NCBI RefSeq assembly: GCF_032854445.1
Contig: NC_088295.1
Coordinates: 23,361,385-23,425,384 of the forward strand
Origin: Liolophura sinensis
Taxonomy: Eukaryota > Mollusca > Polyplacophora > Chitonida > Chitonidae
DNA: 64,000 nt
Reading direction: 5' to 3'
In this document: positions 1-64,000 of the stretch, piece by piece
How the letters are laid out: every line of letters starts with the position of its first letter
Position numbering within the stretch: position 1 is the first letter of the stretch
Translations under genes and position numbers: made by a program
The notes under the pieces: generated by a model
What the model was told of the DNA's origin: nothing
The model's database searches: none
Seen by the model: only the letters and a program-made list of their open reading frames with translations

Positions 1-163
1 ACAGGGTTATGTCAGGATATCAATCAAGTGTTTGGTCAAGGGCAGACAGGGTTATGTCAGGATATCAGTCAAATGTTTGGTCAAGGGCAGACAGGGTTAT
101 GTCAGGATATCAATCAAGAGTTTGGCTGAGGGCAGACAGGGTTATGTCAGGATATCAATCAAG
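1..163. repeat. 45-bp tandem repeat array (about 3.6 copies, runs off left edge)
   Basis: Three full units of 45 bp begin at 1, 46 and 91 and a partial fourth begins at 136. Each opens with ACAGGGTTATGTCAGGATAT and continues to a TTTGGTCAAGGGCAG end. Units differ by only a few substitutions. The period is a multiple of three, so the array stays open in more than one frame and gives a false repetitive peptide. The array starts before the window. Confidence 0.9.
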
Positions 164-1720
164 ACAGGGTCAAGAGTTTTCTTATCTTACTCAAATCAAA
201 CTTTTATGAAAATCATGCCCTGATTTCTTCATGTCTGTATTGTATACAGTATGACATTTTAGTTACCATGAGATTAAAAGATGTGTGACTATCTACTGTA
301 GGTTGAAACAGGGTCTCTGTTATAGCCCATGTTATCATAGGACTTCAAACTGTTGGTGACATTGAAGAATGACTCTTATCTTAGCATTTGTGCTCCTGTT
401 TATTTCAACTGAACATTTTACTCTGCAGGGAGTTTATATAATGACCAGTTCATATATGGGTTTATTAATAGGGTTACCGTAAATAATCCCAACATGGACT
501 GAACATGTTTGAGCAAGATGAATAACTGGTAGTATATGTAGGTAACAATATAACAAGGAAAGGATTCAAGACACTGATTAAATGATTAGCATTTCAAGTT
601 GCATGCAGGTAGTAACAAAGTTTCATTAAATATACATGTATGCACTGGCTGATTATTCATATAACGAATACATGTAGGTAAACTTTGTAAATGGTGGCCA
701 TCGCAGGTCACCAGGTAATAATACCATGAAATGTATCCCCTGTAGGATGAAACAGGATATCTGTGAATGGTGGATATGCAGACAACATATGGTACACCCT
801 TTAGTTCCAGATTAAATGCCTATGTGTGCAATGCAAAGTTTTCAAGTTTAACATAATTCAGAAATCTGTATGTTGTTCCGGAGAAACACTCTTTTCACCT
901 GGCTTTCAGACAGTGTTACTATGCTGTAGACTAGCAGTTATCTACTGCACTCAATCTCGTTGACCAATGGCCTACTGACCCTCACCTGGGCAGGGTTAGA
1001 GTACTATACCTGTAGGATCTCTTAATTACAGGTGTGTTCTCTGATTAAGTGTTCAGGTTGACTTAGAAAATGACCTGCCACATACACATAAATAAATGTG
1101 TATTTAAATGCATCCTGTAATTACCAGCTGAAACCCAATCTACAATGTACTATATGTATATAAAACTGATTATGTCTTGTTTTGTTTTAACTTGCTATTC
1201 ACGTTAATACCTCTGAATGTGAACATGATATTGTAAAGTTTGCACTTCAAATTACAATCATTTGAGGAACTCTTATCTATTAGCTGTGTTGGACCAACTG
1301 TACAAGGATATGCAATTGCTTTATTTTTCCCACTTAAAGCTAATCTACTGACTTCATAATTAACTTGCCTACATATTTATTTGTATGACATTTCACACAG
1401 TACTCAACCCTGACAAGACTACTCAGTATTTAGGGTCAGATTTGTATACAGGTTTACCAGAACAGCCCATTATATATCTATGCCACAAATATGCCATCAT
1501 TCCTTTGTCACCATGTAATAAAATCATGACACATGCCATATCATATTTACTATGGAGATAGGTGACCGTCGATTCATAACATTAATGAATTGTATAAATG
1601 AAGTTGATCTATTTGATTCATTCTTTGTATGTATCTCAAGAGAACTTATTTCTAAAATGGAAGACAAGTGAGCAGGGAATATTTCCACAACTCTTACTAA
1701 ACAATTACATAACTACCCAA
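164..1720. other. AT-rich stretch with no recognised gene
   Basis: No reading frame, splice-bounded exon, tRNA or repeat that I can recognise lies here. It could be an intron or 3' flank of the minus-strand exon candidates at 1.7-2.6 kb. Confidence 0.4.
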
Positions 1721-1721
1721 A

Positions 1722-1836
1722 GTGGCAGCTAGTCTTAACACACCAACGTTGGTGTCCCTGCATTCCAGTGCAGAGTTCCACACGTAAATTCCATTCTTCA
1801 TTTCTTCCTGGTCTACAACTTCATAGTCTTTAAACT
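1722..1836 (-). CDS. Exon-like coding segment, unrecognised
   Basis: On the minus strand an acceptor (TTTGACAG) at about 1837 opens a frame beginning FKDYEVVDQEEMKNGIYVWN and continuing for about 40 residues (ending near RLAATLG) to a possible donor GTAGTT at about 1735. Amino-acid composition and splice flanks look like a real internal exon, with acidic and aromatic residues and no low complexity. I do not recognise the family. It reads in phase 0 at the acceptor and so does not join directly to the candidate exon at 2.5 kb, which ends one base into a codon. It may belong to a gene continuing leftwards, or be a chance open frame. Confidence 0.35.
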
Positions 1837-2525
1837 GTCAAATACATGTGACTGCACGTTCATCAACAATAACATGAACACAGTACTTTTACAATAACCT
1901 GGGTGATATGAATTTAGAAGCATGATCTGACATCAGTTAACATATGTCTGGAAGATACATTTGACTGTATAGCTTGAAAAGCTGAAGGTCTAACAATACA
2001 ATGTATGCTGTAAAAATATTAAACTAAAGCAAGCGCAAGTCTCCACACCTAGTAACGTAAACATTCATTCTGTGTCACTGTGCAGACTTTAACTAGGGCT
2101 CTGTCAGTTTTCTATGTCAGTTTTCATGCTTCTGTGTCACACAGGCGAGCATACCATCAATGAATAAAGCTGAATATGAATTTGACTTCCTAGTTCAACA
2201 AATGATGTTCTTTTTCGCTAAACTGGAACAAATTCTACAGACATTTACATATGTTCTTCCTGCAACTATTAATGGAAGCAAACTGTCTAATTTTGTTTTG
2301 GGTACCTCTCCCTCCCTCCATACAAACTACACACCAAAATTTCCCTCTGAAATGCAAGACTTAAAAAAGTAATCAACTCAACTTAGCAGACTTTTAAAAA
2401 AAAAAAGAAAAACTTCAGCTTAGTACCTGACATACTGAAACATTTACAATTTTACAAGAACACGGATTCTGATACACAAAGGACTAATTCAATCATGAAT
2501 TTTGTTATTTCTGTTTCCTTACAGA

Positions 2526-2649
2526 CTGTCATCGTTTGTATGAACTGTAATTTATTCATGTAAAATACTGCCCACCCAACAATTAACATGAAAAGAGCCT
2601 CCACGAGTGGCACTTTGAAGTAGTGTTTATTAATTCCCACTATCAAAGC
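2526..2649 (-). CDS. Exon-like segment encoding a hydrophobic, possibly membrane-spanning peptide
   Basis: On the minus strand a good acceptor (CTGCTCCCCAG) is followed by a frame reading ALIVGINKHYFKVPLVEALF, then MLIVGWAVFYMNKLQF and IQTMTV, and a donor GTAAGG at about 2525. The central stretch of about 18 hydrophobic residues could cross a membrane. The family is not recognised. Strand and position make it a possible partner of the exon candidate at 1.7-1.8 kb, but an extra exon would be needed to reconcile phases. Chance occurrence is not excluded. Confidence 0.35.
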
Positions 2650-3300
2650 CTGGGGAGCAGAATTACCAAAAGACTGTCATTTGATTAGCGCAATGTGGAC
2701 TAAAGTTTGCTTGTTTTTATATTTAAAAATCATTCTTGCATTAGGATATCGTTCTGATTTAATATTTTATATTACATTTTTGACCATTTGTATTCTTTCA
2801 ATGATTGTGGCATCCAGACTCAGTCTATGTAGGCTTAATTTTCAGTTGTTTGCATTTTTGAAACAAAAAGAACTGTAATTAATATGCACACAGAGCATCA
2901 ATGATGGAACACTCCCCTCATGTTATTGTGCTTTAAACGTATGCAAAACCCCGAGTTACCACCCTTAGCATTTCCTGCAAAGGATTAGCCTAAATATTTA
3001 ACTTCTGGTTCTTATTATAAAGATCATAACTGTTTGAACAGTATGTTACCGAGAGGGCTTCTGAGAAATGTAATAATGTCTTTAAATCCACCAAAAACAA
3101 TAGATCTACCGCCCTGTCCTATTTACAGCCAGCCAATCAGTAGGGCTCAGACGGCCGTCATAGATGGCCAAGTCCAGTTGGCCTTATAACCTGGGAATTC
3201 GTATCAAAATGGTGTCATTTTTTTATGGACTCTAGCAACACGGAAGCATATATATCGCAGTATCAATTTGAACCCATTGTGGACAACCCTGATGTTCACA

Positions 3301-3478
3301 CTTACTTGCCATCGGTATGGCATCTCAGTGAAGCACCACTAGATAAAAGTGCAGTGAAAGTCCATCCTGCCACAAGGAGACATGCACATGCAATCTAAGG
3401 ATTCCTTCGTCATCATATGACTGAAAAATTGTAAAGTATGACGTTAAACCCCAAGCACTCACTCATTTACTCCACGCT
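3301..3478 (+). repeat. SINE family B, 5'-truncated copy
   Basis: The 3' part of the second SINE family of the window: the conserved core around CATATGACTGAAAAATTGT, then GACGTTAAACCCCAA and an ACTC-rich tail. It matches the 3' end of the fuller reverse-strand copy at 32.2-32.6 kb. The tRNA-like head is missing. Confidence 0.8.
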
Positions 3479-3812
3479 TTTCCCAACTGCACTGACAATA
3501 CAGACTGGTACGCTGTAGCTTTTACTATTCTTTCTTTCTATCTGCTTCACACTAAATATGATACTATTCCCTGAAAGGTTCTAAATTCATACCTATATGT
3601 GATGAAAACTACTGGTACACGTTATTGTTCGCATTCCGAACAGCCTGTCCATATAGGGCCTATAGGCGTGTACAATATAAATATATGTACAATGTGGACA
3701 TCGGCGTCAGTGTATAGAGATTTGTTATCTATTAGTTTTCAGTTCAGTCAATAGTAATCACTTTGTGCAGATGCCGTTGTGGAAATCTTTTGAGTTCAGC
3801 TGTATTCCTCTC

Positions 3813-4064
3813 TTAGCTTTCAGATGTAAAATGGCGAGAGCACAGGTATGGCTGTTTTTGGTAGGTACATAATCCTACCGTCTTGTGCTGTAAATCCAAC
3901 CTTCCTGAGGCCCAAATTGTCTGGAAACTTGAAAAAACTAACTCCAAGGTTCTTTGATGACCTGTTTTTACAATGAGGCCCAAATTGTCTGGAAACTTGA
4001 AAAAACTAACTCCAAGGTTCTTTGATGACCTGTTTTTACAACCATATGCAGAAGAGCAAACCAT
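3813..4064 (-). pseudogene. THAP-domain exon remnant, frameshifted, with a 68-bp tandem duplication
   Basis: The minus strand opens with MVCSSAYGCKNRSSKNLG followed by VSFFKFP, which fits the start of a C2CH THAP zinc finger (first two cysteines, then the FxxFP region). The final Cys-x2-His appears as YLCSRHF near the left end. Between them the frame is broken. A 68-bp block is present twice in tandem (3906-3973 and 3974-4041, identical as read), and the expected Trp (WIYSTRR) and PTK (DYVPTKNS) segments lie in other frames. THAP domains are DNA-binding modules of chromatin proteins and of P-element-type transposases. Here the exon looks decayed, either a THAP gene copy or a transposon relic. 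Confidence 0.6.
3906..4041. repeat. Two-copy 68-bp tandem duplication
   Basis: The 68 bases beginning TGAGGCCCAAATTGTCTGGA at 3906 are repeated at once from 3974. I see no difference between the copies, so the duplication is recent or an assembly artefact. It falls inside the THAP-like exon and adds a non-multiple of three. Confidence 0.9.
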
Positions 4065-4984
4065 TTCATGGAGACAGTCGATATGCTTGTTGTCACTGTT
4101 TTTAATGCTGAACTAAATGGCGAAGCTCTAATAGCTCGTAAAGGTTGAATTTGTATGATGTAATTTGGTGTAGACTACCAAGTGTTTGTGGAAAAAAAGC
4201 ATAAAATCAGCCTCAATATCCACTGACTGCAAGTGCCATATTACTCAGATTATTCCGCCCTTTTTCAATATATTTTGGCACTCAACTTAACAATATATCC
4301 AGGGGAAGCTAATTATGAATAAATGATCACTTTGGACACTAATCCCTTGACCATGATTCCAATACATAAGATGCTAAGTTGTGATTTTTTGATTAATGTG
4401 CATACTGAGCATCCTCACTGGACCCCTCATATCGTTGAGCTCAATATATGCAGCGCTTTTAGATATATCACACTTAACATTTACTTTGATATTTATTCCA
4501 ACATATATGCAACCCTGAAGTTTGCAATTCATGGAAAATAATATGCACATAGGGCATGTAACACCACCCTCATATTATTATGCTTTACATCAGAACATAA
4601 CTTGAGCTCCATACATACAGTACTTTTTAGGATACCACCCATAACATTTACCTGAAAATTTCCTTCAGGTGTTATTTGACACCAGCATTGACACTCTGGG
4701 AATGAGTGAATGAAAATTTTTTTTAAAGTGGGGTAGCTCCTTGAAATTGAACAATTTGCTCTTCCCAGAGGCCCTCTTTAACAATACATGAAGATTAAAC
4801 AAGTACTAATAGTATATACAATTCTATTTTTTAAAACATCAATCAATAATACATCACCACATATATAAGTCAAAATCTTAAATAAAGCATGACAGTTTGC
4901 CACTGTAATAGTTACGCTTATCAAAGATAAAGGTTACGCTTATAAAGGTTGTCAAAATCACATCAGATACACCAGTACTTTTTT

Positions 4985-5080
4985 TCCCCCGGGATCTACC
5001 TGGTTTCCTCCCACCATAATGCTATCCGCCGTCATATAAGTGAAATATTCTTGAATAAGGCATAAAACACCAATGAAAGA
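4985..5080 (+). repeat. SINE family A, 3' fragment
   Basis: Contains the family-A core GTTTCCTCCCACCATAATGC, then ATATAAGTGAAATATTCTTG and the AAAACACCAATGAAA 3' end seen in the full copies at 8.8 and 19.4 kb. The tRNA-like head is absent. Confidence 0.8.
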
Positions 5081-5969
5081 CAAATACATTTTAGTTTATG
5101 ATGAAGGGCTATTGATACATATAGCTAGAACTCCTGTGTATATATTAGGCTGATGCGGGCTGATCACAATGCTAGCCATTCACCATCTCAATACGAAAAG
5201 CGTTGCTGTAAAACCACAGTGGCATATAAACATATTAGTCCAAGCACTTGACCAGGTTGACATGTACAGTCAACTACACATCACTGCCATTTCTTTTGAG
5301 GTAGTTTTCTGATTGACTATTGGCAAATCTCTCTTTAAATCATGACAGCTTCGTTTTTGGGTCAGCTATTTATGGATCAAGGCTTTGGGAAATCCCTAAC
5401 TAACAATGGGTATGCAGTGTACAGCTATCCCTATCCATCTGTGACCCCAAAATCTGTCCTTAACACTACAATAAATTTTAACAAAGTAAGAAAAAACTAT
5501 ATATCCATCACATGTGAAAACAAGATGCATTCTCCTTGCAGAGAGAGCTTGTAAGTCCACACTTTTGTGACATACACCAATAAATCTCTATACCTATACT
5601 CTTGCACTACCATAAACAACTGTTAAACATTCTATTACCCTTCGACTCCTTTTTATTACATACAACGCACTGCTTGGCATTGTGCCAAGTGTACATTATC
5701 TAAGTCGCTAGATACCCCGATCATGAGACAGAAAAGTTTGACTTCTGGACGCGTCTATTGTATTTCTATGGGTGGATAGATGTTGTTGTTTACATTGAAT
5801 AAAGCAGACGACAAATATAAACAAAGAAACAAACTGGCTATTTTTTCTGTCGGAAGCGAACGTTTATTTTAAAGAAGAAAAGTATCAGGTTACAGATAAT
5901 TTAAAGCCCATAGGGACGTTTGAATGGTACACAATAAGAGATAATAATGGTTTCACGAAAAATTTTTTT

Positions 5970-6490
5970 TTTACGTATGGACCTGATAATTCTTCCTGTG
6001 AGTCTTTCTTTCAGCGGCCTTTCCTGAACATCCCAGTTGACCACAAACCATGGTATGGCAATCAACCAATGGGTCACCAAAACGATCGGATCCATGATGT
6101 CTGATATTTCCCGTGATGCAAACTTAGCGCCGATACACGAATCACTGCGTCCGGGCTACGACAGCCACAGTTCTTGCTGATGTCGGGGTTTCTGTGATGG
6201 ACGCTATGTCTGTCACAGGTCACCGCAATAAATCCGGTGTATGGAGTTATGTCACTAAACCATCTGTTTGAAAACGCCGTGAAATCAGCAATATCCTGCC
6301 TGCTTCAAGTGTGTTATCAGAAAAGGCTGGAAGTGAAAATGCCGTTAATGAAAACACTCTCATGTCAGTCATGCCACTCCCAGTCACGCTGTGGGCTGTA
6401 ATGTTACACGTAAGAGTAGAAATACCATCCAAATGGCAAAATCCCAGTTTTCAGTCACACCTCAAACTTTGGAGGGTTGTTCAACAAAGC
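5970..6490 (+). mobile_element. Crypton-type tyrosine recombinase fragment (DUF3504-like), degraded
   Basis: The plus strand from 6137 reads TNHCVRATTATVLADVGV and, after VMDAMSV, TGHRNKSGVWSYVTKPSV, up to a stop at 6269. These are the C-terminal catalytic blocks of the tyrosine recombinases of Crypton elements and of their host-domesticated relatives (KCTD1, ZMYM, QRICH1, KIAA1958 type). The catalytic Arg is at 6152-6154, His-x-x-Arg begins with His at 6221-6223, and a candidate nucleophile Tyr is at 6248-6250. After the stop the same frame continues KRREISNIL, as in the family. Upstream blocks (RPFLNIPVDHKPWYGNQPMG and SDISRDA) are present in other frames, so the copy has stops and frameshifts and is a fossil. 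Tyrosine recombinases cut and rejoin DNA through a 3'-phosphotyrosine. Confidence 0.75.
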
Positions 6491-6499
6491 AACAATAAA

Positions 6500-7220
6500 T
6501 AACACACAGTTCACATCAACTTCGCATACTCAGGATATTGGACTGGCAGCAGATCGTCCTTTTCAACTCCCAATCCTTGTTTGATATTTATCTGTGTTAA
6601 ACTGTTGTTTTTTTTTCCACAATGTTCAGTCTGTTTACTCATGTTTTCTCTCCACAAACGCTATTGTCTGACTGCCGCCAATATATTGCCGTTGACCCAG
6701 ATCTTCAAATCTGGTACATCATGTGACCTTTATGCATGAATGTGACATGTATATTTTACGTCACAACTCTGGTATGGCGCCTTGAAGTGAAACATGTGCA
6801 TGCGGCTGGTTAAAGGAAATTAAAACTTTGCATAAAATGCGTCATTACAAATTTAAATTGTAATAGCCATTCATTGTATTTCACTATACTAAAAATGCAA
6901 ATTATATTTATCCTCATGATACCTTAAACATATAAATTATAATATGTTTATTTGCTTACTTATAATAAGCATAAACATATATCTATGATGCTGTTATCTT
7001 TTTGTTATTTATCAACTTATGTTGAGAAATTAACATTGAATTGAAAATGTGAACTGAATTGTTCCATTATTTCAACCATTATTCGTTGCCCAGTGTTTAT
7101 GAATTTGATACAGAATACAACACGACCGCAAAGCATTTATACAAGCAAACCAAATAAAATTCAGTATCAAACAATTTGTTAACCTAATTTTGTGTGTTTC
7201 AGTTATTTTTTTTTCGTACA
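6500..7220. other. AT-rich stretch, nothing recognised
   Basis: No coding, tRNA or repeat signal that I can support; several short A/T runs only. Confidence 0.4.
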
Positions 7221-7234
7221 TAATTCATACTTTA

Positions 7235-7435
7235 ATTACGTTTAAACAGTTGAACTCTGGACTTTTGTTGTCTTTTTGCTGAGGCCAGAGGTTTCCAGCT
7301 GCTTTAGCTCTACCAGACAAAGTTTGGGAAAACTTTTGACCAGCCCGAACTCTCGCTGCCAGCAACGAGCGACCTCCCGGCTCAATGTCAGTGTGGTCAC
7401 TGTCTGACACTGTGCCTGTCTCACCGAAGCCTACC
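7235..7435 (-). CDS. Candidate terminal exon, hydrophilic peptide, unrecognised
   Basis: On the minus strand a plausible acceptor (GTTATCAG) near 7436 precedes a frame reading VGFGETGTVSDSDHTDIEPG and on through GRSLLAARVRAGQKFSQTLS to a stop near 7225. It is Ser/Asp/Glu-rich and then Arg/Gln/Lys-rich, with higher GC than its surroundings. I do not recognise a domain. It could be the last exon of a minus-strand gene or part of a transposon. It does not resemble the missing 3' half of the UCP4-like carrier. Confidence 0.3.
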
Positions 7436-7760
7436 CTGATAACATCTTAGATGAAAGCCTGCAGATGTTTTATTTTCTAGTACTATATTTTATTTATGTT
7501 TTCGAGAAACAAACGTATTCTCTTTATTATTCTATCCTAGTCCTGAAGCATGTGCGTAATATTTAACATTGCATTTTAACACCCCCTGTAAAAACACATC
7601 ATGGTTTCGTCCAGAATTAGGCCATGTCTCTTTAGAACGATCGGTTGGATGAAAACAACGTGTCAGGGAAAGTAGGGGCGTTTTTTGCTGATAATCTATA
7701 CTGCAATGGGGTTTTTGTTATAATTACGAAAACATTTTGCTGCTATCAAGGTAATAGAAT

Positions 7761-7932
7761 AGAAATAATGTTCGCATCAGGGTAGTCTAACAGTAGTTTT
7801 TTACATCAAATTGATGTGGAAGAGTTTACACATTTTAGGTCTCAGGCTTGGCCTTTGACCTAAATATATACTCTTCCACATCGATTTGATGTAAAACTAT
7901 CGATAAACTACCCTGACGCAAACATTATTTCT
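7761..7932. mobile_element. Palindromic MITE-like element (long inverted repeat)
   Basis: The left arm (from AGAAATAATGTTCGCATCAG) and the reverse complement of the right arm (AGAAATAATGTTTGCGTCAG) match over about 65-70 bp with a few differences. The arms include a TTACATCAAATNGATGTGGA stretch and meet around an AGGTC...GACCT core. No coding capacity. The structure is typical of a fold-back or MITE element that would form a strong hairpin. Confidence 0.8.
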
Positions 7933-8227
7933 TAATTTAAGTATGAAAACTAGAATTTATATACTGGTACTGTACTTTGAGCCGTTTACAACACAATAAT
8001 GTGGAGTAACATGATGTTCACATAGGCAAATATTTACTTTAAATAGCTACATAACATTCAGGCAACAGAGAACAATAATGCATGAAGGGTACACAGTTTC
8101 ACTTCAACTAATGGCTGCTGTTCAAAATTGAAAAGTTTAAAGTTTGGCTGAATATTAGGTACCCTAATTCCTTAACCATTTCACATGACAGTGCTACTTT
8201 AAGTGTGATTGATGTACCCCATGTCCA

Positions 8228-8765
8228 AATAGGCTTGCATAAACATCTTGCATACATGGGAAAAGGTTCAAGAATTACAGTAACAGTGTATATATAGCAG
8301 TATACATGTGATGTCAGAATATGCTTCAATAAACATCTTGTATACATGCGAAAAGGTTCAAGAATTACAGTAACAGTGTATATATAGCAGTATACATGTG
8401 ATGTCAGAATATGCTTCAATAAACATCTTGTATACATACGAAAAGTTTGAAGAATTACAGTAACAGTGTATATATAGCAGTATCCATGTGATGTCAGAAT
8501 ATGCTTCAATAAACATCTTGCATACATGGGAAAACGGTTGAAGAATTACAGTAACAGTGTATAAACAGCAGTATACATGTGATGTCAGAATATGCTTCAA
8601 TAAACATCTTGTATACATGCAGAAAAGGTTGAAGAATTACAGTAACAGTGTATAAACAGCAGTAATACATGTGATGTCAGAATATGCTTCAATAAAACAT
8701 CTTGTATACATGCGAAAAGGTTGAAGAATTACAGTACAGTGTATATATAGCATTATACATGTAGT
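8228..8765. repeat. About 90-bp minisatellite, about 6 copies
   Basis: The unit contains ATGCTTCAATAAACATCTTG, then GAATTACAGTAACAGTGTAT and ATACATGTGATGTCAGAAT. Start-to-start distances are 90, 90, 91 and about 92 bp. Because the period is near a multiple of three, the minus strand stays open for over 130 codons with a 30-residue repeat; I treat that as a by-product. It lies in what is probably the fourth intron or 3' flank of the UCP4-like gene. Confidence 0.9.
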
Positions 8766-8819
8766 GAGCACACAAGTTTGACCAAGGTTGAAAGTTTAAG
8801 CCACAATGTCTTATTTCCA

Positions 8820-9076
8820 TGGGGGCTCTGTGGGCTAAGTTGGTTAGCGCACTAGCGTAGCAATAATGACCCAGGAGCCTCCACCAATGCGGTCCCTGTG
8901 AGTTCAAGTCCAGCTCATGCTGGCTTTCTCTCCAGCCGTACGTGGGAAGGTCTTTCCAGCAACCTGCGGATGGTCATGGGTTTCCTCCGGACTCCACCCA
9001 GTTTCATCCCACCATAATGCCGGCCGTTGTCATATAAGTGAAATATTCTTGAGTACGACGTAAAACACCAATGAAA

Positions 9077-9111
<35 letters not shown>

Positions 9112-9112
9112 A
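8820..9112 (+). mobile_element. SINE family A, near full-length, flanked by 11-bp target-site duplications
   Basis: The head looks tRNA-derived, with a GTGGGCTAAGTTGGTTAGCG A-box-like region and a GTGAGTTCAAGTCC B-box-like region. A conserved central part follows, then ATATAAGTGAAATATTCTTG, ACGTAAAACACCAATGAAAT and an (AAAT)n tail. TCTTATTTCCA occurs on both sides (8809-8819 and 9113-9123), a clear target-site duplication from L1/RTE-style retroposition. It lies just downstream of exon 4 of the UCP4-like gene. Confidence 0.9.
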
Positions 9113-9183
9113 TCTTATTTCCACTCTCAGCTAATCAACATGGACTTTGTAACCCCTTTAAGCATACTACATGTGTTACTCAC

Positions 9184-12100
9184 CCAAACTGCTATCGTTC
9201 CATCTGGATTTTTTCCAAGCACCTTCTCACGAATGACTTCATATACTGTCATACGGCTTCCCGTGTAAACTGAGAAAAAAAGGAATTTCGGAAGTATGGA
9301 GTCACGGTTCCGGTGTAATTGAAAGGCAACTGCCACTGACTGGCATTACAATCAACCAGTGTTTATACATAAAAAGTATATTCTCAAATAAGAGTAAGAC
9401 CACTCTCTAAATGACATCCAACACTTTCATAAATCTTTATCTTCATGCATGTATCACATTTAGCCACATTTAGCCACCACTTGTAAGTTAACAGACTTGA
9501 CTAAAAGCAGCATTTTCATAGTTTTTCCTACTTCCCAGGTCTCCACTTACCTATATGTCTATACAAGGCTGGTGTCACACCTTGCCATAACTGCAAAAGG
9601 CCCCTCTTCATGTACTACCAAAAACACATCAAACAGCATAACATATCAACAGCGTACAAATTTCACACCTTGTTCATATATTTCACAAGAAAAGCAGACC
9701 GTGTGATCAATCAAAAAAGGCAAAGAGAAGACTTAGTTATAAGGGCCTCTTTATGTTGAGAAATCTCACCAATGCCTGTTGCAGTTCGAATCATTCCTCT
9801 GTAGGGCACTGCTGCTGTTCCTGACAAGCCCTTTTCCCCTTGTATCTGTAGTCTTGTTTTAGTCAAGATCCAAGGGGTAAGTCACTGCAACAATTTCAAT
9901 TCACTTCATGTTAACACTAACATTAATAATCCAACAAGTTTTCCAACCACTTATGATATCAACACTACAAACCAAAAGTCAATCCTGTTAAATTTGTGGT
10001 GCATTTAAACCCCAATAAGTCATCTTAATGGTAATACTGCAGTGCCAACTTACGATGAACAAACAACTCTCAGTGCTGCATTTGATCAATTCAATTCGAT
10101 TTCACGTACACATCAACCATTTGGATGGTAGGACTGCAATCTGTACCATTACGTATGTGTACAAATACCCTGTAGCTCCATGTGTTAAATATTATTTTCT
10201 GTTGTAAAACTTCTGACTTAAATGCATAATGTGTACAATGTGGGGGTATAATAAACATGAGTCTGAGATGGAAAATACATGTATTTGGTGGAATCATATG
10301 GTGATTATATGTCAATATCATTCCTTTTCTTATCTATCCAGTATGGCCAGGAGAACAAACCAAGCCAACAAATAAGTCAACACTAGGTTTTTTTTAAAGT
10401 ATGTTGATATTAGGAAAACTTATGAATACCAGTACTGAATTTTCTCCCATTTACACCAATGTTAATTAAATAAATATGATCTTGTACAGTCAGAGTCAGG
10501 TGACTCTGACCTGGTTTATCATTAAATGATTCTCAACAACAATAGTAAGTGTGTTAATAGAATATATCAGACAGATAAATCAAATAAATAACAACCTTTA
10601 CATTCAACTGTGTGTTGAAACTTACTGCATGGACACATAATACAGGCTGTAAGCCTAAACAAGGTACGGGTACTCACAAATGGATAACTCAAGTTAACCA
10701 TCAACAACAGCAACAAGCCGGTATCATGTTTCACGAAATTGAAAGCCTACAAATTTAACTTACTAAAGAGTTAAACAGTCAGCTGATGTACCTGATTATT
10801 TCTTAGATCTAGTCCACTCCACTTTGCCCCATCGATAATTGGTCTCACTGTGACCCTTTGATTCAACATCACGGTCTACCATCACACAGAAAGTCCAAAA
10901 CAGAACCAAAATCAAGCCCTTTGAATCATTGTAGACACTGTTTCATTGCATTCTCCAAGTTCCATGATGGTTAGTAAGACCAGCAAATAAGTTTTGAGTG
11001 TTAAAAGCCTATATTTGAATATTTTGTTCAGTATGATTTTCAAAATCACCGCTCCCAGCAGCAAGTCATCGTGTGACGTCATAGAGATATGACCTAGATT
11101 TAGGTCACAGTTTTGGAGCCAAATGTTTTGATAAATGAGCAGTTACAAATGTTGATATTTTCAGAAATAAAAACACAGTTTGTTGTCTTGCAGAACACTA
11201 ATGGACAGTATAATTGTTTTTGATGTGGAGACAGGCGGAGTAACTGTACATTCCTGGATAAGAAAGTACGAGGCATGAAGCTTGAATCGACAATTCATAT
11301 GCAAGTAGTTAAAACTTTTCCTTAAACCGCTAGGCCTATATAAGAGATCTGGTCGATCATGCGTCTGTCAAAGCTTGTATCAATGTTCCACTTTGGAGAG
11401 TAATAGTATCTTCATCACCCAGTCCAAAACAGCTGAATTGCCTGCTGATGAAGATGAGTCATTTGGAAGAAATTAAGGTACGAATGGCTGAGTCGACAAA
11501 TACTCAGTCAGACAAGGAAATTTCTCAAGCTGCCAGTTTTATGAAAGCCAGTACTTGTGATGCACGTTTTTGTTTTCCCAAAGGCTATTCAAATATGGCG
11601 GAGTACAGTACCTGCATATGTGTATATACTATACACTGTACGATGAAATTCAACTCCCAGATGACTCTACCATACTATGCTATAAAAATTTACGTGCAAC
11701 TTTAAATCTGCACAAACAACTTGGCTGGGATACCTTACAGAAGTCTGTCCTAACCGTTCTGGTGAAGGGAATGTAAAAGTATTGGGCAGCACTTTTTCAT
11801 GTAATTCTGTTTTTCCATGTGTTCCATGTTATGATAAAATCCGTCCAGTTTCACTCGGGTTTGGCTGGTCATCAATAGATAAGATAAAATGAATTTTCAC
11901 ATTTCTGAACAGTGACAATATCTAAGGTCAATATCCTCAGCAGTTGGCCGATGTTCTTATGACCGTACTGATAGAATGGACTTTGAACTCAGGTATTCCT
12001 ACCTTTTGTTTACTTATAGAACTAGTGCCACTGGTCCATTTTTTCAATTTTCATTCCAATAATAATATGTACATATTTGGTCTCTAACGAGGGAGCTGTT

Positions 12101-14303
12101 CCAAGCTATGTTTAGTAGGCCCTTCCTCAGTAAGCCTTGCATAATCACTGGCAACTCCTTATAACATTTTGCTATTAATGCACAAAATCTAAGTGCAAAT
12201 GTACTTAGCTCTGCCTTGAGATGGCCAGGACCATCGCCAACATTGTTTGAACCACTGCCAAATTACACTACTAACAAACGACACTGGTGAGAAGTATCTA
12301 CGCTATGTTGAAGAGTAAATCCTGAAAAATATATTTTATGGGTCCTTTGAAGCCCACAGACAGCCTTGGTAAGTTCCTATTTAATACCGAAACAGTATTC
12401 CCAATGAGGCTATAATTGAAAAAGGAATACATATGCATTTACAATCACCTTTTCTATCAAATTTATTCTCCATTGTAAAGAACACATCATTTGCACGTAC
12501 ATTTGAGTAAAAACACATGAAAACAAAACAAATTTTAAACATTATTATAATCTTTCCCTGATAGTTATGATAGTCCCCTGATATCTGAAAATAAATCACA
12601 GTCCTCAATACAAAACAAAAGCGTGTGTTTCAACATGTTTACATCTTGTATACTTACAGTTAATCAACTACAACCCCATTCTACCTACAGCCGTTAGCGA
12701 AACCCACAACAGACATTTTGCTTTCCACTCAACCCATTGGACTGCATACTTTGTGCCGCACTGTTGCTAGAATATGTCGCAGCTCAGGAATAACTGGTTT
12801 ATGTCGAATCATTCTCTGAGAGCAACCGCGGCTTACAAAGCTCTATCAGGAGGATGTGGATGAGCAACTCATTTGTGAGATCGCTTGCCATTGTAACAAT
12901 GCTGTGCTCGAATACAAGCACACAAATGAGCAGCAGAGACAGCATGGAATCCATATAATATCTGGCTATGACGAATCCAACCCAAAGCGGCCACGAATCG
13001 AGGCGGTCTCTACTCCACCTGACTATTAATGTGAATATCAATTGGCAAGACTCGCCTTTCGCAAGTCACTCGCGTTGGAAAGCCCACATCATTTCTAATC
13101 ACAAGACTTTATATGCATTCAGATAGATATAAGATCTGCTTATTGTAAAACAATGTCATAAATTGTCACAGTAATTAGAAATGTAAGTAAAATGCAGTGT
13201 ATACTGTGCAACTGGACGTTGTAATTAATGATTTATTTCGAGTCAGATGAATTGTTATGCATCAATAGAATTCTTCTGTTTTTATTTGCCCATGGTTTTT
13301 GCGAAGTCACAATGTTAGATTCCCATAAGATATTTCTTCAGAAAGCTCTGACTGTTTAACAAAATCCGAGCATCCAGTGACAACATCGGTGTTGCTAGTG
13401 GGGTCAAAACAGTGGTCTGCCTACCCAGGTTAAATATGGAACACTGATTGGTTGGTCTTACATGAAGAAAGTATTACATGTATTATCTAATCTGACAGAC
13501 GAATATAGTAATGTATGGCTGCCATGTTTTCTAGATCTGTATTTAATGTGTGGTTTGGTTCTAACCGTTTAACATATCAATATCAGTACGCATCTCATTT
13601 ACATGCTTACCAAAAAAAAACACATTATCTTCTCTATCAACCACCTAAAACCGTTCAAAACAAATTATAGGATAAATGGAAGCGCAATTTGTGACCCATA
13701 ATATTCAATTTATTAAAGTCGTGATGTAATTCTCCTTTTGTTTTCCACATGAAAATTACACCACTCATTTAATGAAATTGATACAATGGGTCACTCAATG
13801 TATATCCTCTATATATACCACCCATAAATGAGGTAAATAAGGGAAATTAGTTGCCCCTCTTTCTAAGTCAAGGGCGACACTGCCAAAATTACAAACGGCA
13901 TCGGCTCATACAGTTTGTTGTTTTGCCATTGAATCTAGCACAAGTTCCAAGGAAAAAATAAATGACACTCTGACAACCAAGTTGTATGAATTGTACTCGC
14001 AGCAAAGGCTGCGAATTAGCATTATATGTTGGAATGTAGCATTGTTGTTGCCCAGGGCTGACACAGTTTCTGCCAGCTGATCTCATACTCTTAGCCACTG
14101 TGCCAGCAAACAACGCACAACCACACATAGCATTATTTTGTACTTGACATTAACAAAGTGGTGGAAAATAAAACTAGATACTTGGAATTTCAATACAGGC
14201 TACTGTCAGACCTACCTGTTTCGGCCACCGTTGCAGCGGTTGCAGACAGCGTGTACTTGAACCAAAAGCTGTCTGCTTCAACCCCACCACCTCGTCCCAC
14301 CAT
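9184..14303 (-). CDS. SLC25A27: Mitochondrial carrier UCP4-like (SLC25A27), first four coding exons, two frameshifts
   Basis: Minus-strand coding exons: 14303-14216 (start ATG), 9884-9770, 9614-9551 and 9269-9184, all with AG/GT borders and compatible phases. Exon 1 encodes FWFKYTLSATAATVAET. Exon 2 carries the carrier signature (TYPLDL...TKTRLQIQGE), then PYRGMIRTATGI. Exon 3 encodes LQLWQGVTPALYRHI and exon 4 VYTGSRMTVYEVIREKVLGK. These follow the first carrier repeat and the start of the second in UCP4, an inner-mitochondrial-membrane carrier of six helices and about 320 residues. Two single extra bases break the frame: a G inside the signature of exon 2 (CTTGACT where CTTACT is expected) and one T in the TTTT run of exon 3. 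The remaining exons were not found in 1-9184; they lie to the left, or are lost. The gene is head-to-head with GRB2. Confidence 0.85.
9885..12660. other. UCP4-like intron 1, part without recognised elements
   Basis: The intron runs from 9885 to 14215. This part is AT-rich and shows no exon with matching splice sites and phase. Two fossils (Crypton-like at 12.66 kb and a fold-back at 13.69 kb) lie in the remainder. Confidence 0.5.
12664..13029 (+). mobile_element. Second Crypton-type tyrosine recombinase fragment, catalytic motif eroded
   Basis: The plus strand reads TPFYLQPLAKPTTDI and then QPIGLHTLCRTVARICRSSG up to a stop at 12817. After a frameshift it reads NHSLRATAAY (conserved Arg at 12819-12821), and after a second shift KLYQEDVDEQLICEI, ending in EYKHTNEQQRQHG and a stop at 13027. 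The order of blocks is that of the Crypton/DUF3504 recombinase C-terminus. The usual Gly-His-Arg is replaced by Cys-His-Cys near 12886, so even the catalytic centre has changed. It is inserted antisense to the UCP4-like gene in its first intron. Confidence 0.75.
13691..13794. mobile_element. Imperfect fold-back (MITE-like) element
   Basis: The left arm GTGACCCATAATATTCAATT... and the reverse complement of the right arm GTGACCCATTGTATCAATTT... match over about 40 bp with mismatches, separated by a T-rich spacer. The flanks resemble parts of the dispersed repeat at 19 kb, so it may be a diverged relative. No coding capacity. Confidence 0.6.
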
Positions 14304-14737
14304 GTTGTTTGTTTTGCGCCTGTCGGTCGTTTCCGTGAAAGTCCGTTAGTTTCCGCTACTTTCAGCAGCGCAGACAGCCGACGGACAGTAGTTAACCTGA
14401 TATACCAGGCCGTTTCATTTCATTAACTACCTGCTCCCACAATTTCGACGAAACATAAATAATAAAGGAAAATCTGGATAGTATAAAAGACGCTGTTTAT
14501 TATGCTGACAATTTAACTGCCATAAATTGAGGTTTATATCGAAAACACCAAAATTATAAATTTTTTTGTCATATTCCCCGCCATTACATGATGTTTTGTA
14601 ATTTAAGCCATTAGCAAAGAGGGTATAATAATATTTATGTATTTATGATTTACCTGTGGATCTTTGACCCGGTTAGATATTTGCGAGCGGAAGTAGGTTT
14701 GGGGGTGGGTGGAGTTTTGGGAATGATTTTTAATTCA

Positions 14738-14805
<68 letters not shown>

Positions 14806-15950
14806 CCGGTACAGTACTTTTCTGAGCAGTATGTTCATAGGTGTAAATGAAGACGTATTCATGCGTGTGTGTGTAGCTGCAGTTTTTACACATTGTTTCT
14901 TGCTAAATACTTTTTAGGATTCATTAAACCGGATAAACTGGATTTTCCCATCACGTAAGCCCCGGACACAGAGAACTGTGTCCTATGATTTATCATCATT
15001 ACTCCGGATACCTCTGCGTGTAGGGTCTATCAAGCTGCTGATCCAGTGCAGATGTGTGATTTTATTATTAAATCATGAATTCATGGGCGCAGTCTGAATG
15101 AAAAAGCATTTTGGTGTATTTCCATAAAGTTACTTTAGGGGACAAATCTATCGTAATTAATTGGATTTACCTAAATACTGAGCACGATCTGGATGCATTT
15201 GTGATACCCGGATAATAGGCTTGGAACTTAGTAGGCCTATATCATGTAGTTTTGGTTAGGCCCTTCTATACCTTTAATAATTCCTGCAAACTGAAAGCTA
15301 ATTTTCTGATATACTTCATGTCGAGGGTTGCATTATATGCATTGATAAAACGGTCATGATGATATAGCTAGTGAGAACAATCAACAGAGCAGCTACAATG
15401 CATTCGTCCATGCATGCGTTTTAAAGCTTGAGCCTAGAGACCAAAATATTGCAGAATAGTCACCTCCTTGCAGAGTTATATTAGAAAACCTCTGCCGGTA
15501 TCGTGCGCACATTGAACGTACACTCTGGAGATATGGTTTACAAAACATGCCATATTTTCAGCATTTTTGTCGAATAAAACACTTTAGACATACATTGTTT
15601 TTATTCATAATCAATTAGAATATGTTATACTCTGAAATTGTCTGGCGTCAATGTTTCATGGCCGAACAGAGTTTATGTCTAAATCATGAGTTATTTCCCT
15701 TACGAAGGTTTGCCAAGTAGGTCAGCAAGTGCGATTGTAGATACAAGAGAAGAAATAGTTCTTCCCGTCAAAACATTGCCAAAACCGAAGAAAGTGTGTC
15801 TGGCAGGGTCAGCAGATGTTAAGACTTGTTTGTCACCATTGGTTTCTCTCAAGAAGAAGGCACTAAACCATCAAAGGGGCTGGTGAATCTAACAAAACTA
15901 AGGGAAGCGTAAGAATACGTCTCTTTTGAGAGGGTCACTGGTGTTTCAAG
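14304..15950. promoter_or_regulatory. Head-to-head intergenic region between the UCP4-like gene and GRB2
   Basis: The two start codons are 1.65 kb apart on opposite strands, so both 5' untranslated regions and promoters must lie here or in upstream untranslated exons. A relatively GC-rich patch sits at about 14200-14400, at the UCP4 start. A TA microsatellite occupies 14741-14803. Just before GRB2, an ATG at 15686 opens a 66-codon upstream frame ending at 15886; it could lie in the GRB2 leader, but transcription there is not shown by the sequence. No TATA box can be assigned with confidence. Confidence 0.4.
14741..14803. repeat. (TA)n microsatellite, about 31 units
   Basis: Uninterrupted TA repeat of about 62 bases. 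Likely length-polymorphic; its length in an assembly may be unreliable. Confidence 0.95.
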
Positions 15951-25026
<9,076 letters not shown>

Positions 25027-28000
25027 CACCCGCCGACCTGTTGGCCACACATACATTGTTGACTTGTTGAACTGTATACCGACAAAATGGCAGGAAATTT
25101 GCACAATATTACAGAGTCTGGTGAGGTGTGGTGGAGTGCGTGTTGCAGAGTCCAGGACATCACTGATAGCCAACTTTGAATGGTCTGACATACCAATTAC
25201 ACTTCACCATGGAACCAAGTTAGTGCTTGGTTCAAATTCATCGCCAAATGCTCACTGATATGCTTGGAATTTGGCTGCCTCCAAAGTACATGTATATCTA
25301 ATTGTTTGGTTCCAGTGGTCCAGACTTTGTGTAAAAAGACGATGGTTAGATTTTATAGTGATCTTCACTGACTGTATATTTATCACGTGGTCTTTGCCAG
25401 ATTTTGTGACTGTTGTGCTTATGACATTTCTCTGTGTTCTAGCTCTGTGTTTGTTCCTCGCTGTTTTCTCTTAAGGTCTTAATGATTTCTTAAGGCTCAA
25501 CTTATTATTGTGGTCATTATTACCACTGTGTCTAAATTTAGTCTTTTCTTGTTGAGTAGCCATAGAGGCGATGAATTTTTCATCAGACTGCAAAAGTATG
25601 TGGTGTATAACCTGTATGCGTTATTTTTCTTACCTGCAATAGCTTTCAAGAGTTACATCCCTTGAATGCTCTATTTCTTGCATTGACATTCTTCCAAAAA
25701 CATTACCATATTCCTCTGAGTCAAGGTCAGCTGCAGTTACATGGATTTCATGTTGAGCTCTTCACTTTCTCTGTTTTTGTATATTATCATCAATGTGTAC
25801 ATTGATCACAGTGACTGTACTAATGATTATGTATATGTGTTATTTTGTATTGCGCTTTTTACCAGCAATGGATAGTTTTTCCTGGCATCTATTATTTTTA
25901 AACTAACCCTCTTAAGTGCTAGGTCAAATCCAAAGTTCTGGAAAGATAAGTTTCCCATCTTATGTTGATTGCCTGGCAATTATAAGCAACGGTGAACTTT
26001 AGTATAATATGGCTACTGAACTCTGCTTCCATACTTTTACCTACGTATCCCTATTTTCTATTTGTATCTTCATTATTATGTAGGCGTGTATAAATATTAC
26101 TAAGCATTTATTGTACAGGAGCTAAGTGCAGCAAAATAGGACAGTGATATGTTAACATACTCTTCTGAATCAGAATAATACCTACATGAACAAGGTACAG
26201 ATGTGATTACAGACCAGACAACACTGGTATAATGTTTGATAATGAATTTTTGACCTGCAGCTTGTGTTTGATAGGGCACCTGCTGGCTCAGCTCCAGTAT
26301 TTGATTCTACTCCCTTGCTTGGACACAGGAGTGTGTTTGTTACTGTATTGACCATGGAATGTGCTAAAGTTTCTGAAGGGTCAGTTTTGTAATGTGAACT
26401 AAATGTATGTTTATTGAGGTAATGATATTAATGACATTGTAAGATATGGCAGTTCTGTTGAACCAATCCCTTTAGTTGTTGGTATTTGAGTGGTACAGGG
26501 CTTGCACATGTAAATAGAAGACGTGTATATTACTAAAAAAAAAATAGTGAATGATCTTGTTATTAGGATTGTATCTGAAGTGAAAACTTCAAGTGGCGTA
26601 AATACTGCCATGCAAATGCCGCCCTGAGTGTACAGGGAGTCTGGTGCAGATGCACTTTGTGGTTGTAGCTTCATGTATAGTCTCAATCAGGACTGAACAA
26701 CGACTGTCTTTGTTTTCTCTCCTTTTCTTTTTAAGTTTTAGCAAAAGTCAGCTAGTGTAGTGTAGCACCCAGCTTTATCTGTGTTTATTGAACTGTTAAA
26801 TAATGCTTATGTTTCTGTATACTTGTTTTCTGAATTATTGTTAATCAGGAAGTTTGTCAAGGTTGATTGACTGAGTAAGCAGGTCCATATTGTAGGGATA
26901 TGAACGCATAATGGTTAGCCAACCTACTTTATATAATAAATTAATAATAAAAACATTTTACATTTTTCTCCTATAACTGATTTGGTGGCAGTAAGTGACC
27001 AGGGGCCTAGTGGGAACTAGCTGTTCCACTGAAATGTCAATTAATGGATTACATACTATATTGAAATGTAGTTGGTACAGAAGTGCTGTGTAGAGCTAGG
27101 TACTATGTTCCAGCAGGCTGCATCATGGACCTGACCAGGGGTTTCCCTTCTACTTAATAGCTGCACCATCAATATATCACATGATCAAGGTTATGGTATA
27201 ATGAATAGTGTGGAATTAAGCTCGTTTTGTTCTAACTTTTTTAACAATACATTTCATTGTTTTCAAACTGCACATTTCCACATTTGATGTTTTGATACCT
27301 ACAGCAGTATGGTTCTCTCTTTTTTTCGGATCATGTAGATAGACCAAATCCTGTCAGTAACAGCTGATCATGAAGTAAAAGCTAGCCTTAGCCATCCCTT
27401 ATTGCCTGTTTTTATTGAAATAGGTGTCCTGAATATTGTCATATTGTTTAGCTGGATATCAGATGGTGTACATTGCTGTAGAAAAGGGCTGGCGAAACTT
27501 CTTTTTCAAGGTAGGGGTGTTTATCTCCTAATAAAATCCACATTGTATTTTTATGGAAGGGGTTGCGTTTTTACTGGTTGAATTGATTTGCGAGCTAACC
27601 AATCAAAGCGAGCTCCGATAGGATCCATCATATAGGCAGAACTAAAACAGCTATTAGTCCTGAAAGAGTAATTCTCTGGCTTTAACATTTTTCATGTGTG
27701 CCATTGATGCTTGCAGAAAACGAAAGATTTACAATAAAGGGAAATCCTCACTACGTGTGTGGCAACAATGTTTGTTGTTATGTTATTGATAAACTATTGA
27801 TCTCGTGTACCTATACATTCAACCTCTGATCTTCACATGAACTTGATATAATGCAACATTTGATCCAACTTGAGATGGAACAGATATAATGAGCATTTAG
27901 CTCCACCATCATAGTAGTCAAAACTTGCATTGATTTACTTTTCACCGCGGGAATTTTTAAAAAACAACAGATTGCGCATTGACTTGATTTGCTTTTGCTC

Positions 28001-28640
28001 GGAAAATATATTCCTTTGAGGAATGCAAGCGTTAACCACACCACGCCATTATTAATATGTTGGAAGATTCAGAATGAAGTTAGTTACATCTCCTATGATA
28101 GCTAAATGCATGTTGACTGTGAAGGACATAAGAATGCAAGGCAAATATGGTCATGGCGCAGAGATATCCCAGAGAACCGACAGAAAAATCACCCAAATGG
28201 GTCACGCAGCACTAACTTGTCCGGTGTAATACACACCACAGTGCCGGAATATGTACAAAGTTAACTCTGTTTATCAATTTTACACCAGGTTTGCCGAGCT
28301 TCGTCCTCGTTTGCCTATCGTGACTGACAAGCCATCAACCTTCATATGGGGATGCTGTTATAGAGCAGCTGTCAACAACCATCTGTCGGGAGAGACACAA
28401 TGGGAATGCAGCCACTTTAACACAGCGGACCGTTTGCATCTGTTTTCACGAAGAGGTTATTCTACTTCGAACAAGATATTTTGGAAGTCTTTGGAAACAT
28501 TAGATTTTTACTTACGATCATATGCTTGATTTCTTCAGTTGATATTTTATGAAGTTGATATTTTAAAATGCATGTATTTTAAAATGCATGCTGTCTACAG
28601 CAGCTATATGTAGCATTCCGTAACGTACATGCAAAGAGAA
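25027..28640 (+). other. GRB2 3' untranslated region and flank
   Basis: AT-rich and without recognised coding exons. Possible poly(A) signals (overlapping AATAAA/ATAATAAA) cluster near 26936-26955, which would give a 3' UTR of about 1.9 kb; this is an inference. An open frame at 28251-28529 (plus) has no recognised domain. Confidence 0.45.
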
Positions 28641-28649
28641 TAGAGTATA

Positions 28650-28802
28650 TTTTTTATTTATTTGCTTAGTGTTGTAAGACGTGCTCAAGAATATTTCACT
28701 TACACGACGGCGGCCTGCATTATGGTGGGAGAAAACCAGGCAGAGCCCAGGGGAAACCCACCACCATCCGCAGGTTGCTGAGGCCTTCCCACATATGGAA
28801 TT
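28650..28802 (-). repeat. SINE family A, 5'-truncated copy
   Basis: Reverse-strand family A: starts with a TTTATTTATTTG tail, then TCAAGAATATTTCACTTACA, GCCTGCATTATGGTGGGAGA and CATCCGCAGGTTGCTGAGGC. The tRNA-like head is missing. Confidence 0.85.
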
Positions 28803-28805
28803 GGT

Positions 28806-31800
28806 CATCTGTATACAGTGTGCAACCATATGAAACACGTGACTAAAGTAAACTTTGGTGAACATAGGTACAGAAGTTTGTATGCAGGCCTCTAGTGGGT
28901 GGATATCAGCAAGTATGGCATTTTGTGAAAGTGTCACCAGAAAGTGCCACGAGTGAATATGCAGGTTACCACTTTTGGAATATCGCACTGCCCTTAATGA
29001 GGCACCCAGTTCATGGGCGGAGTAGATCGTGTACACAATGCTTCAGTGGTGCCACATCGAACTGGAGTCGAACTCGCGATCTCCTTGATGAAGAGTCAGC
29101 TTCCATGAGAATCTACATAAGGCACGGGAACCATACAGGGCTCTTACAGAAAGCAATACATGTCAGGCGGTGGACAGCCAGGTAGTTTTCTTCAGAGCAT
29201 ATAGTTTACACACATACCTGTTGACATATAGTGCCAAATATGAAGGTGATACAATCTCAAGAAGCTGCATACACGATGCCCCGTCCCAAGAATGGTAACT
29301 TCAGTAAGATCTAGAATTTCAAACAATTTCTATCAGATAGAATTATAAGGGCATCTGTCGAAAGACCTTCAGTCCACAGCCATGTATAGTGTAGCCTTAA
29401 GAGGTCGAAGGCTCAATCACCTTCACGCCGTTTTCGTTATTCTGTAGCCTTAGGTCAGAAAGTCGGTTATATGTTATGCCTTACCAGATGGGGCTTATAG
29501 CATCTTCGTGATATTCTACACCATCACACCACCAGCATGTATAGTTACCGACACGTCACATACAGGCACCATACAAGTTCATTAATACGAATTAACCGAG
29601 GTCGACTATATTACATAAACTATGCCAGTATTTCTTGTTGACTATATACTGTGATCCAAAATGTAATGTAAACAAGCACCAGCAATTTACAGTGTAGAAG
29701 ATATTTTATAACAATGCCGTGTCCTATACAGGCTGTAAAGACATAGCCGGCGTACTGATTTAAGGGAATGAACTTTGGTATGACCAAACATACAATGTTA
29801 TTTATTACGTATACTGCTTTAGGGTGCAGTGAACTTTTTGTTAGCATCTGTTGAAAACTGGTGATTTCTTCTGCTTCAAAAAACATGCTCAAGTTACATG
29901 CCTTTCTATTTTTAAAGAAATCGTGCCAGGTATTCTGTTAATGAATCCTGTCTGGGAACTTGGCACCAGACTTTTTTTTTTGGTTGATCTTCGATTGTCA
30001 CGTATTTAACTAAAAGCGAAAGGATAAGATCTTAAATCTCAAAATAAGTACAAAATCCTTACTAATATACAGATATAGACTCAACGGTCAGGATTGGTGA
30101 CCATGGGTTTCATATATATAGCTGTTGTCGAGTTCTCTTCACCTAGGACTATATCGTCACAATTGTTTGTCACAACCGCATACCACATAGACGGCATGCT
30201 TCGATTTTGTATGTAGCCAGCCTTTTTTTGTATATAAGCAAATGTATATGAGGGAATTGCATAGGTTTAAATGTCATTGGGGATGGTCCTTATAATTTTA
30301 AGTTGGAACACCTTAAAAGATGAGTGGTACAAAGGTGTTGAATTTGACCTTCAGATAAGTATGCAAGTGAACTCCAATATGAGCGACACAGGGGAGGAAT
30401 AGCAAGTTTGCTCAGTTCAGAATCGCGTTAAACTATACAATACAAGTGTCACTTTCACGAGTTCTTACCGTTGTATGTATAATGAGTGCATATTGTTACG
30501 ACCCAAACTGTCTGCATTATAAAGAGATGGCTTGTTCGAAATACACGACAGTTTAGCCGTATAAAAAAGTGACCAAAACCAGCAGATTTTATTTTTCAAC
30601 AATTTATTACCTTTAACAAGAACAGATAACAAGACTTATACAAATACTAAAGTACTTAAGTTTAACAAGAAAGGATAGCAGTATCTATACTAAAGTATTT
30701 ACATGTACAACGGTGTCAAGTCCAAACGGACGCATATATTCCACAATGCTGAAAACCACAAAGGCACAAATGCACAGAGGCAATATTCACAAGAGGGAAA
30801 ATCCACAGTATAACTGAGTGTATGACGAAAAATATACACAAAATTCCACAGACAGGGTCCGTGTACTAATAAGCACTGTGTACACAAGAGTACAAATTAA
30901 ATATACAAGTTCAGACTGAACAAGTGGTCGGTGGAGATATGATATAATAAAGCCAGAGGCTATAAAGACACCAAAATTCAGTACAAAAGGCCTACTGAAG
31001 TAACACACAACGAAAGCATCCAAAACTCTTAATAATTCTCCTTTCTCCCTCTTTTAGCCTGCTTTCATAGGTCTTATATAGACTGGTGGAATTTTCTAGA
31101 ATAAGAAAATTCTTGAACACTTGTTGTAAACAAACAGGCCCCGAACTGAGCGTATTCTGGAACATTCTAAGGCAGAGGCAGACAGCAGGCCCTGAACTCA
31201 GCATATGTAAACAGTGGAAAGCTACATTTAGAAGCTGACGGCAGTTGTTCACATAACAATACTGAGCAGTATATATGGCGGCAAATGGACTTTATATTTT
31301 TTCCATGCAGATTAGCATTTCAGAGATACAAATCTGTACTCTTTCATTCACTAACCTCGGTCTTTTCGTATGCACTGTCCTCAACACGTCCAAGCCGTAA
31401 GGGACAAAAACAATATTTCCCCTAATCCGAAATTAATTCTGACTTCATATCACCTACTTACTGCCGAGTAATAAAGACCATATAACGTCACAATTGCCAC
31501 AAATGTACCTGGCGTAATGAGGTCAAGTAAACATCGCAAACGGCGATTTTCGATTCGAGTCGGTCGGCCAAGAACTTGGAACGTGGATGTAATTTAAAAC
31601 ATGCAAGGTACACCATTAAAAGGGCGAATGCGTAGGCGTCTTAACTTTAACTTTTGTGCTAATAGTGAACGGGAGCTATAAGCAAAATATATTTTGAAAA
31701 ATGATCTTAATTTTGAAAAAAGCAGCTGTCCTCCCTATAATAACGGAGTGACGTGATTCCAAAATGGCGGTCTGCGTAGTTCTTATGCTGTCCAAGGGGA

Positions 31801-32190
31801 TGTGTAGATTTTACATTTGTGTTAAACTGCGACGTTATGATCTGTTTTCTGGTATGAATTTAGAATTACTTAAAGATGACGGAAAAAATGTTTTCGTTGG
31901 GTACAGATTTGATAATATGAGGACAGGGCGGGTCACAGGACTGAGTTCCATGTTAGTGAATGTAACGATTCAAAGCCGTTAAAGTACAACCTAAGCTGGG
32001 AACTTGGTCAACCGACAAAGTGTGTGCACTGCCTTCTTTTGCGCGTTCTCTGCCGTTGGTACGTTGTACAATTTACGTTTCATATCGCGTATATTTAATT
32101 GGAAACACTTGACTATTGAGAGATACTGAAGGAATATATATTAAAAAATAACTGGGGGCATGTATTTGGTGGTCATGCATTTTGGCGGTT
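28806..32190. other. Intergenic stretch without recognised genes
   Basis: No supported gene. A start codon in a favourable CCAAAATGGCGG context at 31764 opens a 72-codon plus-strand frame with no domain I recognise. Short imperfect repeats of a CAGGCCCNGAACT type occur near 31.13-31.20 kb. Confidence 0.4.
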
Positions 32191-32197
32191 TAGTAAA

Positions 32198-32560
32198 AGT
32201 ATGGAGTGAGTGAGTGAGTGATTGGGGTTTAACGTCGTACTCAACAATTTTTCAGTCATATGACGACGAAGGAATCAATATTGTGCATGCACGTGTAATG
32301 TGCCTCCTTGTTGCAGGACGGATTTCCACCGCTCTTTTATTTAGTGCTGCATCACTGAGACGACTTACCGAAGGCAAGTAAGCCGCACCGCCCGAGCCAT
32401 TATACTGATATGGGTCAACCAGTCGTTGCACTATCCCCTTCATGCTGGACGCCAAGTGAGGAAGTTACAACTTCCTGTTTTAAAGTCTTAGGTGTGACTC
32501 GACCAAGGATTGATCCTGGATCTACCGGTCCCGAAGCGGACGCTCTACCAACTGTGTAGT
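32198..32560 (-). mobile_element. SINE family B, near full-length
   Basis: Read on the minus strand, a tRNA-like head (CAGTTGGTAGAGCGTCCGCT, then a GGTCGAGTCACACC B-box-like block) is followed by GTGCAACGACTGGTTGACCC, CAGTATAATGGCTCG, CTTGCCTTCGGTAAGTCGTC and CATATGACTGAAAAATTGTT. It ends in GACGTTAAACCCCAATCACT and an (ACTC)n tail. This is the most complete family-B copy in the window. Confidence 0.88.
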
Positions 32561-33414
32561 AAAAGTATGGACAACAATAAACAAAATTGCCATCAGAGAG
32601 CCATTTCACTGGCATAGTGTGAATGCAAGCAATTCCACACGTTGTTTTATTGAATGGATTACGATGTACATGTATCTGTCTATCAGGAACTGAACGTTAA
32701 AAAAAAACAATTAAAATCATCGAGCTGGCAAAAAGATTGTTGTTTTAAAGTCTAGACACTGTATAATGTCTGAAAACACATTAATTCTTACTAAAATAAT
32801 CCATGAGTTAGAAGTATACCTCACATTCAGGGTGTCGTACTCATCGTCTCATCGGGTAATCTTCAGGTAGGTCCTGATCGGAACTCATTGGCCCTGCGCG
32901 TGAACATCGCCCCCCACCCCCCCCCACACACACACACCATCCCTGTTGTCACCCCTTGTGAATTAATCATGAAGAAATGGAATCAAGAACGACTATTTTT
33001 ATTGAATTTGGTATGACACATGGCAGTTTGGAACAGAACCCCCGACGTCGTCCTCGTCGGTAGTGAGAATGTAACATGTTAACGGATGCATTTGCTACTA
33101 CTCAGCTTAGTTCTAGCGTTGGCGATATGCTGATGGTTTCTCCTGTCTCGTTGGCATCTGAGCTGACCGCGTTTCCAGATTCTTTATAGCGTCTATATCT
33201 CTGAGCAATGTACGGGATAAACGTGGGCACAACAGAAAGAAACATGAAAGCTCCAGCCACGTAGAACGCTTCGTCATATCGTCCCAAAACATCAAACATC
33301 ATACCTGAAACACAGACGTTATATGCTTCGTCATATATCTATTAAATCTTCCTTAACTGTATTTATCCCATAAATGTTAATTTTTCCATTTAATAAAGGC
33401 ATGACATATCGTTT

Positions 33415-33913
33415 TAATATGCACCACGTGTAATATAAATTTCGACATTTTGATTTATTCGTGTATCTTTTAATTCATCAAATCGACCAATCAAAAGTTA
33501 CAACTCGGTTGTACAGGCACTACTTTTTCTTGTCTGCAAATGTCAACATGGCCGACTTTCGACCAGGAGATATCGTTAAAATTATAATATTCTTGTTATA
33601 AATATTAACGTATTGAACGATATATTGTATAAAGCAAACTTTTGACATGTCTATGGTATAAAAAATAATTATGTATTTCGTTATGTAAATAAATTTTGTC
33701 TGTACTATATTATACCCTTCCATGTGCTTGTCGTTTACTGATGACGCTTCACTGTAACATGTTTAGTGATATGCGTGATATCACTACTCGGTCGGTCGTC
33801 GGCGCAGTTTCCGAAAAGTTTAAATCGTAATAATGTTCTTCCGCTATAAATTTACCATATGGCATTTATGAGATACATAGGATATGAAATTCGTGCTGAA
33901 AACTACTACTCTC
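33415..33913. repeat. Dispersed repeat, copy 2 (inside the SLC16-like intron)
   Basis: Matches the repeat at 18.6-19.3 kb through GTGTAATATAAATTTCGACA, AAAGCAAACTTTTGACATGT, AATAAATTTTGTCTGTACTA and the AAAAGTTTAAATCGTAATAA block. It ends abruptly at CTACTACTCTC, where the LTR-like sequence begins. Confidence 0.7.
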
Positions 33914-35230
33914 TGTAACACTTTTATGTTACCGTCTTTTGACGTAAGAAAGTATAAATAAATAAAGGACTCCAAACAGCGTCTCCATTCAGACAGTCAC
34001 TCTATTCCACTCACTTCATCACCTTGAGCAGTCCCGCAGCATGTTACTTACGTAATATTAGCCAATCGCTATGCTGCAACGTCATGAATATTAATATAAG
34101 GGAGCTGATCATGTGATGTATACATACACATGTGCTATGATGTAAACAAATGCACGTGGCAAACTATGACAATATCACATCCCCCTTCTTTTGATGAAAA
34201 GCTAGTGGTATTACATTCGTTAACAAATTTTGCTTCTAAAGGACTGCCCAAGTGTACATTTCAAATGCAGCTAATTTCAATTTAAAACAAAATAAAATAC
34301 ACTGAAAACTGTAAGTATTTGTAGTCAGTTTGATACATAAACTTGAGTTGGAGTCAAATGTCAATTTGATATCTGTGGTTCACCAGGTTTTAAAGCTAAA
34401 CACAAATTTATGTGTCCATTAAACTTTCATAAGAATGTCAAAATCACACAATTTGGAACAATTTAACATAGCAAATAAAATTAATCATAGCACTTTGAAT
34501 CATCCAAATCCATGAATCTGAGTGATGGAAAAACTGAACCTATCTGCAAATGCATCACTCATTTCAATGCTGAGGAGTGATGGACTCCAGTGAACTGAAT
34601 AGAATGCACACACTAATCACATGATTCACAAATTCACTGTTGGAGTTAGAATTTGCATTCTGACTAAAATCTGCCACTGAGAGCAACTCAAACTATGCTC
34701 ACAATAACACACACACACTTCCACTTTATCCAGTTATGAAATCAGATAAAATCTTGGGCTTAATACGTGGACCAAAAACGTGAGAACTGTGAAGTTGGTG
34801 ATGTGTCAGGTGGTTTCGGAGGATGGTGGATTTTCCAGCGGTGGAGGTGTCGAGCCTGTTGATTTGTTGTTCGGGCTGTTGGCTAACGGTGCTTGTTTGG
34901 ACGGAATGATGCAACGACGGTTCCGTTGATAATTTCCACCGTCAGATGTGGAGACAATATATGGTCGTGGTATCTCGGCTACTTTCTCACTATCGTTCGG
35001 TTTCCATTTCCACTGAGTTGTTGCATGTACACATCCTCTCCTTCCCTTAAAGGTTTTTGAGATTGGGTGTTACGGTTATGGTATTTCTCACTGTTCATCC
35101 GTTTCTTTAAAAGTCGCCTTTGTACATCTTTTGCGTTTTGTACTGATGGACGGAGCTGTTTTTTGTTGGACTGGTAGGTTGTCTCGAAGACGACGACTCA
35201 CATTTTTAACAATATTGTAGTCTGATAGGC
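33914..35230 (-). mobile_element. Ty3/gypsy-like LTR retrotransposon, 5'-truncated remnant
   Basis: On the minus strand, fragments of the C-terminal end of a polyprotein are readable: SRRLRDNLPVQQKT, DVQRRLLKKRMNSEKYHNRN, LREGEDVYMQQLSG, then AEIPRPYIVSTSDGGNYQRN with a following RR. These are typical of the region after the integrase core in Ty3/gypsy elements. They lie in different frames, so the copy is decayed. Downstream comes a purine tract (AAAAGAAGGGGGA) and then a sequence from TGTGATATTG to GTGTTACA (34179 to 33914, 266 bp) that fits a 3' LTR with TG...CA ends. No 5' LTR, gag or reverse transcriptase is present. The LTR ends are inferred from motifs. Confidence 0.75.
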
Positions 35231-36872
35231 ACCATGCAGACTGAATAAGTGCCACTGACACTATTTTGCGGAATGGGAATCTGACTGCTAGTTTAACTTT
35301 TTTAACACATTAACAAGTATATATTTTAGCAAGTTCAATTTTGATTTGACCTTCGGATTTTTTGGAAAGTTTTTCGTCAATAGCCCTGAAATCTCTTCTT
35401 ACCTGCAAAAGGTGGTCCGGCTAAGTTGCCCACCCCTTGGAACATCATGACGATTCCGCTCGTAACTGCTATCGTTCTCTGTCCCCAGGTACTCGATCAG
35501 TAATACAGTACATAAAGTGTAATCGCCGATACAAGAACCCAAAGAGGCCGGATACAAAAGCCATAGAGATCAACGTGGTGCAGAGAGGAAAAGCCGCCAC
35601 AACAAGACCACTACACATTATTGACAGGCCGTACAAAGTTGCGTTATGAATGAACCGCCTATCTCCGAGGGGCACCGAAGACAACTTGACCAATCGTGTC
35701 CAGGATACCGACGATTGACAGCAGAAAGGAGGCGGAGGTGGGGTCTATTCCCATCAGGACTGCCTTGTCCACAAGAAACATGTAAGGAACGTCAAGCCAG
35801 AAAAAGAGAACGAAATTATGAAGTAGAAAAAGGGTAAGCCACCAACCCTTCTTGGTAGCACGTACAGTTTGATACATGGACACAAATGGGTTGCACAGGG
35901 CCCTGCTTCAACGCCCCTGTCTTTTTCTGCTTTTTGTCCCCAGTACAGACTTTATCGGACAGGACATGAACGTTTAACTCTGGACAACTAGTCGAGTCAC
36001 CGTTGGCTTTGGCCTCACGTAACTGTTCACTTTTGCAATCTGCATGGGCTAATGCCGGCGTGCTGCCAAAGGGTGTGTCAATACGACAGCTACTGTACAC
36101 CATCAACACCTGCTCACCACCAAAGCCCGTCCTTGTGGTGACCAGGGAACTGTCCGTCCGAACAGCATGGACAGACGGACGACCGTTTGTCGGTATTAGG
36201 CCACTTGTCCCGTGATTGTTGTCCAGTTTCCATTCTTCATCTGTAAGGCTCTCATCGCATCCATCCCTAAATGGCTGCGGTCTGAACAGCGCTCCACCCA
36301 CAATGCAATGGAGAACAATGCCACTCATGAGAATCATCATGCCCCTCCAGCCGTATTGCTGGATCATCTGCTGACAAGCGGGTGGGAAAACCAGGGTACC
36401 GATTCCAGTACCACACAGCGCGATTCCCAAAGCCAGAGAACGTTTCTTTTCAAAGTAGGCTGAGACGATTACTACTGCTGGGATGGTCACGAGGGCTATG
36501 CCGGTAGCCGCGATAGTGCCATAAGTAAAACACAGTACGTTAACCGACGGGGCAAAGGCGCTTGCAAAAGAAGCCCCCAGTAGCCATAGCACCTCCCACG
36601 ATTGTCACTGTCCGGCACCCGAAACGCTCCACAAGGATACTAGACAGAGTACCAAAGAGAAGTGTAACGCCGACGAACAACGATCCCACGAGAGCAGTTT
36701 TGCTTTTACTCTCTTCAAAATGGTCGAGTAAGTGTATGTAGACCACCCCGACTGACACCACACAGCCATCGACTAAGGCAAAGCACATAAAGGAACCAGC
36801 TACCACCACCCACCCCCAACCCCCATCCACCACTGGGCGACGTTTCCGCGGTATCGTCTCAGGCCGTGACAT

Positions 36873-39800
36873 CTTCTGTTATACTGTTGCTCACCATTCA
36901 GAGTTCCATGTCATTCTGTAAAAACATTTACAATAAAAAAGAACAATTTTATAATTAAAAACCACTTTACCGTCAAATAACGACGTCTATAGAATGAATA
37001 CTGTAATTTATGCAATTGTAAACACGAATATTCATCCAACAGCTTTGCATAAGTAAACGGTTTTATGAAGTGAATAGAAAATATGTATACCTCAAGTAGC
37101 ATAAAGACATATGTCTTCAGGCAAAACTGCCGTTCTGTTTGGACGGTCGTTAATTCCATCATGCATTAAATGTCAGATGCAATTTACACACCACGCTGCA
37201 AGACCATAACTGGGTGGCGTCAGCGTGTGTATGAAGAGTGCGTGGGAATGACGTGAGTTTTTAATGGTTTACAATGGTGACCGGCATCCGCATACACGAT
37301 TCATCGTGCATGCCCATGACGAAATACCTGCAAAATCATGACGAAATACCTGCAAAATCTGCAAACCTATAAGCACTGCAACATGGGCATTTGCTGTCAA
37401 CACACCCTGCACGAGGGGGATTTAACTCATTTAAATCATTCTCCAGAACATTTAACTTAAATGACGGCAGTTAGTTTTATGAGTGCCATGGAAATCACCC
37501 GAGCTCGTGGTTAATGAGTTCTATCTCCAATCACTTTTAATCATACAACAAAGGTTCATTTGTAGATCTTTATGTCGTCATAAATGACGAATCGAACTTT
37601 CGATTTTGGCACATGCATGCTAGTAGTTACTTTTTTGGTGACAATCCATACAGGTTAAAGTTCATCTTTCGTTGGTCATGTACCAGAATATTGGTGCTTG
37701 CAGTTATTTTCTCCGTCAGAATAGCAGAATTCAATGCATTACTGTACAATGAAAAAAAAATACTCGGTTCATTTTACCAGAAAGTCTGTTGTCTCCGTGA
37801 TGCAAGAATGTATTCTGTCATATTCATATTCTGTCATGTTCAACATAATATCCTGCATGTTAGTTTCACAGAATCTTTGTTGAATTAATTAAATATGTGT
37901 GTTATATTTAACAGAACAACCTGCTGCAATAACGGAATACAAAAATTAACAGATTATTTTTTCAGTGTACACTGACATTTACATGACTTACTAAGCATTG
38001 CTAAACGCATATACAAAGATCACCATGTACATGTTTCAGCCCTAACAACATGCTGGTATTTACAAATGTACAGTTATAGTGAGTACACCTTCAGCACGAT
38101 TATATACATATATCATTCACGGCTTTACTCTCAAAGTGCCAATTTATTATTTGTATATTCTTTCACTTTTACACAGAGAAATAAAAATCAAATGAAGTCA
38201 CATACATACATATTTTGTTTTATTACCTTTACACAGCAACATTCAAACAGAAGTTTCACGTCAAACAAAAATAACTACAGTTTTCTTCGTTCTGCAAGAT
38301 CAGCTTTAGTTTTTATGAAATCGTGAAAACAATTCTTTCACTGACCTACATCCTCTGTCGCCCGACCATGAAAAACACAATGAATTACCCATATATGGCC
38401 TGAATGAAATCTTACTCGCACCTTTGTTTCCAGCCAACGCGTAGCTTAAAGTTATGCTACGTCGCAACTGTCCTTCTGCCTTGGCCCATATCATACCTGA
38501 TTGGCAACATGCAGGCCAGTTGGTGTGTGAAGTAGAGCAGGAGAGCTTTATAGCATTTAGCTATGGAAGCCGGCTAGGGCAATCATCACAGCATCGTGGT
38601 ATCGCATGACGGTGCATAGTACCAAGCCAAGGGATAAGGCGATGTTATGAAGCGGTGGCAAAAAGCGACTGTACAATACAATACCGAGCGGTGGTCATAT
38701 CGTGTCATCGCCGCACCGCTTTGTATCTTCATATCATCACTTCGCGCCATCGTCCCATTACTTCGTACCATCATCTCATCTCATACGATGGAACCATGAT
38801 GTGATGGTGGCTTTAAACGGGCTTCCATATCCCTTAATATATAGCCGGTAGCAGCTTAACAAGTGTTATGCCCAAATGTCGTCTGCCTTATGACAGAGCA
38901 TATACGCATCCCTGGAAATTTTGTAATGTAGTTGGTACATATGTATTGTTCGAGCAAGAACCACCTGTTAAGCACGGCTACCTTTCTATACCTACATGCA
39001 GATCGAGTAACAAATTTAGTCTCACATATAATTACCACACAGGCTCTGTGGCACTATCACCGCATTCCCATACCCGACTTTCCTCCCTAGATGACCTCGT
39101 ACCCTTACGGAGCTGCTACACTGATGGGATATTTGTGAGTAAAGAAAAGAAACTTTTCGAAACTGACCTGAGGGAATTATAGGTGAGGTGTAAACCGAAG
39201 CTTTATAGCCACAAATAGGTCAGCCTCTAGTAGCAAGCTTAATTATGCTATATGCAGGACCGTATTATGCTGCTTGATCAAGTGGCATACGTTACACTGA
39301 AGATGTACATGTACAAAACTACAGTTTGAGCCAATAGGCCTATCATGTAATTTCACGTCAATATTTATTATAACATAGTGACCTTCCTGCAACAATTCCA
39401 CTTATACCGTACAGATACCGACCTTATAGACTGAAGATATTTACGTTGTGCCTGGACGTTACTGAATGCTGCTACGGCACAAAAAGGTCTGTATATATAT
39501 ATATACCTCTCATGCAAGCCGTGTGTACTCAGTCGGCTCTACACAGGTCTAATTTTGTACCCGTGCCCTAGTTACCCTGAACAAATATGAAAGAATCTCC
39601 TCAACAGCCATGCCAAATTTCACAACATAAAAAAGAGGCTTCCAAGCTCTGCCTGTAGTCGTGGTACACCCAGCAGATATTTGATTTACAGGTTACACAT
39701 ATACTTGTTAAAAAGCAGCCATGGTATAAGAATCATTTCCTTATCATTCATGGCTGAATAAAGATATTGTAATCGCTGTGTATTGACGTGTTTGAAAGCT

Positions 39801-41140
39801 GATGTCCATTGGACACACACATGTGGTTATGCCTGTGCAAAGGATATACGTCACATAAGCTCCACAAAATGATGACGTAATCAGTATCAGCGTTTATAAG
39901 TATGACGGCGCGAAAAGTCGCGACTGTCGGAAGACATTTGTATGTTTCATGATAGGCTTCCACTCACTTCAATGCCTAAGGCTGCGCGAGCGTTTCAACG
40001 TGTGACTATGGAGAAAGGTATATCACCTCAGGCAATGAAAATATGACTTTACATGATTCACGTGTTATAAGGAGACCGTGCGACTATATATGGGCAACTG
40101 GATGCGACTCGAAGCATCTGCAAGTAACATAACATTTAGCAGTTTCTCGGAGTTAAGCATGTTATTTGTACTTTTCTGCGACTGACAGCATTCAGATGAG
40201 TCTATTTCACGATCTTCACGAGCCCAGTTGAGCACAGAGCATATTCAATTGGTCATTACTTTGCTCACAGATGCCGCGAGTCGCAGTCGACGTAAAGGCG
40301 CGTCACGAAACTACAACTGGTCAGACGACAGATGCTCGATCGAAGGTTTTCACATATTTTTCCACGGTGATGATAGTTATTTCTACTACCAGACGCAGCT
40401 GTTTTTGATGACGTCATCCGAACCTTACTTCATATTTTATCAATATGGGTGTAGGGCATCAGTGACGCGACATTGTGTTTCTGGTTTCTCTAACGGCACG
40501 GCATCGTAAGAATCCCAGATTAAAAGTTGATTTATGGATCAAAATGGCGTTCAGGTCTGTATACACTACTCTTTCGAAATAACCACGGTTGAATTACTTG
40601 TTTTCATTTCTTTTAAGAAACATAATTCGATCATCTCACAAGTCGAGACAGGGTCACCATGTGTAATGGCGGACAGGCTGTTCTTTAATTGTATATAGCA
40701 TAGCCTGCAGCCTCAGCCAACGTCTTTGTGTGACCATATGTCAAAGGCACAGCATTCCTATGACTCAAAACAACTACAAGAAATAAATTAGTGCGAAGTA
40801 CTCATGGGTATATACATGGTGTGTCTCATTTTTTGAAGGGGTATGTATATAAAGGCACAGGGAAGGGAAGGACTTCATACAATGCCATCGATAACACAAA
40901 AACACAGTATATAATGATATAAAAATAAACATACATATGTAAACAGAAAAATTAACCATAAGAGTATCCCAGCTAAAACGTTGAGATGAAATACATGGGA
41001 ACGTTAGGATAGTGATGGCTAAAGACATGTCTTTCAAGCCTCGCGTAGATTTGGTAGAGGAAGAATTAAACAGAGGAAATTGATCCTGTAACCAGTAACT
41101 TAACTGCCATTTTAAAGTCTTATAATTGTTTATTGTTACA
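36873..41140. other. Stretch without recognised genes
   Basis: No exon or family motif could be supported. 38.56-38.80 kb contains many ATCGTACCATCATC-like short repeats in both orientations, related in style to those at 43.35 kb. A GC-richer patch lies at 39.9-40.5 kb with an open frame of 93 codons (40228-40509, plus) that matches nothing I know. Confidence 0.4.
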
Positions 41141-41149
41141 TGAAAACAG

Positions 41150-41375
41150 CATTCTGTTGGCGCACAATCTCCTGAAACACTGACCACAGCATTTTGTTGG
41201 AGTACATTCTACTGAAACATTGACGGCATTCTTTTGGAACATTGACCGCAGACCACATTCTGTTGGAACACTGGCCACTTCATTCTGTTGGGGCACATTC
41301 TGTTGGAACATTAGCCACTTCATTCTGTTGGGGCACATTCTGTTGAAGCACTGACCACAGTGTTCTTTCGGAGCA
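41150..41375. repeat. Minisatellite, about 40-bp unit built on a CATTCTGTTGG motif
   Basis: Clear 40-bp units start at about 41269, 41309 and 41349 (CACTGGCCACTTCATTCTGT type). More diverged or shortened units lie to the left. The motif CATTCTGTTGGNNCA recurs within each unit, so the array probably grew from a shorter ancestor. It keeps a minus-strand frame open for 143 codons, judged non-coding. Confidence 0.85.
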
Positions 41376-41632
41376 CTGTATGATCTCAGCATTATTTCGA
41401 TGCCGTTGGGCATGCAGAAACGTGCTGAACAACCATACCCGTGTCGCCTATGGTAGCAGTGTCTTCTCAAGATGGAATCAATAAAAAGCAACTCGTTTTG
41501 ATCTTGATCAAGCGAAATGTTCGAGGTGGCATTTCCACTGCCGTTTGACACGCATTATTTAGGAATGAGGTGATGACGTGATTGACAGATATGAATCAAT
41601 AATTCCTGACTCAGGAATTGTTCTCCATGTTG

Positions 41633-41781
41633 CTGATACGTGGGAAGGCCTCCCAGCAACATACGGATGATCGTGGGTTTCCCCTGGGATCTGCCCGGTT
41701 TCCTCCCACCATAATGCTGGCCGCCGTCGTATAAGTGAAATATTCTTGAGTACGGTGTAAAACACCAATCAAATAAATAAA
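41633..41781 (+). repeat. SINE family A, 5'-truncated copy
   Basis: Begins at the TACGTGGGAAGGCC region and continues through GTTTCCTCCCACCATAATGC, GTATAAGTGAAATATTCTTG and AAAACACCAATCAAATAAAT. Confidence 0.88.
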
Positions 41782-41839
41782 TGTTGCTGAAATATTATTG
41801 TCGAGGTATAAGGGTTCATATTTCTCACCTGCAAGTATG

Positions 41840-42005
41840 GAAGCCGGAAAAGGACATCTCGCCACGTGGTCCGCGACACGAGGATGGCGAAAATCGCGCT
41901 AATGGTACTATCGTTAGGGCCTGCGGCAAGGGGCACGAGGACTGAGCAAATCGAGCGCGAACGATACCGCCCTCGTGCCGCGGGTCGCGACCCGTTTGCG
42001 ATCAC
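41840..42005. repeat. GC-rich inverted-repeat element, copy 1
   Basis: Starts AAGCCGGAAAAGGACATCTC and contains CGCGACACGAGGATGGCG. Near its right end, the reverse complement reads GCGACCCGCGGCACGAGG, so the two ends are inverted repeats. It resembles the reverse strand of 43.36-43.50 kb. CpG-rich against an AT-rich background. Class unknown. Confidence 0.65.
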
Positions 42006-42159
42006 GTGATGTAGGCCTACGCGCTATAGATCAATAGTAGTAATCTGGAGCGCAGCCCGCTGAAAGAAATTGAAATGTGTTCGTTTGGGACATTCTTAAG
42101 CCTTGCACTACACTCATGAAATGGACAAACGTCCTCTCCCGTTGTATATGCGTGTGAAG

Positions 42160-42280
42160 AAGTCAGCAAACTGCGGATGGTAATGGGTTTCCCAACATAA
42201 TGATGACCACCGTCGTATAAATGAAATATTCTTGAGTGCGCCATAAAAGACCAATAAAATAAATAAATAAATAAATAATC
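42160..42280 (+). repeat. SINE family A, short copy
   Basis: Contains AAACTGCGGATGGTAATGGG, CGTCGTATAAATGAAATATT, ACCAATAAAATAAATAAATA; head and part of the middle are missing. Confidence 0.8.
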
Positions 42281-42957
42281 GATGAGGCAACGTAGGATGA
42301 CCACGACCACTGAGCTACAGCTATGATATATCTGTGTGTATACATGCGTGCATTGTTCACGAGGTTCGTGGTCAATATTTTTTATCTGACGTCAGCAGCA
42401 CGCCAGTTCCGAAGTAAATATATTGATCACGTGATGTTTCTTGTCCGCTGTCATTCATTCAATTTCACTGACGAGGTACATTAGTACAGGGTTTACTGAA
42501 CTGCGTGTACTTTGATCTGATGGTCGCCCTTTCACAACACTGATTCTCCTCTTTCCTGACCCTTTCTATATCCTACTATATCTATGTAATATCTTTGCAT
42601 CTGCACCTGTAATGTATGTTAAAATGAGAGAAATCCAGAATCATAATGTTAACAATTGGTAAGGGTTTTGTCTCTCCCTATTTTCTAATATGGAATTAAA
42701 TATATCCACTGTGTTCATTTCATTGTCCTAAGGGTGTGCATTGCACATCAAAGGCCTACTTTCGAGCTCTACGCGAAATGAAGTCTAATTCACAGACTCT
42801 TTGCACATTGTGTGTAACTAACGTATGGAAACATAGGAAACCCCTGGCTGCGTGACTTACAGGCATGCGGTGGTTCAAAGTATTGCTTCAAACTAGTGCA
42901 ACCCTATGATATTAGAAAATATGCGCTCCCTCCGCCCGCCACATTTCAATATTATAG

Positions 42958-43112
42958 GACGGCGTCCAGAAATATAGAGAAAAGAAACCGGGTAGAGGCC
43001 GGAGGAAACCCATGGCCATCCGCAGGTTAATAGATCTTCCCACGTACGATTGGAGAGGACGCAAGCATGGGCTAGAATTGAACTTACAGCGACCGCATTG
43101 ATCTGAGGGCGC
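42958..43112 (-). repeat. SINE family A, head and middle portion
   Basis: Reverse-strand match: AAACCCATGGCCATCCGCAG, TCTTCCCACGTACGATTGGA, GCAAGCATGGGCTAGAATTG and GCGACCGCATTG. The 3' tail is missing. Confidence 0.7.
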
Positions 43113-43354
43113 ATCAGTCATGTTCTTCATGTAAGTCAAAATCACACTTTAGAGCGAGATTTGCAGGTTGTCCAATAGACTCGTGTTCACGTGTCAGTCC
43201 TATCATTTTGAATTCAATTCACGCTGACAAGAATAATATATCATGAAGATAAAATCTGATAGAAGATGAAAAATTCAGAGAAAAAGGACATGTACTAGAA
43301 TATGTGGTAAAACTAATATAAATGCAGCCTTCTAAACTGATACATTTGGGAGAA

Positions 43355-43505
43355 CGGTACCATCATCATACCATCATACCGGCGCGCGAACGGTACCATC
43401 ATCGTCCTCTCGTGTCGCGCCTGGCGCGTTCGCGCGCGATTTGCACCGTCCTCGTGCCGCGGGTCGCTGGACGAGATGTCCTTATCCGGCTTAAATACCT
43501 GTAGG
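43355..43505. repeat. GC-rich inverted-repeat element, copy 2 (opposite orientation to copy 1)
   Basis: The reverse complement begins AAGCCGGATAAGGACATCTC and includes CGACCCGCGGCACGAGGACG and CAAATCGCGCGCGAACG, about four-fifths identical to copy 1 over about 60 bp. It continues into GGTACCATCATC-type short repeats. Confidence 0.65.
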
Positions 43506-44139
43506 ATGTCAACAGACAAATTAGCTTCAATATACTGTTGGTCGCCAAATAATGTGTCTGTCCGTGCTAATAGTCGTCTCAGCTATGGATTCCTGCTACG
43601 TGTCCGCGTGTGTCATTCCTAGTAAATCCTGACAAGCATGAATCTGGTGGAAAGTGAATAAATTCGAATTCCAACCGCCATCTTTGAATGCATACTCCTC
43701 ACAGTGAAGAGTGTTACTACCACTATTACTACTAGTTTGACCTTTTGATACAAATGTTTTAAGATTAGTCGCACCAGTAATGACTTAGAGGGAACGCATA
43801 ATCAACATTGACCGCTACAAAATTTCACAAACAATTAAAGTAAGCAAGCTGTACAAAATATGCTAATTGCTAGTAGTGTCAGTGGTTATTGGCTGTGAGG
43901 AGCATGCTTTCAAACATGGCGGTTGGAGTTTGAACGTTTCCAGCTTCCACCAATTTCATGTGTGTGAAGATTTACTAGGGATGATACATGAGAACATCTA
44001 GCAGGAATCGATAACTGAGACGACTATGAGTAGGACAGACACACTATTTGGCGGCCAACAGTAGAGTATTGAAGCCAGCATAGGAAGTACACAGGCGTTC
44101 AAGGTAAACTTATGGATCAAGACAGAGCTGTGATAAGCC

Positions 44140-44660
44140 CCATCCAGACTATCGAACATTACTCAACTTTTGTTGACTCAGCAAGACTGAACTTGAAGTT
44201 GAGACAAATTGAGACAAGTTGAGTAGTCTGGATGGATTCTTCAACTTCGTTCAACAACATTCAACACCATCCAACTTGTTGAATCGGAAATGTGCATGTT
44301 TATTTTCCAACAAGTTGAGTCAAGTTGACTGAAAATAGCCAATCAGCGAGCGTGTAGAAATAACGTTACCGTCATAAGACACGTGACCTGTAAAATGGCG
44401 GTACCAAAGGGGAAAGAGAGTTACTGATTTCACGATGAGACAGTTTCGTTGATACAGGAGTAAGAAAAATATCCTTGCCTGTACAACACTCACTCTAAAG
44501 ATTACAAAGATTGGAGATAAAGACGGAAATTTCCCTACAATTTAGCGGAAGTTTGGTAAAAAAAAACACAGCTCAACACATAACAGCAGTGTTGGTCTTT
44601 CTGATTTGTAGTGTGGACGCGACCCTCAACTTACTCTGAGGTAAGTTGAGGGTCGCGTTG
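44140..44660. repeat. Composite fold-back region with a 17-bp-arm palindrome
   Basis: The first fold-back pairs 44140-44151 (CCATCCAGACTA) with 44224-44235 and 44162-44169 (CTCAACTT) with 44216-44223. CAACTTGTTG and CAACAAGTTG palindromic pieces follow at about 44.27-44.33 kb. At 44618-44634 and 44641-44657 is a perfect inverted repeat, CGCGACCCTCAACTTAC and its complement, around a 6-base loop. The shared CTCAACTT/AAGTTGAG motif suggests one element family. No coding capacity seen. Confidence 0.7.
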
Positions 44661-44699
44661 CTGTCGAGTCAACAAATGCTGAACGATGGTGGACAGTCT

Positions 44700-47600
44700 C
44701 GACGGAGCTTTTGTATACGTAATCACATCGCCACGGAGCTAAGGTCGCACATGTATGTAGCCTACGCAAGCAGGCCCAGAGCCCAAGTTCAGGAATTCAG
44801 TGTCTTGGCACAGTGAGAGACAGGCAATATATAATCACTGCACCTTGTAATAAACATGGGCTGTATCGCAGTTTTCGTGCACTAATGTAAGCACAGTGGT
44901 CAATCCAAGTCGAATAAAAACAAATGAAGACCTCGTGCAGGTGATATGCATTACCTTTGCCGATCCAGCCAGAATCAGTTGGGCAAATGACGAACGGGTG
45001 GATTGTGTGGAGCGTCTATAGCTGATTACCTGTGTAAGGCACGTGGACGTTGAGCCTGTAGATCCCCATCTTATCTCTGGCAACGGATCACCACATGTAA
45101 TCATACATGAACGCACGCATCTAATTAGAAAGGTGGCACTTAAGGCTACCACCTTGTGTACGCCATGAGCGTATTCAAGGCGTAGATTAGACGATATACC
45201 ATTGCACGCATGTACGCTGCTTCGATGCTGGCCCTCCCCGAATCCGTCGCCTGTACGATGTGCTGGATACATTGGCTCCGATATTCGCCGATCCCTTCGC
45301 TATGTGCTCAGACACAGCGATGCCAACCGAGGTCATTATCGACCCAGGGGTCATGGTTTCAGACGGGACATACTCGGATACATTTTTACATTCTGTGTAT
45401 ATATATATACACACTGTTGGATGTTTTGACAAATGTCATGTATGTACCGTTATACTACAGAAGCGTATACTCTTTGATGTTGCTTGTCTGTGTACACATG
45501 CGGGTGCCGACAATCAAGTGTTAAACTTGACGGATCGACACACCGAAATCCACTCGTCCCCAAAACATTTGATCTTTTTGTAAAAAAATCAACATGCACT
45601 CAACCACAAATACGTAACCAGTGAAGAAATAAGTCTACTGATTAACATTTAGCGCATATACATACCTCCAGGTATATCGCCCCTCGATTCTTAAGGAAAT
45701 GCGCATTTAAATGCAAGCACGAATAGCTGCATATTTAGTTTCCAAAATACGTTTCCATATCGTAGGCCTATATCCCCATTTGGATTTAGCGAAACACTAA
45801 AATTATTACATATAGCTGAAAACAAATCTAGGCGTGTTTACCACATCCTTTCAGACGCTATTTAAAAAAAAGAGAATGAATAAATCCATTGAAAAGTTTA
45901 AATTCTATATAGTGAATGTTGAAGACAGTGTATATATTTTGGACGTCACAGATTGATTTTTCTTTTTTTCCCCTCTTCACTCTACAGAGCACCTCGATGT
46001 TTGTCTTCTTATGAATGAATAAAAGACTAGGCCTATACGTGAAAAGAAAAATGCTGCCCATATAAAAAAGAATGTCAAAAGAGAAATTGGAAATTGGAAC
46101 AGTCAATGCTGCATGGCTAGAGCTATATATCGTGCGTATAAAATCGACCTTAAAATTCAGATTTAGTAAAGCATTTGTCAAAATTTCTATTCAAAATGTG
46201 AAAAAGTGGAGTTATGTATCCGTTACATCTATATTATATTCATTCACGTTTGTTTAAGTTAGTACTATCTCAGTTGCGAACCTTTTTTTTATACCTATAC
46301 ATTAATGAATTGTAATCACAACTGGTCTACGAAGATGTCGTAGGCCTACATGTGCATCTGTTCCAATCCTGTGGTACGCGATTCCACATCAGCCTGAAAA
46401 CTCACGTGATTGTATTCTATGTACAAATAGAAGGAATGTGTTATTGACACTGTAAAGTGAGCAATATACCCACGCAATCAAGCCACATATATGGATTGCT
46501 GTGGGCTGATACATTTAGGTCACTACTGATGGCTCCAACCGCATAAATGAAGTTTACGTGAAATTTGAATTATGTTTAAACATGATCGCCGTATTTGTGT
46601 TGCATGTATGTACGGGTCTGAGAACAAACCCTGTTGCGGGTTAAACACTTCTCAAATTATAAGCTGACACGAAAATGAAGTGCACGTGACCCGCTCTACA
46701 GATAACGCGCATATCAATTGACAACAGGCGATTTAAACCTTATACGTTTGTAGCTAGAAAAAGACCCTCATGTATGTTTCTATGGTACATTCGAGCTATC
46801 ATAGATTATCACATACCAATTCACTGCTATGCTTGTGGGGCCTTGGTAACAATAACTGATCCGCATTCGTTAGAGACCACTTGTCTTCCACCAATATGGT
46901 GAGCACATGTGTACGTCACATCTGCATGGGAAAGTTCGCTTATAGCCGGCATGTCAAGGTCGGTAGTTTACTCCGGGCGTATATAATCTGACATCCCACA
47001 ATATGCTCCTCGATCGTATATATTATGGTCGCTGTATGAAGATTAGAAGACTATGTCATCATTCACATATTGTTATGAAATGACCAGGGAGCGTGTCCAG
47101 GCCAAGTTCAAAAATATTGTCTTTCAGTAACTGTATACAAGACAAAAGATGTTGGTTCAGTCCTCCGATAGGTATATAATCAGTGATATTCACCCGCTTA
47201 ATTCCTTTTCTGTTTTCCAGGTCTTGGTGGATTACTGCATAAGCCGTCAGCAGCTCCTGTGTCAGGTGATCTTACATGGAATTTGTTAGACATCATTTGC
47301 CAACAGTTGCATTTCCCCTATATGACACATACGTTAGTGCGTCACTGACACCACATAACTTGTGGGTTCTGACACAAGCTGGAAAACTGCATGGGATCTT
47401 CCGTCTATTTCATTTCAGGCATGGCGTTATTACTGAAAATAAGTTACTTCTAAGGCAGGTGTTCTATGGACACATCTAAATACAGGTTAAGTACTATATC
47501 CAGAAGAGGCAATCCTGTTTTAAATCAGCGAACATGTATGACTGCATATATATAAGTGAACTTCAAAAGAAATCGAAATATCTACTCTCAAAAAAGAAAA

Positions 47601-49730
47601 AAAAAAGAAAGGAAAAATGTACAGATCAACAATCACAAAGTATTACACAAACTCATGCTGTATATAGTGAGTATACAGTGCGATACAAGCAATATTCATA
47701 AAATACTTAAAATTTTTTGCACAATGAATCTGCAAAAAAAAAGATTAGTTCTTACTTTATTTCACATGCACCATATTTAGAGAATATAAGGTCGCAAAAA
47801 AAAAAACTCTGAGCGACGAAACAATCTCTGACTTAATTTTAAATCAGAGTTTACCAAGAACAATAATGGATTATGATTAGTGTATACAATGATTTCATTA
47901 ACATCACTAATTACAAATGAAACAAAATTCAAAATGGAATAGGCTTGATACAAGATTTGGAGTTTCCTTCTGTGTGAACTGTTTGGTACCTGTTTAACTT
48001 CTAACGATGAACTAATAACTACAAAACATGTTTATCTCTATACCAGAATAATACAGCCTCATGGACAGCTTGCACCCGCAGTGGTTGAAGTGAATATAAA
48101 TTGCTATAAATATTGCTTATATGCTTTGAAATAGGCTGTCTTTTACCACTTCATTGCTCTGAAGAAATTGGAAAGTATATGTATTTCACTGGCCTTACAA
48201 AGAAAAGCCCACTGCAATAACATTGTTCTCGCTTCTGATGGCCATTTTAAATTCTGCATAGACTCTCTGATGGCAACATTTCTTTATCTTATACACCTTC
48301 ATTGAGTCTTACGAGATATATCAAAGGTTATTATCTTTCCTGTATCTGGGTTCTTCTATGGCACATGATCTCCCCGAGTTTGTAACATACGAAAGTCATG
48401 AAAGTTCTGTCTGTTTGTGTATCTATTTCTCTCTTGCCTTGCTCGTTCCTTCTCCACTTCTTCATCTTCCAACCTACAATCTCTTCTGTAATTCCTTCTT
48501 CAAAAGCTGTCAGTCTCTCAGTCTATACTTTCTCTAGCTTAAACCTTTCAGAGCTTAAATTGCCATATTTTAGTTTCTAATTACCTCTACATTAACACTA
48601 CTATACCTGCACCACCAGTATCAGGTAAGTATGCTTCCTGTACCATTTGTACCTTTCTGGAACGAACAGCTACATGTACCTAAATACTGAAATGACACGG
48701 CTATACTATTGGCCTATACTTCACGATAATAAGCTTAATATACCTATATACATTTCCGCGAAATCAAACAAAGTTATAAGCATTGTCAAATGCAACTACA
48801 ATGACACTATAAGGCCACCTGTTGATAGAAAAGCAAAACCTGAATACATATAAAAAGGCATTCAGAGAATACCGGTAGATCGCCTGATTGAGCAGTTCGT
48901 AATGTTAATGCTCAGATAATGTGATACGTTCAAATATTGACTTCCAACCAAAATGAAGTAGAATGATTGACACTGTCATACACAAATATTATTCTTTACT
49001 TAGATAGTGGTAAGATCTTGCCATTAAGTCAAAAAGAAAGGCCAAAATTATCATCGCTACCGACGACTGGCTATCTGTGTACTATGGGTGGTCATTGCAA
49101 CCCTATGACTGGCCAAAACCTTTAACGTCAATACAGTACATACTCATGAAAGTAAATTTATTTTTACTGTTTCACTGCTACATGCAATCCTACATAGGGT
49201 TTTTCATAATTATACTGTATACATGTATTCAAATTTTAATATGCACTATTGGTCAAGGTGTTTTTGTCCTTTTGTTGGACCAGGTATTAACATCAGGAAA
49301 CTCACTTATGTGGTCAGCTTACTACAAGCTTAAGATCCAAACCTATTTATTTAATAGTGTTACAGGATCGCCACAGCAGAGGGCATTTGGGACATGAAAT
49401 ATCTGTGTGAGATGCTGACAAGATTTTCTGTGAGGGTTTTTTTTTTCTCTTCCGTGCCGAAGTACAAACAGGTCTATTTCAGCCATGGTTCTGTGTATGG
49501 ACATATGTTTGTAACTACAGTTAAATCCCATGCAGTCGAGGTATGAACGTTCGAGCGTCTTTGAGGGGTGGCAGATTCCCCTGTATTATCTCCCATTGAA
49601 TCAAGAAACCGTGCAGATCTCTTCTCACAGAGCAGTTTTTCAATAGCTCCCTGACATACATTTTACAGGCTTATGCGTCATAAAGCATTGACAAGGTGCT
49701 TTCAACGCCGAAATTGTCAGAAAATTGCTG
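44700..49730. other. Stretch without recognised genes
   Basis: No exon could be assigned. 45.19-45.58 kb is open on the plus strand for about 130 codons (reading YDVLDTLAPIFADPFAMCSD, then TAMPTEVIIDPGVMVSDG) and partly open on the minus strand (45432-45187). The segment is less AT-rich than its surroundings and could hold a real exon on either strand, but I recognise neither product. The remainder is AT-rich. Confidence 0.35.
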
Positions 49731-49734
49731 CCAG

Positions 49735-49866
49735 GTCTGACTTGCCTGGTCTGTCTTTCTTGATTGGTCCTTTTTTGCCTGGTCTTTCTTGCTTGGTCCT
49801 TTCTTGCCTGGTCTTTCTTGCCTGGTCTTCCTTGCTTGGTCCTTTCCTGCCTGGTCCTTTCTCCAG
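49735..49866. repeat. Minisatellite of about 15-bp TTGCCTGGTCTTTC-like units
   Basis: About eight to nine units alternate between CTTGCCTGGTCTTTC and CTTGCTTGGTCCTTT forms. The strand asymmetry (pyrimidine-rich on plus) makes the minus-strand frame read as Lys/Gln/Arg/Asp-rich low complexity, not treated as a gene. Confidence 0.88.
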
Positions 49867-50470
49867 GCAGATGTGAAAATATTTGAGACAAAAGAATCCA
49901 GACGAAGTAACGATTTGAACGATAAGAATATTTCACTGATTATGATAACAATCAAATATACGGGTGAACTAAACGGGAGTGCCTTCGGAAAATTACCGAT
50001 GTTTGGCAGATTTCTGATGAAATTTTCAACGTAAGACATACAGACTAGCACATCACATTGATGGAAGACCAGGATTAAACACATCCTGCGAACAGCTGCA
50101 CAGCTCATCTACTTATTTAGCATAATTTAAGTGAAATATAAAATTCAAGAATGTTTGACAATAATATAGGTAAATGAAAATGTTCTTTCATGAACTCCAT
50201 CACAAAGAACTTGGCAATGAAATAATGTAATAACATTAAACAATGTGTTTACAATTTTCCATTTATTACCATAGGACATAAATTAATAGAAATCTCATAA
50301 AAATATCATTCAAATAAAAGTCACACGTTCCAGCACAATCTCGAAGTTCTTGACTAAATGTGTCCTTCTGATGTTACATAGAATGCTTTGCCTGCACTTC
50401 ACATCAGGTCATAAAACATGTTCTGTATAACACCTTATTACTGGTAAAAATTGCTAGTTGACATTAATCT

Positions 50471-53400
50471 TCAAGAGGACTCCTTGATCTTCTGAAGAGT
50501 ACGAGTTCCCCACCATTCCTCCAAATCAAAAGGCTTAAAATCTGAAAGGAACAAAAGTTGGGTCTGTACTTTTTAAAGGTATTTCACCAGTACACATAAT
50601 ACCAAGAAATAACTAAACTATATTTAATTTATGTGTTTAATTATGCAGCATTCAGGTATTGTATAAAATACCAACAAAACCATGAGTAGCAGAACCATTG
50701 GCAGGGTTAGATTAAGTCTCAAATTAGACAAGGATGCAAGGTCCAAGCTTTACAAAATCCCCCCAGCACCCTGGGTTCTGTTGTGGCCTGTTGTGGCCTA
50801 TTGTCAACATACGCTACTTACTTGTCAATTCTGGATTTCCTGCTTCTTCACAATATTTCACTGGCCCTACAATGATGAAGATTAAATTATGTCAGCCATT
50901 TTACCGTTCTGATGCCAGGTAATAGCACATACATCAAGCTGTGCTAACCAAAACCTTTGGCTCTGTCACCATGAAAACAGGGTTCCCTATATTGGAGATA
51001 TTATGCTAGAAAGCAATATAAGATACATAAAAAAATATTGTCCCCACAACTTTCATTTTTGATAGGCTTCCTACTGGTGTAGAGATAAATTTTCGATGCC
51101 TGCAGAACCGTAGCCAGGATTTATAAAAGGCATGGGAGATGAGTTTCCCAGCCATGATAGCTGGGTGTCTGCCATTCCCCCGCCCACCAAGAACTTGTCA
51201 TCGCTGGAGATGTATATGTTGTGATTCAAGGCCAGTTAAGATCTAGCTGACGTCATAGTTTAAATACATTTAAATATTAATACCATGTCACCATGTCACC
51301 CATGCCACCTTATTATCAGTGGAGTCCCTCCACTGATAATAACAAAGATGGATATTTTCACATACATGTAAACTTTGACCCATGAGTGTGAGACCGCACA
51401 TTATCATTGTTGCTTTGACAGTTGAAACTACCTCTCAAGCCAACCCAAACTGGGCATGCTTTTGGCAATGGTCTTACGTTCAAGTTTAATTGTTGGGCAA
51501 ACTTGTCCATGCTAGCTTGTCGATCCACTGTTGCACATTATATATGCGCGGTTGACTGAATGTCAGAATCTCGGAAACCTCCTTTCCAGGTAAGAATTAT
51601 GACGCTAACAAAGGTTTCTGAATATATAGTCACTCTTTGATATTTGGAGGGAAAAAAGTCGTCCTGCAATCGGATGCGTTGCTCAACAAAAATGATATGA
51701 CAGGCCAATGGAAGCATTTACAGTATTGTTTTGCTGAAAAGGACACCAAATCGAATACAGTGTTTTTTGTAGACGCAGGGCTTCATTCATTCATTCATCA
51801 TTTCTGATACCACAGTCTATCTGTTATGATATTTTTAGTTAATTTAACTAGTGACAGAAATGTAAGTGTCTGCATCATATGTATGCTCCAGACATCAGCT
51901 GGTTTAACTCAAAATGATGGATCAGTCAAGTGATGGGATCTTTACATTCACTAAGCAAGTTCACGAAGGAGAACATGCCATGAGAACTAGATTATCAACT
52001 TACCTGAGGCTCTGGACTGCTCATGCTGAATTTCTGACCACACTGAAAAAGAAACAATAAAGGGTCGGTTCTAACTTGTTATATTCTAGAGTTATCAAAA
52101 TAAAAATACAAAATTAACATAATGCGCAAACACCAAGTTGTTCATATTTCTAGTAAGCAGAAATCATGCAGTCCCAGTCGAGTACCTCGCAAAATGTTTC
52201 AGAGAAGGAGCATATCACACCAAAACACTTTACAAAAAACTCTGACATGGTACAGTACAGTGAGGTATACTGTAGAATGCATAAAAGCATGATTTTTTAA
52301 CAAATGGCACCAAGACTAGACTAGAATGCAAAATAAAAGCTTCGTACTGTGCACAGTAGTTAAGTACAGAGCAGTACAACATACAATGTGGTTTGTCATA
52401 GTGCCATACAGCCCTAGATTGAGGACTATTCATCATTAACACCACCAAAAGTTCCAAAAATTGGTGTTCAGACAGCGGCTTGGGTCACTGTACCCATATA
52501 GATCTTTATAAACAATCTTAATTGTAAATGACCTCATTTGCTAAATAATTGCTTTGATGAATTTTTTTAAAATCAACCAAATTTACTTGAACAAGAGATT
52601 GCAATCCACAAAGTGTCAAGTGAAATTAGAAGTTACACTTCACACTGCCCACCCATCAAGGCAAAACTAAATAAATAAGAGAGCAATGTTTGAATTACTC
52701 ACAAGTTGACATAAAATGAACATATTCTTCATGCTGTGGGGAAGCAGGCTCCTCAGATACAGTGCTGTTCAATGGGGGCAGCCTTCCACTATTTGGCCTT
52801 TTTCCTATGAATACTGGCATAGGTGAGCTGTAACAAAAACAAACACCTTAGTGAAAGGTTATGTTTCTTATATATATCTTAGCATATCTATACGTATCTA
52901 TGCATATTTTTACTTACATCCCAGTGGAGCCATGCATCCATTTATTTACCTTTCTTCTAGTAGAGTTCTTCTGCCTCCCGCCAAAACTGTAGCGTGCATA
53001 TTTGAGCAGGTCTTTACTTTCCCAGGAGACACAAGCTGAGTGCCTGAGGTTCGAGGCGGCAAACCTCTGGCACTACTCCAAGAAAAGTAAATATAAGGAT
53101 GCATAGCTCTAATGAAGTTTAAGAAAAGATAGAGATATGCAGAGCTAGCATAGAAGCTAAGAAAAAAATGGTTGGTAAATATTGTAATTATAGGACCAGC
53201 TATCCAACTATCTAACTCCAATTCAGTGCTCTAGGGACCCTGACACATGTTTAGTAGATTAACATATGGGTACTAAGTGAAAACTGTTGCAAAATTCCAT
53301 GCCTTGACCTTAAGAGAACAAACCAGTGCTTTGGATGCCTAGATAATACATAATCCGGGATACAGATAGACGTCTATCTTAAATGGATACAGAATCGATT

Positions 53401-54377
53401 CCTACTGGCTGGTGTGAGACATAGGCAAGCCCAGGCCATGCCTTGCCTAAGCTGAATTTTAGGTATGGTACATTTATTTAAGTGTGACCAAGGCTGCAAG
53501 ATTTAACCCTGGAACCCCATCTCCACTGTCAGTCAATCAGCGTCGATTCTGTATCCCTTAATCCAAGATATAATTTATTTGTATAATTTGACTGCTCCAT
53601 AATGGTGTACTTTGGGATTTTCCTTCTGCGTCAGTACATGGCAGTCAGGCTGAGGCTGAGGTAAGCTTGACAACAGCTGAGGTAAGCCTGACAAAAGCCA
53701 ACAACCTGTGTTACAAACTCTATTAGTTGACGGCCATAGACAACTGTAATTTAATTGAACTACAAAAATTTCTGACTTAAAGCTGCAGCAGAATCAGTGA
53801 AACCTTTGTCAGAGGAAATGCCTAATAAGTTTAAGTATCTCTATTAAATATGTAAACTTTGACATGTACATTCTAAAATTAAGCCTTGATTCAAATTAAC
53901 CATATTAAAAGCATCATATGAAAAATTCCGCAAGCTTCAAATCGATACCGTATTTTACTACTCAAGACAGTAGTCAGTAGTTGACACACTTAATGTTTTA
54001 CTACCAGTGTTAGTTTACTTACAGTGATTAGTGTGAAATCTTCAATAATTTACACTCAAAACCACTGGGTTTTTATTAAACTTCAAGTTGCCATAAATTC
54101 AGACCATAACACATATACAGAACTGCTTCAGCAGCATTTCACCTCATACTCGTAGCGGGTCCAGACGAGCCGGTGCGTTTGCCCAGATCGCGACCTTCAA
54201 AACTGTCAATCTTCTTCGTGCCCCCTGTAACACAAAGCCAGTCGGTTACAGAGAGGCTGTGGGCCATATAATCGACAGATTTATGGAGAACACATCGCAC
54301 ACAATACATGTACCCCTAAACTCACCCCGCCTTGTACTTGTGACAAATCTGCTTGGACCCCTATTCAAAGAATACAT
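50471..54377 (-). CDS. MCRIP2: MCRIP/FAM195 family protein (MAPK-regulated corepressor-interacting), complete
   Basis: Five minus-strand coding exons: 54377-54326, 54224-54143, 52827-52703, 52042-52004 and 50541-50471. All have GT-AG borders with consistent phases, giving 122 residues. The N-terminus MYSLNRGPSRFVTSTRRG matches the MYTITKGPSK start of MCRIP proteins. The middle HEEYVHFMSTLWSEIQHEQ matches the conserved HEENVRF helix. The end FKPFDLEEWWGTRTLQKI matches the C-terminus of human MCRIP2 more closely than that of MCRIP1. Known members are small, mostly disordered proteins that bind CtBP corepressors and DDX6, with binding controlled by ERK phosphorylation in MCRIP1. There is a basic-Ser/Pro stretch between the conserved blocks. 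It is divergently oriented to METTL26, 2.3 kb away. One invertebrate gene probably represents both vertebrate paralogues, so the symbol is approximate. Confidence 0.92.
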
Positions 54378-54619
54378 TCCCAGTTTAGAGTGTTTACATG
54401 CGCAAATGAAACATGCTCCTTCCGGTAGATTCATGAAAAAGAAAGTGAGGTTCCGGTAGAAGTGATTTCAATCAAATTTTGATAAAATACTTAGTTTTCA
54501 CATTTTACGTAGCACACTTTGTAAATATTTAAATAAAAACTGGATCAAAAATAACCCCAAAGCATATGTAAATGTTAAATTTCTGATTTAATTGATGATT
54601 TTCCCCCGCATTACCGTAA

Positions 54620-54690
54620 GCGCCGCTGGTGTAGTGGTATCATGCAAGATTCCCATTCTTGCGACCCGGGTTCGATTCCCGGGCGGCGCA
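54620..54690 (+). tRNA. tRNA-Gly (anticodon CCC)
   Basis: A 71-base cloverleaf. The acceptor stem GCGCCGC pairs with GCGGCGC followed by discriminator A. The D arm is TGGTGTAGTGGTATCA, the anticodon arm CAAGA-TTCCCAT-TCTTG has CCC in the middle of its loop, and the T arm is CCCGG-GTTCGATT-CCCGG. The A and B boxes are intact. A TTTTT run about 6 bases downstream is a Pol III terminator. As I recall it, the sequence equals human tRNA-Gly-CCC, so it is probably functional. No intron. Confidence 0.96.
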
Positions 54691-54702
54691 CTATATTTTT
54701 GC
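54691..54702 (+). terminator. RNA polymerase III T-run terminator
   Basis: TTTTT at about 54696-54700 immediately downstream of the tRNA-Gly gene. Confidence 0.75.
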
Positions 54703-55324
54703 TTTCGGTTGTTGAACACCGGTAATGCTAACAAATGCGTTTTCCCACATATCGTACTTATAGATTCCAGACTACAGCCAAACATTTCTCCGACCACGTT
54801 TGCCACTTGCTCATGCAATGATCGCTCAAATCAAGGGACAATAACGACCACGGCCGAATACAGGAGAATTAACTGTTGTGGCATCTCCAATACTGGAGAA
54901 TGTAATAACATAGAAAGGCTGTTCACATCAGATTACACATTGCTTTGTTTAATCGAACATCTAAAATCTGAAGCCACAGATGAACAAGGAGCAATCGACC
55001 AGTCAGTTGTAACATTCAATGTTACAAATATGTAACATTTACTAAATCCAATAAGAAAGAAGAAAGTCAATAATTTGCACTTGCTAGCCATAAAGGTCAC
55101 TAGTTGTGCAGTTTTCGTCGTGTTGACTGTTTCAACAACGTGTAATTTATTATTTGTACTGAGCATTTCGGGAGAAATGTCATCTGTTTGCATGTTGGCC
55201 TATCCTCTAATAAGCGTGATTATCTAGAGTTTCAGCTGTCCTTGGTCTCCTATGTTAAGGGTCTCCTAATGTCAGATATCTGCAAATTTGTTTTCGACCA
55301 TATATCTTTACCTTTATGCTAATG

Positions 55325-55470
55325 TAATGTTTGAAGGATTTCACTACGTGGGTGACACCAGGATTTGAACACGGGTCTCAGCACCCGAAGTCCAGCGCTC
55401 TACCAATTGAACTAAAGGAAACTCCAACTGGCTACTGCTAGTATAAACACTGGAATGCTCCCCACCGTTC
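55325..55470 (-). repeat. tRNA-derived repeat, copy 1
   Basis: On the minus strand, TTTAGTTCAATTGGTAGAGC (A-box region), GCTGGACTTCGGGTGCTG (anticodon-arm-like, loop with TCG) and GTGTTCAAATCCTGGTG (B box) follow each other as in a tRNA. The ends do not pair as a proper acceptor stem. A shared non-tRNA tail (GTAGTGAAATCCTTCAAACA) shows it is part of a repeat with copy 2 and not a functional tRNA. Confidence 0.7.
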
Positions 55471-55560
55471 AATTAATTTCCCCACTTTAATCCTTCTTCC
55501 CACCCAAGTCCACAGGCCCAGAACCCCACGCTTTTAAGAACCCATCTTGGTCACAGCACC

Positions 55561-55700
55561 AGTGTAATGGTTGAAGGATTTCACTATGTGAGTCACACCA
55601 GCATTCGAATTTCAGCGGCCGAAGTCCAGCGCTCTACCAGCTGAGCTAAACGGAATTTCCCACTAGCAGCTGCGAGTATAAGCACTAGTTACACCAAACA
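55561..55700 (-). repeat. tRNA-derived repeat, copy 2
   Basis: Same organisation as copy 1, about 235 bp away and in the same orientation: TTTAGCTCAGCTGGTAGAGC, GCTGGACTTCGGCCGCTG, AATTCGAATGCTGGTGTGAC, then ATAGTGAAATCCTTCAACCA. Either a local duplication or two copies of a tRNA-headed SINE. Confidence 0.7.
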
Positions 55701-56165
55701 TAGAACAACAAAAAGCGCTAAAAAAAATCGAATAGTGGATATAAGTATCACATATAAAACCATTAGTAATTAAGATTAATCTAATTATCTTCAAAGACAG
55801 TGAAATGGAGTAACATGTGCATATCTCTTCCAGTTTCTCAAGTATGTCTTTCTCTTACAGATGTATGAATTTATCACGTAAAACACTCTTTTGTACACGT
55901 ATGGCAACCTCATCTGTGGTCTTTGAAAATATCATATTTTATACCACTTAACAGCTAATGAAATGTACTCGACATGAAAAGTAAATTTTTAAAGAATAAT
56001 TTGACACTGGCGCTGTTAGAAATTTGCAAAAAATGTGGATAGGGTGTCCTAGAGGAATGCACAAAGCTTGTTTTATGTCATAGTCTGGGCCATTAAGGTG
56101 AACATTTAAAACCTTTTGCATGTTTTAGACCATGCCATTGTCTTACAAGATAATACCTCACAATT

Positions 56166-56222
56166 TTTTATTTGATTAGTGTTTTATGCCCTATTCAAGA
56201 ATATTTTACTTACAACCAGGGC
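56166..56222 (-). repeat. SINE family A, 3' fragment
   Basis: TTTGATTAGTGTTTTATGCC and TTCAAGAATATTTTACTTAC equal the reverse complement of the family-A 3' end; the rest is absent. Confidence 0.7.
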
Positions 56223-56680
56223 AGAAAGCATAATGACCACACAATTAAAAAGGATTTCATTATGGTAGTGCATACTATTGACATGGTCTGTACATTCTAG
56301 GTATTCTGAGGATTATTTTGATGGGTTGGCTATGTGGAATAGGGACAAACATACATGTAGTGTCAAATCAGGAGACCCAAAAACGTAACGGCTATTTCTT
56401 TCATTAGTTTCACCATGGAGGTAGAATTCTAAACCCATGGTTTCACTCACTCAAATAACCAGCATGGGGTACCCCAATAAACTGTAGTGCTATTTTACAA
56501 TTCTGACATTCATCGTAACAAGTACTCACATGAATGTCAGAATTTTGAAATTACACTAGAGTTTACACCCTGGTTGAAGTGTGGACGGTGTTGGATATTC
56601 AGTTGCACGAGTTCAAGGTATTTCATATGTTTTGTCCAGGCAGTAGCTGCATTGAAAAACATTGAAAGACACTGTGTACA

Positions 56681-59589
56681 ATGCTTCAAAATCCATCAGC
56701 GGAGAGGAACAAGGGCCCAATCTTGGAGGTTTTGAAGACTTACATAGATGATGATTTTAGAGGCAAGGCTATGGACTTTTCTGCAGGGGCTGGTGTTCAG
56801 TTGGTCCACTTCGCCTCTCACTTCACCAATGTCGCCTGGCAACCCACAGAACTTGATCCACAGTGTCTGGACAGGTATATACATTAAACAGATGTATATA
56901 TTTACCTACCTTCTCCTGAGTGTAAAGTCTTATAATATACATTGTACACAGGATTTTCTGTACAGGAGTGACTGCATCAGTATTTGGGATTTTTTAAATA
57001 ATATATTCCTGAAAGTACCATGGGAAATAAAGTATGTTATATAGTGCATGACAAAATGTCAAAGTGATGGACATAGGAATAGGGCAAATGGGACTCCATT
57101 TAGCATGAAGGCAAATTTTATTTTAGGAAGAGGCCTCCATTACTTAGGTCTCACAAATGTGATGGCTGTGAGTCCAGCTCATTCTGGTTTCCTCTCCAGC
57201 TATACGTGGGAAGGTCTGTCAGCAACCTGCAGATGGTCATGTTTCCCCCAGGCTCTGCCAGGTTTCCTCCCTCCATAAAGCTGGCCGGCATCGTTCAGGT
57301 AAAATATTTTTGAGTACGGCATAAACCACCAATCAAATAAATAAATATTGATGTATCAAGGTAATAATTGAAGGTAATAATCATGAAAACTGTTTCTGTT
57401 TGTATTTTAGCATAAAAGCTTACATTCAACACAAGAAACTGCACAATGTACTGGAGCCATTTCAGGTTGATGCTCGGGAGCCAGTAGAGGGCTGGGCAAT
57501 GGGACAGCTCGAGGCCAGTTCCTTTGACTTCATCATCAGCATCAACTTAATTCATATATCACCATGGTCAGCTGCTCAGGTATGGTTTACACTTCATTGT
57601 GCGACATATATTGTGACAAAATAAATCATTTAGCTCTGTACTGAACAGGTTTGTGACCAGTATACAGAAGAATCATTACTTATCATGGGCCATTTGCATT
57701 GCCACTTCAATGTCCTGATAAATCAGATTTTTCTTCCGTGTGAGTATACAAGGTTACAATACAATACAATACACCAGTGTTGCTGAAATCATTTGATAGC
57801 CTGAAAACAAAGTATTTCATCTAGCTCAGAAGGAAACTTTTAGCTTAGTAAATTTGGTTCAGTCCTGTTTACTATGTAATCGAAAGTGGTTAGCTTCTAT
57901 GTTGGTTTTTATTTTGTGAATTTATGTATATTTGCAAAAATAAAAGTTTGTTGTCATTGTGTAGGGTCTGTTCAAAGGGGCTGGCTTACTGTTAAAACAG
58001 AATGGTTATCTGTTTACATATGGGGTAAGTATGATTCATCAGTATCCGTACAGTTATACAAACCATAATTTATATGGGCAAATTGCACGATAGCATTTTT
58101 ATACCAATGTAGTTAGCTTATAAATACATTTTTTACATGCTTGTATTTGGCTTTATATAGAAAGGTTAAGATAAACACCCAAGCAATATATATGAACAAA
58201 AACTGCTTCAATATATGTTGAATCATGACACCAATCTTAATGTATTTTTTTTTTTATTTAATCCTCTTTTCAAGCTGTGAACATAGCATGATATATATAT
58301 TTATTTGAAGCCCTATGCAGTGAATGGATCACTTACTCCTGACAGCAACGTGATGTTTGACCAGAGCCTGAAGAGCAGAAATTCAGAATGGGGAATTAGA
58401 GATGTTGAGGACCTGAAGAAATTAGCTGCTCAGAATGGATTGTCACTGGAGAAAATGGTAATGAACAATGATTCATTTAATTCTTTGGAAAGATTTATTT
58501 CAGTAATTGATTGATGCTCAACACCACACTTGAGAATTTTTCACTTTTGCAATGGTGGTCAGTTTTATGGATGGAGGAAACTAGATTTTCTGTGATAAAC
58601 CACAACTGTTTGGCAATTTACTTACAGACTTCCCCACATGACGCACAAATATGCAAACCATGATGAGTAAGACAGGTGATCTTCACCCAGCGTTAGGGCA
58701 TCTCCGTTGCCTAATAGTTAGTGTGGTAGAACAGCACATTGAGTGCACCTTTTTATGAAGCTTCCAACGCCATTCACACAAAAAATCATTTTTAGTGTCA
58801 TTTACATAATCATTGTATGCTTAAATTCCACCTGAAAAGTGATTTAATGGTTGAAAAATGGTTTAATACATCAAGCATTAAACCTCAAAGGGATACAGGA
58901 GCATTATAGCCCAATGTATTGGCTTATTTTTGGTTTGATGGTCAGTGTAGTTTTAAACTTTGTTCTTGGTATGCTCACTCAAGACAGGGTGTGTGTTATC
59001 TACATGTATTTTGTAATCTGGCCAGGCATTTTGAATTCATAGACCATGTTCAGTCATCATTGTGCACTTTACAAATATACATGTAGTTTTGGGGCCAAGA
59101 TTTTATTCTTTTCAATGTGTCCATGGTAACACAAGTATTTGACTTACCACCTTCGAATGAGTGAGTGAATGAGTGAGTGCTTGGGGTTTAATGTCGTACT
59201 TAACAATTTTTCAGTCATATGATGACAAATGCAAGTAAGCCGCCCTTACTGAAGGCAAGTAAGCCACCCTGCCCAAGCCATTATACTGATACGGGTCAAC
59301 CAGTCGTTGCACTTCCTCTTTTAAGGTCTTGGTTGTGACTCGACCCAGGACTGACCCTGGATCTACGGTTCCCAAAGTGGATGCTCTACTAACTGTGCTA
59401 TCGGGGCCAGTCACCTTCGAATGAAGGGTTGTACAAATTATGAGTATATTGAGATACTCTACCAAGTAGTTGACAGTCATAACAGTTTGGCTCTTCCACC
59501 CCACATTCACTCATTTGTGTTCTTTTATCTTACAGATTGATCGCCCTGCCAATAACAAAGTGTTAGTCTTTAAGAGGAGCAAGTCATGA
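56681..59589 (+). CDS. METTL26: METTL26 (C16orf13/UPF0585) methyltransferase-like protein, complete
   Basis: Five plus-strand coding exons: 56681-56874, 57411-57579, 57965-58024, 58311-58457 and 59536-59589, all GT-AG and in phase, giving 207 residues (human about 204). The protein starts MLQNPSAERNKGPILEVLKT, with the family's AERNK block. The SAM-binding-like motif is MDFSAGAGVQLVHFA (residues 31-45), followed by WQPTELDPQCLDS, FDFIISINLIHISPW, GLFKGAGLLLKQNGYLFTYG, PYAVNGSLTPDSN and the end IDRPANNKVLVFKRSKS. The family has the class I methyltransferase fold, but to my knowledge no firmly established substrate. Intron 1 carries a SINE-A and intron 4 a SINE-B. No frameshift. The start ATG is the family position. 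Confidence 0.95.
57127..57348 (+). repeat. SINE family A in METTL26 intron 1
   Basis: Diverged copy with part of the head (GTGAGTCCAGCTCATTCTGG), the middle (TACGTGGGAAGGTCTGTCAG, CAACCTGCAGATGGTCATGT) and the 3' end (TTTTTGAGTACGGCATAAAC, CACCAATCAAATAAATAAAT). Confidence 0.88.
59158..59412 (-). repeat. SINE family B in METTL26 intron 4, internally deleted
   Basis: Reverse-strand copy: GAGTGAGTGAATGAGTGAGT tail, GGGGTTTAATGTCGTACTTA, CAATTTTTCAGTCATATGAT, GTCAACCAGTCGTTGCACTT and a tRNA-like head (GACCCTGGATCTACGGTTCC, GATGCTCTACTAACTGTGCT). About 100 bp between the tail and the middle are missing compared with the copy at 32.2 kb. Confidence 0.85.
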
Positions 59590-61330
59590 TAAAGTGTTGA
59601 AATCATAAAGCACAAACTGTTCATAAAAGGATTTTAACCACGAGAAAACAAAGGTCTGGAAAACTGGGACCCATTCTGTAACAGACTATTGATATTCCTA
59701 TGTATGCGACAGGGTAATATTATTCTCCCTGAACATTTCTATACTGTACTTGTATATGTATCTTTGTTTTCATTTTTCAAAGAAATGTTACTGGAGAAAG
59801 TCCCATTTGTATTTTTTGTAATACATGTAGCTTGAATGGATTAGTGTTTTGACTAACCAAAATGTGTGTTCGAGACGATGTCACTTCACCAAAAGGGTTT
59901 ATGCTATAAATAAACCTTTTTAAAGGCTTGTTGATGTCAATAGATGCGCTTCAAAACTTTGATAATAGTATGTACAATTAAAGAAAGTAGAAGGAGCAGT
60001 GTTTTGCTGTGGTATTTTGACTAATCCTGCTAAACAAGTTTTGCTGTGTAGTGACCCTAATGTTAAAGTTACTGGCGCGAACTATTCAGTTGTGTTGCAC
60101 ATACCAGCACTGCAATGTGGAATAGTTGCTCGAGTAGTTAATAATATTTTTTTGTATGCAAGCCCAAGTGAATCTTGGGATAATGTTACTTTAACAGTAT
60201 AACTTTAATGATTCCATTGCAGTTCATTGATGTTCAAACCATGCAAAACTATCATGTAACTTTGAATTTGGAGTGTTTTGACTGTAACCAAAACATGTGT
60301 GTCTGAGATGGATGATGTTGCTTAACCCACCGGGTTTATTCCATAAATACACCTTTTTGCAGATACGACTGTGATCCTGTCTTGTACTTTTTGTCATCAG
60401 CAATTCATAGAGGGGTTATAATTGTAAGCCTTGTTTACATTATTCAGCTGGTCTGAGACACTGTGATCCAAATGATCTGTGTTGTTTATCATCACATCAT
60501 GAATATACGAACATGAATTAAGACGTGGGCTACTTTTACCACGAAATAAAAACTTTGAAATTCAGACCGTGATGAAAACTGACTAAGTACATTAAAAAAA
60601 AAAGTTCAGGTACAAGCCTACTTTATTTCACTTTGCACCAGATGCACATTTCAAGAAGCCTCACAAATAGCACAATAACAATAAAGTTTTCATTTTACAT
60701 GAAAAGAAACTGCTGATCAAATGTTCTTTTTTTAACATAAAAGGTGAAAATAAAACAACAGAGTCCAAAGGTAACATACTGTGCATGTTTAATGATTCTG
60801 ACAATTTTTCTGATATTTATCATAAAGTACATTAGAATTACACTTTAATGTTTGACACTGTAATTAAACGCAAAATCGCAGTAACTGTGACATCTTGCAG
60901 AATGTCTGTCATTTGCACTCCGGCCCCATCCTTAAGTCAATAGCCCATGTTACACGACATGATTATTGGACCAACAGAAGTTCTGAATGTCAAGCCAGGT
61001 GTAGGTCGACTTGTTATCGTAAACATCTTGAGGTCTGGGCCCAAGCAACAGCTCTGGACATAACTAGATGCTTTGAATTGCAGAAAAGTACAACATGCTC
61101 AACTGGCAAACCCACTCAGTTTGACTAAACCCAGTGCCTGATCGGATGCTCCAAACTGCTCCGAGTTGCAAGGTCAACCTACACCTGACTTGTAGAGCTG
61201 TTTGTAGCAGATAAACACATGTTAGACAGCACATAAAATAACATATTGCTGAAAATGGAATGTCTTGATACATTGCCTATTCGTGGGAAGCTGGACAGGC
61301 CCTTTACCTGTACATTAATATCAATGTGGA
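59590..61330. other. METTL26 3' flank, convergent with HGS
   Basis: Possible METTL26 poly(A) signal AATAAA near 59908. A segment around 59.82-59.92 kb is repeated in diverged form at 60.25-60.36 kb. A 22-bp inverted repeat (CAAGCCAGGTGTAGGTCGACTT type) pairs 60.99 kb with 61.17 kb. No coding exon seen; the HGS 3' untranslated region (minus) enters from the right. Confidence 0.5.
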
Positions 61331-61607
61331 GCTGATTTATTTATTTATTTATTTGATTGGTGTTTTATGCCATACTCGAGAATATTTCACTTATATAACG
61401 GCGGCCTGCATTATGGTGGGAGGAAACCGAGCAGAGCCGGGAAAAACCCACGACCATCCGCAGGTTGCTGGCAGACTTTCCCACGTACGGTCAAAGAGGA
61501 AGCCAGCATAATCTGAACTTGAACTCACAGCAGCCTGGTGACAGGCTCCTAGGTCATTACTACAAGCTAGTGCGCTAACCAACTGAGCCCCGGAGGCCCC
61601 CGAAGCT
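61331..61607 (-). mobile_element. SINE family A, near full-length
   Basis: Reverse-strand: (TTTA)n, TTTGATTGGTGTTTTATGCC, CTCGAGAATATTTCACTTAT, GCCTGCATTATGGTGGGAGG, CATCCGCAGGTTGCTGGCAG, GAACTTGAACTCACAGCAGC (B box) and AGTGCGCTAACCAACTGAGC (A box). Flanks GGAGCTGA and GAAGCTGA could be an aged target-site duplication. It lies about 260 bp beyond the HGS stop codon, perhaps in its 3' untranslated region. Confidence 0.9.
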
Positions 61608-61868
61608 GAACAAGGATGTATATATAATGACTCAGACCATTTATATGAGATACATGTAGCACATGTATTACAGCAAGACCATACACAATATATGCAACAT
61701 GCCGTATCAGTTAGGAGATTGTGTAACTACATGCACATTAATTAATTAATACATTTATCTTGAATATATATGTGTCTGAATCCTTAGCCATCAATTGAGG
61801 AACTACTGTAAACAGTACATAAAGATAACATTTAGATTACTATCACACCAATGATGACCAGGAGACTA

Positions 61869-63640
61869 TTAATCAAAGCTGATTAACTGGGGCTCCAGGA
61901 GCTGTTGTTGGCCTTGGGGTGGGGGTTGCTGTGCTTGGGTCTGGGCCATCTGCTGTTGAGGGGGTGCCATTTGCCCCATACCCGGCTGATACTGGGCTTG
62001 GGGCTGCCCGCCTCCCATGTACTGCTGTGAGGCTGGGTTATACACTTGCTGACTCTGGCCAGGGGGAAGGGCATTATTCATACCTGAAGATAAGATGGTT
62101 ACATTTTATTCAGTTACACACAATACAAAAGCATACATTTAAAGATTACCAACAAACTCAAAACTGAGTTAGCAATCTCACAAATGGGACAAACAAATTT
62201 AGTTGATGGGTACATCTGTCTTGTTCAAGAGTATTTCATTCATGTTCAGATCATTATTTAGAAAGACACATTTGCTTTGTTGCTGGTCCATGTACACAAA
62301 TCCACGTTTAGAAGGCAAAAAGCTTTTGGTCAATGTATGCTTTGGCCTGCGATTGCGATTGTAACTTTCAAAATTTCGCCGCACAATTCCTTAGTGCAAG
62401 CACTTATTTTTACAATCAACTGTAACCCCAACTGTAGAATCTACAATCAAATGTAAGCTTTGATGCAAGAGGTCCCAGGTTGTTTCTGTAGAAATGATGC
62501 AAGGTATCAAAAAGGCCTCACTGTGATACATGTAAATGGGATTTAGCCAATTTGAGGTCATCTTAGAAAGTTGTCTAAAGTTCGCTGCAAAATAACCCAA
62601 CAATGATTAACTTACTTTGCATGTTAAATGACTGATAATCCACAGAATTCCCACCAGGTTGATACCCTTGTGGTTGTGCCATTTGGGTGTGATTGGGACC
62701 TCCTGTGTTACCTGGGGGGTTAGCCTGGTTATACCCTATGGGCACAGAGGCTGGGTAAGAGTTGCCCATGCTTGTCTGTGACATACTGCCATCCACTGTG
62801 GTCTGGTAAGCTCCTGGTACATTACCAGGCATCATATTAGCAGGCACCTGACCCTGGTAAGGCACCTGTGACTGGCTGTAGACAGGGGTCTGGCCTGGCA
62901 GTCCGTATCCAGGCAGGGTTTGCCCCGGGGGTGGCATGTATCCACCAGCATGCTGCTGTTGTACATGGTGCACAGGGGAGCCTTCCACCGATCCCACAGG
63001 GCTCTGACCAGGCATCCCAGGCTGATACATTTGCTGAGGGTAGAGAGTGTGAGCATGTTACAGTGATCAAGAATTATACTTGGAGTACTGAGTTAGCAAT
63101 ACATATGTCATCTACCAATGAAGCCACTTACAAAGTTTCAATTAAATACAACAAACTATTCTGGGGAAAAAATGCCCCAAAAAAAAAGGAAAAGACAAAA
63201 ACAGCCAGAATTTTGTCAAAATAGATGAAACAGTCCAAAACTCCTAACCTAATTTCTTACCTGCCATGGTAAAGTTTTGACAAAAAAAAACAAAAAACAA
63301 TGAACTGAAAGACAAGGTGTAAATTTACAGTTCTCTTTTGTACTGACTACTACACATAACACTTCCATCAGGCACTACCGTTATGGGTGTTGTAACTATA
63401 TACATTAACATACATTGAGTGTACAGTGTGTAAGTGCAAAAGAAATGTTTGTTGGACATGCATGACACATCAGCACGTATTATTTAGTAGCAGGAAATGA
63501 GCACTAACTTGTGGATATCCATAAGCCTGCATCTGTCTGATCTGGGTGAGTTGTTTCTGCTGCTCAAACCTCATCTGCATCTCCCTCTCCTGCTCTTGCA
63601 GCCTCTGTAAATGCAGCTGTCTCTGCATCTCAAGGTATTC
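61869..63640 (-). CDS. HGS: HGS/HRS (ESCRT-0 subunit), C-terminal three exons, partial
   Basis: Minus-strand exons 63640-63509, 63033-62616 and 62083-61869 (stop), with GT-AG borders and matching phases; the 5' part lies beyond the right edge. The first exon encodes a charged coiled coil (EYLEMQRQLHLQRLQEQERE and on to YGYPQ) matching the human HRS segment EYLEFQRQLAIQRLQEQEKE. The next is Pro/Gln/Gly/Tyr-rich and contains GSVEGSP, conserved with human. The last ends EPQLISFD; LISFD is the clathrin-box motif at the very C-terminus of HRS. With STAM, HRS forms ESCRT-0 on early endosomes, where it binds ubiquitinated cargo and PI3P and recruits clathrin and ESCRT-I. The FYVE, VHS and UIM regions are not in the window. 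About 765 bp of coding sequence with no frameshift. Convergent with METTL26. Confidence 0.95.
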
Positions 63641-64000
63641 CTGTCAACAAATAGTCCCCAATCAACATATTCAAACCAAATATAGTTAGACAGTATGTGA
63701 CTTTAGTTAGACAACTGTGACAAGTCACTCTTATTTTTGTGATGGATCAATACTGAATATTAACCAAGAAGAATGTTGTCTTAAAAGTGTACTTAGAGCT
63801 CTCTGTAAACACAGCGTAAGGGTGAAATATTCTGTAATGAATCAGAAAACACACCTGGGCTTCAAATGTTGGTAATGAACAGCTGTAAAGATTATATTCC
63901 AACAGTGCATACACAGTCACATAATTAATTTGTTTTAAATAATTTATAACCAGAGAGACACTTCACAGATGTATGTCGTGTTCTCAAATATTTCACTTGA
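63641..64000 (-). other. HGS intron (partial)
   Basis: Upstream of the acceptor at 63641-63642 on the minus strand. No further HGS exon was recognised to the window edge. Confidence 0.6.

Follow-up and report, generated by a model that had tools for sequence, protein, structure and literature searches.

A head-to-head MCRIP-METTL26 pair with an intervening tRNA-Gly gene in the chiton Liolophura sinensis: the probable core of an old block of animal genes

Conserved ancestral microsyntenic pairs, reportedly described by Irimia et al. in 2012, consist of genes that are not related to each other but whose adjacency is kept in different animal phyla. The pair formed by MCRIP (FAM195) and METTL26 in Liolophura sinensis would resemble them in this respect and differs in belonging to a block of four genes that also contains a tRNA gene. 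A search of the literature on METTL26, MCRIP/FAM195, microsynteny and promoters found no discussion of the pair, which the tables of Irimia et al. 2012 may include. A further system for comparison is the PDI/RhoGDI microsynteny, which is present in human 16p13.3 and 17q25.3 as well as in 12p12.3, and which has been dated to duplications of clusters in the ancestor of vertebrates (PMC5722932). Like the MCRIP block, it is an old association duplicated with the same two human bands. However, both PDI/RhoGDI partners have been kept in all three human copies and the pair is reported as broken in molluscs and annelids, whereas the partners of MCRIP look divided between the copies.

The ancestral bidirectional promoters of chordates also involve head-to-head neighbouring genes (PMC6292497), as at the present locus. 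Those promoters were defined by CAGE, whereas the chiton pair is known from sequence alone and is separated by a gap larger than a compact promoter needs. Finally, tRNA genes relocate fast, and syntenically conserved loci have been surveyed (PMC2888827). The chiton tRNA gene is like these loci in that the same anticodon lies between the same genes, if a tRNA-Gly(CCC) gene does lie at the matching human site. Among the 77 loci common to frog and human in that survey, two were examined closely; neither was found in stickleback, lamprey or lancelet, in which they are unlike the present candidate.

The window, that is, the whole stretch of 64,000 nucleotides that was analysed, contains the features listed in Table 1. 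As the original prediction held, MCRIP (minus) and METTL26 (plus) are head-to-head neighbours, with start codons at 54,377 and 56,681 and 2,303 bases between them, and both were confirmed as real genes. The two are adjacent as coding genes, being neighbours only when RNA genes are ignored, with one tRNA gene in between. No coding gene was seen in the gap; Pfam searches with 10 of the 14 open frames of at least 50 aa that overlap it gave a best E of 0.041, far below the cut-off.

Table 1. Positions of genes, repeats and the raised-CpG zone in the window
Feature	Position	Strand	Remarks
GRB2, two exons	23372..24969	plus	SH2 part and C-terminal SH3 part
MCRIP (FAM195) gene	50471..54377	minus	predicted coding exons 54377-54326 (start codon), 52827-52703, 52042-52004, 50541-50471 (stop)
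Raised-CpG-index zone	53901..55900		spans MCRIP start and tRNA gene; candidate shared control region
tRNA-Gly, anticodon CCC	54620..54691	plus	intact; ARAGORN; Rfam RF00005 61.6 bits, gathering score 29
tRNA-like repeat, copy 1	55323..55451	minus	intergenic gap; SINE-like by eye; 79% identity with copy 2
tRNA-like repeat, copy 2	55563..55686	minus	intergenic gap; SINE-like by eye
Dispersed repeat	56164..56235	plus	gap; 17 other places, whole or partial, in the 184 kb examined
METTL26 (DUF938, methyltransferase-like)	56681..59589	plus	five predicted coding exons, 207 aa
METTL26 predicted coding exons	56681-56874, 57411-57579, 57965-58024, 58311-58457, 59536-59589	plus	GT/AG intron borders, 207-aa open frame
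HGS (Hrs), 3' part	61869..64000	minus	runs past the window to about 70.7 kb

MCRIP proteins have been described as partnering DDX6 and relocating to stress granules (PMC4598758). The last three exons of the chiton gene form one joined reading frame, and the predicted protein matches the Pfam FAM195 family (E 2.6e-12; 47.4 bits, cut-off 25). Exon 1, however, ends in phase 1 and exon 2 starts in phase 2; because of this mismatch, a middle exon is probably absent from the gene model. A search for it yielded 13 candidates, none of which was convincing, and none was chosen. METTL26, the function of which has been described as unknown (PMC11004697), matches Pfam DUF938 over essentially its whole length (E 3.1e-70; residues 4-204 of 207, profile positions 4-202 of 202), and its protein gave no match in the PDB at E 0.01. 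Both genes appear to be single-copy in the 609-Mb assembly. The MCRIP protein query returned four matches, three being exons of the present gene and one standing at chance level (E 7.7), and all three DUF938 matches are exons of the present METTL26. A search of the genome with the FAM195 family missed even the present MCRIP gene and is uninformative on copy number.

The tRNA-Gly(CCC) gene in the gap has an intact cloverleaf and a Pol III terminator, a T5 run that starts 5 bases past its 3' end. It lies 242 bases from the MCRIP start codon, on the strand of METTL26, and is the only tRNA found in 184 kb. The original prediction had missed it, as it had the HGS and ARL16-like genes further along the contig and the marker distribution given below. 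An Rfam match to MIR7807 in the gap scored 27.2 bits against a gathering score of 90 and was taken as chance on an inverted repeat.

METTL26 is followed on the contig by HGS (minus) and then by an ARL16-like gene (plus); these genes and MCRIP are packed in 26 kb. The part of HGS inside the window was identified by what we take to be its C-terminal sequence. Taken by themselves, the last three HGS open frames had no Pfam match that passed the cut-off; the exons beyond the window match Pfam VHS, FYVE and Hrs_helical, with HGS itself as the best PDB match (3zyq, E 1.7e-93). The first exon and start codon of HGS were not found between 70.7 and 75 kb, and consequently the spacing between HGS and the ARL16-like gene is known only within bounds. 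The latter was named by its likeness to what we take to be the human ARL16 sequence; its joined exons match only the Arf family in Pfam (E 4.9e-13), and the protein has no PDB match at E 0.01. GRB2, presumably at 17q25.1 in human, also lies in the window. Nothing useful came from Pfam searches of nine further frames in the window and of five open frames downstream, two of which are SR-rich.

In human, METTL26 (minus) and MCRIP2 (plus) are, as we take it, adjacent and divergent, and between them presumably lies a tRNA-Gly(CCC) gene at chr16:686,736-686,806 (hg19, minus), on the strand of METTL26 as here. The annotation of chr16:687,577 (build assumed to be hg19) as TSS1500 of METTL26 is consistent with the divergent orientation (PMC11004697). 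In cattle, METTL26, STUB1 and MCRIP2 fall in one 40-kb CNV segment of chromosome 25, in a list that places four names between METTL26 and MCRIP2 and in which map order is not assured (PMC7033542). The other human MCRIP gene is listed at 17q25.3, together with ARL16, HGS, MRPL12, SLC25A10, GCGR, P4HB and ARHGDIA, as FAM195B (=MCRIP1) (PMC5607249), and a list for chicken chromosome 18 gives the same genes minus SLC25A10 (PMC11507135). Another human 17q25.3 list does not include GCGR and FAM195B (PMC4074351). Furthermore, human Gcgr is flanked by MRPL12 and MCRIP1, a neighbourhood kept in 141 of 160 mammal assemblies (PMC8312260).

Marker families of the two human bands (MRPL12, RPTOR, NPLOC4, PIGQ, STUB1, TSC2 and NARF/CIAO3) were placed in the assembly, with MCM and chaperonin loci as controls. 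All seven markers lie on the contig of the present locus, which makes up 15.8% of the assembly, as against 5 of 19 control loci (Fisher P 0.0012); the human bands of five of the seven markers are presumed. Genes of both bands are accordingly found on one chromosome here, as a single-copy counterpart of the paralogon. On the contig, the marker positions range from 2 to 41 Mb, and MRPL12 is 5 Mb away from the block.

Taken together, these results make it likely that the pair is what survives as the core of an ancestral block of animal genes, MCRIP(-)/tRNA-Gly(+)/METTL26(+)/HGS(-)/ARL16-like(+), present here in single copy within a segment that matches human 16p13.3 plus 17q25.3. In this model, the segment would have been duplicated in vertebrates, one copy keeping MCRIP1 with HGS and ARL16 and the other keeping MCRIP2 with METTL26, and the present locus looks like a union of what the vertebrate genome duplications left as two complementary remnants. 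Gene identities and order were observed here and the vertebrate gene lists come from published papers; from these we infer the history of duplication and loss. Against the duplication reading, the regions flanking the three human PDI/RhoGDI pairs are dissimilar to each other (PMC5722932). The original prediction had treated MCRIP-METTL26 as deeply conserved microsynteny. The linkage stands, given the single cattle segment with METTL26 and MCRIP2 and the listing of HGS and ARL16 with MCRIP1 in human and chicken. The pair as a private unit does not, since it is part of a four-gene block. There is good support for a deep common descent of the block, and the arrangement would date from before the protostome-deuterostome split.

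The possibility that the genes came together here by chance, independently of their arrangement in vertebrates, was rejected on the marker distribution and is extremely improbable. No support for it was found, with one non-vertebrate genome examined, and it would need several coincidences at once: METTL26 by MCRIP, HGS and the ARL16-like gene alongside, and all seven markers on the contig. A much more serious rival, with nearly an even chance of being correct, is that an old block has simply remained unbroken, as is widespread in slowly rearranging animal chromosomes, with no shared regulation. Linkage that spans tens of megabases of contig, far past any promoter, fits this explanation, as do a gap that tolerates repeat insertions and the METTL26-HGS and HGS-ARL16-like adjacencies alongside the pair. 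However, the order of the segment has been largely reshuffled, as the scatter of the markers indicates, and yet four genes remain within 26 kb; a local cause is therefore called for. Regulatory constraint is nevertheless not the sole explanation, because the block of four genes to which the pair belongs itself lies within a conserved segment of the chromosome.

The CpG index of the listed 300-base windows in the raised zone is 0.19-0.42, against a regional mean of 0.15 (sd 0.11, tRNA masked); CpG o/e was also computed in 400-base windows. The peak beside the tRNA gene ranks only 16th in height among those of the 184 kb (z 2.5). Of the 15 higher peaks, 10 fall at 31-46 kb, a region in which just one start could be placed, that of an SLC16-like gene. 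These values hint weakly at a promoter shared by MCRIP and METTL26. The original prediction had suggested a shared promoter or regulatory block. That a compact bidirectional promoter alone, independent of the neighbouring genes, holds the pair together is unlikely, even though the head-to-head order and a single CpG-rich zone beside a CpG-poor first coding exon of METTL26 agree with it, and even though bidirectional promoters hold 25% of neighbouring protein-coding genes in amphioxus and 12.83% in mouse (PMC6292497). In such promoters the two transcription starts are separated by less than about 1 kb; here only start codons were placed, 2.3 kb apart, and the interval holds a Pol III gene as well as three or more repeat copies, which exceeds what a compact bidirectional promoter needs.

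Within the ancestral-block reading, another arrangement may be proposed. MCRIP and METTL26 would be transcribed divergently from a single open, unmethylated island (about 53.9-55.9 kb) that houses the tRNA gene, and METTL26 would have its start in an untranslated first exon upstream of 56.6 kb. Since any break in the island would harm one gene or both, the pair would stay together. We infer this promoter step only tentatively and rate it somewhat below an even chance. It is likewise possible, at somewhat below an even chance, that the order and orientation of MCRIP, tRNA-Gly(CCC) and METTL26 are the same in this invertebrate as in human by conservation. The tRNA gene would then be positionally orthologous over more than 500 million years, held in place by a Pol III promoter that forms part of the control region shared by the two protein genes.

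The locus would provide a readable pre-duplication state for the pair of human segments, and a single ancestral locus would account for the positions of both MCRIP1 beside HGS and MCRIP2 beside METTL26. Both METTL26 and MCRIP would become more accessible to study through a conserved control region. As tRNA genes relocate fast (PMC2888827), a tRNA-Gly(CCC) gene that had kept its position would be a rare exception, and it would offer a testable case in which Pol II and Pol III transcription are coupled.

The original prediction of a head-to-head pair, minus-strand MCRIP and plus-strand METTL26, is borne out by gene models and Pfam matches, and its start-to-start spacing of about 2.3 kb agrees with the 2,303 bases found between the start codons. 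For METTL26, five coding exons are predicted, with GT/AG at the intron borders and an in-frame product of 207 aa that matches DUF938 (E 3.1e-70, Pfam). In MCRIP, the start exon is followed by three more coding exons, joining in frame, and the product matches FAM195 (E 2.6e-12, Pfam). Since the phase 1 end of exon 1 does not fit the phase 2 beginning of exon 2, the model probably lacks a middle exon; 13 candidates were found, none of which was chosen. When the 609-Mb assembly was searched, METTL26 matches were confined to the present locus (three exons), and the MCRIP query gave four matches, three at this locus and one at E 7.7. A FAM195 profile search of the assembly gave zero matches, the present MCRIP locus being likewise unmatched.

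HGS adjoins METTL26 on the same contig, on the minus strand, and carries VHS, FYVE, and Hrs_helical domains (Pfam); its best solved relative is the HGS entry 3zyq (E 1.7e-93), which we take to be human HGS. The next gene, on the plus strand with its start codon at 73,346 (window numbering), encodes an Arf-family GTPase (E 4.9e-13 on the joined exons, Pfam) and is presumably ARL16, judging from the human protein sequence. The two genes lie head-to-head in the flanking stretches L003-L004 (64.0-76.2 kb in window numbering). A search for the HGS start codon did not find it; should it fall between the exons already located, at most about 2.6 kb would separate HGS from ARL16. HGS and ARL16 are neighbors in a human 17q25.3 list as well (PMC5607249). 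Upstream of the block formed by these genes (see table), GRB2 is present in the window (SH2 part, E 1.1e-22).

Positions of the block, individual features, and linkage markers (window numbering, except for positions on C1, the contig that carries the window)
Feature	Position	Strand	Basis or remark
Block MCRIP(-), tRNA-Gly(+), METTL26(+), HGS(-), ARL16-like(+)	50.5 to 76.2 kb
MCRIP start exon	54377-54326	-	gene model
tRNA-Gly(CCC)	54620-54691	+	ARAGORN, Rfam
MFS transporter, SLC16-like by eye	33100-36880	-	MFS_1 E 1.4e-13 (Pfam); large family
MRPL12	C1 18.3 Mb
RPTOR	C1 2.1 Mb
NPLOC4	C1 41.0 Mb
PIGQ	C1 35.3 Mb
STUB1	C1 2.7 Mb		two sites 14 kb apart
TSC2	C1 36.0 Mb
NARF/CIAO3	C1 5.5 Mb

Within the gap between the two start codons, the distance from the tRNA gene is 242 bases to the MCRIP start and 1,989 bases to that of METTL26, and a T5 run starts 5 bases beyond its end. 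ARAGORN finds no other tRNA in the rest of the window or in the 12 flanking 10-kb stretches (184 kb in all). Repeats in the same gap include two tRNA-like copies (mutually 79% alike), one inverted repeat, and a dispersed repeat with whole or partial copies at 17 other sites in the 184 kb. Of the 14 overlapping open frames of at least 50 aa, 10 were run against Pfam and gave no near-cut-off match. A human tRNA-Gly(CCC) is presumably located between METTL26 and MCRIP2, with the same strand as METTL26; the tRNA gene would then occupy the equivalent site in both genomes. The full reading, held to be somewhat less likely than not, is that the order and orientation of MCRIP, tRNA, and METTL26 have been kept, with a Pol III promoter in a common control region. 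One study describes fast relocation of tRNA genes and reports that neither of two closely studied frog-human tRNA loci is found in stickleback, lamprey, or lancelet (PMC2888827).

The CpG index, taken over printed 300-base windows with the tRNA masked (regional mean 0.15, sd 0.11), is 0.19-0.42 in windows starting from 53.9 to 55.7 kb and 0.00-0.15 in those starting from 55.8 to 56.9 kb, which reach into METTL26. If gene bodies are methylated in this genome, this profile would fit, on suggestive grounds only, a METTL26 transcription start upstream of 55.8 kb; such a start would fall in the zone holding the MCRIP start and the tRNA. The CpG peak of this zone ranks 16th in the 184 kb, and 10 of the 15 higher peaks are at 31-46 kb. 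That stretch (31000-46000) has the highest CpG index in the 184 kb, with 9 of the 12 top peaks, and the SLC16-like gene is the only one placeable there; SLC16A3 is in a human 17q25.3 list (PMC4074351). That one open island is common to MCRIP and METTL26 is a tentative reading, held at slightly less than an even chance, and plain inertia is about as likely an explanation of the adjacency. For Bilateria, microsynteny is an established feature of gene-dense regions (PMC8851819). Such pairs are common in amphioxus, where 25% of neighboring genes are in bidirectional promoters, and the majority of 372 putatively ancestral bidirectional promoters have been lost in vertebrates (PMC6292497); retention in mammals would therefore be notable, though of a known kind.

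Linkage extends to the chromosome scale. Markers were single-locus families from either of the human bands 17q25.3 and 16p13.3, listed before searching; seven of a longer list were run, the seventh only after the first six had agreed. We assume RPTOR, PIGQ, STUB1, TSC2, and NARF/CIAO3 to lie in these two human bands. MRPL12 and NPLOC4 are placed in human 17q25.3 by the literature. All seven families have matches confined to C1, on which the window is at 23.4 Mb and whose 96.4 Mb make up 15.8% of the assembly. Matches of MCM and chaperonin genes, which we assume to be dispersed in human, served as controls and were grouped into loci by hand; 2 of 8 MCM and 3 of 11 chaperonin loci are on C1. The comparison of 7/7 markers with 5/19 control loci gives a Fisher P of 0.0012. 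With a cut picked post hoc, C1 below 42 Mb holds all seven markers and no control locus (0 of 19). All five control loci of C1 lie above 47 Mb, as if two formerly separate linkage groups had been fused in C1. STUB1 shares a cattle list with METTL26 (PMC7033542). MRPL12 adjoins HGS in the human list (PMC5607249) and is 5 Mb off here; therefore, segment order has been reshuffled, with the four-gene block still tight.

Beyond the window, a long polycystin-like gene region with PKD, REJ, WSC, and Polycystin_dom matches (Pfam) runs through flanking stretches L011-L014 (about -48 to -14 kb in window numbering). Lectin-like and LamG-like exons are seen in it by eye, and the family is large; human PKD1 is presumably at 16p13.3. 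Transposase-like open frames, of Tc1/mariner type by eye, lie within this region at L014:6252-7175. An in-frame 45-base tandem array at the end of L010 and window 1-163 encodes DINQVFGQGQTGLCQ-like units and is open for >600 bases, and L009:3484-7227 has long RDESFLWDQFSVRGFVR-like repeated coding units in several frames. Long SR-rich open frames occupy the minus strand of L004-L007 (window numbering 81.9-108.3 kb); two from L007, run against Pfam, gave no match. A THAP-domain fragment (3813-4112; E 9.4e-6, Pfam) lies in a stretch that includes a perfect 68-base duplication.

Human METTL26 and MCRIP2 are, we assume, immediate neighbors and divergent. A 40-kb cattle CNV segment lists RAB40C, WFIKKN1, METTL26, RHOT2, LOC516108, STUB1, WDR24, MCRIP2, and FBXL16, so that four names separate METTL26 from MCRIP2 in a list whose map order is not stated (PMC7033542). 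The one datum bearing on the human arrangement is that position chr16:687,577 (build assumed to be hg19) is annotated as TSS1500 of METTL26 (PMC11004697). For the other copy, a human 17q25.3 duplication includes ARL16, HGS, MRPL12, SLC25A10, GCGR, FAM195B (MCRIP1), P4HB, and ARHGDIA (PMC5607249); another human 17q25.3 list names neither GCGR nor FAM195B (PMC4074351). ARL16, HGS, MRPL12, GCGR, and MCRIP1 are listed consecutively on chicken chromosome 18 (PMC11507135), and human Gcgr is flanked by MRPL12 and MCRIP1, a neighborhood kept in 141 of 160 mammal assemblies (PMC8312260). A duplicated PDI/RhoGDI pair is common to the same two human bands, and one study dates its duplication to cluster duplications in the ancestor of vertebrates; the flanks of the three pairs are described as mutually dissimilar, and in molluscs and annelids the pair is reported as disrupted (PMC5722932). 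From the vertebrate gene lists, MCRIP1 thus retains one half of the block neighbors and MCRIP2 the other half, and we infer a single ancestral locus that would have been duplicated in early vertebrates, its neighbors then being split between the copies.
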